Source: Isoetes taiwanensis (lineage: Eukaryota > Streptophyta > Lycopodiopsida > Isoetales > Isoetaceae). From it: DNA of 64,000 bases. Both the position numbers and the translations under genes were made by a program. Each line of letters begins with the position of its first letter. Position 1 is the first letter of the stretch. The DNA lies in NCBI GenBank assembly GCA_021234155.1, contig JAJEKV010000008.1, forward strand, positions 6,262,945 to 6,326,944. Reading direction: 5' to 3'. Shown here one piece after another: positions 1 to 64,000 of the stretch. The notes under the pieces are model-generated. The model saw nothing but the letters and a program-made list of their open reading frames with translations, searched no databases and was not told where the DNA came from.

Positions 1-426
1 AACACTGCATTTCTTTGGTAGATCTTTTTTTCTTAACCTCTGTATGATGTTTTATTCCTCTTTATCTTCAGCTTCAGGTTTTTTAATTAAAGGGAATCAC
101 AGACAGATGCATTTGAAGATTGAATTATGTAATGCCATGACATTCAATTAAAGTTTTGGCATGTTGAAACACTTCAACTCCCTGAAGAGTTATGAGCAAT
201 TAATGCATGCAGCAAATTTATATAGTTTCTAGCAGTAACTACCTCAACTCTGGAAGGTCCAGCACGGCCTATACATCGAGAGTCATCTCAATTTAAATAT
301 TGTAACGCACCTTTTGGCAAAGGTAATAAGTTTACAAGGCATTCAAACTATCAGGCTTCTCAGGTTTTATGTTGGAAGTATAATATTCAGTCTTATAATC
401 ACATGTTGATGTACAATCTATGCTAT
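1..426. other. AT-rich stretch with no recognisable gene
   Basis: No open reading frame, splice-framed exon or repeat was recognised here. The sequence is the left host flank of the LINE that begins at 446. Confidence 0.6.
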
Positions 427-445
427 ACATTATGTGGTAAATGTT
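427..445. repeat. Target-site duplication of LINE, left copy
   Basis: The 19 bp acattatgtggtaaatgtt directly abut the T run of the LINE and are repeated exactly at its 5' end. Confidence 0.93.
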
Positions 446-699
446 TTTTTTTTTGAAGAACTGTGTCATCAATATATTAAAAGAATGGTAATGTTACAAA
501 GCAAGTGAGGAGGAAGGAGAACTGCCCCAAAGAGACAGTGATACCTCGACACTCCACAACAAACTCACAAAAAACGCAACTCTCTTTGCATACAAACCGA
601 CCATCACCATCTACAACACCCAAGAAGTCCCGCCAAATGGCAAACTTCCGCTCTACTAATCCCTGAACACCGAAAGCTTTGAAATAGCTTGTACCGAAG

Positions 700-1719
700 T
701 CGAGGAATTAGAGAGGCTTTCTGCTGAATCCCCCTGAAGATCCACAACCGCCCGCCTCCAAATCAGCCACACCAACCAAGCCACGCGACAAATGCAAGGC
801 TTGTTGCCGCAAGAGCGCCAAGCACCGATACACATGAAGCAAAGAATCTGGGCTAGTCAATCTCACATGAAATAGAGCCCTAACCCAATCCCGTGCAGCA
901 CGCAAATGAGGGCATAAAACCGCACAATGCTCCACGCTCACGATGAAGGCCACAACAAGGGGCGAGAGGGCTCACACCCGCCTAAACCCGACTCACAAGG
1001 ACATTCACCCCCCGATACAAGCGGTGCACCACCGCCCACAGAAGCACCCTAACCTTCCGGTGGGGAAGTGAGCTCCATGTCCACGCCCAAACCGAAATTT
1101 CATCGAGAGCCCGGAAGCTGCAGAGACCACTTGCCCGAAGGGGCGGTGTGTCATGAATAGCCAGCACCCCCAACAAGACCGCACAAAACAAGAAGACACA
1201 ACATCCGGATGAACCTTCCAAACCTGCACCACCACATCATCCTGAGGGACTATAGGTATGTGTAGCGGAATACTCCCCGCCACTTGTTCCCAGATAGCCC
1301 GGCCACCGCGCCCCTCGGTAAAGCGAGCTCGAAAGAACTCCCACGGCTAGCTGACCATCCCAATACCAATCCTCCAAGGTGAGCACAAAGAGCTCGCCTC
1401 CAACGGGCCTCAAGTCCCCAGCATGCATGGTGGCAGCCAAGGGCAAGTCTTGCGCAGGGGTAGAGGAACCCACAAGAAAGGAGAAGAGTGGTGATAAACC
1501 GAGGCATAATCTAGCCGGAAGAGCACACGCGACATGATCCCAAGCCCGCAGCACCCCCGTGAGAAAGGGGATGCATGTGGGAAAGGCCGGAGACCATACA
1601 ACAATGCCTGGGGCAACTCCACATGCACGACGGCTTCCCAAATGCCACACAATGGCGAAAAGATCGCAACAACAACAGCAGCACCAGAGAAAGATGCTCC
1701 ATCCTGCGGAATGCTCCAA
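700..1719 (-). pseudogene. LINE C-terminal zf-RVT region, degenerate
   Basis: Minus-strand reading gives fragments such as KVRVLLW, LVSRVxxG and WYWDGQLAxGV, spread over several frames. They match the cleaner copy at 18774-19580, where a zinc-binding C-x2-C then H-x3-C pattern (CPCCGRHRETVEHCLVLC) is intact. The domain is the reverse-transcriptase zinc-binding region at the end of plant L1-type ORF2. Many short overlapping reading frames in this interval are shadows of this decayed sequence. Confidence 0.75.
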
Positions 1720-2090
1720 ACAAACTTGGAGACCAACACCTTACTATGCGGTGCCAAATCCGAATGGCCAAGCCCCCATCCTCCCCCTGGGCGGAGACAC
1801 TTCCACCAAGCCACTTTAACAACCGCCCCTTCATCATCCCGCCCCACACAAAATTTCGAACAATCTTATCCGAGAGCCCTTATCTTACTCTCGGGCTAAC
1901 ATCGCAAGCCGTATATACACATGAGTGCTACAAAGTCTTGACTTGGCAATAGTGATCCTACACGCCATGGACAACTTGCTACCCTTCCACCAATTGAGGT
2001 GTTTTACGCAACCCCCGCAAAAATCTCATCCCACACCCTCCCCATGGAAACATCCCTCCAAAGGGAATACCCAATGACTTAGTACACACA

Positions 2091-2868
2091 TTACACGGAA
2101 GCACCTTCCAAGGGAAGAGAGCCAAACAAGGGGAGGCGGAGTCGGTTGGGCCCATAATGCGAGCACTTACCCCAATTCAAGAATGCCCGAGGCCAAGGAG
2201 AAAGTATCCAAAAACCCTTCACATTCCGCAAATTCCTCTCTTCTGCCACCAAGAAGAGGAAAGTGTCATCGGCAAACTGGTTAATAATCTGCTGGCTACC
2301 ATCCTGCATCCGAAGCCCATCCACCACCCCCTCCTCCACTGCAGCCAAAAACAACTGAGACAGTGCCTCCGCCACAATCGTAAACAAAAACGGTGCCAAA
2401 GGGCACCCCTGACGCACCCCTCTGCCTAAGGAGAAAAGGCGGAGGGTTCGCCTCGCACACCACCGTAGCCCGTGGCTGACCTATGCGGCTTCATGATGAT
2501 CGTCTCGTAAAGCGTGGACCACAGCCCAACGCTAACATCATGGCAGACAAGAACTCCCAACGGACACTATCGTAAGCTTTGGCAAAGTCAAGCTTAAGAT
2601 AGGCAATGCCTTGACCTGTTCTCCTGGCCCAATAAAGGCCCTCATAAGCTGCGGCAACATTAGTCAAAATGTTCCTCCTGGGGACAAACCAGCATCGCAT
2701 CTTACTAATGGAAGAAGTCAACACCGCTTCAACTTCTCCGCCAGGGCTTTCGCAAATAATCTTATACACAGAGGACAACAAGGAGATAGGCCTCCAATCA
2801 TTAATAGTAGAAGGTCGCTTAACCTTAAGAATCAAGGAAATGCATGCGGTATTCAAGATCCCGTCCAT
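2091..2868 (-). pseudogene. LINE reverse transcriptase domain, broken
   Basis: Two minus-strand blocks cover the RT fingers and palm. The upstream block carries NDWRPISLLSSVYKI and the catalytic palm block LDFAKAYDSVRWEFL. The downstream block carries MRQGCPLAPFLF and the active-site box FADD, the L1 equivalent of YxDD. A frameshift separates the blocks near 2420-2490. The order and motifs are those of plant L1-like ORF2. Confidence 0.85.
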
Positions 2869-2974
2869 TTGAGAAGACCTGCAAAGAACTCAAGATACAC
2901 CGGTACCTGGACTCACCAGCCCACTCCCAATAAGTCTGAAAGAACTCCACAGAATGCCATCCAGCCCAGGACAT

Positions 2975-3600
2975 TTATCCTTGGCCATGCACATACATGC
3001 CTCCGCTAAATCCTCTCACGGAGAGCTCTGCTCCCAAGCTCTCACGCCGGTGAGGCGAGAATAGATGGTTTAACAGCCCCCAAAACAAGCTCCTGCATCT
3101 CCTGCTCATAGGGAAGAGTCTTGTTTGTCGCGAAAAACCACGAAAATGAGCATGCACATACCTCTGCAAATCAGCGGGATCCTCCAAAGTCCGGCCATCA
3201 GGCAAAGCAAGGGACGCCATAGATGCTGCATATCGCCGCTGCCTAGCTGCTCGGAAGAACACCGACGAACTTGTGTCCCCCTTCTTCAACCAGGTAAGGG
3301 CCGCCTTCACACGCGCCTCCTGTACTTTAACCTGCTCCAGAGCAACAATACGCTGCAACACTGCATTCTCTCTAATGCCATCGAAGGAAGGCGCCGAATC
3401 TTCTCCAACTCCCGATAGAGACCATGCAACTCCTGCCAGCTCTGCTTCACACCACGCGCCTCCCAAAGACCTTGGCAAAACGCTTCACCCTGGCCAATGC
3501 AGTCACCATACCAGACATACCCTTCAGAGATGAAAAGGTATCAAGCCACAACTCCTGGCGCTGGGCCGAGAAATCTGCATCAGCCAGAAGCCGGGTGTTC
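2975..3600 (-). pseudogene. LINE ORF2 connector between endonuclease and RT
   Basis: The minus-strand protein contains LTWLKKGDTSSSVFFRAA, the conserved 'WLKxGDxNSxFFH' type stretch between endonuclease and RT of plant L1-like elements. It is followed by a linker toward the RT block. The reading frame is interrupted near 3480. The element ends at 3600 against the target duplication. Confidence 0.7.
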
Positions 3601-3619
3601 ACATTATGTGGTAAATGTT
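3601..3619. repeat. Target-site duplication of LINE, right copy
   Basis: Exact second copy of the 19-bp sequence at 427-445. It marks the 5' truncation point of the minus-strand LINE at 3600. Confidence 0.93.
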
Positions 3620-3707
3620 GGGGGTGTCCATTTGCCATTTGTGGATTTGTTCGGCATAGTTAATATTGCTCTACACCTCAAGAAAGTCTCAATGGTTTAT
3701 GTATATA

Positions 3708-3976
3708 ACATAAGGATAACAATAACTTGAAATAAAAAGACAATATATATGATTACCTCTGTTTTGAACATTGGCAACTGCCTATGTGGCACACTAGGGC
3801 TTAAAGGCATTCATATACCCTTACAAAAAAACATAAGGATAACAATAACATGACTTGAAATAAAAAGACATACTTCATGGTCGATATATATGATTACCTC
3901 TGTTTTGAACATTGGCAACTGCCTATCATGTGGTACACTAGGGCTTAAAGGCATTCACACATACCCTTACAAAAAT
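3708..3976. repeat. Two-copy tandem direct repeat (about 120 and 145 bp)
   Basis: The block starting ataaggataacaataac and ending attcatatacccttacaaaaa (3708-3829) is repeated at 3830-3976. The second copy carries small insertions (atgacttg, tacttcatggtcg, atcatg). No coding potential was seen. It looks like a simple local duplication. Confidence 0.85.
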
Positions 3977-4198
3977 CAAGAGTCAATATACAGACCAACA
4001 CACCTACATTCTTACTGTCTTAACCACATGCAATTGCTACCCCCTAGGCTAGCATTCTTAATGTCTTGATTCCCCCTAGACTCATATTCTTATTGTCTTG
4101 AACACATGCAAATGGTATCCCCTACATTATCATGCCGCATCTTCCATACTGGATTTTTTGAGAATGACTAAATTTAAAAGAAGGAACTCCCAACTTAT

Positions 4199-4226
4199 GC
4201 CCAGCAATGCTAGGCACCGTTACTAG
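4199..4226 (+). mobile_element. Helitron-type 3' terminus (hairpin + CTAG)
   Basis: GCCCAGC-AAT-GCTAGGC forms a 7-bp stem (one G:T mismatch) with a 3-nt loop. Seven bases (ACCGTTA) follow, then CTAG and a host T. A hairpin a few bases upstream of CTRR, with insertion between A and T, is the known 3' end of Helitrons. The same structure recurs at 10534-10561 (plus) and 33658-33685 (minus). The 5' TC end was not located, so element length is unknown. Confidence 0.6.
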
Positions 4227-4439
4227 TAGAGGTATAAAATGAGAGGTATTGGTTGATGATTTTGTGTGGCCTAGTAGTATTGAGGGCAATACGTTCCCGA
4301 AATGGCCAGTTTCCTAGATTTAGCCAAAGATTGGGCGAAAGGGCCCCGGAGGGGGCATTTGTTTTGTTTTTTTTTTCTATGGTTGGTGATCGTGGCCATT
4401 TTTTCTCACATCTGTGTATGGCGATAGAGGGCAAGTTCC

Positions 4440-4978
4440 CTCTTCACGGGAGTTGCTAAAAGCAGCCTGACCTTGGCGAGCAGCGAACCCGAGTGTGGTG
4501 TTGTCCTTGCAGCTTCTGTTGTCTTGGGAAGAACTCGATTACAGGTTATCTTGGAAGGTGTAGGTCATCTGTGGAAGGGGCTGCCAGGTAATTGATGGCA
4601 GGAACCCTGAGATGGGAATGCCCATGTCCGATCAAGGCATTCTCGTGCAAGGTCAGTATGTGAAGAGGTTCGTGTGCATATTCAAGAGGGAGTATGTGTT
4701 TGATTCTAGTTTTGTAGCATGTGGATTGCTGGAAGGTTCCTCGGCTTTGCTTTTTGATTGTTTGATGGTTGGATGATTTCTTTCGGAGTCTCTTTTCTCT
4801 ATGCTGGAGATGGTACAGACAGAGCAATTTTTTGCGGTATCAATGAGCTTGCTTGAGAAATATACCGGTTGTGGAACACTGGTGCCAATTGCCCCAATGT
4901 GGGTAGAGACGTGGTTGATGGAGGGCCGAGGAGAATTGGAGGTATACAAATGCCCTCTAGTTTGATGGCAGCAGCATA
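4440..4978 (+). repeat. Dispersed coding-like repeat, copy 1
   Basis: The 3' part (about 4780-4978) reads MVQTEQFFAVSMSLLEKYTG, then the segment VPIAPMWVETW and LMEGRGELEVYKCPL before a stop. A diverged copy lies inverted at about 13720-13925, with the same peptide through WVET. Conservation of the peptide in both copies suggests the C-terminus of a real but unrecognised protein, spread by duplication or transposon capture. Homology ends sharply at gatggcagca in both copies. Confidence 0.45.
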
Positions 4979-6050
4979 ATCGTGAACCCTAAAGGACTTA
5001 TTGTTTGAGTGTTTACTGCTACAGTGATTTATTCGATCTCATTGCTACAGCGTTTTGTAGCTAAAGTAACTCAATGGCCAATAAGGGTTATATAAGGATA
5101 ATGAATAATTAAAGCATGGTTTCAATGTTATTCAATTGACATTGTCAAATTCTGTCTAGTGATTTCTTCTAGATAATTGTATTTGGCATAGGTGCAACCA
5201 TCTTTATTAAATGTCACATAGAAGCAACATGTAATCATGTAATTATTCCCCAGAATTAAATATGTAACATGTAATCATATTGGAAGGAGGAGAGCATTCT
5301 TAACTTCCACTCGAGATTACCCGAAGGTTTTGTGTATACAATGCAAGATTACGCATTTAATACTTGCTACAACAAGGCCTCTCGAAAGTTGTCTGAACGA
5401 ATTTTATGGAGGATGGACATATGTTGGGTTTTTTAAAGGAAGATTTGCAACCTAAGTACTGGCCGGTAAATGAGACAATTGATGCCTGATGTATGAATAC
5501 CCATGGCAGTCCTGCACGACTACAACAAATCCAACGTGGGCATACTCGTGGAACTGACATCTAGACTTTTGATCTTTAAGGCCCAAAGGCCAAAAGGCTC
5601 AATATGATAAAAAACGCATGTTGCTATTAGAGGTAGAAGGTTGGCTAAATAATATTATGCCATGCATGAATTTAAATAGGTCGCAATGGTATTCGGCAGC
5701 TGGGCGAAAAATATGTAAGCAAATCGAAGCAGATGAGAACCACACGGTTCCAAAAGTATAGAATTGAACCCGATCGAGATTGCTGCTTCGAAATTTAACA
5801 AGGGAATTTAATCTGAATGCTAGGTGCTAGAAGATCTGATCAGCCATTATTCATTTTGGGTCAATCCCAAATGAATAGTGGATCATTGTAAACCATTGAA
5901 AGTAATTATTGTGGTATGATATATTGAAGGTCATAACCTTGAAGAAAGTTGCATTTAAAAATTAAGTGAGCTAAGTACTTGATTGCTAGTGCATAAATTG
6001 TCTCGCTAATACTTGTGTGTCAAATTTTCTTCATGTATTATACATGATAT
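4979..6050. other. No recognisable gene; one small hairpin
   Basis: No protein family was recognised in this AT-rich interval. At 5848-5876, TATTCATTTTGGG pairs with CCCAAATGAATA around a 5-nt loop (one extra T), an isolated inverted repeat of unknown meaning. Confidence 0.5.
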
Positions 6051-6079
6051 CAAATCATACCCATACATTTACGCTAGCT

Positions 6080-6119
6080 ACTATAGGCACCCAGTTAACA
6101 TCTATTGGGTGCCTATAGT
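6080..6119. repeat. Perfect 14-bp inverted repeat (hairpin)
   Basis: ACTATAGGCACCCA at 6080-6093 is the exact reverse complement of TGGGTGCCTATAGT at 6106-6119, with a 12-nt loop. Partial copies of the arm follow (gtaggcatctatagtaggcacct, then agctagctact, also present just before the hairpin). This could be the end of a small fold-back element. Confidence 0.8.
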
Positions 6120-6409
6120 AGGCATCTATAGTAGGCACCTAGGAAAAGCTAGCTACTGTAGTTACCATTGTGTGGCACCAACAAACATCATGGAAAAGAT
6201 GATGTGGCCCTCCAATTGGTGACATGGCATGCCAAGTGAGCAAGTCCACGTTTTGACTAGGCCAATAGTGAAAAGATGTACATCTTTGAATTTTCATGGG
6301 GCGATGTTGATGATATGGCTAGATATTGGTGACTTGGACATGATGACTAGGATTTTTGCCAAGAAATATGAAACCCTTTGGAATTTTTAGTAGAGGAGTT
6401 TGGCAGGAG

Positions 6410-6812
6410 ATAGAGCCTAGATGGCATGTTTGAGCCACCTTGGCATGTTGGAGCCTAGGTGGCATGTTGAAGCCACGTGGCATATTTGAGCCACCTTGGC
6501 ATGTTTGGGCCTAGGCGGCATGTAGGAGCCTGCATGGCATGTTTGAGCCACATTGGCATGTTTGAGCCTAGGTGGCATGTTGGAGTCTAGGTGGCATGCT
6601 CCACCTTGGCATGTTGGAGCCTAGGTGGCATGCTGGAGCCCGCGTGGCATGTTTGAGCCTAGATGGCATGTTGGAGCCCGCGTGGCATGTTTGAGCCACC
6701 TTGGCATGTTTGAGCCTAGGTGGCATGTTGGAGCTCAGGTTGCATGTTGGAGCCTAGGTGGCACGTTTGAGCCACCTTGGCATGTTAGAGCCTAGGTGGC
6801 ATGTTGGAGCCA
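6410..6812. repeat. 18-20-bp minisatellite array A
   Basis: About twenty imperfect units of the form tggcatgttKgagcc followed by tagg, acct or cgcg are arranged head to tail. The unit is shared with the 1.3-kb array at 31660-32975. Reading frames across it (repeated LGMLEPRWHVGA-type peptides) follow from the repeat and are not taken as genes. Confidence 0.9.
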
Positions 6813-7497
6813 GTCGACCATGTAGAAACCCAAGTGTTTTGTCGTTCGAGCAGTATAAAGGCTCCAGAATGGAGATTCGACTTCGCCATATCGTCCGGAA
6901 TGTTAAAATTACCCTAGGAACCAAGTTATACGGTCATTTTTGGCAACGAAAGAAACACGAACCCTCTACATGGCAGTATTCTGCAGCCAACTCTTAGGTC
7001 AATTGACTACGAACGTGTGGACATGAGCTACTTTAGCGCTTTTTAGAGAAGGGGTAGTCTTCTGCCCACGAAACTTGGTCTCCAGGGTAATATCGACATT
7101 TTGAGTCCATTGGCAGTGTCAGTTCACAGTTCCAGAGTGGGAGAGTTGCCCGTCCGTGGCCAAGGGCCTTCGGGAAAGGACCTTTGGGGCAAACTGCTTC
7201 CGGAAGGTTTTAAGGGTCCGTCTTCTGGCGTCAACACCCTCCCTCTACATGTTGACATTGTGCAAGATCCTAGTCAAATCTGACTAGGATATGGCCTCCG
7301 AAATGTAAACCCTGTATGTTGCTAGGTTATTGAAGGGTTTACGTTATGGAGGTCAAGTTTTATTCGGTTGCACATGGGACATGATTGAGAAGCTGCAGTT
7401 GAAAATGCCAAGCAATAGGAACTGATGGAAAGGGGTTTGGTTTGGATTTACTCTCTTCCCAGTGTGGAAATTAGAAGTCAAGAGCGCCTTTTGCAAT
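6813..7497. other. No recognisable gene
   Basis: Short plus-strand ORFs exist (for example to 6997 and 7101-7283), but none resembles a known family. The sequence is less AT-rich than its surroundings and could be an old retroelement remnant. This is unproven. Confidence 0.4.
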
Positions 7498-8237
7498 TGC
7501 AAGTTTCCAAGATTTTTTTTTTGAAGGACGCCAGACTTTATTAATAACATTCCAACATAATACATAATATAATGCAGAGACAAGAATAAAAAATCCAGCG
7601 GACAATCAGATCCAACTGAGCAGGGCCACCCGTCTAAGCATGACAATATAATGCAGTTCACACTATTTTCCTCTCCTAGAAAGAGAAGAATAATATATAG
7701 TCATATTTTTAGAAAAGTTACTTCAACCAGGTCGAACTTCCACATTCATAGAATCTTTAATAGCAACTTGATCTGCTCCCTGGTGTCTCAATGCCATTGA
7801 ATCAGGGACATCCACTGTAACAATCGTAGCAGATATTGGAGCTACAGAGTGAACCAGCGCAGATTGAGGAGCCGAGCTATTTTTGCGACATGCAAGTTTC
7901 TTCAGGCGTGGAGTAGACCATCCTTCTTCCAATAATTCTTGCTTCTGAGCAATGTCCTGGAGACGAGAGTGTTGGTCCTCATTAAGAGGGTCTACTGATA
8001 TAGATTGAGATCGAGATGCAATAGAAGAAGGCGATAGTATAGAAATAGCTAAAGAAGGAGGCACAGGGGCTGGTATTACTGGTGGATTAACTAGTGCAGA
8101 GGCAAATGAGGAAGAAGATGGTACAACACGACATTCAAGTGAGGTGGATGCTATATGACATGGGATAGGAGCAGTTGGGGAGGTAGAGACAAAAGTATGT
8201 CTGGACCTGTAAGTAGCGAAATGCAAGTTTCCAAGAT
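7498..8237 (-). mobile_element. Chimeric or internally deleted LINE with target duplication
   Basis: The 16-bp sequence tgcaagtttccaagat flanks the insert at 7498-7513 and 8222-8237. The duplicated segment at 18482-18497 still shows the empty site. A T run (7513-7522) marks the minus-strand poly(A) end. The first 150 bp match the 3' end of the LINE at 24139 (gaaggacgccagactttatt, then aatgcagagacaagaataaa). Upstream of about 7660 no RT or zf-RVT follows. Instead a 167-codon Pro/Ser-rich ORF (8226-7723), with EEGWSTPRLKK near its middle, resembles the end of a LINE ORF1 or gag. The element therefore joins a LINE 3' end to 5'-type sequence with ORF2 missing. Confidence 0.75.
7723..8226 (-). pseudogene. 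ORF1/gag-like fragment inside chimeric LINE
   Basis: A 167-codon open frame rich in Ser, Pro and Ala contains EEGWSTPRLKK, reminiscent of the GW-basic stretch of plant LINE ORF1 or gag-like proteins. It lacks a visible zinc knuckle. Its first codons run into the target duplication, so the true start is missing. The assignment rests mainly on its position inside a LINE insertion. Confidence 0.4.
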
Positions 8238-10370
8238 GTTCAAAAGTAGTATGAAAAGGTGCTTGTCCAGCCTTCTATGCCATTTGATATGGAGATCTCA
8301 GATACCATTGAGGGCACTGTTGATGTACAACAAGCCTGCCCTTTGCCTACTATATTTGGGTTTTTTATTGATAGTCTTGAAAACTAGTTACATGATCATT
8401 GTGAGGGAGGCATAGAGCTTCATGAGTATGCCATTCAGCTTCTTCTATATGCTGATGACCTTGTTCTTTTTGCTCGCACACATGCACATATGCAGCAGGT
8501 ACTTGATCTTCTTGCTATTTTTTGTGACAAAATAGATATGCAAATTAATATGGATAAAACTCGCATTATGATTGTTGGGGCACTTAAACATGCATAGGAA
8601 TTCATATATCAAGGAAGGCTGGTTGAGACATGTGATATAAGTATTTGGATATTGGAAAACTATGGATGATTCCCAAAACCAAAATGATTCTATATAGGAT
8701 GCATATAAACCCTAGGCTAGAGACTGCTTCCTACCTACATGGTAATACATCTTTGGTCTAAAACAACAGTTAAGAGAAAATCACACGTTGGCAAAAATCT
8801 GCTAAAAAATATTAGTGAAAAAAAGAGCATGTTGACAAAGAGAAAAGTGCAAAAAAACCACGTCTGGAATCTTTTTGCTAAAAGTCAACTGTGTCTTCTA
8901 GCAAATTCGGATAAAATGACTACATGAACTTTTGTGCCATTTTAGTGTTGTTTTTGGCATAGAACACCTAAAAACAACTGTGGACCAAAAATTGGGATAA
9001 AATTGCAACATTTTAAGATTTTAAAAAAATGGCTAGCAGAAAAGCTTCAAACAACAGTTCATGCAGATGGGTCAGACTGACATTTCTCAGGTTTCATAGT
9101 CAATCAACTTTGTAGCAATACCCTATTGAATTGATCAAATATCTCCATTGAAGGTTTGCAACAACTATGGGAGAATTGTATATATGTTGGCGTAATCCCC
9201 ATAGGTTCATAATTCCATATGAACTACATCCCATAAGGAGCATTGCAACACAAGATCTAGCTTGCGAACCCACCCTCTCACAAATGTATTATTATCATGT
9301 GATATTATTGAAAAGATACCTAGCATAGTTAGTCAATTTAACATGCAAAACATTGATGACAAATAGTCTCCTAGCCCATTTGCTTTAGCTTATACTTTAG
9401 TTAACGACACTAGTAGAAAGTATCATCCTTTCCATGATCGAGGTACACAAACATGTTGCGCTATTATAGACCTATATAATCATCGACACTTGGAACTTGT
9501 CCAGCTTTGCCCGTCGGTGTAGGACAGTTCATCGGAAATATAGCTCATAAACTTTTGTTTACCTTCCACAGATTGAATATAGACTTAATACCATCTGGAT
9601 GCAAACAATCTTACAGACATGAGAGGGATAACACCCAGGAACTTGGGTTGGCCTGAGATTGTTATAGTAGGATATGAGACCCGAGTTCCAAGGCGTTATC
9701 TGCCACAAAGAAATTATTTTACATGAAGTATTATAGCATAGGTAAGCAAGTCACAAATGTGTCAGCTTGAACTAGGAATAATGCTATTCTAGCTCAAGGA
9801 ACTTAGGCAGAATAGAGATCAACGTGGGAATCTCTGCTTGAATGTAGTTTAGGATGGTTTTTTAATTACACTTATATTGGCAATTGAATAGAATAAACTT
9901 AAACCTAGAAGATTATGTCAAGAGCGTTTATTCTAAAACTCTGTTGTTTTAGCTACGGTGTAGACTTGAGATGACGACGCATGTAAAAGCTGTTGCATCA
10001 TGTGAATTTCAGTGTAGTTGTGGTCGTGTCCAAGATATTATAGTGCTAAATTGTCCACAATATTACAATGCAATGTTCTTCACGACCCATGGGATAAAGA
10101 GCATAATGTTGACCATGCCAATCCTATTGCTTTCTTAAAAGTTAAACTACGCTATCATTTCACAAAATGTCAAACAAAATGAACCTTCATAAGACTATTG
10201 ATGATAATGCTCTATATTTGGCATGTTTCGAACTCCACTTTATCTGCTTATCATCATGGCCTATGCTTCTTCATTCCAATCCCTTGTGAGCCTTTAGCTT
10301 TTAAGATCAACAGAAACTAATACGGACACTAGCAAAGATCATACAATCTCCCAATAATCATGAGATTCGA
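8238..10370. repeat. Duplicated segment, copy A
   Basis: This segment aligns collinearly with 18498-25784 once the later insertions in that copy are removed. Matches include catttgatatggagatctcag, ctaggctagagac, gacatttctcagg, tatatgttggcg and ggcctatgcttcttcattcc. Base differences are scattered through both copies, so the duplication is not recent. It carries the LINE RT fragment at 8240-8600 and otherwise no recognisable gene. Homology stops near 10370 / 25784. Confidence 0.85.
8240..8610 (+). pseudogene. LINE reverse transcriptase fragment (YADD)
   Basis: The plus strand encodes HEYAIQLLLYADDLVLFART, including the YADD catalytic box, followed by HAHMQQVLDLLAIFCDKI. Upstream, PTIFGFFIDSL-type sequence matches the 'LFGLYIDSLE' block of RT domain 5. 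Stops and frameshifts interrupt it. The same fragment in copy B (18301-18636 plus 19588-19870) also preserves the upstream palm region. Confidence 0.75.
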
Positions 10371-10530
10371 AACAGTAAAATGTACAATGAATTTGCCTAA
10401 GGTTGGCAAACTAAGATACTAGCAACATTGTAAATGCCTTTTCAACTTAAAATACTAGCAACAATTTTTGCCCTTTATATTTCTCAACTTATGCACCATC
10501 TTTATTAGTATTTGAACCTCTGCCTGCCAA
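8700..10530. other. No gene recognised outside the duplicated-segment label
   Basis: After the RT fragment, the rest of copy A and the 160 bp beyond it hold only short ORFs in both strands. No splice-framed exon with a recognisable product was found. The sequence is AT-rich and collinear with copy B. Confidence 0.5.
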
Positions 10531-10533
10531 AAA

Positions 10534-10561
10534 GCCTAGCAACGCTAGGCACTTTTTCTAG
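10534..10561 (+). mobile_element. Helitron-type 3' terminus (hairpin + CTAG)
   Basis: GCCTAGC-AAC-GCTAGGC is a perfect 7-bp stem with a 3-nt loop, followed by ACTTTTT, CTAG and a host T. It shares hairpin, spacer and terminus with the minus-strand end at 33658-33685, so both belong to one family. The 5' end was not found. Confidence 0.65.
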
Positions 10562-10688
10562 TCACTTTAATAATTCAACTTAATAATTTCCATTTTGCAT
10601 ACTTGGTTGAAAACATAATATCCTACCATCTCCTTCTAACTTATCGAAAGTTAAGAGACTAAATTACGACAAAAACATATATGAGATC

Positions 10689-11525
10689 CTATTTAGCTGA
10701 CTTATTTCTCTGTCTCTTTTTGTTTTGCTTATCCTGAGGAATAACTTCATTAGGATTATTTGGACCAGACCTGAAAAAACACATAAAAACATTTTTGTAA
10801 TAAGAGACCTAAATAGGGATGCATTTTCTATTATAATTAAAGCATGCAATAATAACGTCTCAATGTATATTGTCGTTAAAGCACAATAAAATATATATTA
10901 CCTTGAACTAACTTAAAGCCAATAAAAGTATGCATCAATACCTTTTAGCCTCATTCTCTTCATTTAAGAGTTTTTCTCCTCCTCCTATCGTTTTTAGCCT
11001 TGGCTCTTCCACAACTTTTCGACCAATTTCTTTTTCGTCTCTAAAGTTACAATACAAGTTAAGAATCGAGAAGATTGTAAGTGCAAAATCCACAAGTGAT
11101 TTAGAAAATGTAGGATACGTTGAATCTGGAACTATAATATCAGAATCAACTTCTTCGATATCCGGCAGGTAATAACCTACAAGATGCACAGTCTCTACAC
11201 CCATTACCCAAAGCTCAACGTCTTCCTCAAAAATCAGGTCTAGCTCTGCAGACTACTTTCCCAAAGTACTCAACGAGTATAAATAGAAAGTTTCTTCTGA
11301 ATCCCCTTCTGGCCTTTTGATATTGAGACATACCCACACAAGATTGTTAATGTGAGGAAAAGTGGGCATTATTGTAGCCTGTAACGTCCAAAATTAATAA
11401 GCGATAACAAAATTCAAACTTATGCAAAATTTAAATTCGCATACCCTGGACATGTGAAGTATTCTTCCGGAATGTTTATAAGAGAAGGGTTGGTGAGGAC
11501 GTAAAACTGCTCCCCAAAATGACAT
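10689..11525 (-). pseudogene. Nucleoplasmin-like (HD2/FKBP N-domain type) gene, four exons, one stop
   Basis: Four minus-strand exons join in one frame: 11525-11445, 11378-11119, 11040-10942 and 10770-10689. Donors are GTATGC, GTATCC and GTATTG; acceptors end TTACAG, CTTTAG and TTTCAG. Phases 0, 2 and 2 all fit. The product (173 codons) starts MSFWGAVLRPHQPFSYKH, like the MxFWGVEVKPG start of plant HD2 histone deacetylases and FKBP43/53. It continues with ELDLIFEEDVELWVMGVETV and HLVGYYLP, matching the last strands of the nucleoplasmin-like fold. The C-terminus is basic (KRQRNKSAK). An in-frame TAG at 11253-11255 interrupts exon 2. A C-to-T change from CAG would explain it. Such proteins are nuclear and bind histones (family knowledge). 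No FKBP or C2H2 domain follows. Confidence 0.72.
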
Positions 11526-12100
11526 AGCAAAACTTGAGAAGGCGTACACTCACAAGAAAGAAATATATGGGCGGCCTTCAGATATATCTTTCAGTTGAGA
11601 ACAATGAGCGTGAATATATACATTAGAAATAAGCCTAGCCGTTAATCAAGATACCCTTAACGTTTCTCATTGATTCAGGGCAGCTGCAGCACTAATTTCG
11701 GCAACTCTATGATCCTCAAATCAAATTATGTATCTCTGTGTCAGTCCCTTCAATAAACACATTTTAGGTACCTAGCTTTCAATCAATTTATCATGGAGCA
11801 ATCCAACTCTAAAATATGATTCCATAATCGTATGCCTTTTCTAAAATTTTGTGCTTAGTTTTATTTCTAGGGTGTGGATGCCATTTGAAGTTCAGTAGTC
11901 TGAGCAGCTCGATGTCTTTGGCACTCTCATAGCGCTGCAGTGGCAGATGTTAAGATCAGATTGGCATTTTAGGCCATGCAAATAATCCCATAAAACTTGC
12001 AAGGGAAACACCTGCAAGAGTAGTCTGTTGCTGACCAAAATTTGTCAATGTGCAAACGTGCTTGGATGTTTCTAAGTTGGAGTAAGTATACAAAATAATT
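11526..12100. other. Intergenic region upstream of the nucleoplasmin-like gene
   Basis: This is the 5' side of the minus-strand gene starting at 11525, so its promoter should lie here. No clear TATA box position can be argued. Nothing else was recognised. Confidence 0.4.
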
Positions 12101-12106
12101 GTTTTA

Positions 12107-12600
12107 CAGGATTGCCACCATGGATGATGGAAGTCTTCAAGCTCAAAGTATTTCTTCAACATTTCACCTGCAGAATAGTATGCGTCTTGGTGATAGCGAC
12201 CTTATAGGTTTGCACTATGTTTGTGCACCTTGATTCTATCTTTAAGTTACGTCGTTGAGCAAACCATATTATCATATGATAAGCTCTGCATTTAGGATCT
12301 TTGTTGACTTAGGGAGCTGCAAGCCTTGTTCATCATTATTCAGATGGAGCATTGGACATGTAGACAGCAGATATTAATGCCAATCACACTTTTAAAAATA
12401 ATTTACACTGCTTCACAAATCCATCTCTTTTAATTAACTAGTATAAATTGCTTGTAAAATTATACATCAGATTGAAGACATGTCGGTTTTCCTTTGCAGT
12501 TCAGAGATAGTGATAGAACGGTATCAGCTATGGTGAATTGTTCATCACAAATTGCTGAGCATGCTCTCAAACCCATGGATGATGGATGTCCTTTGATCAG
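12107..12600 (+). other. Possible exons of an unrecognised plus-strand gene
   Basis: Three exon-like blocks follow good acceptors: one after tgttttacag (12109 on; MDDGSLQAQSISSTFHLQNS), one after gttgacttag (about 12313), and one after cctttgcag (about 12500-12600; FRDSDRTVSAMVNCSSQIAE, ending at a donor-like AG|GTGG). Blocks one and two can be joined in frame, and two and three in phase 0. No family is recognised. The whole may be a fragment or chance. Confidence 0.25.
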
Positions 12601-12609
12601 GTGGTAACT

Positions 12610-13427
12610 GCATATCAGGCCAGTATAGCACCAATCACGAATGATGGTTTATAACTAAGAAAAAATGTTTCCTGGTCATGGCGAGCACAACATATTATTC
12701 AATTGTCTTTCCCTTATGCAGGTAACTTACTTGCAAAGAATAATTAAAATATTACTACTATAGCAAGTCACTAGCACTACCATAACCAAAACCACTGTTA
12801 CACAACAATCTGCCTGTCTCAAAGTAACACACAATCAAGCCCGGGGATTTGAACCCCTTCAGCAGCAAAGAGGCAGCTGAAGCATTAAAATAACCCACAA
12901 CCGCAAAAACAAGACCTTAATTAATGATTACCTTTTTATAGCCGCAACAATCTGGCCTCGACTTACCAACAACAGCGCAGTTGCAGAGAAGACGTCTCGA
13001 TGTGCCTTCTGTTGTGGCCTCAATGCATTATGCCCTAAATGTGTACAACGTAATCTCAAACGCTTGTTCTGCCATCAACGTTTGAACGTGCCCTCAACAC
13101 TATTTGGATCCCAGCATGAAGGTGTGAATATGCCAAATCAAGGGCATGGGATTTTACACCTCACACCCCCGCATAGCGGACGCTCCCCATACGCCACAAG
13201 TACGTATGGAAATACGAAACACATAAAAAGGAATACCAACTAAGGTGTCGCCATGAAAACTTTATTTCCCTGTCAAACATTCATAGATCAACGAGCACGC
13301 CCCAATGCAAGGGTCGTGGCCATACGTAAGCTAATGAGTGATCACAGAAACACAATTGCACAAAACGGATGCTCCATATATTAAAACACCAATAGCAGGT
13401 AATGTCGTTTACAAGCAACTGTAGCAC
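12610..13427. other. No recognisable gene
   Basis: No coding potential was recognised between the exon candidates ending at 12600 and the repeat region starting near 13428. Confidence 0.5.
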
Positions 13428-13925
13428 TCATGTCACCATCACAAATACACAAATACAACACAACAAGAAGGCTGCACCACTGCGCGCTCTGTAATAGCCA
13501 GCATACAATAGGCAGAGGGCAACAATAACATGAAGCAGCAGGACCACACTCGGGCCATGGCAAAGCTTGTTCCTGCAACTCGCAAAACTCCACAGCACAC
13601 GCAACACGGAGAGAAGAAACACACAGAGCAGCAAAACTATGTTACGAGGTAGAAGGAACAAAAGGCCCAGCTCATCTTCCCCAGCCATCCAAAAATACAA
13701 AAGAATGATCGCAGAACATGCTGCCATCAAACTAGAGGGCAGTTGTATACCTCCACTTCTCCTCGGCCCTCCATCAACCACGTCTCTAGTCTCTACCCAC
13801 AGTGTGGCAATTGGCACCAATATTCCACAACCAGTATATTTCTCAAGCAAACTCATTGATACCACAAAAGATTGCTCTGTCTGTATCGTCTCCGGCACAG
13901 AGAAAAGAGACTCCGGAAGAAATCA
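13428..13925 (-). repeat. Dispersed coding-like repeat, copy 2 (inverted)
   Basis: Positions 13925-13720 on the minus strand encode VVSMSLLEKYTGCGILVPIA and WVET, matching copy 1 at 4780-4978. A small insertion after WVET shifts the frame. Below 13720 the sequence is hydrophobic in this frame and has no match in copy 1, so homology ends at the same point (gatggcagca) in both. Confidence 0.45.
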
Positions 13926-14269
13926 TCCAACAACCATGATCCAATTAAATTGGGATTATGTCAACTCCAAAATCACGCCAACCTGCTATTGTCTTCTAGG
14001 GGGTTTTTGTTTTTTTTTAATCTTTTTTTTTGGACTTGATAAATAACATAAGGTTGCGATTCACGTGTGACGTTTCAGATGCGAATTGAAATATGCAAAA
14101 ATGAAGAGCAAGTTGCTAAGATAGATGAGACCAAAATTGAAGAGCATTTAGATGAAAATATTAGGTTTGATAATAACAGATTGCATTATTTGCGATCCAA
14201 TTGCAGACTCGAAATTATCGATACAACGCACAAATATCATACAAAAATATCTTATATTCCAATAAAACA

Positions 14270-14908
14270 TTAAGGGATCAATCCATGTTTTTCCACGTAT
14301 TTAACAAGGTGTGGTTCCATGTCAGGCGTTCTATCCAGTTCTGGATACGAATCTAACACTTCACCCACCATCATCCCCATAGCCAAATTATTCATAATAG
14401 ACACAAACTTCACCAGAAAATCATCTGTCGCAAAGTTTTTTGGATCGTAAGATGGTGGATTCAGGGCCTGTGTTTGATTGTAGAAGCATTTGAGAGCATC
14501 ATCATCCACTATGATTATATCATCCTTATTCTCGATACCAAGTTCGTCCATCATGTTACTCAAGTGTTTGATGAAGATAGGCTTGCCTGTTGGATCCTTG
14601 GGATTAGTGAACTTCACACATTTGCTCTGATCCCAAAAGGTCAACCAATGTCTACGCATTTCCCCCAGTGCCTCCAAAGTATCCTTGATGTTCCTTAGTT
14701 CCATGGATGACCAAATACCAACTCGAAATAACCTGAATGCCTCATCTAGCATCTCCTTCAAGTGCGGCCGCGGATAGATCCACTTGGTGTTTGATTCTAC
14801 TGGTGTCTGATGAAACTGATCTCTGGCCACTTTATTTTTCGGAAAAGTCTTGCAAAGGACTCCGTTTAGGTCGAACACCACAACCTTCTTAGAAACGCAA
14901 TGCAAGCT
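14270..14908 (-). CDS. FCP1/HAD phosphatase-like domain, last exon
   Basis: The minus-strand exon follows the acceptor gatgtttcag and encodes about 212 residues. It opens with KKVVVFDLNGVLCKTF, the HAD motif I of FCP1/SCP-like phosphatases with the second Asp replaced by Asn (DLNGV). RPHLKEMLDEAF and VGIWSSMELRNI match motif II, and DDIIIVDDDALKCF matches the motif III DD region. The product ends LVKYVEKHGLIP. The Asn in motif I is common in plant members and weakens a simple claim of catalysis. The exon joins in phase to 15118-15839 across a 209-bp intron that holds four palindromic repeats. The domain is complete and unbroken, so the gene may still be expressed. Confidence 0.75.
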   Translation of the reverse strand, partial: SLHCVSKKVVVFDLNGVLCKTFPKNKVARDQFHQTPVESNTKWIYPRPHLKEMLDEAFRLFRVGIWSSMELRNIKDTLEALGEMRRHWLTFWDQSKCVKFTNPKDPTGKPIFIKHLSNMMDELGIENKDDIIIVDDDALKCFYNQTQALNPPSYDPKNFATDDFLVKFVSIMNNLAMGMMVGEVLDSYPELDRTPDMEPHLVKYVEKHGLIP

Positions 14909-14962
14909 GAAACATCAAACATGTATCTGGTCAGCAAGATACGATCACACAAACAATACAAA

Positions 14963-15102
14963 CGCGCCAAGCGTGATTTGAGTTAGTCTTAACCAAATCG
15001 CGCTCGGCGTGATTTGGTTTGACAACGAAAAATAATCAAAGCACGTTTGGCGCGATTTAATTCAAAGGCAATATAAATTAAATCACGCATGGCGCGATTT
15101 GG
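14963..15102. repeat. Four copies of a ~21-bp palindromic motif inside an intron
   Basis: Motifs near AAATCRCGCnnnGCGYGATTT occur at 14963-14980, 14995-15017, 15041-15060 and 15080-15102. Each is roughly self-complementary (for example AAATCACGC then GCGCGATTT). They fill most of the intron between the acidic exon and the FCP1-domain exon. No transposon ends were seen around them. Confidence 0.75.
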
Positions 15103-15117
15103 TAGGCAAGGCCATAC

Positions 15118-15839
15118 CTATCATCTTCAGTTTTGCTGCCGTCATCGGCGTCATTCTCCCCTTCGCCACCCTTAATCTCCGTGCTCTTCTGACTATTAGA
15201 ATGTTATTTTCTATTAGTTCCCCTACGTCCTTCACAACTGACATTATTTTAGTATTCATTTGGCAAACCTGTGAATCACTAGAGTCGTCTTGGTTGCCTT
15301 CACTTTCGGTTGGTCTATCAATTAGATCCTTGTTAACCTGTGAATCTACTCTATTGTTGCTTGCATCACCCTGAAGGGAGGCAAGGATATTCCCTAAGTT
15401 CGCCTTCATCACATTACTTTGAGCAGCCAGTTTAGCAGCCATTTGGTCATTGCTTTCCTTATGAAGCTGTGTATTACTAGTTCCCTCACCAGAACCATCG
15501 TCCGCTTTTGAATTGGACAAGTCTACGAGACTTTTGATTGCTGAAGATTTCAGGTTGCCATAAGGGCCTTTAGGAGATTTGGCAAGCACATGCATGAGGA
15601 ATGGTTCAAGAAAGTCTTTGGCCTGCTCATCACTCACAAAGCAGTGACATCTTCTAACACCCATAAGAGCCTCTCGGGCAATATAACCTCCAACATGAAG
15701 CTCCAAGCAGGTTGTATCAATTGGAGCAAATGCCTCGACGAGGTAAGCAGCCATAGACGGGGGAAATCCATTTTTATTTAAGGGGCCTTTCTCCTTAGTT
15801 TGTAGCTCGTACTTGATTTCACCACTTAGGAAGTTTTGC
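15118..15839 (-). CDS. Upstream exon of the FCP1-domain gene, one frameshift
   Basis: The exon lies between acceptor gtgtagcag and donor AG|GTATGG. Its 5' part encodes PPSMAAYLVEAFAPIDTTCL, then LELHVGGYIAREAL and RRCHCFVSDEQAKDFLEPFL. The spacing of LELxVG, AxxxxRR and a later D recalls amino-methyltransferase motifs, but the match is weak. A Ser/Asp/Asn-rich linker follows. Near 15198-15220 the frame must shift by one base: the original frame turns basic, whereas the shifted frame reads KGGEGENDADDGSKTEDD and joins exactly in phase to the FCP1 exon (AG + C gives Ser). The exon abuts a LINE endonuclease fragment at 15842, so its 5' part may be lost. Confidence 0.55.
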
Positions 15840-15841
15840 AC

Positions 15842-16190
15842 TGCTACACAAATTCAGCAACTGTCGCCCAGCTTTGGTTAGGATTTGATCACGAGAAGAT
15901 CGCTTCCATCCCAATATATCAAGTTCTTCCGTGCTAAGAGAATCTAGCCACATCAGCTCTCCATCCTCTGTGTAAATTGTAGCCTGTTTATCAGCCGTTC
16001 TACTGTTAAAATTTCCAAGCAATATGACTTCTCCCTTATTGCTATATTCCATGTTGTCTTGTTCAATATGAAAAAAAGGATCCTCTTGAGAAGCATCAAA
16101 ATTGCTGCGGTAGATCTCTTTGTGTCCAGGTGCATAGTAGCAGATCGCTACATATATGGGTCTTTGGTATCCTTGGATTAGTAGCCACAT
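15842..16190 (-). pseudogene. LINE endonuclease (EEP/APE) fragment
   Basis: The minus-strand ORF carries RPIYVAICYYAPG, EVILLGNFNSRTAD and LTKAGRQLLNLCSSAKL. These match the Y(x)P, GDFN (here GNFN, catalytic Asp changed to Asn) and 'GxxLLxLC' blocks of the endonuclease of non-LTR retrotransposons. The fragment runs directly into the exon at 15839 and shares its last codons with the acceptor, so the LINE piece appears fused to the gene. Confidence 0.75.
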
Positions 16191-16199
16191 GTACTGGTT

Positions 16200-16611
16200 A
16201 TTGATATCTCTCTTTATACGTTAAGGAATGAACTGTTGCCATCATTATCATTGAGTGAATTTAGTGCTTATTAGGGAAATTCTTCATAGTTCTTATATTA
16301 TCAACAATATGAGCAGTTTACGTGGGTTATGTTCACAGACTGTTAGGTTATTTCAATGCAGGTCGGCAGTAGAATAGTTCTTGTATTTGTAGCTTGTGGT
16401 CATTAGTGGATGGAGGCAACTTTCAGGTTATGCTAAGACTTTGCAATAGTATAAGAGATCCACCAGGCAGATTGTATGGATTACTGTGATTGGCAAATGG
16501 TAGGTGTTAATGACGATTTAAAGAGATTAGAAGAGAAAGAGATTAGCAAAGCATTTATCATTGATGACTTCACTCACTTGCAGTGCTGCATCCGCTGATT
16601 AGAATTATAGA
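16200..16611. other. No recognisable gene
   Basis: AT-rich spacer between the LINE endonuclease fragment and the pectate lyase pseudogene. Nothing was recognised. Confidence 0.5.
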
Positions 16612-17119
16612 AATGTAAACTGTTACTCTCATGACCTTGTCTTCAACGTCATCATCAGAAGCCTCCAATAGCATATTAAAATTATCATTCTGCAGTCGAC
16701 AGTTAGAAATGATAACATCAGTAGCACCTTGCAAGACACTGATGAGACCTAAAGAACCGAAAAAGGAGGTAACATGATCAATCCAGACGCGCTTAGAACC
16801 AGCAAATATATGTGGTGCGGCTTGACCCATAGCATATCCTCTAGATGGAAGATCATATCCTTCTCAAACATGATCCAAATTCCAGAGCTTTCTCTAGCCA
16901 GATTAACTCCATATCTGAGACTCCCTTTCGTAGGAGAACTGGGGTGATCTAAATCGTGGGTCACCACATACTTTTGTCCATTTTTGCCTCCTTTTACTCC
17001 CTGCGCAAATCCAATAGAGCAAGATGCAACGCCAAACCCCTTGCCACACTCTGAGTATTGACATGTTATTCCATCTACTTCAGATGGAGGGAAGCCATTC
17101 TGTCCACCATTATCTGTAC
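16612..17119 (-). pseudogene. Pectate lyase (PL1) pseudogene with internal deletion
   Basis: The exon starts after a good acceptor (aaatttgtttag) at 17119. It encodes GKGFGVASCSIGFAQGVKGG, KNGQKYVVTHDLDHP and GSLRYGVNLARESSGIWIMF, the N-terminal part of plant pectate lyases (CxIGFGxxxxGGxxGxxYVVT, PGTLRYGV, WIIF). About 60 residues including the usual TIDGRG stretch are then missing. The frame shifts, and coding resumes at HIFAGSKRVWIDHVTSFFGS and ATDVIISNCRLQNDNFNMLL, equivalent to the WVDHC and ITISNxxxxxHDKVMLLG blocks. It stops after KVMRVTVY. The C-terminal half is absent. The ancestral enzyme cleaved de-esterified pectin in the cell wall by beta-elimination. Confidence 0.8.
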
Positions 17120-17369
17120 CTAAACAAATTTACAAATATATGAGAGTGTATCAGTGAATCAATAGGTAAGCATGTTTTTGGCTATTCGAAATTTGAGGTA
17201 TATAACTTCCAAATCTAGACTTGGTCTCAAGTTTCAAGAATTCACACAAGCAGAGTAACACAAATAAAGGGAGAATGCCAACCTGTAAGGGAAATACAGA
17301 AGGGATCATAATCTCCTAGTAAATCAGTTTGGTCTTTGCTTCAAAGAGTTTCTTCTCCTGTTGGAATGG

Positions 17370-17678
17370 CTAGTAGACAATATGGGCGTGGCCACAAATG
17401 TTTGACAATGAGTAGAATGCTTCTATAGCAGCTGCAATTCTGTAATCCAGACCTTTAGTCCATGGCTTGCATCCAGTATACACTTCATGCCCTAAACACT
17501 TATAAGATTGGGCCTTTTCGATCGCTTTTTGATAGAATAGACCAGCAGACTGCATATCAAAGCACAAGACCTTTGTTTTCTCCAAATTTATTGTAAGTCC
17601 AAATTGTGAACATAAGTTGCATAAAACATAGTCGATCTTGATTAAAACAGTAATTGATGTTAGGCAATCATATTTCAT
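17370..17678 (-). pseudogene. LINE RT thumb fragment
   Basis: The minus-strand ORF reads LCNLCSQFGLTINLEKTKVL, then YKCLGHEVYTGCKPW and IAAAIEAFYSL. This is the region just after the YADD box in LINE RT ('GLxxNxxKTKxM', 'YKYLGxxF', 'RxxxAxxA'). The catalytic box is not in the fragment. Confidence 0.75.
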
Positions 17679-17689
17679 CTCTTATCGAC

Positions 17690-18300
17690 AGCAAACAAAG
17701 CCAGTCATTATTGAATTCATGTTTACAAATCTTGTTTCGCTGCATCAAAGGTTTCTGCATAATCCCTTCCTCTTAGCCTACCACCAAAGCTCCGGATTTG
17801 CCGTTTCCTACCCTATGGGCCGCAATAAATCGCACATCAGAATATCGGGTTTGCTCTTGCCTGCAAAACTGCCTAGAGAATCTTGCTCTGCTGCTTCTGT
17901 TCAAACAGAGGGATCTCGCCGGAGTTCCAACGCCTCTGCTCCATCGCCAAGATCAAGATCATGAAGGTCCTTACCTTCGAAGCCAAGTAGAAGAAAGCTT
18001 CCAAGAAATACGTCAGATTGCAACAAAGAATCATCAGCAAGACCCCATGCCATAAAGAACCATAGCCATGGCGGCGGTGAAAGCAGAGCTCGCCGGAATG
18101 GAGCAAACGAACCGGAGAAAGCAAAGCCTCAGGAAGAGCATTCGACGGAGCAGAGTCCTCCAGAATCGGATAAGATCAACGACGTGGCCTCCCGCGAAAT
18201 TTTCAGCGAATTTTTTTTCCTTCCTAATTTTTCCCCCACTTGGGAATCTAAGCATAAAGGAATCGAATTTTGGTGTGAATCAATTATATAAGAGTAGATA
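17690..18300 (+). other. Moderately GC-rich region with short ORFs; possible first exon
   Basis: Base composition is higher in GC than in the flanks. An ATG at 18068 in a good context (agccATGG) starts a 77-codon basic ORF (MAAVKAELAGMEQTNRRKQS). An overlapping plus-strand ORF runs 17638-17964. Neither resembles a known family. The region may hold the 5' end of an unrecognised gene. Confidence 0.25.
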
Positions 18301-18636
18301 AGGGCTAAGACACAAGTTGGCTTTAGAACACAAATGCCTACGTTGGACCATTTGCTTGCGCTTAAATGTATATTTCATTCTATAAAGGGCACGAAAAGGC
18401 TTATCTAAGTGGCATTTATTGATTTTTGTAAATCCCATTATAAAGTTCATAGGCAAAAATTATGGGAGAGAATGGAACAATTGCAAGTTTCCAAGATGTT
18501 CATAAGTAGTATGAAAAGTTGCTTGTCTAGCCTTCTATGACATTTGATATGGAGATCTCAGATACCATTGAGGGTACTGTTGATGTACAGCACGCCTGCC
18601 CTTCGCCTACCATATTTGGGCTTTTTATTGATAGTC
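18301..18636 (+). pseudogene. LINE RT palm fragment, left part of interrupted copy
   Basis: The sequence reads VGFRTQMPTLDHLLALKCIF, VAFIDFCKSHYKVHRQKLWE and later PALRLPYLGFLLIV. This matches the 'QAGFRxxxSTIDHxxxL', 'FxDFxKAFDxVxRxxLW' and 'LFGLYID' blocks. It is interrupted at 18637 by an L1-like LINE and resumes at 19588. Confidence 0.75.
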
Positions 18637-19587
18637 TTTTTTTTGAAGAACTGTGTCATCAATATATTAAAAGAATGGTAATGTTACAAAGCAAGTGAGG
18701 AGGAAGGAGAACTGCCCCAAAGAGACAGTGATACCTCGACACTCCACAACAAACTCACAAAAAAACTGCAACTCTACTGCTGTACAAACCGACCATCACC
18801 ATCTACAACACCCAAGAAATCCCGCCAAATGGCAAACTTCCGCTCTACTAATCCCGGGAACACCAGAAAGCTTTGAAATAGCTTGTACCTGAGTCGAGGA
18901 ATCAGAGAGGCTGCAGGCTGCTGAATCCCCGGAAAGATCCACAACCGCCGCCGCTTCCAAATCAACCACACCAACCAAGCCACGCACAGATGCAAGGCTT
19001 GCTGCCGCAAGAGCGGCCAAGCACCAGGATACACATGAAGCAGCAACTGCTGGCTAGTCAATCTCACCTGAAATAGAGCTCTGACCCAATCCCAGGCAGC
19101 CTGCAAGTGACGGCATAAAACCAGACAATGCTCCACAGTCTCACGATGACGGCCACAACAAGGGCAAAGAGGGCTCACACCCAGCCTAAACTGACTCACA
19201 AGGACATTCACCCTGATACAGCGGTGCACCACCTGCCACAGAAGCACCCTAACCTTCGGTGGGGGAAGTGAGCTCCATGTCCACGTCCAAACCGAGCACC
19301 ATCGAGAACCCGGAAGCTGCAGAGACCACTTGCCTGAAGGGGGCAGAGTGTCATGAATAGCCAACACCCGGTAACAAGACCGCACAAAACAAGAAGACAC
19401 AACATCCGGATGAACCTTCCAAACCTGCACCACCACATCATCCTGAGGAACTATAGGTATGTGTAGCGGAATACTCCCCGCCACTTGTTCCCAGATAGCC
19501 CGGTCACTGCCCTTCAGGCGAAAGCGAGCTCGAAAGAACTCCCACGAAGCTAGCTGACCACCCCAATACCAATCCTCCAAGGTGAGC
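18637..19587 (-). mobile_element. 5'-truncated L1-like LINE, zf-RVT ORF intact
   Basis: The insert begins with a T run (18637-18644) and shares gaagaactgtgtcatcaata with the LINE at 446. Comparison with the empty site at 8376-8414 shows that about 30-35 bp of target (ttgaaaactag to gaggcat) was lost rather than duplicated. The 5' junction falls in a shared gtgag, suggesting microhomology joining. The minus strand keeps an open 268-codon frame (19580-18774). Confidence 0.88.
18774..19580 (-). pseudogene. C-terminal part of L1-like ORF2 (zf-RVT)
   Basis: The 268-codon frame has no start because the element is 5'-truncated. It contains VRVLLWQVVHRCIRVNVLVS and CPCCGRHRETVEHCLVLCRH, the reverse-transcriptase zinc-binding domain of plant L1-like ORF2. 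A Trp/Arg-rich stretch follows (VWLIWKRRRLWIF). It retains neither RT nor endonuclease, so it cannot mobilise itself. It is the best preserved piece of this family here. Confidence 0.85.
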
Positions 19588-19870
19588 GCAGAGCTTCATG
19601 GATATGCCATTCAGCTTCTTCTATATGCTGATGACCTTGTTCTTTTTGCTCGCACACATGCACATATGCAGCAGGTACTTGATCTTCTCGCTATTTTTTG
19701 TGACAAAATAGGTATGCAAAATATGGATAAAACTCACATTATGATTGTTGGGGCACTTAAACAGGCATAGGAATTTATGTATCAAGGAGGCTGGTTGAGA
19801 CATGTGATACTTATAAGTATTTGGGAAGGGTATGGATATCTGGCAAGGTCATTAAAAAGCTATGGATGAT
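19588..19870 (+). pseudogene. LINE RT YADD fragment, right part of interrupted copy
   Basis: After the L1 insertion the older LINE continues with HGYAIQLLLYADDLVLFART and HAHMQQVLDLLAIFCDKIGM, then KTHIMIVGALKQA. YADD is the RT active site. The sequence is collinear with 8415-8610. Confidence 0.8.
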
Positions 19871-20227
19871 TCCCAAAACCAAAATGATCCTATATAGGAT
19901 GCATATAAACCCTAGGCTAGAGATTGCTTCCTACCTGCAGGGCAATATATATTTGGTAAAAAACAACAGTTAAGAGAAAACCACACGTTGGCAAAAAATT
20001 GCTAAAAATAATAGTGAAAAAAAAGAGCATGTTGACAAAGAGAAAAGTGCAAAAAACTACGTCTGGAATCTTTCTGCCAAGAGTCAACTGTGTCTTCTAG
20101 CAAATTCGGATAAAATGATCACATGGACTTTTGGTCTTTTGGTGCCATTTTATTGTTGTTTTTGGTATAAAACAACACTTAAAAATAACTGTGAACCAAA
20201 AATTGGGATAAAATTGTAGCATTTTGA

Positions 20228-22901
20228 CACTAGAGTGGTCCCGGGGACCATTCCGGGTCCATGGACCAGAATTGGTCCAGTTGACCCACTGTCACTTAAA
20301 CCAATATATCTGAGAATAGAAGTTTCAATTTCGCGATATATCGCCACCATATCAATCTTTACTTGATTCTTAATGACCTTCGAGAATTTCAAGACCAATG
20401 AACTCACCTATATGTTGTAGTGATTGTTCAAATATTAGGGAATTTGACAGTTTCTGCAACAGTCCAGAACTGCATTCTTGGGTTTTCCTAGTATAAACAA
20501 GCCTAAACCTTGCTAAAATTGGAAGTATTTGTCTATTTATGATAGAACACATTGATCTTTATGTTTTCAGCTTTGGTTGCTATCATCTAACGTCCGTGGA
20601 AGCCGGCAAACCCTATTTTGTTCAAAAATGCTGCATGCGGTTTAGGAATTATTTCTCTCTTATTATAACAAGTTTTGGGTTAATTCTTGTGGCCATGAAT
20701 TCTTAACTATATGAAGTATAATCTTATGTTTTTTTGGAGTGTTCATAAGTTATATCAACTTCAAAATCTAATAGAGAATTTCTAATACAGAATTTAGGAC
20801 AAAATTATATGTTAAAATGCTTCAAAATCACCACCTGTAAGTATCACGAGGGTAATGAATGATGCATTCTTCTTATATCTACATAGAAAATTACTCTATT
20901 AACTTGTATATAGTGTAATTAGGGTTTAACCATGCAATTAACTAGATTTAAAGATGATGTACAACCATAGGATTAACACATTAGAGCTTAAAAATTTGAG
21001 TTAATTTCAAAATTATAGGCTGAAAACTCATCATTTACTAGCTAGTGATGTTTATTGATGAATGAAAGTGAAGATTGTGAAGTTTAAGTATAAGAATAAA
21101 AAATTAAACCATATGACCTTTGATGCGTTTTTCTCAGCTTTGTAGAAAACACACTACATTTCTCCAAATAAGCCTTTCAAATGGTTCAAAATATGACAAG
21201 GGACATATATATAGATCCCCTATATAGGTTGTGTGGCTTTCTTGCAAAAATATACGGAGAAACATGGTTATTTTTTACTAGTATAAAACTGGTGTATCCA
21301 TTACTGCTACAAAGCATTAGAGTTCTAGTAGGATAATGTTACAAGTAGGTCATCTTTTATGTACACTATATTTTTCATGATTGCGGGCCTTCCTTTGCAA
21401 TATACCCCTCAATTTTCATATTGAAATAATGTACTATTTGAAAGATATGAATATAATTAAGCATGAACCATTTATGGTCCATAACTAGACCAATTGTATA
21501 GAGCATATATCTCTCACTAGCCCTATCCATTTTGTCCCCATAATGATACCATGGTTTCTTACCTTTAACAATATAATTTTTGAATGGTGTAAGTGGAAGT
21601 CCATGTAGATTCAATTGGCAAATAAATACCCCATAAATTCCACGTTATTTGTGCTTGAAACATTGCCCTCAAATTATGGAAGCTCATCTAACCAATTAAT
21701 TTTACTCCATAGAGAATCAGACGCATAAACTATATTCTAAAGTTGAGATCAAAATTGACTAAGATGTTGCCTCTATTAATTTTTAAACTTCTAGTCCCAT
21801 TGGACCAATAATGAATGCTGCAAGTGGAGCTGCACATAGCAGTCTAACTTGACTTTTTATAGTCATAAACTTCCATATTTTTCTTTGATTTTTTTTGCAT
21901 TGATTTCATGACATGGGACATTTTGAGAATGTGTTTTTTCAAAGTCACATCTCGAGGCATAAATCTAGAATTAACATAGAAGACATATTTGAATTTGATG
22001 CTATAAAGTTTAATCCAAATCTCAAGGTTATGATCAACAAATATTTTCCTTACTAAAGTAAATGAGAAGCTATTCATATCCCAAAATTCAACTTCAGATC
22101 AATTAATATAAGGAAGTTATTGATTTTAAATGGACCTATGGACCAATAATGGGCTCAGGTACAGAAACCTTTCTTGATTTCTTGTGCCCATGTCTTTTGC
22201 TTTTTTAATGAGCTTGTTTTTGCATTGGTTTCATATCATTTTGAACTTTCATATTATGATTTTTTGGAGGATATCATAGAGTAAGTTTTGTTCTATGTGG
22301 GGAAATATTAATCATTATTACAAGTTACCTAAAATTGAGATCAAAAGTGAAAGTCCAAACGTCAAATTCAAGGCCAGCCAACATTTTTATGGGATGAAGA
22401 AACTTGTCAATTGCTTATATATCAAATATTAGCTCAAAATGCATTTCCTTGTAAAAGTTGTTGTATTTAAACTACAACTGCCTTCTGGGAACCATAATTG
22501 GTTCTGAGGAGGCAGAAAGCAGTTTTGACCCTGTCATGTTTGAATGGCCCTATCTTTCTTCACAGACTTCGGATTGACATGTGGTTTTTTGTGTCATTTT
22601 CTCTATCTCGTGTAGAAAAATATCATAGTAATCAAAAAATTTGAAAAAATCGTTTTGTCGAGACAGTTTTACTTTATGTAAACATGAAGCTTTTGGTACT
22701 TGACCCCCCTGAGTTTGCTAGAGCATAACTTACAAGAATGGAGGTGTATATATTTTTAGGTATTTTTCTAGTGGACCATGACTGCCATATATGAACTCCT
22801 AGGAAGGGTTCGAATAGATTTTGTACCTTTGATTTTATATGAATTTTAAAGTAAACACTGCAAATGGACCATTTCTGGTCCATCACCTGGCCACTCTAGT
22901 G
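20228..22901. mobile_element. Non-autonomous CACTA (En/Spm-type) element
   Basis: The 2,674-bp block starts CACTAGAGTGG and ends CCACTCTAGTG, an 11-bp perfect terminal inverted repeat. It is absent from copy A at the matching point (cattttaagatt). Just inside both ends is a palindromic subterminal motif (ATGGACCAGAATTGGTCCA on the left, ATGGACCAGAAATGGTCCA read inward on the right), with further ggaccaataatgg-like copies internally. Flanks read ttttga and ttaaga, compatible with a mutated 3-bp TTA duplication. No transposase-like ORF exists; the longest frames are under 80 codons. Confidence 0.88.
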
Positions 22902-22995
22902 TTAAGATTCAACAACAGTTCATTCAGATTGGTCAGGCTGACATTTCTCAGGTTCCATAGTTAATCAACTTTGTAGCAATACCCTATTGAATTAA

Positions 22996-23190
22996 GGGGA
23001 AAACTACAAAATACCCCTAACTTTTTGTAAAATTCACACTATACCCCTAACTTTCTAAAAATTCACAAAATGCCCCTAAAAATTCACAAAATGCCCCTAA
23101 AAACCTATATGTTAGGGGCATTTCATGAATTTTCTAAAAGTTAGGGGTATGTTATGAATTTTGCAAAAAGTTAGGGGTATATTGTAGTTT
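22996..23190. mobile_element. Fold-back MITE
   Basis: A 195-bp insert absent from copy A. Its arms AAACTACAAAATACCCCTAA and TTAGGGGTATATTGTAGTTT are inverted repeats, and the motif acccctaac recurs in between, so almost the whole unit folds back. TTAA stands on both sides (22992-22995 and 23191-23194); copy A has ttga there. The superfamily is unresolved. Confidence 0.85.
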
Positions 23191-23199
23191 TTAATCAAA

Positions 23200-24120
23200 T
23201 ATCTCCATTGAAGGTTTGCAACAGCTACGGGAGAATTGTATATATGTTGGCGCAATCCCCACAAGTTCATAATTCCATTTGAACTACATCCCATAAGGAG
23301 CATTGCAGCACAAGGTCTAGCTTGCGAACCCACCCTCTCACAAATGTATTATTGTCATGTGATATTATTGAAAAGATACCTAGCATAGTTAGTCAATTTA
23401 ACATGCAAAACATTGATGACAAATAGTCTCCTAGCCCATTTGCTTCAGCTTATACTTTAGTTAATGACACTAGCAGAAAGCATTACCCTTGCCATGATCG
23501 AGGTACACAAACATGTTGCACTGTTATAGACCTATATAATCATCGACACTTGGAACTTGTCCAGCTTTGCCTGACGGTGCAGGACAGTTCATTAGAAATA
23601 TAGCCCATAACCTTTTTGTCTACCTTCCACAGACTGAATGTAGATTTAATGCCATTTGAATGCAAACAATCTTACAGGCATGAGAGGGATAACACCCAGG
23701 AACTTGGGTTGGCCTGAGATTGATATAGCAGGATATGACACCCGAGTTCCAAGGCATTATCTGCCACAAAGAAATTATTTTACATGAAGTATTATAGCAT
23801 AGGTAAGCAAGTCGCAAATGTGTCAGCTCGAACTAGGAATAATGCTATTCTAGCCTAAGAAACTTAGGCAGAATAGAGATCAACGTGGGAATCTCTGCTT
23901 GAATGTAGTTTAGGATGGTTTTTTAACTACACTTATATTGGCAATTGAATAGAATAAACTTAAACCTAGAAGATTATGTCAAGAGCGTTTATTCTAAAAC
24001 TCTGTTGTTTTAGCTACGGTGCAGACTTGAGATGATGATGCATGTAAAAGCTATTGCATCATGTGAATTTTAGTGTAGTTGTGGTCATGTCCAAAATATT
24101 ATAGTGCTAAATTGTCCACA
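23200..24120. other. Duplicated segment without recognisable gene
   Basis: Collinear with 9138-10060 of copy A. Short ORFs only (for example minus 23817-23620), none recognised. Confidence 0.5.
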
Positions 24121-24138
24121 ATATTACAATGCAATGTT

Positions 24139-25099
24139 TTTTTTGTTGAAGGACGTCAGACTTTATTCCATCAAAGAATCAAATACAAGTATAAATGCAG
24201 AGACAGGAATAAAATCTCAGCGGATAAGCAGAGACCCACCGAGTGAAGCAACCTGCCTAAGCATAAGAGTGCACATCCAAATACTCCTCAAAAATCAATC
24301 GCCTCTTGCGAGGGGCAAGTGAAGAACAATGATACGACTTTACAATGTAACCTTGAGCTTCTTGGAGAACACGATTATCTGCCACATCCAGACCTTTGAA
24401 GATTACCAATCTTCGTCTTTTCCAGATAGTCCAAAGCAACCATCCTGCTGCTAGATGAAAAGCCTGGCCTTGTAACTCTGTCCAGGTACTTGGGTAAATT
24501 GCCAAAAGCAGTTGTTGACTTGTTAGTGAAACCTGAAAAAGGGAAAACAACCAGTCCCATACCTGTCTAAGGTGTTCACACATGAAAAAGCAATGCTCAA
24601 TGGTCTCAGATCCACGCTTGCATACTGGACACTGATTTGATATTCTAGGGTTAAACTTATGGACAAGCACATTAACCCGCAGACACCTATGAAGAATCTG
24701 CCACCAAAGAACTGCCACTTTAGGATGAAGTAGCTTGTCCCATGCCCAAGACCACACCTTCTGCCATTGAGGAGGAGGAAGTTGAAGAGACCACTTATTA
24801 GACGGAGGAAGAATATCAGTATCAAGCAACAACTGATACATAGAGTTCACAAGTTTGCACTCCTTAATTTCTTCATGACAAACCCATACCAAAATATCTT
24901 CTTGGTGTGGCAGAATAGGCTGTAGAAAATCAGCAACTTTTTGCCAAAGAACTCTATCCCATCGCCCCAATAGAAACTTTAACTGAAAAGCCTCCCATGT
25001 CAGCAACTGGCCTGAGTCATACCATGCTGCAATAGTTAAGATTCCAGCACTTTTCCAACGTCTTTGAGTCAATGGGTGCACTGTAAAGCAAAGTGGTTG
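24139..25099 (-). mobile_element. 5'-truncated L1-like LINE with 16-bp target duplication
   Basis: attacaatgcaatgtt flanks the insert at 24123-24138 and 25100-25115, and copy A has the single empty site near 10064. A T run at the left marks the poly(A) tail on the minus strand. The 3' region matches the chimeric element at 7513. The insert carries a 284-codon C-terminal ORF. Confidence 0.93.
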
Positions 25100-25111
25100 A
25101 TTACAATGCAA
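24257..25111 (-). pseudogene. C-terminal part of L1-like ORF2 (zf-RVT), second subfamily
   Basis: The open frame reads VAVLWWQILHRCLRVNVLVH and CPVCKRGSETIEHCFFMCEH, a zf-RVT domain clearly related to, but diverged from, the copy at 18774-19580. GWLLWTIWKRRRLVIFKG follows in the same relative position. The frame's first codons overlap the target duplication, so it is a truncated ORF2 end. Confidence 0.85.
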
Positions 25112-25188
25112 TGTTCTTCATGACCCATGGGATAAAGAGCATAATGTTGACCATGCAAATCCTATGACTTTCTTAAAAGTTAAACTAC

Positions 25189-25604
25189 GCAACTGTGCAA
25201 CCTGGACAACCACAGTCGTCGGATTCGTCGATCCTACGACCCAGATCGTATGTTGGGGCCCCTGGGCACCTCTCGTTTCGCTTATAGTCATTTATGATTG
25301 GAGGCACCTATGATTTTGAAATATGAAATACGATATCGCATAAGGTTTTGAGGGAATATCGAAGCTTTATATGCCTTTGCCTAAGATTTTAGGATATGAA
25401 ATACGGGAGCTCGAACCTCGACTAAAATAATTCAATGTCCTAACTAAGGCTACTTTAACTAATATACCCAGCGAGCTAATGCAATTATTTTTTATCTTGA
25501 ATCTGTTTTTTTTATACAACTTATTTGATTGTTTTAGGGATATATGGTCTATGGTTTCAAAAATTGTTATTTTTACATCCATATCAAATCCCCCTGGAAC
25601 CCCC
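25189..25604. mobile_element. Unclassified insertion of about 415 bp in copy B
   Basis: Copy A reads aaactacgctatcatttcac, whereas copy B has about 415 bp between aaactacgc and ctagatattttcac. On the minus strand, TAGCTCGCTGGG (25478-25467) and GGTTCGAGCTCC (25417-25406) resemble Pol III A and B boxes at tRNA-like spacing, hinting at a SINE. However, about 130 bp precede the A-like box and no target duplication is evident. The class is therefore left open. Confidence 0.5.
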
Positions 25605-25939
25605 AGTTATTTTGCTAGATATTTTCACAAAATGTCAAACAAAATGAACCTTTATAAGACTATTGATGATATTTGGCATGTTCCAAACTCCACTTTATCT
25701 GCTTATCATCATGGCCTATGCTTCTTCATTCCAATCCCTTGTGAGCCTTCAAAGATCATACAATCTCCTAATAATTATGAGATAGGTCATGTATATACAA
25801 GTTCAATGGTTGCATCTTTAACCCTTTTTAACCATTGAACTATGCACCCTTGACTCCCTTATTTACAGAAATATCCATGAAGAGTTGAGCACAACTGCTA
25901 AGAATTGAGCACAATTGCTATCATTTGATGACACCTTCT

Positions 25940-26770
25940 AACTTATCAACATTCTAAACTACACCCATTGTCAATATCTCCTGCCACTATATTTCCTTGT
26001 CAAAGACACCCTGAGCCTCTCCAAGAGAGTTGCATTTCACACACATGTCAATTTAAACCATTTGCAACACAAGGATCTTCCTTAAGTACTTCAAGGGCAA
26101 TCTCAGCATGTATTGTCGCGCCCTTGGCTATGGCCCTTGTGTATCGACAACATTTCAAACTGCAAATAAATGTGACAAAATTTGAATATGCTAGTCCTAG
26201 GTTCATCTCTTCAAATAATTTGATGGCTACCTAGGCAAAACCATCTTCTCCATGTCCTGACATTATCGAATTCCCAGATACTACACCTCTTGAGCTGCTA
26301 GGTTGTTAAAAGTTTTACAAGCCTCTACAAGTGTGCCACATTTAACATACATGACATGCCAAGAATAACAACCTTTTCAAGTCCTTCTTTGCGCAAGCCT
26401 CATTATGTATTTCTCTATCCCGCTATAGCTTTGCCCTTTGCAAGCTTTCAAATTGCATGTAAATATAACAACAATCAGGAGCAATACCTTCTAACTGCAT
26501 TTGATCCAAACACTGAAGTGCTTTTCGACCAAATCCATAGTCAACATATCATGAAATAAGTACAGTCCAATATGCTACATTTCGATCATGCAACTTATTA
26601 AAAATGGTTTCAGCTTCTGTAAGTGAACCACACTTGGCATATGTGTCAACAAAAATCCAACCAATATAAGGTTCTCTTTAGGGCCTTTATGAGCAATTCC
26701 AGTTGACAAGAACTTTTAAACTGCAAACTAATGTGACAACCACATTAGATTTATGGGAATCTCTAAGAAC
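25940..26770 (-). pseudogene. PPR protein pseudogene
   Basis: Minus-strand translation across several frames gives DTYAKCGSLTEAETIFNKLH, DRNVAYWTVLIS, and NSIMSGHG then AIKLFEEMN. This is the repeating 'MYAKCGxxxxAxxVFxxMxxRDVxxWxxMI' pattern of plant P/L/S-type pentatricopeptide repeats. Stops and indels occur in every repeat. PPR proteins bind organellar RNA. This copy lacks start, E and DYW regions. Confidence 0.75.
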
Positions 26771-26779
26771 TATATTTTA

Positions 26780-28310
26780 TTTTTGTAAGCATGCATCTCA
26801 TCAACGATCGAGATGGGCCAACATGAACGGCTTGGATTTCTATCCAAGTCCTCTCATTCTACTAGCCCATCTGTTTCCCGCCTTTGCCTTAGTTTTGACT
26901 ACTCTGCATTGGCGCTCAGCTACCGACGATTTTCCAGCTCTGGCTATGGCGCTCCAACGATGCATGCCCTTATCTCTTGCATGTCAGCCTAGAAAAGGAT
27001 GCCTATATGCATCCAACCATTTTGTGCTCTGGTTGTGCTTGGGCAAGTCTAAGCCCAAGAAAAGGAAGCGATAAGTAACAGATCTAATGAAAAGCTTTAA
27101 AAATAGTTGACACTTCTGTTCACATGGCTGCAGCCAGATTTGTTCCTAGATCAGAACGAGATTTGCTTAGCAAGGCGGCAAGAAAAAAAACGACGGCTTC
27201 TGGTTCATATCTCTTTGCATTTTTGCCAGTGTAGCTCCTTCTGCTTCAAATCGGCAGGTCTGACTAACACGACTTATTCAGATCAATTTTATTCTTCAAA
27301 TATTTAGTAGAATATACATGTAATGCAGATGCAGAATGCAGGTGCAGATATGGATACTTCCATGTGTTGAATAATGATTATACCTAGTGGGAGATGTATG
27401 CAGTGGGAGGCAGTTCAAATCCTACCATTAATGTGGAGGGAAATCGGTTCTTAGCCCCAGCAAATGTCGATGCAAAAGAAGTAGGCACTCTATCAAGAAG
27501 TAGGCACTCTATTTAAAGCTGTTAATAGCTTTTTTTCTTCCCTTTCTCTGACCATAATTCTTATGCATAAGTAGGTTACAAAACGAGAATATACAGATGA
27601 AGGCATATGGAAAAACTAGAATTGGAGATCAGAGGGGAATACTTTGTTCTTAAATGGAGCTTACTTTGTTGCATTTGGTTCTTAATCGGGGGTTGTTCCA
27701 GCCCCAGTCTAGCTGCCAAGCCTATTGGATTTGCACAATGCTAATGCTGGAGCCATCCCCTGTAGTGCAGGCGTCTTTGTTGCAGAATTGGTCAGGGAAT
27801 ACAACAACAAGAGGGCCCGGGGAAACAGAAAACAAGGTAGTCAAAACATTTCAAATTGCTTTTTTCTTTTTTTCCAGAGCTGAATCACTGCTATAAATAT
27901 AATCGTGTTTTCTTTTCTGTTTGAATAATGCGGGCAGTTTGATCTCTGATCTTTGTATTTCTTTAATAGAAGCATAATATATGACTTTTGACTCAAATGG
28001 GTTTCTGAGGAAAATTAGGAAAGAATAGTGTTATAGTCTTGAAAATAAAATGGAAATAACATTTAAAAACATGATTCAGGTGCTCTGTTTTATGTATATT
28101 CAACTGTGCTATAGTAATTGGATCACTACTCCAGCTACAATATACTCAACCTTAACTATTGAAATTACATTGATTTAATATTTTGAACCTTAACCATTAA
28201 CTTTAATTGTTTTGAAGTGTTTTGAACTTAACTATTGAGTGTTTTAATGAAGATTAGTATTTGAATTGCCTTATGGACTTGTTTGGGTTCGATTCCGAAA
28301 AAGGCTTTCT
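26780..28310. other. No recognisable gene
   Basis: Contains short ORFs (for example plus 27654-27896) and a small duplication of agaagtaggcactctat near 27477-27515. No family was recognised. Confidence 0.5.
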
Positions 28311-28318
28311 TTCTTTTT

Positions 28319-29169
28319 GAGCAATTGCAGCGGTGCATGCGTGAATTGACAAGGCAGCAACAATTCCAGCAGGAGCTAAGCTAACGGCTTCAGGAAGGAG
28401 AGACCACTATACCTGCCACGGCAGTCCCACTTGCCCAAGAGTCTGCACGGCGTCAGCCAGGGCCGTCTACTACTGCATTGCCAAGCCGCTCCATGCCACC
28501 ACTGCCCCAACATAGGCCACAGCCTATGCCCCGCCGACAGCAAACAACGCCTATTGTGTCGGGCAGGATTGACCCAACAATCAGAGAGTTCCAGGAGCTG
28601 AGACGGAGCAGCCACAATGTGGTGGTACGTGGCTTGACAGAAGAGGCAGGGGAGGACCTCATTAACTGGCTCCAGATGTTGATTCTTGCTCGAATTACAT
28701 TCCCCACACCAGTACACATTATTAGGGCGAGACGCCATGGTGTCCATCGCCTCGACCACCCCCGGGTAGTCACGTTCACAGTACGAGATGCGCAAGTGAA
28801 AGAAGCCATCCTGCACCAGGGTAGGCAGATGAAGGGAACTGCCTGTATGTTGACCGAGACCTGACCCTGGCCCAACAAGAAGACCGCCGGCACGAGTTAG
28901 CCAAAGTTAAAAGCATTCGCAGACAGGGAGGAGCTGCAAGACTGATTCGGGGCAAGATGCAAATTTTTAGGTCGCCAAATGCTGCTACAAATCCTGCAAA
29001 CCCTCAAGCAGCCCCTGACCATGCCACTGCTTCGCTTGCTACAGCCGCACGCCCTGCTCCAGTTGCCTCACCTTTTGTTGCGCGCACATCTCAGGCTGCT
29101 TCCACTTCTGCCATCCCCTCTTCTGCTGCTGCCACTAAATCTCCAGCTGCAGTCCCTGCCAACAAATAG
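28319..29169 (+). pseudogene. LINE ORF1 (RNA-binding gag-like), broken
   Basis: The plus strand encodes a Pro/Gln-rich N-terminus, then SSHNVVVRGLTEEAGEDLIN, VHIIRARRHG and VVTFTVRDAQVKEAILHQGR. After a one-base frameshift near 28850 it reads YVDRDLTLAQQEDRRHELAK. This pattern (RRM-like core ending in 'VYxxxDLTxxQ') is that of ORF1 in many non-LTR elements. A stop (TAA) sits near 28382. The tail is Ala/Pro/Ser-rich. ORF2 follows within a few bases. Confidence 0.65.
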
Positions 29170-31655
29170 GAATTGTGCCTCCGCATGGTCTCCTGGAATT
29201 GTCGGGGCTTCCCATGGCAGAAGGGGGATAGTCTCAACTCAATTGCCGCAGACATGGATCTCATCTTCCTCATGGAAACATGGGAGCATGCAGGACACAG
29301 GATACCCGACTTGCCAGGATACCAGCGCTACTCAATCTTCAATGATTGCATAGGAAAGCGGGGGCATGGAGGGGTTGCCTGCTACTACTGAACGGCCTTG
29401 GCACAGTCAATCTCCTTGTTCAAGACAGACAAGCACAACCGGTACCTGTGGGTACGTGTGCAAAACTGCAGTAGCAGACCTCTCTTTGTGGCAGCCTGCT
29501 ACTTTCCACATGCAGAGAGCAACTTCTATCACACCCACTCGGATATGGATAGGGTGGACCCTTATGTCGATCTATATGATGACATACAGCAGCATAAGCA
29601 GTTGGGAAGTGTCATACTCCCTGGAGACTTTAATGCATGCACGGGGGTAGAACAACCCATGAGATTTGATCCCTTGACTGATGATGTATTGCAACTGCAT
29701 CCTGCAGAAGGAGCTTGGCCACGGACATCAGACGACAATCAGGTCACGCGCTATGGTAGACAATTGCTTTTGCTCTGTGGTATCTTTGACCTGATAATTT
29801 GCAATGGACTGGCACAGTGGCCGTCCACCCGCAAGAGCACTCGTAGACAGGAAAACCAGGGGGGAGGATCTAATGTGATGGACTATGTGCTGGTGCCTGA
29901 GCAAGATATGCATGGCGTCAAGCACTTCCAGGTGGGAACAGCTAATAGGGATGAAGAGATAGACTCAGACCACTTACCACTTTACTTGAAGTTGGCTTGG
30001 CAGGTTGTGCGAACCCCTGTGCAACAACTCCTCGCATGCCTCAGTTGCGATTGGATTATGAACATGCAGGGGCTTATGCCCATATGCTTAGAAAATTCGC
30101 AATATCCTATACTAGAATAACAGACAGGCTGGCTGATTGATGTGCTTAGGACTGCGACAGAGAGGTGCTTTGGGATAAGCCGCCAGCGACGAGGAATACA
30201 ACCTTCCCACGTAATCAATGGTTTGATACAAAGTGCAAGGAACACAAATGTTGGCTCCACCAGGTCACAGACCCTGCTTTACGCCCACATGCAGTCAGAC
30301 AGTACCGCGTCTTCCTTAAAGCTAAGAAAGCCAGGTACATTGCAGCTCATCAAAGGGAAATGTTTTACCTCCTGGAATGTCACCCCAGGACCTTGTGGCG
30401 AAAGGTTCTCAGAAAGCCAGTACAACCCATAGGAAACATCACTCCCGAGCAGTGGAGGCAATATTTGCAACAGCTATATGACCCTCAGGGTGCACAGGCA
30501 GCATTACCCCTGCAAGAAGGCCCAGTGTTGGAAATCACAGATTTGGACATGGAACAAGGCTTACACCATCTTGCCAATGGGAAAGCGCCAGACCTGGATG
30601 GTATGCAGGTAGAATTGCTTAAGTGGGCAGGGCCGTCCATAGTACCGGTGCTGACCACCTTGCAGTGGACCAATAGCAGAGTTGTTCCCATCTATAAGGC
30701 AGGTGACCCGCACTGTCCAGCCAATTACCGAACAATCATGGTCAGTTTGGTGTTTGCAAAACTGGTTGCTGGGATTCTCAAGAAGCATTTGACGGGTTGG
30801 GCAGAGGCAGCAGTGGTGCGGGCCCTCACCCAGGCAGGATTCAAACTCCAGCACTCAACCATTGACCACATCTTCATGTTGCGAATTCTGTTTGAAGAGA
30901 GCAGGAACTGCCGTCAGGATCTATATTGTTGCTTCGTGGATTTTGCGAAGGTGTTTGACACTGTGCCTCGGGAAAAACTATGGGCAAGATTGCGACAGCT
31001 AGGGGTTCCTGTAGATTTGCAGAATGCAGTGTACATGTTATATGAAAGATGCTCGGGTCGGTTGCAGCCGACAAGCCAACCATTTGATAGTAGTATTGGG
31101 GTTCGTCAGGGATGCCCTCTCTCCGCAACATTATTTGGGCTTTACATTGATCAATTGGAGAGCTGACTTGCTGATAATGGGGGCGACGGAGCTCACCTTT
31201 CGCACGGATCATCGAGGCGGTTAATATGTGCTGATGATGTGGACCTCCTAGCTTACACACCAGCAGATATGCAACGACATCTCGATGCCCTGGACACATT
31301 CTGCCAAGACTAAGGTGGTTCTCATATCATCCCCATGTCGGTAGAGAATCCCTCCTTTAGTTATCGAGGCGGGGATGTGGAAGTGGCATCCACATACAAA
31401 TATTTGGGAGTGGAGTTTCCTTCTACTATGCACTGGGACACATCAATATGGCTACGAGTGACGGCGGGCTGTAAGGCACTATATGCAATGCAAAACAATA
31501 GTCATAGAGCAGAGTTATATGATTGGGCCCATCGGTCACACACCCGTTCAAAGTCATAGTGGAGCATGTCCTTTTATCTGAGGGGTTGAAGTATGGGGCC
31601 CAGTAGTATCCCTCGCTACTTGGAATGACTTAGAGCAGGTGCAGAAAGCCTTTCT
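29170..31655 (+). pseudogene. LINE ORF2: endonuclease and reverse transcriptase, broken
   Basis: The endonuclease (29185-30010) keeps MVSWNCRGFPW, FLMETWE, VILPGDFNACTG and SDHLPLYL, the EEP catalytic blocks, interrupted only by a TGA at 29389-29391. After a stop near 30118 the RT follows in another frame: AGDPHCPANYRTIMVSLVFA, AGFKLQHSTIDH, CCFVDFAKVFDTVPREKLW and IGVRQGCPLSATLFGLYID. The YADD region appears as CADDVDLLAY in a third frame near 31230. The coding trace ends at LEQVQKAFLP (31655), where the minisatellite starts. It is more like RTE-type LINEs than the zf-RVT L1 family (inference). Confidence 0.85.
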
Positions 31656-31659
31656 GCCC

Positions 31660-32975
31660 TAGGTGGCAAGGTGTTGGAGCCTAGGCGACATATTGGAGCC
31701 TATGTGGCATGTTTGAGCCACCTTGGCATGTTTGAGCCTAGGTGGCATGTTGGAGCCCACGTGGCATATTTGAGCCACCTTGGCATGTTTGAGCATGTTG
31801 GAGCCTTAGGTGGCATGTTTGAGCCACCTTGGCATGTTGGAGCCTGGGTGACATGTTTGAGCTACCTTGTCATGTTGGAGCCTAGGTGGCATGTTGGAGC
31901 CACCTTGGCATGTTATTGGAACCTAGGTGGCATGTTGGAGCCCATGTGGCATGTTTGAGCATGTTGGAGACTAGGTGACATGTTTGAGCCACCTTGGCAT
32001 GTTGGAGCCACCTTGGCATGTTGGAGCCTAGGTGGCATGTTTGAGCTACCTTGTCATGTTGGAGCCTAGGTGGCATGTTGGAGCCACCTTGGCATTTTTT
32101 AGCCTAGGTGGCATGTTTGAGCCACCTTGGCATGTTTGAGCCACCTTGGCACATTGGAGCCTAGATGGCATGTTGGAGCCCGCGTGGCTGAACCACCTTG
32201 GCATGTTGGAGCCTAGGTGAGCCTACGTGGCATGTTTGAGCCACCTTGGCATGTTTGAGCCTAGGTGGCATGTTGGAGCCTAGGTGGCATGTTGGAGCCT
32301 AGGTGGCATGTTTGAGCACCTTGGCATGTTTGAGCCACCTTGGCATGTTGGAGCCTAGGTGGCATGTTAGAGCCCATGTGGCATGTTTGAGCCACCTTGG
32401 CATGTTGGAGCCTAGGTGGCATGTTGGAGCCCACATGGCATATTTCAGCCACCTTGGCAAGTTGGAGCATAGGCGGCATGTTGGAGCCCACGTGGCATGT
32501 TGGAGTCTAGGTGGCATGTTTGAGCCATTTTGTCATGTTGGAGCCTAGGTGGCATGTTGGAGCCACCTTGGCATGTTTGAGCCTAGGTGGCATGTTAGCC
32601 CACGTGACATGTTGGAGCCCACGTCGCATGTTGGAGCCCACGTGGCATGTTTAAGCCACCTTGGCATGTTGGAGCCTAGGTGGCATGTTGGAGCCCACGT
32701 GGCATGTTTGAGCCACCTTGGCATGCTGGAGCCTAGGTGGCATGTTAGAGCCACGGTGGCATGTTGGAGCCTAGGTGGCATGTTTGAGCCACCTTGGCAT
32801 GTTTAGGTGGCATGTTGGAGCCCACGTGGCATGTTTATGCCATCATGGCATGTTTGTGCCTCCATGGCATGTTTGAGCCACCTTGGTGGCATGTTTGAGC
32901 CACCTTGGTGGCACGTTTGAGCCACGTTGGCATGTTTGAGCCTAGGTGGCATGTTTGAGCCAAGTGGACAGAAAA
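31660..32975. repeat. 18-20-bp minisatellite array B (about 1.3 kb)
   Basis: Dozens of head-to-tail units of tggcatgttKgagcc plus a variable 3-5 bp (taggt, acctt, cacgt) fill the interval. Higher-order alternation of taggt and acctt units is visible. Six or more reading frames on both strands stay open (LGMLEPRWHV and complement MPPRLQHAT), as expected from the repeat. The array shares its unit with array A at 6410-6812 and replaces the 3' end of the LINE ORF2. Confidence 0.93.
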
Positions 32976-32979
32976 TTTG

Positions 32980-33650
32980 TCCATTGCACATCCCTATGGA
33001 AGAAAACGGTATACACACTCAAATGATGATATCTTGAGTGTTTTTTAACATTTCTGGCTGATATTTGAAATGACAATCATGGAACTTGTAGGAACATGTG
33101 GAAAGAAATTTGGCTTGATTTGGAACTAAGGTGATGGAGAGAAATTGGATATATTTTTCTCTCAATGAACTGTAACAAAAAACCAGCAAACAATGTTTTG
33201 AATCCCGATTTCTATAAGGTTTTTGTTGTGTGCTTTCAACTCCTGCAAGTCTGAATGGGACCTGAGATCATGTGCACATGCTCAAAAAATGGATTTGAGT
33301 CATAAAAGAGCAAATCTCTCTCTCCCTCCCTCCCTCCCTCCCTCCCTCCCTCCCTCCACGCACGCACGCACGCACGCAGAGGATCTGATAGACTTGTTGG
33401 TCCCCATGGATGTTAAAGTTAAATTCAGTTCAACTCAATTTTGGGATCTTCATAATGCCTTTGCATTCTAGTTTTCTATAAGCATGAGGGGTAGAGGGAC
33501 AATAGACGAAATATTGCATTTTTACACATGGCATGTAATGACAACATGGATACTTTATGGGATGTCATATGGATGGGAGTAGTGCAATGATTGTATAATG
33601 GTGCTTACAAAATTGGCTAAAAAGAACCTTAAGATACCACACCCCTTTAG
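32980..33650. other. No gene; microsatellite
   Basis: Holds a (CTCC)n tract followed by (GCAC)n at about 33320-33380. Otherwise nothing was recognised. Confidence 0.7.
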
Positions 33651-33657
33651 AGAACTA

Positions 33658-33685
33658 CTAGAAAAAGTGCCCAGCGTTGCTGGGC
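33658..33685 (-). mobile_element. Helitron-type 3' terminus on the minus strand
   Basis: Read on the minus strand: GCCCAGC-AAC-GCTGGGC (perfect 7-bp stem, 3-nt loop), then ACTTTTT, CTAG and a host T. The spacer and terminus are identical to the plus-strand end at 10561. The element body should extend to higher coordinates, possibly through the gene fragments that follow. The 5' end was not found. Confidence 0.65.
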
Positions 33686-33689
33686 TTTT

Positions 33690-34570
33690 TGTTGGGCATA
33701 ACCTCAAAAACTTAAATTATTAATCGAAGTTTGAAAATAATAATGTGCTTATGTTGCTCGATTTTCAAGAGGCTTCTCCTCGAGATGCAAAATCACACAT
33801 AATGCTTAGACTGTCCAAAGCATTTGGGTAAAAAGAGTAACTTCTGAATTTTGATGTATAGAATCGGCCTTGGAGAGAGAGAACCGTCTAGATCTTAGAT
33901 AATGATCCCTTCTTCTAAACATAAATGATCTAGAGGCAAAGAATGGTAATTTTCTTTTGTAAGCTAGAAAATGTTGCTTTTGTAAAAATGATTAAATGGC
34001 TATCGTTTGAAACTGAATATAGGCCTTTAAAAAATATTGTTTTTTCTTTTTTTTTCTTTTTTTTCTTTTTTTTTTCTTTTTTGTCTTAAGGGTAGGTAAA
34101 TGTTTTGGTATTTAATAGTGACATATTTACATAGTTAGATAAATTCAATATGAACATAGCCAATACAAGTATTATGGCAATTAAGGAAAAAGACCATACT
34201 GTTAGTTGCTATATTCTTCAAACTTTGCCTTTGCAAATGCATAAGCACATATAATTCAATCTTGTTTTCAAGCCTCTCCAATAGTGTGTGAAGACAAAAA
34301 GATGCACCATTTAATTGTATTTACACCTCTTTTTATTTCAAGAAGTGGGGACTTAGCAAAAGTAGGTCCATTAAAGATAGAAAAACATGAGAGCAACCTA
34401 TGGAGATGAGAATTTTTATAAGCAATAAAGACAAATAAGTCACATGCATGATGAAATTGACTATTTTGTAAATCCATGGACCATTACACCTATTCTCTAG
34501 TTGATAGAAAAAAGTAACAAAGGAAACAAATAAAGTCATAAAGAATTGACTAATACTGCATATCGCTCAG
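33690..34570. other. No gene; T/C-rich tract
   Basis: A polypyrimidine tract (tttttct repeats) lies at about 34030-34085. No coding sequence was recognised. Confidence 0.6.
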
Positions 34571-34580
34571 TGAAACATCT

Positions 34581-35150
34581 TCATGATGTGCTCGAAAAGT
34601 CCACAGAATGTTGCCATTTACATGGATCAATTGATGTTGTAAGAACATCGTAGGACTTGCAATATTTCATGAGAGTCACATTTATTGCAATGGATTGATG
34701 TTGATACCTCTGGACCAAATCGTATCTCTTGTTGTGCCTAAGGTGGAGCAGCCATAAATTCACTTTTTTATCACCCTCTCCACTTGCTAGTGTTATGATC
34801 TGTATCCAAATAGAGAACAATATACAAGCAGCAATAGGTTAAGCAAATGAATTTGGAAGGAACGAAATAAAAAAGGTTACATGCTAGAATTAGTTGTGGT
34901 GGCCAACATAATCTGGAGATTTTTGCTACACAAACCAAGATCAAATATTAAGTGTTCTATCAGAACAAAAAGATGTCAGTCTATGCCACAAAGTCATCTT
35001 CAACTACCTCTAAGTGTCGACAAAGAGGTGACAAAAGGAAATCTCCATCATCGTATTTAACACTTCCAATTTCAATATTTATCAACTACAGGATGTGTAA
35101 CAGCGAGGACCTTGTTATATGGAGAGACTGCAATCATATCATATAGGCCT
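34581..35150 (-). other. Weak coding traces, possible WD-repeat fragment
   Basis: Near 35145-35080 the minus strand reads MIAVSPYNKVLAVTHPVVDK. At 34811-34630 it reads ITLASGEGDKKVNLWLLHL, which looks like the end of a WD40 blade ('LASGxxDxxVxLW'). Both are on the same strand and in plausible order, but the family was not identified and stops occur between them. This could be exon debris or a captured fragment. Confidence 0.25.
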
Positions 35151-35159
35151 AATTTCCCC

Positions 35160-36290
35160 TTCCTCATGACAAGGTGATATAGGAAATATTCATGACCATC
35201 AATATATACTAACAATGTAATTAATTTGAATATAGGAGTAGATCCTGCTTTGCATGATTCACAGATTGAGATACTTTATATTTGTGAATTATAACAATGC
35301 CACATGCAAGAGGCTTAATAATAATGTATCAATCCATGCCACTCCACATAAAGCACACAAATACATTAGTGCACACTAAAGAATTTATTTTTGTAAGGAG
35401 CAACTACATGAGAAGCATGGACCTTATGAGTTTTTGCCTTGCATGGGAAGCTTACACAATTTAAAGTAAAGAAAGAAAGAAAGATTTTTATCCTCTACAG
35501 AGACCAATCGACCTATTAGATAGTTATTGCAAAAAAATGCTGGAAGTTTTGTGGATGTGCAGCTTATGTTTTTGCTCTTTGCTAGAATACAAAATGACTT
35601 AATATCAAAACCAAGGTTTGGCATAATGTAAATTGATATAGTATATAAAATGCTTTTCTTTGGAGACAAACCGTTTTAGCCAATGTAATCACAAAAATAG
35701 AATGCTAAGGTATTGTTGATTACTCTCAATAGATTAGCATAAACATATTGACCTTTAGGAATCAAAGTTATGTAATTTCCTATAAATATCAATCGATGGA
35801 ATTAACAAAACTTTAAGACTTTAGACCAATCTCCTACATCGATATGGCTTCATGTGTCAAAATGCATCAAGCCACAGATCATTGAAGAATTCTCGTAGAA
35901 TAGTACATCGGCAATTGTAGTAGGGATGAAGGATCAAAGAAAAAGGTTCACAAAATGTCTCAATATGCATTTGTGTAGTGAAGACCTCAAATTTTGGTTG
36001 GATATGCATTTGAAGCTTAAGAAAAAAAAAACCCTAAAAAATTAGTGCATTTGTGCATGTTGTAAACATGTTAGACTTCTCAACCATAGGTTGACGAAGG
36101 CAAAGCCTAAAGTGCTTCATGAACCTTATGTGATAAGGCAATATAGAAGCCAGAAAGCATCCAGGTTATTGAATGATAACAAATCGTCTTAGCAAGCCAC
36201 TTGTACAAGGCAAGTTTAAAATTTTTAAAGCAATGTAAACTGCAACGGGATTAAGACTGTGCAAGCCATGCGGCTTCTTTGATTGCCAAA
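35160..36290. other. No recognisable gene
   Basis: AT-rich. Only short ORFs without similarity to known families were seen. Confidence 0.5.
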
Positions 36291-36293
36291 TCA

Positions 36294-38240
36294 TCACCAA
36301 TAATCTCCACATGAGCATAAACTATCCTTAAACTGATGCATTCAAAATAGATCTTTTAACATAATATCTCGTGCCAAAACTTTGGATATAACTTTTAAAA
36401 AAGCATGGCAACGATCACAGGTTCTAAGGCTCTTTATAATGTGTATTGGTGTCCCATGGTTGTGCTTATGAGCCTATATGATAATGCCAAGTTTTCACTG
36501 TGCAGCCAAATAAGATCTTGGTCTTGTTCCTCCTTTATGTCATGCAGCACAACATCCGCATAAGACATATTGTGCCTCTTCCATCAGTCTCCTTAACTTC
36601 TTGAGCATGGTAGATATTTCATGCATTTGATTGCATGGTCTATCTCCCAAAAGGAATATAGCATCTTGCCCTTTTATTCAATCCAGCTTATTGCCTTGTT
36701 CCTCTTAGCATTTCCCTCAACCTCACTAATTCCTCTCCCGCAAGATTGTTAGACAAAATAACACATGCTCCAGAAATTTTTGGATCCAACTCAATAGCCT
36801 TTTCAACAGCCCTTTTTCCCGTTGCTTCATCAAGCATTCCTGCTTGCACAAGGTCAACAATGCAGCCATAATGTTCGGATGTTGGTGTAATGCCATGCTC
36901 ATTGCCCATGGAAATGAAGCACCTCAACCCAATGTTACTAAAGCTGTGTACACACATGCACATAGAACATTAATAAAGGTCACATGGTCAGGCTTGATGC
37001 CTACTCGCTTCATTTGCTGGAAAACATGAAGGGCTCCTTCCACGTGGTCATGTTGCCGATCATGGCATTCCACAAGATAGCATCCCTTTGATTCACCTTA
37101 TGAAAAATTATATGTGCACCTCCCAGCCCCCCACATTTACTATACATATTCAGAAGTGCAATGGCCACAACAATGTTTAATTCTAGGCCAGAATCAATGA
37201 TAAGAGTATGCAGCAACCTGCCATCTGCTAGTGTAGGCACATGCATCAAGGACACTGACATAACTTACTTCATCGGGCTTTATACCCTCTTCCTTCATTT
37301 GGTCAAAAGTTGGATGGCCTCTTTTCTAAGCCCACCATGAGAACAGATTGCAATCAGAGTTGTCCAGGACACCAGATGTTTTTGCTTTATCTTATGAAAT
37401 GTCTGACGTACCTTTCTACACTATGGCATTTTCGTACATGTTAATAAGAGAAGTCCCAACAAGATTCTCTGCCTCAAGTGCAAAAGTTAGGATATTTGCA
37501 GGAATTAGCCTGCCTTCTGTAATAATTTCAGGGTCATCACAAGCATTAAGAATGCTTATAAAAGCTATCTTGTTCGATAGTATTCCCTCTCCACGCATTA
37601 TTTGATAGAGGACAAATGATTCTTCTGTTTATTCTCTATAGATGCCGCGATGGTGGTGTTCCATGTCAAATGATCTTGGTAAATATAAGAAGTGCCTTTT
37701 CAACACACCCACATTGACGACACATATTCATGAGCGCAGTTAGACCACCATAATCCATCTATATTCCATTTTCAATTATAGATGTGCATGAAAGAGCTTC
37801 TCCTAGAGCTGCAGAGCCTGTACATGCAGGTAGCATGATAATAAAAGTTACTGCATTTGGATTCGCATGTTGAGCCAGCATTTTTGAAAATAATAGATTG
37901 CCATTTCTAAACGACAACAATACCCAATCATAGCATTCCATGTTATAGTGTTTCTTTCATGCATTCTTTCAAACACAATACCTAAGTCTTCCAATCCATG
38001 CTAACAACTGCTGTTCCCACTACAATGTCTAAGTCCAACCTAGCCAGAATAATTTCAGAATGAATCAACTTACCATCTGCGGTAAAACAAACATTATCTG
38101 GTTCAATACTCATCTTATGGAATAGATGGAGGGCTTCCTCAGATTGCGCAAACTCAATGTATGATGACATCATGGTAGTCCAGGCTATCTTATACTGTTT
38201 GGCCTGCTGTTAAAAACTGCCCTTGCATCTTGCACACTTC
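36294..38240 (-). pseudogene. DYW-type PPR protein pseudogene
   Basis: Minus-strand translation gives PPR repeats from about 38200 down (NVVGT/VVGTAVVSM, LLNMYSKCGGLGGAHIIFHK, RDAILWNAMIG), then the E-domain stretch EHYGCIVDLVQAGMLDEATG. A full DYW domain follows: WLHSENLA (the HSE zinc/catalytic motif), CDRCHAF and the terminal LCSCGDYW immediately followed by TGA at 36294-36296. Frameshifts and stops occur throughout (for example TGA before the HQFKDS block), so the gene is dead. DYW PPR proteins edit C to U in organellar transcripts. Confidence 0.88.
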
Positions 38241-38249
38241 CAGACCTTC

Positions 38250-39900
38250 TATAGACAGTGATCTAAGTAAGTATCCTCCTCTAATCCGTCACTATGCAAG
38301 CATGCCATCTCTTTCCTTCCCACAAGACCTTAGCATTAATATTAAACCAAACCAACATTTCCAGATAATGTTTGTGAAGAAGCAAACAGGAAATGTCGTA
38401 GAACATTTCTAGCCTGGTTTAGAATGCAGATGAATATTGTATCATCGTCACTTGCGTAGGAATGTGGAATGCGGCATAATGGGATCTATTGACCATGACA
38501 AGAAACTGTATAAGGTGTTGTGCCACCAACCCATCCAAAAATGTGCCGTCTATAATTCTGTTCCATCACCACAGGTTTATAATTCCCATAGATCACAGCT
38601 ACACTTGCAATGAAAGGAACCTAAAACAAACATTTGACACATTCAAGATCTTTGTACAGTAACATTTATTAGTCGTAGACTAAAGAACAAGATTAAATAA
38701 GTAGCATTTAGAATATTGAGGATAAATAGAAGATAGCATTGTGCACATACTTGCTTCCATGTCCTAGAGTTCAGAGAGGAAGTTTAATGGAAGAGACTTA
38801 CAGAAATCTAAGCTGTCGTTGCTAGCAAGAACAAATAGAAGGTGCTACGCTTGGAGGCAGAAACTGGAAAACAAACACAGTATCTAGAATTCATATAGAG
38901 CACAAATGACGACTTTCCTAATGCAAGTACTTGCTTCTATCCTATTTTTCAGAGTTCTAAAGCATTGGAGGTATACAAATGTAAGTCACGCTCAAACAAG
39001 TTCAAAGTTTGTAGACACAGACAAATAATATGGTTATTTCGGCAAGGATCCACAGAATATTGAGGACAACTGGATGTCCTCTTCTGTCACACTTACAAGA
39101 ATTGGAGTTGTTTGGTCTAATCCATCGTCATAGTAGACAATTAGAACATAATAACACATTAAGAAGCACCTTAAAATCAAGAGAAATACAGGCATAAAAA
39201 CCTAACCTCCAGATAAATTATCTTTAGCGCTTAATCTTTCCAATGATGAGAGCCAAATTCCTTTCTCAGTAGGAAGGCTTCCAATGGCAACTGGAAAACA
39301 GGCTAATTATGTTCTGGATTTTAAACCTATTAGGGTACTTACAAAGCCACTGTTATATAAGATTAATTATTTATAAGTTTAACACTTCAAATATATTAAT
39401 AGCAGGCAACAAAAGTTGATGTTGCTATAGCTACAGGAGAGAACCAAAAGATCAAAGAATTGAATGATTTCCTCCATGCTTGTAGATTTATAACTTTCAT
39501 GCTTTTGAGGGCCTCTGATGTAGCCCTTAGCCCTTCATACTGCTTCCATAAGTCCACTCTGATACCTCTGCTAACCTTGCTAATGGGGAATCAAGAAGTA
39601 CAAGCCAGCCAATGTTGCCCAGCCTACAGATATAAAGAGAATATACAGAACATTTGTAAAGGAGTTGTTCGTAAGAGAATTATCCAATTTGGCATGCATC
39701 AAGTGCCATATATTGAGTATCTCTCCTGCTGCATGTGATTGCCTTCCAACATTTGTTAGTATGCTGAATGCATTTGCAAACCTGCCTTTCGACTGCCAAA
39801 GTACCACTGCCTTTGCGATAAGGACTCCAACATTTTTGCAATAAACAGTGCAGCACAAGAACAAGAAGAAACAAACATACATGGGGCAGTGATCTTAGGC
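38250..39900 (-). other. Orphan exon-like blocks, gene not identified
   Basis: Several minus-strand blocks have good splice signals: AIGSLPTEKGIWLSSLERLS after acceptor ctgttttccag (about 39290-39206), DGLDQTTPIL before a GTAAGT donor (about 39100), and VAVIYGNYKPVVMEQNYRRH after tttgttttag (about 38620). An ORF at 39882-39580 (IAKAVVLWQSKGRFANAFSI) lies upstream. No family is recognised. Other blocks between them contain stops, so this is probably a decayed gene. Confidence 0.3.
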
Positions 39901-40444
39901 TTGGGATTTTTGCATTCTAACTCCAAAAACAGAGTGCAAGATTTATCTATGGAAGTCCAACAAAATAGCAAGAAGATGCTTCAGAATAGATATATCTAAT
40001 GTGCCAGTCACATTGATGTAAACCAAGATTGGGATAGGCAGCGTTATTTTCTGGTCTCATCAACCAAGAACCATAGAATATCTACATTACCAAATAAGCC
40101 GCATAGATGAATGACATGCCATTGTGTTTCAAATATTAGCATTGCCTAACGTTCAGAGGACACAGCCAAATTTTCTGATAACAGCAATGACATTCTAAAG
40201 CAGCAAATATCTCAAGGTGTAAAAGAATAAGACAATGTTGAGATTCAGACGCATACAGAGGAAGGTGTCCTTGGTACAAATCTGCTTTTTGCCAGAATGT
40301 TCTTTGATATGTACCATAGCTCAGCCATTATTGCAAGCATACACAGGCGCATACAGGCAAGTATCAGAAAGTTTGTGTTGCACATGTGTGCACATATGAT
40401 GTTATATCTTTTTGATAACAAGTAGTTTCCTTTCATGTGAGCAG

Positions 40445-40649
40445 AGGCTTTTATCAAGGATTTCATGTGAGCAGTGACCTGGGAAAAGTGCCTCCATTAA
40501 TCCATGCAGTATGGCTTCTTGCCATGGATGTAGATGGTACCTGTGGTGTAGAGCTGGATGTAAACTATACAGGTGGCGCAGTCCTAACACTTGAAACAAG
40601 ATTAGATGCATGGGAGTCTTGTACACAAGACAAGCTTAGTGATCTGAAG
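40445..40649 (+). pseudogene. Exon of a TEX2-like SMP-domain protein
   Basis: The block runs from acceptor catgtgagcag to donor GAAG|GTAAAA. It encodes GFHVSSDLGKVPPLIHAVWL, then CGVELDVNYTGGAVLTLETR and LDAWE. This matches plant TEX2-like proteins, whose SMP (synaptotagmin-like lipid-binding) domain reads 'GxxPPxIHxxRVLP...EVDxEYSGGxxLxIETRLxxxE'. The family transfers lipids at ER contact sites. No neighbouring exons of the gene were found, so this is taken as an orphan or captured exon. The open frame continues to 40826 beyond the donor. Confidence 0.6.
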
Positions 40650-40829
40650 GTAAAATGTAACCCAGCTGGTGCTGCCACTATGGATATTGTAGAGAAAAGC
40701 TTAGAATCAGCTGAAGACCAATGGAAACTAACGTCAGTGGAGGTCGAATATAATGCTACAGTATACCAAGGCGAGATATATGTGCAGACTTATAGAACCA
40801 TGCAAACATATAATAGGCGTTCATAATAC

Positions 40830-41137
40830 ATACAACTTACTTGTTTGAAGTAATGTTCATGAGTTGTTTATCCTATTTCGTTAAATATGTTTTTCTTAAT
40901 GGGTTTATCTATCACATCACGTGGCTATGTAGCAAAAATCCCAGGGAAAAATGTTTGTCCTATTTCAGTAATATGTTTTTCTTAATGGGTTGATCTACCT
41001 CTCAACAAAAAAAAAAGAAAAAACTTAACAAAAACTATTTAAAGCATTTGATTAACATAAAACTTAACTAGTCTAATTGAAGCACTTTTGAATCAATATG
41101 GTGCAATCATGTCCTAGAATGTTTCTCTAATGAGATT
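40830..41137. other. No recognisable gene
   Basis: Short spacer with a repeated phrase (gtttttcttaatgggtt at 40891 and 40975). It also lies just downstream of the minus-strand gene ending at 41138. Confidence 0.6.
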
Positions 41138-41835
41138 TTATGGATTCTCCACTTCTTCCTTTTTTATTTGTAAAGTAGAATCTCTCTCCCTCATGTAAGA
41201 ATTGGCTTCTTTCCGCGTCCTAAATGACTTGAACTTGGCGCAGGAAAAACCTTTAGTCTGCAAAATATAGGTCTACATGTTAAGTCACAATTCTTACTAA
41301 GAATCATGAGTTAAAAAAAAACTATAAAATTAAAGATAAATATACCTGTTTCTGGCATTCAACCCAACTACGGTAAACTCGGGCTTTCTCAACGCCAGCG
41401 TCGGCATAAAATTTATTCTTTTTTGAACCATGCTCGTCATGGTTGATAAGCCAGGAAGAAGAAGGAGCAGTCTAAACCACAAGGCAAAAATGTAGATTGT
41501 AGACAATTTGATCCAAACTAAAATAAAAACATAACTATTACAAGATACCTCATAGTTTTTCTCGTGTAAATATGATCTTGCTTCTTCCAATGTTTTGAAG
41601 CCTTTATGTTCGGCTTTAGAATAGCCATGAATCTGCTAAGTCAAGATGTTAGATGTGAACAATCAAGAGCTAAAAAAACCGTTATAAAATCAGATAAAAT
41701 ACCGTGTACTTGCAATCGAGGCCCGCTATAATAAATTCCGGGCCTCCGCCATTCGCGAACAAAGATAAAACTTTTGTTTTGGTTCACGATTGTGATAGTT
41801 ATTTCGCCTCGTAGGAGCCATTTATTTTGATTCAA
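41138..41835 (-). CDS. Tandem viroplasmin / RNase H1 N-terminal domain protein, four exons
   Basis: Four minus-strand exons join in phase 0: 41835-41710, 41635-41549, 41471-41346 and 41257-41138, totalling 151 codons before TAA. Donors are GTACAC, GTATCT and GTATAT; acceptors end ACTTAG, GTTTAG and TTGCAG. The product holds two copies of the RNase H1 hybrid-binding (viroplasmin, PF01693-type) fold: SFIFVREWRRPGIYYSGPRL with QIHGYSKAEHKGFKTLEEAR, and FYADAGVEKARVYRSWVECQ with TKGFSCAKFKSFRTRKEANS. No RNase H catalytic domain follows. The frame stays open upstream of 41835 without an ATG, so a 5' exon may be missing. No stop or frameshift is seen. It would be expected to bind RNA:DNA hybrids or dsRNA. 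Confidence 0.72.
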
Positions 41836-42164
41836 AACCTGTTCAAAAAGAGTGCTCTGAGGTGCATGGTAAGAGTGGCTGGGTCCAAAGTTAGCTGTCA
41901 GACTATAAGTATGACCATTGGAAGCACTTACAAATTACAATTGAGCTCCGATAGGCCAAGTTCTGCTGCAATTCGACTCTCGATCCAATTCGACTCTGCA
42001 GATGCAATCGGCTCTGCAGATGCAATCGGCTGGGCAACTCAGCAAGCATGCCCCAGCGGGCAATCAGTGCGCTCCAGAGCAATCAGCAATACTCAAATTT
42101 TAACGAAATTTAAACGAAAATTTGAACGAAAAATGAGGAATCCCAGGCAATCAGCAAAACTATA

Positions 42165-44663
42165 AAGTTGTGGAATCCGACCACACACCTGTGCACTTCA
42201 TCATTCAATGCATGCATGATGTCACAACAGAGCCATATTCCACGCAGACTGCCAGACTGAAACTCACATATGACAAGCATGCAGAATATAGAAAATACTT
42301 GGAGGCGCTAATTGAGGCTAAAGATTGGACGGGCGAGCTTGAAAATGAAATAAAACAGTTCTTCGCAACTATTCTTGAGGCAACCACATGCACATTTGGG
42401 ACAACTAAAAATAAAAATAGAAGTACAAAGCATAAAGGGTGGTTCGATTATGATTGTAGGCGGGCCGGTGCGAAACTACCAAAGGGTTTGAAGTGTAAGC
42501 CTAAATGGTACCGCTCTCATTGCGTAGAAAAAAGCATGACTATTTTCGTAGGAGACAAGTATGGCTAAACCAAAAAGCGCATGATGACCCAAAGACTTTT
42601 TGGAGAACGCCGCAAACAAGGAAAGCACATAACCAAATTTTGATTTGGATCGGTTGAAAGAGCATGTTAAGATGCTCTATGAGATCCCAAATAGCAAGAA
42701 ATGCCAAAGCACAAGCTTGATGATGAACTGTTCAATGAGGAAGATGTCTCTTGTGCGCTTAAAAAGCTATCAAACGGAAAGGCAAAGGACACGCAGGGGT
42801 TGGCAGCAGAGTTGTTTAAATGGTGTGGCAGAAATGCTTTGAGGGTACTGACCAGTTTGCTAAATAAAGCCCTTATAAGTGGTTTACCAAAGAGATGGCA
42901 GGAAAATATGGTTTATCCTATTCACAAGGCTGGAGATAAGACTGTAGCATCTAATTATAGGACCATACTAGTTGGGAGTACATTCACTAAAATAATAGCC
43001 ACTATGCTTGAGCAACGGATTAGTCATTGGACAGAGACAGAAGGCAAGAGAAGTATCTTTCAGGCTGGTTTCAGGAAAGATTATAGCACACTCGATCATG
43101 CACTGGTGTTGAGGATCTTGTTTGAAAAGGCAAGAAGGCCGAGGCAGTCACTATATCTTGCATTAAGTGAGACTTCTCGAAAGCATTCGATATGGTGCCC
43201 GCGAAAAGAATTTAGACGTGAGAATGGAAGAACTAGGAGTGCCATTTAATTTGAGAACTGCAGTAGCTCAACTCTACTCAGAGGTCAGATTAAGATTGGC
43301 AAATGGGATCGACACTGAGCTTCTTAGCACTATTGGGGTGAGACAGGGGTGCCCGCTGTCTCCTACGCTCTTTGGTTTGTACATTGACGAACTGGATGAA
43401 TGGTTAAGACAAAGATGCTTGGCAGGAACTGATCTAGGGGGTTATCTCGTGCAGTTATTGATCTATGCTGATGACGTAATACTTATATCATCTACAAAGG
43501 AAGGGTTCTGATCTATGTTAGACATGCTTTCAAATTTTGCATGAAGAAGGAGATCTTGGGTCAACGACCAAGACCAAGGTGATGGTGGTGGAACTAGAGA
43601 ACGGCGTAATTCGATTAAAGGGCGGATAGTAGAGACAACGGAGGTATACAAATACTTGGGATTGGAATTTGAATCGAAATATTCATGGAAATCCTGTGTT
43701 GATAAGAGAGTCACAGGGGGGAAAACGCTCTTTACGCATTGATGAGAAGTTGTTGGCGTGCTAATTTAAGAAGGCGGCATTGCGCAAAAATGCTTTTAAA
43801 TCTACGGTTCGAGACCATTGTCTTTGTATGGCTCCGCCAATTTAGGGCCCAATTTGTCCTCGAAGCATTGGCAAAAGATAGAGCAAGTTCTTAAACTGTT
43901 TACGCTTGAAGAATTTGGGGTGAAAACCAGACGCCGTCGCGCTATGCTTCTAGGCGAGGGGGTTTGCTTCCTTTAGAAGCCGGGGCCTTATACCGGCGAT
44001 AAACTTTGTGAATCGGTTAGAGCTGCAATCTGAACTCAGTACATCAAAAAGGGCATTAGAATGCTCGAAACTTCGGCTGGTGGCGGGAAGTGTTAGCGTG
44101 GGCAGCCAAGTGGGGTATTACCCCGGATATTTGGCCGAATCGATTGCTCGGTGCAAGGGAACTGGTACAAGACAAAGTGGTAGAGACTTTGGTCTCATAA
44201 GGGCAGTCGTATGACAAAGTATACTGAAGAGGTAAACCCAATGTTGACATATATGGAACCCGATTATGTGAAGGCGGACTTGTCTAAGCATAAGAAACAG
44301 ACTATTGCCAGATATAGATTGAGCTCCCACCACCTTATGGTGGAAACAGGGAGATGGAAGGGAATTCCGAGGGAAGACAGGAAATGTCCCTTCTGCACCC
44401 TTGATGCTATTGAGGATGAGAAACATGTCTTCATTGAGTGTCCGGAGTATGTACATATAAGAGAGAAATTTGGCATATATCAATCTCAATTGGACAGTAT
44501 TTTCGAGTTGGAGCCACACATCCTTGGTTGCTTTGTCAAGGAAGTGGACTCACACCACTCATTATTGATGAGTTTGAGCAAATAAGTGTAAACCAGCCCC
44601 ATGACCTTCAAGGTCCCAAACGGGCTTCAGATAATCTATTATTATTATTATTATTATTATTAT
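42165..44663 (+). mobile_element. 5'-truncated RTE-like LINE with (TTA)n tail, degenerate
   Basis: It starts within the endonuclease end (ESDHTPVHFIIQ). The RT follows: ELFNEEDVSCALKKLSNGKA, AGDKTVASNYRTILVGSTFT, FQAGFRKDYSTLDHALVLRI, IGVRQGCPLSPTLFGLYIDE and LIYADDVILIS. The C-terminal region ends with RKCPFCTLDAIEDEKHVFIE, a Cys/His motif followed by CPEYVHIR. A (TTA)n microsatellite at 44638-44663 replaces a poly(A) tail. Frameshifts occur near 42700, 43170-43200 and 43510-44210. The microsatellite tail and RT motifs fit RTE-type LINEs (inference). Confidence 0.87.
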
Positions 44664-44669
44664 AACAGC

Positions 44670-45128
44670 CGGAATTGGGGGGCCAAAATTCAAAGAGCCC
44701 GTTTAGCTAAACCTGGCGCGCCCCTAAATATTAATTTGTGCAGGTAGCAGTTTAAAAACACAAATTCCCCATCATGGTCATCATTTAAAATCATTTAAAC
44801 TGGTGATTTTTTCTAGAGGCATAGCGGTTGTGGTTATCATTTTAAGTGATTGAATATTTTGGATGGGCAATTTTGTGAATCGAGATGTATTGGTAGAGAA
44901 TATTGATGTTGATCCAACGGTTTTAATGTGATAACGTTTTCGAAATTGCAAACTGTATAGTTATACCATAAGATTTGGCAATGGTTAAGGGTTGTATTGG
45001 TATGGGAAACCGTATGTTGCTGACGCTGGCAACACAGATTCCCAACCCTAGAATCATGGGCGGGCATTTTGGAGCTCGCGAGCGCTGGTTGGGCGCAGGT
45101 GTTGGTGTCGCCTTGAGCTTCTGCAGGG
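44670..45128. other. No recognisable gene
   Basis: Nothing recognised. The right part may be the promoter or 5' leader of the ORF starting at 45129. Confidence 0.4.
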
Positions 45129-45446
45129 ATGGCGGAGCTCCTGGTGATGTGGCCGCTCATCTGGTTTGTTTCTTTTCTGGTTTGGGTGGATGAGCTTGCC
45201 AATCTCTTCATGTTCTCTTCTTTCTGTTGGCTCTTGCGGCGGATTTCTTCAGCGGGGTATTCCTGTGGGCACCGGATCTCTGCAGTGGAGAATGGGGACC
45301 CAGACCCAGGAATAGGGAACTTTACATTTGCTAAATTCTTGTGTTCCATTTTAATTCCTGTGTTTCTTTTTTGTCTTGTAGCTGTTGCTCTGTTTTCCTC
45401 AATTCACAGGCTCGGCTTCTGTAGAGCCAAGTTTCCGGTTGGCTGA
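45129..45446 (+). CDS. Hypothetical membrane-type ORF
   Basis: The 105-codon ORF starts MAELLVMWPLIWFVSFLVW with the ATG in a favourable context (ggATGG). It has a hydrophobic N-terminus and a second hydrophobic stretch (FLCSILIPVFLFCLVAVALF). Base composition is GC-richer than the surroundings, as for a first exon. No family is recognised and no following exon was found. An antisense ORF (45349-44837) overlaps it and has no features of its own. Confidence 0.25.
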   Translation: MAELLVMWPLIWFVSFLVWVDELANLFMFSSFCWLLRRISSAGYSCGHRISAVENGDPDPGIGNFTFAKFLCSILIPVFLFCLVAVALFSSIHRLGFCRAKFPVG

Positions 45447-45449
45447 TGC

Positions 45450-46300
45450 CTCAGGTAAGCCAAGGGCATTGGACTTTTGTTGGGGTTCGATTCCCCAAGC
45501 CCTGGGCTTCGTCATATAATACTGCTTATTACACGGACTTCATGACACGATATGAGGATTGAAGGAGAAATACTCTGTTATGTACCAGCAGGTTGTTAGC
45601 TCGGCGAAGACTTTGTGCATGAGGGAGGACATGGGTGGCCTCTATTCTGCCGGAATTGATCCCATGTTCTTGGCCCGCCAAATCTGCCAAATCGATGAGT
45701 TCGGAAGTTCATAAGCTGGCTTACATGGATTGTTAGAATTTCTTGCCAGTATGTACAGCTTGTTGCAGAACTTTGAAAGCCCTGGTTTGTATCAGGGATC
45801 CGGAATCAGTGATCAGAACTATTGGTGCCTCCTTAGAAACCGGGTCAAATAATGTGGGCCCCATCGTTGACCCCATCTTGACTTGCGTTTGAGGGCTAGA
45901 ATTGCGCCCCATGGCATATGCTGTGGCATATGCCAGCATCCAATGGCCAAAAAATTTTTTGAGACACCCGAAACAATAATACACCCTAGTTAAATCTACA
46001 CTAAGGCTAGGCTGGCTGCCATCAAATGGCATGCCTTAATTCAAATATGTACCACAATCGGCAAATGCAAACAAGCCAATGAGGCATTTTGGCCACGAGG
46101 TAACTTACTTCAAATGTAATCCATTTTTTATGCATTGGGTAGATAGATAGTTAGTATTTTATTTTGGGTTGCCCAGGTGATCCTTTGTTTGATGGTATAA
46201 TATAGGGGAACCAGAATATTCCCTAGATTCACAGCACAAGTGCATGTCATTTAGCATACCATTGATTTTGATTTTTTGACACAAAGAGTAGATCCGTGAT
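45450..46300. other. No recognisable gene
   Basis: Contains a T-arm-like ggggttcgattcccc at about 45483-45497, but a tRNA could not be folded from the surroundings. Short ORFs only. Confidence 0.45.
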
Positions 46301-46302
46301 TG

Positions 46303-46339
<37 letters not shown>

Positions 46340-47010
46340 AGAAAAGGATTAACCAAGAACGGGGAAACTGCCCAAAAATTGGCTTTTGATATGCCAAAAC
46401 AAGAGAAATTGTCCAAAATCTGGCTTTGGATGTGTCATAACATGAAATATCTTAGAATATCGTCCACGGAGACCAATTGGCCTATGGGACCCAAACAAAA
46501 AGAGAGCAGCAAGTGTATTACTGTCAGGATTAAAAAACCCCCGCCCTGAAGGGTTTTCGAGGGAGAAACCTTAGCAGTAATAAGTATGCTGATACACTGT
46601 AAAATTGTATAGGACATTTCAATACTGCCCCGGAGGACACAACTAAATCTATATATCCATAACCTCCTGGAGGTATGGCCCCAATAAGCCCACGGAGGCA
46701 GTATTCAATAACTCATGCAGCGGCTGGTCAGGCACAACTAACCAAATATACCATGCCCGGATATGGGCAAACACTGGGCAGATCTGAAGGGCATGACATT
46801 CATCTTCAATGACGCCCTAGTGGCAACACTAACAAAACCTATCCTCCTGTGCTTCCCGAGTCCAACGCCCTGTCTCAATGCGAAGACGATGCGCACCCGT
46901 GTGAATAGAAGCTATAAGTCTGTGCTTCTTCATGGGCAAATGGGTGCGCAAATCTTGGTCGCGGGCCTCGTGATTCGGGGCAATCGCTTTCGGCAATGCC
47001 GCCCGGCCGT
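46303..47010 (-). mobile_element. LINE 3' end with (TAGA)n tail
   Basis: The minus strand encodes IASIHTGAHRLRIETGRWTR, then EDECHALQICPVFAHIR and LLGPYLQEVM. This is the same C-terminal Cys/His region as in the LINE ending at 44585 (LSSHHLMVETGRW, EDEKHVFIECPEYVHIR). A (TCTA)n tract at about 46303-46336 forms the 3' tail on the minus strand. Only the last few hundred bases of the element remain. Confidence 0.75.
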
Positions 47011-47048
47011 GCGTGGCGGAACACACTCGCAAAGACAAAGTATAAGAC

Positions 47049-47192
47049 AAAATACCCCCTCGGGTTCTCAGAACAATCTGCTTCGGCCGCCACGGCGGTG
47101 GGCACACACACCGCTAAGCGGCGCCGCCACATCCACCGCTAAGCGGCCCCGCCCGGCAGTTGCCCCCCGAGAGAACCCGAGGGGGGTATTTT
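47049..47192. mobile_element. GC-rich 144-bp inverted-repeat element
   Basis: AAAATACCCCCTCGGGTTCT at 47049 is mirrored by AGAACCCGAGGGGGGTATTT ending at 47192, a 21-bp inverted repeat with one extra base. The interior is GC-rich and contains ccgctaagcgg twice, itself a near palindrome. It has no coding capacity. It resembles a MITE; target duplication was not evident. Confidence 0.7.
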
Positions 47193-47196
47193 CCCG

Positions 47197-48033
47197 TGCG
47201 TAATAGACGGGAGGTTGAAATTGCGTACATGAATGGCTATGGAGGAGACTGTTTCCTTGCCGGATACAGCTATGGCGCATTCTTTCTTTGAATGCTTTCG
47301 CCTGGGAATCAAACCTAGATATCTATGGCTATGCACTGTCTGCCGGATTTAAGCCAGAAACCATATTGTAATATACATACTCCGTCATTTACATCCGCCC
47401 TTTACATGAAAAAAATACCACAAGACTCATGGATCTTAAAGAAAAGCTTCAAAAGCAAACAGAGACAGAAGAAGCAAGCCTTTAATACAGTCCATTTGTC
47501 GGATTAAAGCAAACAAATAGCATCAGACATGGCAAAAAGATGGCTCACTTTGATATTCAAAGCACGGTATTGCAATGGCAAGCGAATATATCCTCAATCT
47601 CTGCCCCAGAGCATGATGCCCCATGTTTTGGACGGCATAGCCAATTTCGGCGACCTTCAAACCGGGTTGCTGGAGCTTGAACCAAAGCACAAGGAAGCCA
47701 GGAGCTAAAATATATGCTAGGTTCTCATGGTCCAGCATCTTCTGCAAATAAACCTAAAACTGAAGCAGAGCCAGATCTTAGATAAAATCCACGAATCGTG
47801 AGAAAGCAGAGCCACGAGCTGCAACTCAGACGCCACGAATCGTCACACTATGCCATCTCAAAATAATATAGTGCAACGGGCCGAATCGTCATAGCCACGA
47901 GCTACAATCAGGTGCAGAAATAATGAAGAAAACAGGAGAGAGCTTAGCGGCGCCGCTCTGCCAATGTCGGAGAAGATTACAGGTTATAAAACAAGCCTAA
48001 TATAACATTTATTTCAACCTCCCGTTTATTACG
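47197..48033. repeat. Inverted repeat pair enclosing about 840 bp
   Basis: gcgtaatagacgggaggttg (from about 47198) is mirrored by caacctcccgtttattacgt (to about 48033), extending over about 23 bp with two mismatches. The arms face each other like terminal inverted repeats. The interval holds no recognised gene, and the right arm overlaps the end of the ORF at 48009-48248. No flanking duplication was found. Confidence 0.55.
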
Positions 48034-48248
48034 TGTGATGTTGCAGGTTCACCAGGTCCTCTTATAAGCAGCCACTGCTGATCCTTATAAAAGAAGGAAA
48101 CGTCTTCTGCAATGGAAAAACCAGTTACCCCTTGTGAAACCTCCTTAGATGGGTTCTTGTCCTTTGTCGTCCTCTTCTTCTTGGCTGCCTTCTGGGAGGA
48201 GCCTGCTTCAGGGTTTTCCTTGCTTTTGCAGGACAAATGACCAAACAT
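48009..48248 (-). CDS. Short Lys-rich ORF, unrecognised
   Basis: A 79-codon minus-strand ORF starts with MFGHLSCKSKENPEAGSSQK and has a basic stretch (KAAKKKRTTKDKNPSK), reminiscent of a nuclear localisation signal. It is divergent to the DUF7869-type gene and separated from it by a palindrome array, so it could be a second gene of the same element. It is too short for a family call. Confidence 0.3.
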   Translation of the reverse strand: MFGHLSCKSKENPEAGSSQKAAKKKRTTKDKNPSKEVSQGVTGFSIAEDVSFFYKDQQWLLIRGPGEPATSHVINGRLK

Positions 48249-48338
48249 AAGTTTAAAACAAAAACTATGAGAGACCGCACTTCAAAGTAAAACAACGCCC
48301 TCATGCATGCCTAGACAGCCAATGGACAAAATCTTTGT

Positions 48339-48527
48339 GCCTATGTGCGCATAGGCAAGTAGTAAAACAACAAGCTTGCCCATGCGCGCATAGATGAGGA
48401 GTGTAAAATAACAAAGTGCCTATGCACGCATACATAGACAGTGAAAACAAACATCGAGCATATGCTTGCATAAGCATCTAGTACTAAAAAAAGGTAGAAA
48501 AGGGGCCAAGCCTATCCGCGTATAGGC
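48339..48527. repeat. Palindrome cluster 1 (core CTATGCGCGCATAG)
   Basis: Five related palindromes: GCCTATGTGCGCATAGGC (48339-48356), GCCCATGCGCGCATAG (48378-48393), GCCTATGCACGCATA (48418-48432), AGCATATGCTTGCATAAGC (48458-48476) and GCCTATCCGCGTATAGGC (48510-48527). They are spaced roughly 25-45 bp apart. Confidence 0.8.
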
Positions 48528-49052
48528 ATCCTAGGACAATCATATGTTAAAAGGGACACAAGTGAGCAAAAAGTAGGCAAAAGATATGACAAACAAGCCC
48601 AAAATCCACTAGCTTCGACACTTTAGAAAAGTCCTAATCAAGCAACAAATGCACCAAAAGTTCTACAAAATAAAGTAAATTACTTATACCTAAGATTTTG
48701 ACATACCTTCCACTTGCCATTTGCTGCTAACTATGCAAATCGCTATGGAGATGCAGCAGTTCGAGAAAGAAGAGCAAATTTCGAGGCGGAGGTCGCGAGC
48801 CTTGGAGCAAGGTCTGTATGCAAAAATGGATGTTTGTTTCTCCTATTTATATTCTATTACATACTTTGCTTTTTTCCCGTGGTTTCATGCATAAAGATTA
48901 AGCTTTAATGTCATGCATTGCGATATGGAGTTACAGTCTAGGCTGCCTGAGCATAATACCTTTTTCGTTGCTTGTACGTGAGGGCATATGCTTTTCGTAT
49001 TTCATATATTCCTTGTCAATGTGAGCATGGACATACTATTTATTTTTATTGC

Positions 49053-49144
49053 TTGCCTATGCGCACATGGGCAAGTAATGTACTTCTTGTGTAAGCGCTA
49101 CTAATCGGACTGTTTACATCAATATCGCCTATGTGCACGTAGGC
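49053..49144. repeat. Palindrome cluster 2
   Basis: TTGCCTATGCGCACATGGGC (from 49053) and GCCTATGTGCACGTAGGC (49127-49144) repeat the motif of cluster 1, here just upstream of the DUF7869-type coding region. The first is followed by aagtaatg, as the first member of cluster 1 is followed by aagtagta. Confidence 0.75.
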
Positions 49145-50506
49145 TTACTACATTTGATATGAGAGGGCTTGTTAGCTGAGTCAAATCATCCTCCTTGTGC
49201 AGCAATGGATGGCAACAATGAAGACGTTACTATTTCATCTCCTCCTGCAAATGTTGCAATATTCCCTCGTGGTTGTTACAGCACACCCACACAAGGTAGT
49301 GAGGATGAAGATTACTGTGATACAGTTCTCTCGAACACTATCTCCACACCGTCTCCATCCCGTTTATACTTGATGCATTGGTTTACCTCTTTTCAAACTC
49401 CATCTCCAAAACACATTTTATAGCGCTCATCTGTGTTTAGAACACCCCCTCCCTCCCATTTGCAACCTCAAAACAACTTCTTGTCCTCACCTACTTAACC
49501 AACCCACTCTATTTTTGAAACTCCTTTGCCTCTCTAGGAATTGCAACTATCGTTATAAGATATAGCAGATTCTAAGGAGAGACTTGTGTTGCATGCTACT
49601 GGCCCTTCCTTAACCCAAAGGGTAGATAAGGAAGACCATCACATTTTGAAGAGAAGGTCGAGGACATGGTTTCCCATCAAATCCGGCTCTTCAGTTCAGG
49701 GCGAGAGGGTTAACGCCACAATGCTTGAAGTCAAATTGTTCTGTACTCCTTAAAGACTTAAATGGCAATCCTGCAGAGTTGCTAAGTCAAAAAAAATCCA
49801 TACAGCAAGTGTGAAAAGATTTAAAAGGGATCTCAAGGTAAAAGCTTCTAGAACTGTTATGCACGATCTGGCTTACATGAGGAAGTTGAGGAGATTGATT
49901 TGCTGTAAGAAAAAATGTTTAGTAACCTTCAAGTTTTCTTCTTTAAGGCACATAAGAGAAAGTTTCTTATCTATATCTAAAGGTGACCAAGAATTGTACT
50001 TGGCATATCGCGTCAGGCCTGAACGAGGAGACAATTTTTCTTACTATGTTTCGAGCATTACAGTGTGCCAACTTGTTTTTAAAAGAACACATGCTATTGG
50101 AAGTTGTCGCATGTCAAGGGTTCAAAAAAGATGACAAAAATCCGTATAATAATGACTATTGTCACCCAAAAAAAGTGGTCGCTATGCATTGCCTGAAGCA
50201 AAAGCATGGCTGGTAGGCTTCTTTGGCTCCAACTGCGAGCGCTTCCCAACAATCATGTATATCATCGGACATCATTACTAAGAAGGAAGTCTACAGCATG
50301 TACAAAGATCTTTTTCAGTATTCGAGACAGAAATTCATATCATATTCCTACCTTTTGGGGTTATGGAAGCAAGAATTTAATCTTGTTAGGATTTTAAAGA
50401 GGCACCAGTTTTCGGTATGTTCTACCTGCTCAACATTGAAGGAGAAAATATCTATGGCAACGGATCATTTAGAGAAAAGTACATTTTTTGTTTCAAAATT
50501 TTTGTA

Positions 50507-50733
50507 AGCTTGTCTATGCGCGCATAGCATGTCTACTAAAATTTGAAAGCAATTCTATGCGTGCATAGCATGGTTCTTTAATCTTGAAAGCTTGACTCTA
50601 TGTGCGCATAGTATGAGATCGGAGTTTGTAAACTCTGTCTATGCATGCTTCGCATGGCTCCTACATTCTGGAAGCTTGTCCATATGCCCATAGCAAGGCT
50701 CCTAAATCCTAGAAGCTTGTCTTTGCTTGCACA
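50507..50733. repeat. ~41-bp tandem repeat with palindromic core inside the gene
   Basis: About five units of the form agcttgtctatgcgcgcata followed by gcatggctcctaaatcttga. The palindromic core degrades from CTATGCGCGCATAG in the first unit to cttgcttgcacatcg in the last. It lies between two coding blocks of the DUF7869-type gene, in a likely intron. Confidence 0.85.
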
Positions 50734-52156
50734 TCGTCCTTACTGTTCTTTTGAGGTATTGACTAATGTCCTTGACTACATGTCAAATAACTCAGGAATT
50801 ACAAGTTCACAGAGAGGTTCAAGCCATGGAAAGAAAGAAACTAGCAAAACATAGAAAGAAATCTTTGGAGATGCCACTCGAATATATGTCTGTGGTGGTA
50901 GACGACATGGACCAAAAAAAGATATCGCTACCCCATTTTGCAAATGTTCCAAAAGATTTAGATGAATCTGATTATTTGAGGTTGCATCTAGTTGGCGTCG
51001 TGACCTTTCATGGAGTTGTACAGTGCAAAGTATTTTTGATGTATCCAAATATGCACGGCGATCCTAACCTCACGATGACAATACTAAATAAGATTCTACT
51101 GGCAAAGGAGAAGCTGTCTCCAGTGTCGTACTTACAGTTAGACAATACTACTAGAGAAAACAAAAACCAAGTTTTATTTACATATTGCGCAATGCTGGTT
51201 AATTTGGATATCTTTTGAAAGGTCAAGGTTGGTTTTTTACTTGTGGGCCACACCATCAGATAGATCAAATATTTAGTCCGTTTTCTGTAAGATTGCACAG
51301 GAAAAAGCATTTTGTCTGTACTCCTTATGCGGTATAATTGAGAAAGCTTCCAATTCAGCTCCAGTTGTCGAAGTGCTTAGCGAGATTTATGATTTCCGTG
51401 AGTTTTTTTTTCCAGTGCCAGTCTGACACAGATCTTGCTATTCGTCAGTTGAATAATTTGACATTTTTCAAGAGTAAAGCACATCTTCAAAAGAAGTACT
51501 TTGTTACCTCCCAAACTTGGCTGCCTAGAGCAAGGTTATAATATTTGAAATATGTTCTCGAATCGAAAGCAATAAGAAGGGCTATTCAGTAGGCACTGAA
51601 AAGTGCGGTAGACTTACAGAAAAGAACAAGGACAAGAATCCCTTCATCTACGTAACCAAATCCCTAAACATCATCTCTCTAAAAGTTGCTTTTTTTTTGT
51701 CCTGGTAGTCAACTCCATCCCTTTGTTGAGACAGACCAAGGAATTGCAAAGGGTTCTATTTTTCGCAGTATTAAAGTCAGGATCGTGTAATGTACCCCGG
51801 AAATTGACGTGTCTTAAAAAAGGAAGGAAGGCCAAACTCCAGAAAAACTTTTAAATTTGAATAAGGTGATGCTAATAGATGTACCTTCAACTGATGATGA
51901 CAAAGAGCGTCCTTTTTAGATTGCAATGGTTAAAGATATTGTTTACAAAGACAAACTTCCATCAGTGGTAAAAGTTCATCGGTATGCCACTAAGGATACA
52001 GATCCTTTTGTTGGTCGGTATGGTCCTGTTATAATTCCTTTCAAGAGGGGCCGGAAAATGATGAATAAGAATAATATGGACAATTTGGACCTGAATGAAA
52101 CTCAAGTATTGGCTTTTGATTTTACAATGAAGGTTCATAACAACAGGCTATGCATG

Positions 52157-52161
52157 ACAAT
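52157..52161. repeat. Target-site duplication, left (acaat)
   Basis: acaat directly precedes the left LTR end and is repeated at 62340-62344. Confidence 0.95.
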
Positions 52162-53141
52162 TGTTAGAGGTCTGTCACCCCTCTAGCACATAACACAGAT
52201 CTTACAATCAACAGACATCAAATACTTATTAGACCGGAGATTGGAATTGAATGTGAGATTTAGTAACATACCCAGGATGCATTAAGCCAGTTTGAAAGCT
52301 CTCCCATGCTTGCAGTGTCAATGTTCAAGGAAGGAATTTGCTCCATTGCCTAGTATGCGAATGTAGAATGGATTTAAGATAGAACACGGCAAAACAATCT
52401 AAACAAGATTTACAGATCAATTCTCAAGACAAGTAACAATTCTCATTGATTGATTGCACAAGAATAACAAGGACAAATATCAACATGGAAAACATGGTAA
52501 ATTCTTGCATACAGAATGGAATAGCTTTTGCATAGAACAGTTGGGAAACAGATCCTTCTCTTCAATCTGGGCCCAGTATAGTCAAATCCGCCAAGTATGG
52601 TCAGATCCGGCTCTCCTCCTCTGGTTTCCGCTGACTCCTCATATGTCACCTCTGCTATATCTTTGCGCTTCTTTGCTTCACGCCTCTTCCCAAAATAACG
52701 GTTCATATCTTGTTTTTGCTTTTTAACATAATTGTTGACTTTCAATGGTTAACCTTTAACTTTGCGTTTCATTCCTTTAAGACCTTTAATTGTTTCCTTA
52801 GTATTTTTCCATTGTATGGTCTACGTTGCCCTTGTTTATGTTGGTGCTTTTACTTCATACTAAGGTACATGTTGTGACCTTTAAAAGGCCAACATTATTT
52901 TTACGTTGGCATACTTTTATTGCCCTTGTTGCCTTACTCTAAACCTTCCACATACTTCAAGGTTACTTGCTTGTCTTTTGTTTAACACATTTAAAATATC
53001 TACTTCTAACTTGTCTTTAACATACCAACTTAACAATTAAAACAAGATTACAATGTCTTTTAGTCCGAGTCTTCATCACGGCGTCTTGCTCGCTTGAAGT
53101 ATGTTGGGGGTTCGTCTTCCACAAGCTCCAAGTCCCCAACA
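52162..53141 (-). repeat. 3' LTR (980 bp)
   Basis: Same termini as the 5' LTR. The last 27 codons and stop (53060) of the polyprotein lie inside its U3 region. The only visible difference from the 5' LTR is near 52639-52661 (tcacctctgctatatctttg here). Confidence 0.95.
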
Positions 53142-56100
53142 TCCTTCTCCCCCCCTTTAGAGGAGAGCGTATGCTCTCCATGCTGGTCTGGTGGAGGTGG
53201 TGCAGACAAGAGAAGATGATGCTGCTTGCAATTCCTGTAAAAATGAAAGATGTCAATTTTTCTTCGACCTTTCATAGCTGCATCTGTATCATAGTAAGAA
53301 GCCGAAGCATCAATAAGGAAATTCCTTTGAGCCATTTCTTCAAAAAGTTTGAGACATGCTACTGGCAAATGGTTAGACTTGAGGAAAATAGCAGTGTCCA
53401 TCATGGTACGTTTGCATGAAAGATTGGGATTGATATTAATCAACAATTCTTTTGAGTGCGTCTGAGGTTTCGTAAGCAATTGTAAAAACTTGCAATACTT
53501 GACCTGTTGATAAATCAAGGGATCCGGGCTGTTTTGAGCTTGCTCAATAAAATATTCTAAGTTTTGCCAAATCTCTGCTGGTCTTTCCCATGAATCACCT
53601 GGAATTATGGCCCAATTATCTAGCCGTTGTTGATCAGCATCTTTCCACATGTGACGTCGCTGGAAACGTGGATCAAAGTTGCAATCGTTTTGCAAATATT
53701 GAGGTGCCTTAAGAAGGTTCAACTGAACTGTTCGATTTTCAAGATATTTCTGTCTCCAATGATCATCAAATTTTGGCACATAAATGGGAAGATGGAAAAG
53801 ATCGTCAGATAAGGCAGCTTTTTGTTGGTTCGAACAGAATGTTTCAATTTGACTCCACAGTGTTTTGTCAGGAAAAGTCTTTTTGATCTCTTGCCATTCA
53901 GCATTCGTAACTGGAGACCAAGCGATCTGAGATAAGAGTATTGGTGGATACTCCAATTTTTGAAAATATTGATTATGATTGCAAATAACTTGGGACATGG
54001 AGCGGATCCAAATATGATAATCATATTTGGGATCATCAAAGCTAATCTTCATGGCTTGGTATAAGATCGTTTTTGCTTGCTGATAGTGATGTTTGAAGTT
54101 TGCTTCTGCTAACTCATGGTCTTGGTCAGGTAAGAAGGGTAAAAGCACAATATTGGGAAGGAAAGTGCATGGTGTTATGGGTTGTGCCATGACTTCATCA
54201 TAATTCTGATTTGATTCCCATATCCGCACATGGACTTCAGCATAATACGTTAAGATATAGCCTTGTACATCAATAACCCAAGCTTGACATAATTCTGAAT
54301 TTTCTAATAAAAGATGGTTATGACAAACTGCAGTAACAAATAATCTCTGATCATAGAATGAGAGTTTGAACCAGAAGATCATAAACCTAGAATCTGATAT
54401 AGGTTTGAGGGGATTAATACCAAAAGATAGAAGTTTGAGCTTCAAGAGCATCAAGTCATATTGGTAATTTAACTCCAAGTTGGAAGGTCTCGGAAAGTGG
54501 ATATCTTGAGCAATTTGAGTAAGGGAGGTCTTAACATCCATAACCTGTTGCTGCAACTCTTGATTCTCTGCTCGCAAATCTTGCAGAGTCTGCAAAACCT
54601 TTTGCATCTTAACTTGGAATTGTTGCTTTTGCCTCTCAAATGTGTCATGCAATTGAGACATGTTAGTAGCAAGTGGTAAGCTTGGTTTATCTAGTTGGCT
54701 CTGTAAATTGGCACACTTTAATTCCAACTGCATATTGGCTTCCTGCTTAGATACGAGCTCAACTTCTAAATGTTGAATTTGTTTCTGTAATTGTTCCACC
54801 TGTGCTTGAGTATTAGCAATGATGGCGTCCTTGGAGTCCAGTAGCTCTTTAAGAAAATTCTCTTGTCTTTGAAAAAAATCTTTCATTTTGATTGTAACAT
54901 CGGTAGTATCTTTAGTCTCTTGAGTAACTGGTTCAGCGTACATTACCATGGGATCGTCCTGCACAGGTGGGATTTCTTGAGGCAAAACATTGGAGGGTGC
55001 CTGATGAGACATAACATAATTAAGGATTAATTGTAGTTGCGTAGCAAATGGCAACTGTTGCGTATAGTAATCTTTAACATGGTTTAGTTGGATTATTAGT
55101 TGCCGTGTAAAAATAGTTGCCCAAGGCATAAGTATGCCCTTTGTAGATAAAATAACCCTCGTGAGCCACTTCTTGGATAATGTATGAGTGTTGTATGCCA
55201 TCATCTTTTTCTTCAAATGCAGGAAGATGGCATGATATGGAGCCCTTGCGGCCTTGATGCTATATTGATTAGCTACCTTATATATGCCATACTCTTCAAG
55301 ATCAAAATCTTGATAATAAGGAAGAGTAGGTGCATCTGGAAGTTGTAAAGCATGTTGTACCAAAGTGGCAGTGATAGAGAATGGTCCAGTTTGGAATGTG
55401 GTTGCTGAACACGCATCTGGATCGTAAGTATTTATGAAATGATAGATGATGTTTGGATTTGGTGAAGCAAACTCTAGCTTCACAAAGTCAAGCAATTGTG
55501 CTCTTTCAAGCAACTTAAGAGCTTCAGCATTTAAGGTTGGCAGTCTATGAAAATGAATACATGGCAATGATGGATAATAGAGTGGTGTTATGAACGTGTG
55601 AGTTCGCATAAGAGCCTTTGCCTTCATCTTAAATTGGACCTTCTTAAGTATAGATGCTTTGTTGGCAGGGGCTTTGGAAACTTGGGCTTCCTGCTTGAGT
55701 GCAAAACCCTTGGGTTTTACTGTGTTAGATGTAGCATAATATTGATGCCACCATCTTCGTTGTTCTATGTGATATTGGGCTCGTTTTTGTTCATATAAGA
55801 GGCGTCCCATAATCTGACTTCCTTTGTCAGATTTTCGCCTCCCTAAACCCACAATAAAAACAATTTTATGGGGTGGCCAATAACCAATCTGATACATGGC
55901 ATTCATAAACTGTAAACTTGAAAGTACATGCATTGATGGGTCTGCCCACCAATGTTTACATGCAGGCCCTGGTAATGGTAAAAGCAATAAATGCAATTCA
56001 GCTCTTTGAGATCTGGCAGTCTCTAGTTTCAACATAAAACCCCTTCTTGATGTGTATTCTTCCCACTCCCAAAGATAAAGAGTGAAGTACGGTCTTTCAA

Positions 56101-59100
56101 GAGTTAGAGTATTCAGTCGCTGCCTTTTAATAGGCTGAACCATATTAACAGATAATGTGGTCCGCTCATGATATGGTTTTAATCGGGATCCATTGATCAA
56201 TGTTGGCCATAAATGTCCATCCAGATCTTTCAACTGCACAGATCCATTAGTATTCAACTCTTCAATGATAAATGGTCCTAACCAACGTATTTTCAATTTT
56301 CCAGGATATTTGAAGAACCTGGAATCGTAAAGTAAGACTTTATCACCCTTTTTATAGTCATGGCGACGTAATTTATGATCAAACCAAGCTTTTTGGCGAT
56401 CCTTGGCCACTTGTTGAGCCCAAACAGCTTGTTGCCTAGTCTCATCCAATTGTTCTAGTTTGAGAAGCCGATGTTCTAAGGATTGTACATCCCCTAGCCT
56501 CTCTTTGATAGCAATACGAAGACTAGGTATGACAAATTCAGCTGGTAAAACTGCCTCTACACCATAAGAAAGTTGAAATGGTGTTTGTCCAGTTGCACAT
56601 TTAAAAGTGGTGCGATAGGCCCACAGTATGGCAGGCAGTTTGGTTTCCCAGTCAGTACGGGTGGAATCACAAACTTTACGCATGATATTGATGAGAATCT
56701 TATTGGTTGATTCTGCCTGACCATTGGCACGGGGGTAATATGGAGTAGACTTTCTATGCATTATGAGAAAGTCTGTTGTAAGTATTTCCACAGTCTCATT
56801 GATAAAGTGCACACCACGATCTGAGACTAATTCAATTGGGCATCCAAATCTGGTAATAATTTGCTGGTATAGTACTTTGGCCACACTCTTAGCCATGTTG
56901 TCTTTCAATGCCCTGGCCTCCGCCCATTTGGTATGATAGTCAGTTAAAATCAATATGTACTGGGCCCTCGTATATACAGCAGGAGGTGTTATAGGACCAA
57001 CGAAATCCATGCCCCATTTCTCGAATGGGCCCAAAGGTAAAATTGGATGTAATGGCATGTAATTTCGTGGTCCAGGTTTTCCTACTCTTTGGCAGATATC
57101 ACAAGTTTTGGCCCAAGCAAAAGAATCTTTGAATAGAGTAGGCCACCAAAACCCACTTTGGAGGATTTTCTTGGATGTGAGCTCACCAGAAAAATGTCCT
57201 CCTCCAATGCCATCATGGGCTTCTCTCAAAAGGTCATTAATCTCATGGGGCAAAATGCAACGTCGTAGTACATGGTCTTTACCTTTCTTATATAATTGCC
57301 CAGAAATTAAACAAAATGGAGAAGCTTTTTTCACAAAGTCTCTCTTTTGAGAGATGTCCATTCCTTTAGGACAATCTCCTGTAGCCAAATATTCCACAAT
57401 TCCTGCATACCAAGGTGGTACTGCATTCACTCTAAATAAATTAGCATCAGGAAGTTCATCATTTATTCCCATTGGAAGTTCACCATTGGGAATTCGTGAT
57501 AAATGATCAGGTACCGTGTGAGAAGTGCCTGGCTTAAGGACAATCTTGAAATTATACTCCTGTAATATCAACAACCAACGGTGTATACGTCCAGTCACAC
57601 ATGGTTTGTTGATGAGATATAATAATGCTTGGTGATCTACATAGAACACAAAGAAATTTCCCAGGAGGTAGTGTCGAAACTTTTGGACCGCATATACCAT
57701 GCCAAGTCCCTCGCGTTCTGTGGTAGAGTAATTTTGTTCAGCTTTGTTAAGTTGCTTGCTAGCATAATAGATTGGCTGATCTCTGTTACAATCTTTTTGT
57801 TGAGTTAGTACAGCCCCAATTGCAGTTTTCGAAGCATCAATATGTACATGGAATGGTTTGTCCCATTGTGGTGTGATCAGAATGGGTGCTTTTGCTAATA
57901 TTTCCTTTAAATGGACAAAGGAATCTTGACATTCATTAGTCCATATGAACCTCTTGTTTGAGCTTGTTAATTCGTTCAAAGGGGTTGCAATCTTAGAGAT
58001 ATTTTTTCCAAAGCGCTTGTAATAGTTTACTTTGCCTAGAAAACGTCGGAGTTGGGTAATGTCGCTTGGTGGAGGCATCTCTAAGATTACCTTAACTTTG
58101 TCAGGATCTGTAATCAATCCCTCTTTACAGACTATATGGCCTAATAATAAACCATGTGTTACCAAAAATGTGCACTTTTCTGGATTTAACGAGACTCCAA
58201 ATGCTCGACATCTCTGAAAACATTTTTGAAGTCCGTTCAAATGTTGCGACCATTCACTAAAGACGGTAAAGTCGTCGAAAAAAATCTCCATGAAGGTGCC
58301 AATATATCCCTTGAATACTTGTAGCATAATCCTTTGAAATAAGGATGGGGCGTTAGTAAGGCCAAAAGGCATGACACGATAAGCATAGGTTCCAAATTGG
58401 GTAATGAATGTTGTTTTTAATTGATCTTCAGGGTGGATACGAATTTGATTGTATCCACTGAATCCATCCATGAATGAGTAACATTCATGTCCAGCAACAT
58501 TTTCAAGAACCTGGTCTGTAAAGGGCAAAGGAAAGTGATCCTTTTCAGTGACATCATTCAACCTGCGATAATCAATGCATACTCTTAATTTTCCATTCTT
58601 TTTCTTAACAATGACCACAGGTGATACCCAGTCACTAGTTTCTACTTCATAGATAAATCCTGCTTGTAGCAAACTTTGTATTTCTTTTTCAACTGTTTGA
58701 GCATAACTAGGATTCATCCTATATGCTCGTTGATACACGGGTTTTGCATTTGGCATAAGGGGTATTCTCAATTGACAAGTATCTGGATGTATGCCACGTA
58801 AATCTTGGTAATTCCATGCAAAAATATCTCTATAATTTTCCAACAACAAAGTGGCTTCTTGTAATATTCCTGGCGGTAAGTGAGCCCCAATTTTTATTAT
58901 TTTCTTATTCTCAGGAGTACCCAGATTTATTTCTTGAAGTTCAGGTGCTTCAAGATAAGGTTTAAGTTGTCCCTTCTCTAAACCATGTGCTGGTTTAGGT
59001 GACACTTCCGCTTTTCCCTCAGTCACTTTTGTGAAATGCTCTGGATAGTCTTGGACAGCTTCTACCATGAGACATGAACATGTTTCCTTTTCAAGTTCAT

Positions 59101-60571
59101 ACTCAGAATAAATATTGACATTATAAAAATTTTCTTCCTCTTCAAAACCTTCATAGACATCCTCTTCATTATCACTATCAGAAAGTACCACATTATCTTC
59201 AATAATAGTGGTAATGCCCGTGGGTAAATTGATTTTAGTCAGTTTTCCATCCTTAGCCAAGGTTAATGTATCATTGCACCAATCATGTAAAGCTCTGGAT
59301 TGTCTTAACCATGGTCTACCCAATAGTAGCTGATAATCCCTTACTTTAACTTGGGTGTCGAGTACTACAAAATCCTGGCAAAACTCTAAATCTCCAATCA
59401 TAAACACCACAGATTTTAATATTCCAAGGGGTTGCACTTTTCGCTGGTCTGCCATCTTTACATCAAAGGGAGCTTTTTGTAAGTCTGTAAATCTGAGTCT
59501 TTTCCTTAATGTGTTGGTCATAATATTCACCCCAGCCCCACCATCGATGGGTACATTGGGTATTATGAGTCCATTCATTTCTACTTTTACCATTGGATTG
59601 CTTTTATCCATTGGCTCAGATTTATAAGTTGTAATTATATCACGAGTGTGATATAACTCCGCAGGTATGCCTAATTCAGGCACGTAAATTCCCAAAAGTT
59701 TAAGGGGTACTTGGATCAGAGTTTCTTTCACCACTTGGCTCAAGTTGTGGATTTCAACACTGCGATTGTTATTTTCCACTGGAAATTCTTTAAAACCTGG
59801 TAAATATTTAGCAACCACTTTAAGTGGTGTTGGAATAAGTAGCTCGTGTACTTGAGCTTTCAATTTTGTTAACTCATCAGTATTGTGATCAACCATAGAC
59901 TTATCTTGTTCATCATTTTCATGTTGTAAGTTATCTATTTGATTTTTGACAAAATCAAATACTTCTTTCTCTTGTTCAATATCAGGATACCTATTTTGTG
60001 TACCCCTCGGATTTCCCTTTGGAAAATCTGAAATCGTGATGGCATCCTTATTAGCCTTAGCACGAGTTATAGCATTAACTGCATATTCAAGGCTAATCAT
60101 TCTTGCGTCTTCCGCTTTAACATCTACTTGCTCCTTAGAGTCTGTAGATTTCTCTTTCTTTGGTTTTCTACATTCACGAGAGTAATGTCCCTTACCCCCG
60201 CAATTCCAACACTCAATTACTCTTGTATTCCTATGTTCCTTAGTTTCTGGAATCACAGCAAAAGTTTGAGCAGTATCCCTTTCTTTCTTTTTGTTAAAAT
60301 AACAATCTTTAGTATTGTGATTATCTTTCTCACAGATATGACAATACTTTCTCTCAGAATTAGATCGGCATTCGTTGGCATAGTGTCCAGGCTTAGAGCA
60401 TCTGGTACACCAAATTAAAGTTCTATTTCTTTCACCCAGAGACAATTTTCGCATGTCTTGTTCCATTGTTTGCAATTTTGATTGCATTTCTTTCATACTT
60501 TTAATCTCATGTGCAACTTGCTTTTGCACAATGGATTCCAGTTCAGGCTTGTTGCTCTTGTCAATGGCCAA
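53060..60571 (-). CDS. pol: Nucleocapsid-Pol polyprotein with ~1,000-residue C-terminal extension
   Basis: An open frame of 2,503 codons; the listed start is only the first possible codon after the frame junction. Order: three CCHC knuckles (residues 55-68, 77-90, 121-134); aspartic protease with PIDGGAGVNIM (341-351) and LLLGRPWL (415-422); RT about 640-815 with FFDDF (764-768); RNase H 905-1025 (VHIDASKTAIGAVL); integrase with CDIC zinc site (1157-1160) and D1189, D1251, E1287; and a GPF-type integrase C-terminus (WLGPFIIEEL, about 1430-1440). From about 1478 to the end there is no family I recognise: a globular-looking part (1500-1870), a coiled coil (about 1890-2022), a long second part (2023-2430), and an acidic/basic tail crossing the PPT and ending in the 3' LTR. 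No chromodomain is seen. Confidence 0.93.
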   Translation of the reverse strand: MAIDKSNKPELESIVQKQVAHEIKSMKEMQSKLQTMEQDMRKLSLGERNRTLIWCTRCSKPGHYANECRSNSERKYCHICEKDNHNTKDCYFNKKKERDTAQTFAVIPETKEHRNTRVIECWNCGGKGHYSRECRKPKKEKSTDSKEQVDVKAEDARMISLEYAVNAITRAKANKDAITISDFPKGNPRGTQNRYPDIEQEKEVFDFVKNQIDNLQHENDEQDKSMVDHNTDELTKLKAQVHELLIPTPLKVVAKYLPGFKEFPVENNNRSVEIHNLSQVVKETLIQVPLKLLGIYVPELGIPAELYHTRDIITTYKSEPMDKSNPMVKVEMNGLIIPNVPIDGGAGVNIMTNTLRKRLRFTDLQKAPFDVKMADQRKVQPLGILKSVVFMIGDLEFCQDFVVLDTQVKVRDYQLLLGRPWLRQSRALHDWCNDTLTLAKDGKLTKINLPTGITTIIEDNVVLSDSDNEEDVYEGFEEEENFYNVNIYSEYELEKETCSCLMVEAVQDYPEHFTKVTEGKAEVSPKPAHGLEKGQLKPYLEAPELQEINLGTPENKKIIKIGAHLPPGILQEATLLLENYRDIFAWNYQDLRGIHPDTCQLRIPLMPNAKPVYQRAYRMNPSYAQTVEKEIQSLLQAGFIYEVETSDWVSPVVIVKKKNGKLRVCIDYRRLNDVTEKDHFPLPFTDQVLENVAGHECYSFMDGFSGYNQIRIHPEDQLKTTFITQFGTYAYRVMPFGLTNAPSLFQRIMLQVFKGYIGTFMEIFFDDFTVFSEWSQHLNGLQKCFQRCRAFGVSLNPEKCTFLVTHGLLLGHIVCKEGLITDPDKVKVILEMPPPSDITQLRRFLGKVNYYKRFGKNISKIATPLNELTSSNKRFIWTNECQDSFVHLKEILAKAPILITPQWDKPFHVHIDASKTAIGAVLTQQKDCNRDQPIYYASKQLNKAEQNYSTTEREGLGMVYAVQKFRHYLLGNFFVFYVDHQALLYLINKPCVTGRIHRWLLILQEYNFKIVLKPGTSHTVPDHLSRIPNGELPMGINDELPDANLFRVNAVPPWYAGIVEYLATGDCPKGMDISQKRDFVKKASPFCLISGQLYKKGKDHVLRRCILPHEINDLLREAHDGIGGGHFSGELTSKKILQSGFWWPTLFKDSFAWAKTCDICQRVGKPGPRNYMPLHPILPLGPFEKWGMDFVGPITPPAVYTRAQYILILTDYHTKWAEARALKDNMAKSVAKVLYQQIITRFGCPIELVSDRGVHFINETVEILTTDFLIMHRKSTPYYPRANGQAESTNKILINIMRKVCDSTRTDWETKLPAILWAYRTTFKCATGQTPFQLSYGVEAVLPAEFVIPSLRIAIKERLGDVQSLEHRLLKLEQLDETRQQAVWAQQVAKDRQKAWFDHKLRRHDYKKGDKVLLYDSRFFKYPGKLKIRWLGPFIIEELNTNGSVQLKDLDGHLWPTLINGSRLKPYHERTTLSVNMVQPIKRQRLNTLTLERPYFTLYLWEWEEYTSRRGFMLKLETARSQRAELHLLLLPLPGPACKHWWADPSMHVLSSLQFMNAMYQIGYWPPHKIVFIVGLGRRKSDKGSQIMGRLLYEQKRAQYHIEQRRWWHQYYATSNTVKPKGFALKQEAQVSKAPANKASILKKVQFKMKAKALMRTHTFITPLYYPSLPCIHFHRLPTLNAEALKLLERAQLLDFVKLEFASPNPNIIYHFINTYDPDACSATTFQTGPFSITATLVQHALQLPDAPTLPYYQDFDLEEYGIYKVANQYSIKAARAPYHAIFLHLKKKMMAYNTHTLSKKWLTRVILSTKGILMPWATIFTRQLIIQLNHVKDYYTQQLPFATQLQLILNYVMSHQAPSNVLPQEIPPVQDDPMVMYAEPVTQETKDTTDVTIKMKDFFQRQENFLKELLDSKDAIIANTQAQVEQLQKQIQHLEVELVSKQEANMQLELKCANLQSQLDKPSLPLATNMSQLHDTFERQKQQFQVKMQKVLQTLQDLRAENQELQQQVMDVKTSLTQIAQDIHFPRPSNLELNYQYDLMLLKLKLLSFGINPLKPISDSRFMIFWFKLSFYDQRLFVTAVCHNHLLLENSELCQAWVIDVQGYILTYYAEVHVRIWESNQNYDEVMAQPITPCTFLPNIVLLPFLPDQDHELAEANFKHHYQQAKTILYQAMKISFDDPKYDYHIWIRSMSQVICNHNQYFQKLEYPPILLSQIAWSPVTNAEWQEIKKTFPDKTLWSQIETFCSNQQKAALSDDLFHLPIYVPKFDDHWRQKYLENRTVQLNLLKAPQYLQNDCNFDPRFQRRHMWKDADQQRLDNWAIIPGDSWERPAEIWQNLEYFIEQAQNSPDPLIYQQVKYCKFLQLLTKPQTHSKELLININPNLSCKRTMMDTAIFLKSNHLPVACLKLFEEMAQRNFLIDASASYYDTDAAMKGRRKIDIFHFYRNCKQHHLLLSAPPPPDQHGEHTLSSKGGEKDVGDLELVEDEPPTYFKRARRRDEDSD
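53142..53158 (-). promoter_or_regulatory. Polypurine tract
   Basis: AAAGGGGGGGAGAAGGA on the minus strand directly abuts the 3' LTR start TGTTGG. It primes plus-strand DNA synthesis. It is also translated, in the frame SKGGEKD of the polyprotein. Confidence 0.9.
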
Positions 60572-61254
60572 AAAATACCGATAATCACAGCAGCTCTTTT
60601 AACTGCCAGATCTAAAGTACTTGGAGCATCTAATTCTAGTTGTTGCTTCAAACGAGTTGGAAATCCCTCAATGAACCAGGCAACCACATCTTCCTGATGG
60701 GGTTCCGGTTGCATTTGATTGGTAAGTTCTAGTACTCGTAAAGAAAAGTTTCTTGGATGCTCTCCTGGTTTGATTTGTAATGCACGGACCTCATCCTTTA
60801 ACTCTTTATTTGTAGGAGTGGTTTGAAATAGATTTAAAAATAATGTACGCATCTCAGACCAATTGGTGAAATTGGCTGAAGATCCATTGATCCAATCTGC
60901 TGGTTTTCCATCTAAAGTAGTAGGAAATAGCATTAATCTGTGGGCGTCAGTATCCTGCCCATTCAGAGAGCTAATATTTTCAAATTGTCTCACATGTGTT
61001 TTGGCTTGGTACTCACAAGTTTTACCAGACCCATAACGAGGATAAGAAATTATAGGCTTAGATGTTAGAGCAGATGCCCCAGACGCAGATGAAGTCATGG
61101 TAAAAATATTTTTTAAATCTGGCAAGATCTCAGAATGTCTTTCAGCAGCTAATTTTTCCTTAGCTCTACGCTCACGTCTTTCTGCTCTTTCTAATTCTTG
61201 TTTATCACGCAATTCTTTGCGCTTTTGCCTTTCCTCAGCAAGGCTTTTGTACAT
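60493..61254 (-). CDS. gag: Gag (capsid) of Ty3/gypsy element
   Basis: The ATG at 61254 lies 79 bases after the primer-binding site. A charged helical N-terminus (about residues 1-45) precedes the capsid domain, with ADWINGSSANFTNWSEMRTL and FLNLFQ, the Retrotrans_gag (PF03732-type) signature, at about 115-145, and LIKPGEH/PRNFSLRVLELTNQM after it. The frame ends 253 codons in, past a T6 run at 60570-60575 where the pol frame takes over by -1. The nucleocapsid zinc knuckles lie in the next frame, so a functional Gag would need the shift, or the T run has lost a base in this copy. Confidence 0.9.
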   Translation of the reverse strand: MYKSLAEERQKRKELRDKQELERAERRERRAKEKLAAERHSEILPDLKNIFTMTSSASGASALTSKPIISYPRYGSGKTCEYQAKTHVRQFENISSLNGQDTDAHRLMLFPTTLDGKPADWINGSSANFTNWSEMRTLFLNLFQTTPTNKELKDEVRALQIKPGEHPRNFSLRVLELTNQMQPEPHQEDVVAWFIEGFPTRLKQQLELDAPSTLDLAVKRAAVIIGIFWPLTRATSLNWNPLCKSKLHMRLKV

Positions 61255-61333
61255 AAAAGAACGTATATTTTATCACAGCTTTTGTTCATGAAAGAAAGCA
61301 TATGTTATCACAAATCTATGCACTCAATGCCTG

Positions 61334-61351
61334 TCCCCGGCATCGGCGCCA
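61334..61351 (-). promoter_or_regulatory. Primer-binding site for tRNA-Asp
   Basis: TGGCGCCGATGCCGGGGA on the minus strand, four bases from the 5' LTR, is complementary to the 3' end of plant tRNA-Asp (TCCCCGGCAACGGCGCCA) at 17 of 18 positions. It starts minus-strand DNA synthesis. Confidence 0.9.
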
Positions 61352-61355
61352 AATA

Positions 61356-62339
61356 TGTTAGAGGTCTGTCACCCCTCTAGCACATAACACAGATCTTACA
61401 ATCAACAGACATCAAATACTTATTAGACCGGAGATTGGAATTGAATGTGAGATTTAGTAACATACCCAGGATGCATTAAGCCAGTTTGAAAGCTCTCCCA
61501 TGCTTGCAGTGTCAATGTTCAAGGAAGGAATTTGCTCCATTGCCTAGTATGCGAATGTAGAATGGATTTAAGATAGAACACGGCAAAACAATCTAAACAA
61601 GATTTACAGATCAATTCTCAAGACAAGTAACAATTCTCATTGATTGATTGCACAAGAATAACAAGGACAAATATCAACATGGAAAACATGGTAAATTCTT
61701 GCATACAGAATGGAATAGCTTTTGCATAGAACAGTTGGGAAACAGATCCTTCTCTTCAATCTGGGCCCAGTATAGTCAAATCCGCCAAGTATGGTCAGAT
61801 CCGGCTCTCCTCCTCTGGTTTCCGCTGACTCCTCATATGCTGCCGGCCTCTGCTATATGCTGCCGCTTCTTTGCTTCACGCCTCTTCCCAAAATAACGGT
61901 TCATATCTTGTTTTTGCTTTTTAACATAATTGTTGACTTTCAATGGTTAACCTTTAACTTTGCGTTTCATTCCTTTAAGACCTTTAATTGTTTCCTTAGT
62001 ATTTTTCCATTGTATGGTCTACGTTGCCCTTGTTTATGTTGGTGCTTTTACTTCATACTAAGGTACATGTTGTGACCTTTAAAAGGCCAACATTATTTTT
62101 ACGTTGGCATACTTTTATTGCCCTTGTTGCCTTACTCTAAACCTTCCACATACTTCAAGGTTACTTGCTTGTCTTTTGTTTAACACATTTAAAATATCTA
62201 CTTCTAACTTGTCTTTAACATACCAACTTAACAATTAAAACAAGATTACAATGTCTTTTAGTCCGAGTCTTCATCACGGCGTCTTGCTCGCTTGAAGTAT
62301 GTTGGGGGTTCGTCTTCCACAAGCTCCAAGTCCCCAACA
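61356..62339 (-). repeat. 5' LTR (984 bp)
   Basis: Begins TGTTGGGGACTTGG and ends CCTCTAACA on the minus strand, with TG...CA termini. It matches the 980-bp 3' LTR except near 61833-61860, where this copy has the phrase atatgctgccg twice. As the 5' LTR it should carry the promoter for the genomic RNA. Confidence 0.95.
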
Positions 62340-62344
62340 ACAAT
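62340..62344. repeat. Target-site duplication, right (acaat)
   Basis: acaat directly follows the right LTR end, matching 52157-52161. Confidence 0.95.
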
Positions 62345-62518
62345 AGTTAACTTGTTGAAGTCCTTCTGCGAGGATAGCTCTGGCGAAGCTTCCTAAGAAC
62401 AAGGACAGTGCTCTAGCGGTTAGCTCTTCGACCACTTCAAGTGGCAATGAGGAGAGTTGTGACGAGTCTGGAGGAGTTGACGAGTATGACAACATTCCTA
62501 ATTATGCTCTTCTCAAAG
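62345..62518 (+). pseudogene. DUF7869-type gene, 3' end after the LTR element
   Basis: The frame broken at 52161 resumes as AGTT after the second acaat copy: VNLLKSF, then after a one-base shift ARIALAKLPKNKDSALAVSS, an acidic stretch (SGNEESCDESGGVDEYDN) and IPNYALLKGRKLLE followed by TAA. The exact target duplication shows that this is the original downstream exon. Confidence 0.75.
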
Positions 62519-64000
62519 GCCGCAAACTTCTTGAGTAATCTGAATATTTGTACATTTTGGCTAGTGACTGTCGTACATACTTAAGATCATTTCTATGCAA
62601 ACATAGCTTTTCCATGTTTTTATTTACTTTCGACATGTTGTACTCATGAAATATTCTAATGAGCGCAAAATGCAATCAAACATGTTACGCAAAATGCAAT
62701 CAAACATGTTAGTTGTGTCTTGTAAGCTGTCACTTCCCTATGGCGCATAGCATCTTGTGGTTCTCCTACAGTAATAAAAAATAAATATGCCAAAATTTGC
62801 ACGTTTTAGCCTTTGTTTTTGCTGAAAATTCTACTGGATCTTCAATTTTCCCAATTCCCAAGTGTGTCCCAAATCCATCTAATTGTGATTCTAATTTTCC
62901 ACCTAGTTTAAGGGAGTAAGGTTAATAAAACGAAAATTTTCCTATAATTTTGCGTCCTAAAATGGGTCACGCAATTGTAAATTTGGGGTCACTTTTTTAA
63001 TTAACCCCCCAAAGTGACAAAATTTAAGGTTCTTTTAGGGATTTCTTGAAGGAATCTTTTTTGTGGTGCAAACACAGGTCATTAGTGTATTTTCTAGTTC
63101 ACGTTAGCTTCTGACATTGACAAACCCATCCAAAACTTAACGACATTAGTAAATGTGCTCAAACTTGCAATTACCGCCTTCCTAATCAATCAAATCAACA
63201 AAACAACAAGCACATAGATTCATCATCAAGTCAACTGTACTTAAAATATATATCTGTCAATTCTATCACACAGATCTCTAATTATAGGTCAATCGGCTCC
63301 TACTATGTCCTCTTCTATGGAATACTTGGAGTGCCACATTATTTCCCAGTTCCAAAATTCCATCCATTTCAAGGTCAAAAACTATCTCGTAAGCCCTCAA
63401 CCCTATCAACCGCCTCTCATGAAATTTTAGCAAAAATAAGTGTCAAGGGCTTATATAGTCGCTAGAATTTATAGCTTCCATGTTATTCATATCCTCTCCT
63501 TCAAACAAGACAATCGAAAATAAGTGGTTGTTTTCAACATGTCTAAGAAATGCCACTATTTGACCACTCCTCCTTGCAGCAAAAACCAATGAGTACACGA
63601 GCAACAACCCGTGACCTTTAACCCTTGCTCATACTTAAACTTTGGAATATGGCAAATGTCACTCTACTGTCCCATCAATTTACAATACGTAATATAGCCG
63701 AGCGAAGTTCAAAAATGTACACCTAGAGACATAGCATGCTTGTCGAACATCTTCGGACATGCTCTTGCTATAATTTCCAGATGAATGAATATGAAACTCA
63801 ATCCTACTGTTGTGAGACCACATATTTTTTGTTTGAATCTATACAATCTTATGCGGACACATGGAATATTTACCGGTCCGTCAAATCATGCTTGTTAAAC
63901 ATATTCCTTGTCATTGAGAGCTCAGCTTTAAGAGTTCCCATAACCAGGTTATCAGTTTTCAGTTTATATAGCATTAACTCTAAATGCCGAATCCCTTAAC
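62519..64000. other. Right flank; palindrome remnants and weak coding traces
   Basis: Near 62586-62600 (ctatgcaaacatag) and 62749-62764 (ctatggcgcatagcat) two further members of the palindrome family occur, downstream of the DUF7869-type gene. Between about 63420 and 63610 the minus strand reads AARRSGQIVAFLRHVENNHL, then FSIVLFEGEDMNNMEAINSS, an open stretch of unrecognised origin. A plus-strand ORF at 63736-63999 overlaps nothing known. Confidence 0.35.

What the first reader, a model, noticed from the sequence alone, without database searches (positions are those of the whole stretch)
53060..56140. A ~1,000-residue unknown protein fused in frame behind the integrase
Seen: after the integrase C-terminal GPF region (about residue 1477) the same frame continues for about 1,026 residues with no stop. 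It includes a predicted coiled coil (about 1890-2022). Known: some plant Ty3/gypsy lineages (Athila, Tat/Ogre) carry an extra ORF, usually separate from pol. Inference: this lineage has fused an additional structural or env-position protein to pol, which would need cleavage by the element's protease.
Basis: partly seen in the sequence, partly recalled or inferred. Interest (0 to 1): 0.75.

Follow-up and report, generated by a model that had tools for sequence, protein, structure and literature searches.

The report
Conserved orphan protein fused to fern pol
A jumping gene in what looks like a fern genome carries a roughly 1,000-residue protein of unknown type welded directly behind its integrase, and other families of the element in the same genome keep the same fusion under selection, so it appears to be a real working part and not an accident of one copy.

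Summary
Confirmed and strengthened. Window 52162-62339 (minus strand) is a young Ty3/gypsy LTR retrotransposon. Its 2,503-codon ORF (53060-60571) runs NC-PR-RT-RH-IN and then, without a stop, about 1,034 further residues through the polypurine tract into the 3' LTR. The extension is coding (z 7.5). It has no relative in Pfam, NCBIfam, PDB or two protein-database searches.

The window's own genome gave 71 matches; I studied 20 copies in at least six groups. RT-IN is 71-80% identical to the window in the four tested, while extensions of other families are only 26-34% identical. One alignment crosses the junction in 13 of 20 copies, none with a stop at the integrase end. L057 encodes Gag-Pol-extension in one 2,319-codon ORF. 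Where measurable the extension's dN/dS was below 1 (0.16-0.85).

It has a central coiled coil and no predicted transmembrane segment, so an envelope is not supported. Sense extra ORFs behind pol are known in plant elements, and Neumann et al. mention some that are part of the polyprotein. This is a new, lineage-wide variant with an undescribed protein family. Function is inferred only. This copy's gag frame is broken.

The parts
52162..53141 (-). 3' LTR (980 bp, TG..CA); target-site duplication ATTGT at 52157-52161
61356..62339 (-). 5' LTR (984 bp); target-site duplication ATTGT at 62340-62344; identical to the 3' LTR except one patch of about 25 bases
61334..61351 (-). primer binding site TGGCGCCGATGCCGGGGA, 4 bases after the 5' LTR (tRNA-Asp-like by recall)
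60493..61269 (-). gag ORF (Retrotrans_gag, E 9e-5, 23.0 bits against Pfam's cut-off of 24.1), in a different frame from the zinc knuckles; the frames change at a run of six T (60570-60575)
60164..60412 (-). zinc knuckles (nucleocapsid part of Gag)
59252..59608 (-). protease region with IDGGAG active-site motif (residue 343); approximate limits
   Evidence: sequence; P0006 and P0063 align there
58133..58609 (-). reverse transcriptase (PF00078, E 1.9e-28)
57554..57943 (-). RNase H (PF17917/PF17919); no second RNase H and no chromodomain hit
56732..57244 (-). integrase zinc-binding domain and catalytic core
56165..56374 (-). integrase C-terminal GPF region ending in NGSRLKPYHE (residue 1469)
53063..56164 (-). 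the in-frame extension, residues 1470-2503
55652..56104 (-). extension block X1 (about 1490-1640): WEW .. PLPGP..KHWW .. FM.AMY..G.WP..K in the window; recurs with changes in other families
54932..55504 (-). extension block X2 (about 1690-1880): LP.L..A.LL.FV .. TG.I .. L.LP(N/D) .. PWAT...QL
54500..54907 (-). coiled coil (about 1889-2024), two segments
53162..54499 (-). extension block X3 (about 2025-2470): YQYDL..LK .. NFDPRF.RR .. NWAII
53063..53141 (-). last 26 residues of the ORF, encoded by the 3' LTR; the ORF also enters the LTR in family B (L049, L052)
53142..53158 (-). polypurine tract, translated as part of the ORF

Best explanation
The extension is the C-terminal module of a Gag-Pol-X polyprotein kept by a lineage of Ty3/gypsy elements in this genome. 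Shown: X lies in the integrase frame with no stop between; it is conserved across several families that differ at about 70% of its residues; and it has been under purifying selection where that can be measured. Inferred: X is an extra ORF of the kind found between pol and the 3' LTR in plant elements that has become locked into the polyprotein. It is made as part of Gag-Pol-X, is carried into the virus-like particle with integrase, and is released, or left on integrase, by the element's protease. With its two-part coiled coil, basic first 200 residues and no membrane anchor, it most likely works as a soluble oligomerising factor on the nucleic acid/integrase side (particle architecture, nuclear entry or choice of integration site) rather than as an envelope. 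I put the fused, selected module at about 0.9 and the integrase/particle-side role at about 0.35; the field below rates the statement as a whole.
For: Open 2,503-codon frame with coding codon usage. Own-genome search: 71 matches (a lower bound), many at 31-37% identity, several in open frames. One alignment crosses the junction in 13 of 20 fetched copies, with no stop at the integrase end. L057 is one 2,319-codon stop-free ORF with Gag, three CCHC knuckles, DGGA, FLDD, integrase and extension. dN/dS of the extension in family A was 0.18-0.67 in 5 of 5 loci, against 0.23-0.58 for pol in the 4 loci that have it. Of 120 possible pairs among 16 extension segments, 28 passed the length and identity filter; all 28 have dN/dS below 1 (0.16-0.85) and 18 of 28 have P<0.05 (pairs not independent). 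The five extension-bearing RT-IN rows of this genome form one clade with support 100. First two stretches basic (pI 10.1 and 10.4), no TM by hydropathy.
Against: No enzyme motif, homolog or usable structure model supports any particular function (models at mean pLDDT 35 and 32). Frames change within about 25 residues of the junction in L045, L049 and L054; I read these as lesions because other members of the same groups are in frame, but they are damaged copies either way. Copies with an LTR next to X and no detected pol (L048, L052) show that X need not stay attached to integrase in every copy. Cleavage sites were not tested. Only one genome was examined. Of the copies fetched, only the window's is stop-free from the zinc knuckles to the end of X, and its gag is out of frame; L057's frame ends before X3 is complete.
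Confidence: 0.6

Rival explanations
1. It is an envelope-like protein in the env position, as proposed for Athila, Bagy-2 and SIRE elements, merely fused to pol.
For: Right position and orientation; plant env-like ORFs share little sequence with each other, and a coiled coil is an env feature (PMC1142308 passages).
Against: No transmembrane segment by hydropathy in the 1,026 residues scanned (highest KD19 1.24; window copy only); the fused position would put a membrane protein behind a cytosolic polyprotein (inference).
Confidence: 0.07
2. The extension works as a separate protein, from an internal start or spliced RNA, and the open junction is only a by-product of compact packing.
For: A Met sits at residue 1477, close to the junction, and near it in L044, L057, L059 and L061; plant env-like ORFs can be expressed by splicing (PMC7264820 section 4); X survives without pol in L048 and L052; L045, L049 and L054 change frame near the junction.
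Against: None of 13 crossing copies has a stop at the integrase end; several families would each have had to avoid a stop there without selection; L057 is one uninterrupted ORF.
Confidence: 0.25
3. The fusion is peculiar to this copy (read-through mutation or assembly error).
For: The gag frame of this copy is broken at a homopolymer, so small errors exist.
Against: Same frame and related sequence across the junction in 13 other copies of several families.
Confidence: 0.02
4. The extension is homologous to known plant retroelement extra-ORF domains (plant mobile domain, Transposase_28, Athila ORF-1 and similar), diverged beyond detection.
For: Similar architecture of a globular block followed by a coiled coil (recall). 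A profile of block X2 aligns over 157 columns with the post-integrase tail of P0053, scoring 24.7, above all 150 shuffles.
Against: No Pfam family listed at E up to 10 for four segments that leave out the coiled coil, and none of these families in a scan of all 13 aligned members. In one search the tail of P0056 scored higher (26.5) and that of P0013 (20.9) also exceeded the shuffles, so the score is not specific; single-sequence comparison gave nothing.
Confidence: 0.25

Closest known systems
Extra ORFs between pol and 3' LTR, sense (eORF-3'F / aORF-3S) of plant OTA (Athila/Tat) and SIRE elements
   Same: Position, orientation, fast divergence, no recognisable domain; Neumann et al. 2019 (passages) say some eORFs are part of the polyprotein in some elements and separate in others, and left those out of their analysis.
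   Different: Here in frame with integrase in several families of one lineage, with measured purifying selection and one shared protein family.
Athila / Calypso env-like ORF
   Same: Sits behind integrase; [quoted passage not shown]
   Different: No transmembrane segment; joined to pol; the window's RT-IN lies outside the angiosperm group (support 100; 11 rows, 8).
Chromoviral integrase C-terminal chromodomain
   Same: A module attached to the integrase C-terminus (general knowledge).
   Different: No chromodomain hit; about twenty times longer.
P0010 and P0053, unnamed database pol proteins of the same clade
   Same: In-frame tails of 397 and 473 residues behind integrase.
   Different: Tails not demonstrably homologous to X; P0010's tail holds a protease-like domain instead.

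Membership tests
Ty3/gypsy LTR retrotransposon | order PR-RT-RH-IN with LTRs, PBS, PPT and target duplication | tested here: met
OTA superclade (Athila/Tat), non-chromovirus | no chromodomain | tested here: met
   no chromodomain match in Pfam
OTA superclade (Athila/Tat), non-chromovirus | RT groups with Athila/Tat references | tested here: inconclusive
   no labelled reference element was in the trees; the OTA name rests on recall and on the hits being plant elements of this type
Tat | additional archaeal-type RNase H | tested here: not met
Athila | RT groups with Athila references | tested here: inconclusive
   no labelled Athila reference in the trees; the window lies outside the angiosperm group
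Envelope-like ORF | transmembrane segment | tested here: not met
   KD19 maximum 1.24; hydropathy only, window copy only
Envelope-like ORF | spliced subgenomic mRNA | not testable with these tools
   no RNA data
Sense extra ORF (eORF-3'F) | coding sequence of at least 250 codons between pol and 3' LTR, sense | tested here: met
   but not separate from pol
Known extra-ORF domains (PMD PF10536, Transposase_28 PF04195, Athila ORF-1 PF03078) | Pfam match | tested here: not met

The most novel reading that the evidence does not exclude
X is a new, undescribed protein family that has become an obligate fourth part of the retrotransposon polyprotein (Gag-Pol-X) in a fern lineage: a fast-evolving, oligomeric particle component that travels with integrase, can persist alone in pol-less derivatives, and so represents a retroelement gene plan other than gag-pol or gag-pol-env.
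Probability: 0.3. Interest if true: 0.72.

Novelty: new variant of a known kind. Interest (0 to 1): 0.56.

Why it matters
Whether the extra ORFs of plant retrotransposons do anything is an open question: Neumann et al. 2019 raise it (passage). Here the extra protein is part of the polyprotein, is shared by families whose extensions differ at about 70% of residues, and within one family shows purifying selection comparable to pol, which makes a function testable. It also gives a clean case for asking how a third protein joins a retroelement without becoming an envelope.

Tried and rejected
Homology of the extension: protein database searches over candidate lengths of about 564-1796 and 1377-4380 residues found nothing; both need shared 5-residue words, so distant relatives are missed. 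Pfam, NCBIfam, PDB and phage records gave only weak, mostly coiled-coil hits or nothing. Scans of viral contigs found no relative for the extension, pol or the pol alignment. The genome-contig scan with the pol alignment gave 22 loci at 25-46% identity in bacterial bins, distant and not used.

Structure prediction without an alignment was useless (mean pLDDT 34.9 and 31.6).

Resemblance of the extension to the P0053 tail: BLOSUM62 no (58 of 200 shuffles reach it), BLOSUM45 4 of 200 (one of 16 comparisons made there), single-sequence hhalign no (60 of 100 shuffles reach it), full profile E 0.088, X2 profile above 150 of 150 shuffles but exceeded by the P0056 tail. Left as suggestive only.

Programmed frameshift between gag and the zinc knuckles: the T run lacks a canonical slippery heptamer (by recall) and L057 has gag in frame, so a lesion or assembly error in this copy is more likely.

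PPT-side hairpin: folding energy not unusual (z -0.63).

A test of whether this genome also holds close pol copies without X did not complete (and repeats), so I cannot say how many related elements lack it.

Full report
The element. On the minus strand, 52162-62339 is a complete LTR retrotransposon: 984- and 980-bp LTRs (TG..CA), target duplication ATTGT on both sides, a primer binding site 4 bases after the 5' LTR and a polypurine tract before the 3' LTR. The LTRs are identical except for one patch of about 25 bases, so the insertion is young, with the caveat that the patch is unexplained. Pfam places zinc knuckles, reverse transcriptase, RNase H and integrase in Ty3/gypsy order; no second RNase H and no chromodomain match. 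The gag ORF lies in another frame; the frames change at six T's.

The observation. The ORF is 2,503 codons. The integrase ends in NGSRLKPYHE at residue 1469 and the frame goes on for about 1,034 residues, through the polypurine tract and 26 codons of the LTR. Random sequence of that composition has about 57 stops in such a length. With pol's codon usage the extension scores z 7.5 above stop-free random sequence, fairly evenly along its length.

What public data show. No relative of the extension was found in Pfam, NCBIfam, PDB, phage records or two searches of a 5.8-billion-protein set. Of 6,159 pol hits I saw the best 120. Of these, 100 reach the integrase end: 91 have a tail under 25 residues, 4 have 25-59, and 5 have 60 or more. 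That search excluded proteins over about 1,536 residues, so it is biased against fusions. Four of the five long tails (P0009, P0010, P0013, P0053) fall in the 15-row clade of the window (FastTree support 0.98; forks inside it are weak, 0.46 and 0.69); P0009 and P0053 are near-identical. The clade holds six database rows that reach the integrase end, so 4 of 6 against 1 of 94 elsewhere (P0056). The tails are not clearly related to each other or to X. The only named fern protein in the list, from Adiantum nelumboides, is in this clade.

What the window's own genome shows. After nine unanswered tries, one search of the genome (1.66 Gb, 1,110 contigs) returned 71 matches to the extension, a lower bound because only 45 of 2,757 candidates were scored. 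I fetched 20 copies. They form at least six groups: A (window, L043-L047), B (L048, L049, L051-L053, L060, L062), L050, C (L054, L055, L061), D (L057, L058) and L059. L056 was not in that comparison but reads like B at the junction. RT-IN identity to the window is 71-80% for the four tested (full length in L053 and L057, partial in L059 and L062) and with the window they form one clade with support 100; the extensions of groups other than A are only 26-34% identical to the window's, so X evolves far faster than pol.

Junctions. One alignment runs across the integrase/extension junction in 13 of 20 copies. Being one alignment, these are in frame by construction; that none has a stop there is not. 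In all 13 the integrase frame stays open at least about 20 codons past the integrase motif. Most copies are otherwise damaged by stops and frameshifts. Against this, the frame changes within about 25 residues of the junction in L045, L049 (which also has a duplicated integrase end) and L054; L045 is of group A, L049 of B and L054 of C, and other members of each group are in frame (window and L044; L051, L060 and L062; L061), so I read these as lesions. Of the remaining copies, L047, L048, L052 and L055 show no integrase, L046 has a gap from 1427 to 1690, and in L050 sequence unlike integrase abuts its last residues. L057 has Gag, three CCHC boxes, DGGA, FLDD, integrase and the extension to about residue 2328 in one stop-free ORF of 2,319 codons; its LTRs are 95.8% identical. 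It lacks the part matching 2023-2269 and its frame ends before the last block is complete. L058 and L059 also cross the junction in open frames of 866 and 1,020 codons.

Selection. Against the window, group-A copies give extension dN/dS of 0.20, 0.25, 0.67, 0.18 and 0.37 (L043-L047), pol 0.25, 0.23, 0.58 and 0.33 (L043-L046); the other 15 copies are saturated and give no estimate. Between segments of the other groups, 28 of 120 pairs had enough similar codons; all are below 1 and 18 of 28 differ from neutrality at P<0.05. The pairs share branches, and stops were left out, so this is evidence of past constraint, not a precise rate.

Anatomy of X. Alignment A2 (13 rows, 1,094 columns, mean column identity 37%, no invariant column, rows partly incomplete) shows X1 (WEW, PLPGP..KHWW, FM.AMY, WP..K), X2 (LP.L..A.LL.FV, TG.I, L.LP, PWAT...QL), a coiled coil, and X3 (YQYDL, NFDPRF.RR, NWAII). 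The first 200 residues are basic (pI about 10). No 19-residue stretch of the window copy exceeds hydropathy 1.24. In family B the ORF also runs into the LTR and ends in a similar FKR..RR tail.

Reading. A fused, selected, lineage-wide module is well supported. What X does is inferred: as a soluble coiled-coil protein delivered behind integrase it most plausibly acts in the particle or with integrase. The env reading lacks a membrane segment.

Literature, as seen. Neumann et al. 2019 (PMC6317226, passages): most OTA elements have extra ORFs; these fall into 314 groups in Ty3/gypsy; only 21.4% of eORF proteins (both superfamilies together) resemble known domains; ORFs that were part of the polyprotein in some elements were removed. 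Vicient and Casacuberta 2020 (PMC7264820, abstract and sections 4 and 8). Retand (PMC11963269, passages). Tat/aRH paper (PMC10508981, passages). Diaspora (PMC1142308, passages). Orchid 2-ODD elements (PMC9289625, passages: there the extra ORF is separate). Tmesipteris (PMC9916801, passages: Athila is 88-94% of Ty3/gypsy in two ferns). My searches (the lists of 28, 40 and 58 were cut) listed no paper whose title or abstract start describes a fern Gag-Pol-X polyprotein; most subscription papers are not held.

Noticed in passing
P0010 residues 1038-1434 (database protein, same clade): Its in-frame tail behind integrase holds a protease-like domain (LLDSGADANIM); the protease regions of several pol proteins match it (best E 5e-5, P0090), and its ORF starts just before RT with no upstream protease. 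This suggests a moved or second protease.
   Followed up: partly
window 53162-53179 and L043, L046, L048, L049: A perfect 7-bp hairpin (GGAGAGC ATAC GCTCTCC) sits just before the polypurine tract. Family B (L048) has the same inner core with different outer pairs that still match, and L043 and L046 keep the stem with changed loops.
   Followed up: partly
L048 oriented 4616-7302; L052 oriented 4066-8213: Copies with an LTR, or a piece of one, joined almost directly to the extension and no detected gag, RT or integrase; L048 keeps an 832-codon open extension frame and L052's LTRs are 96% identical, so possible non-autonomous forms carrying X alone.
   Followed up: partly
L043 and L046 against the window: Mostly 93-99% identical through about residue 1800, then 81-83% over 1910-2110 (coiled coil) and about 87-95% after: looks like recombination between subfamilies inside the extension.
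   Followed up: partly
window 60570-60575: Frame change between the gag ORF and the zinc knuckles at a run of six T; L057 has gag and pol in one frame.
   Followed up: partly
window about 52646-52665 and 61839-61863: The only LTR difference is a clustered patch with a 4-base gap, all else identical: conversion, or an assembly artefact.
   Followed up: no
L050 oriented about 4500-4700: Sequence that looks like a zinc knuckle (HDTKDCYHN) abuts the last residues of integrase, as if a deletion joined gag to the extension (by eye).
   Followed up: no
window 6394-6876 and 31669-32820: Two tandem arrays of related 19-base units 25 kb apart.
   Followed up: no
window 18774-19595, 24257-25117, 29392-31166: ORFs that look like LINE-type endonuclease/reverse transcriptase pieces by eye.
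   Followed up: no
window 14270-14914 (-): Open frame resembling a HAD-type (NLI-interacting/CTD) phosphatase by eye, possibly a host gene or pseudogene.
   Followed up: no
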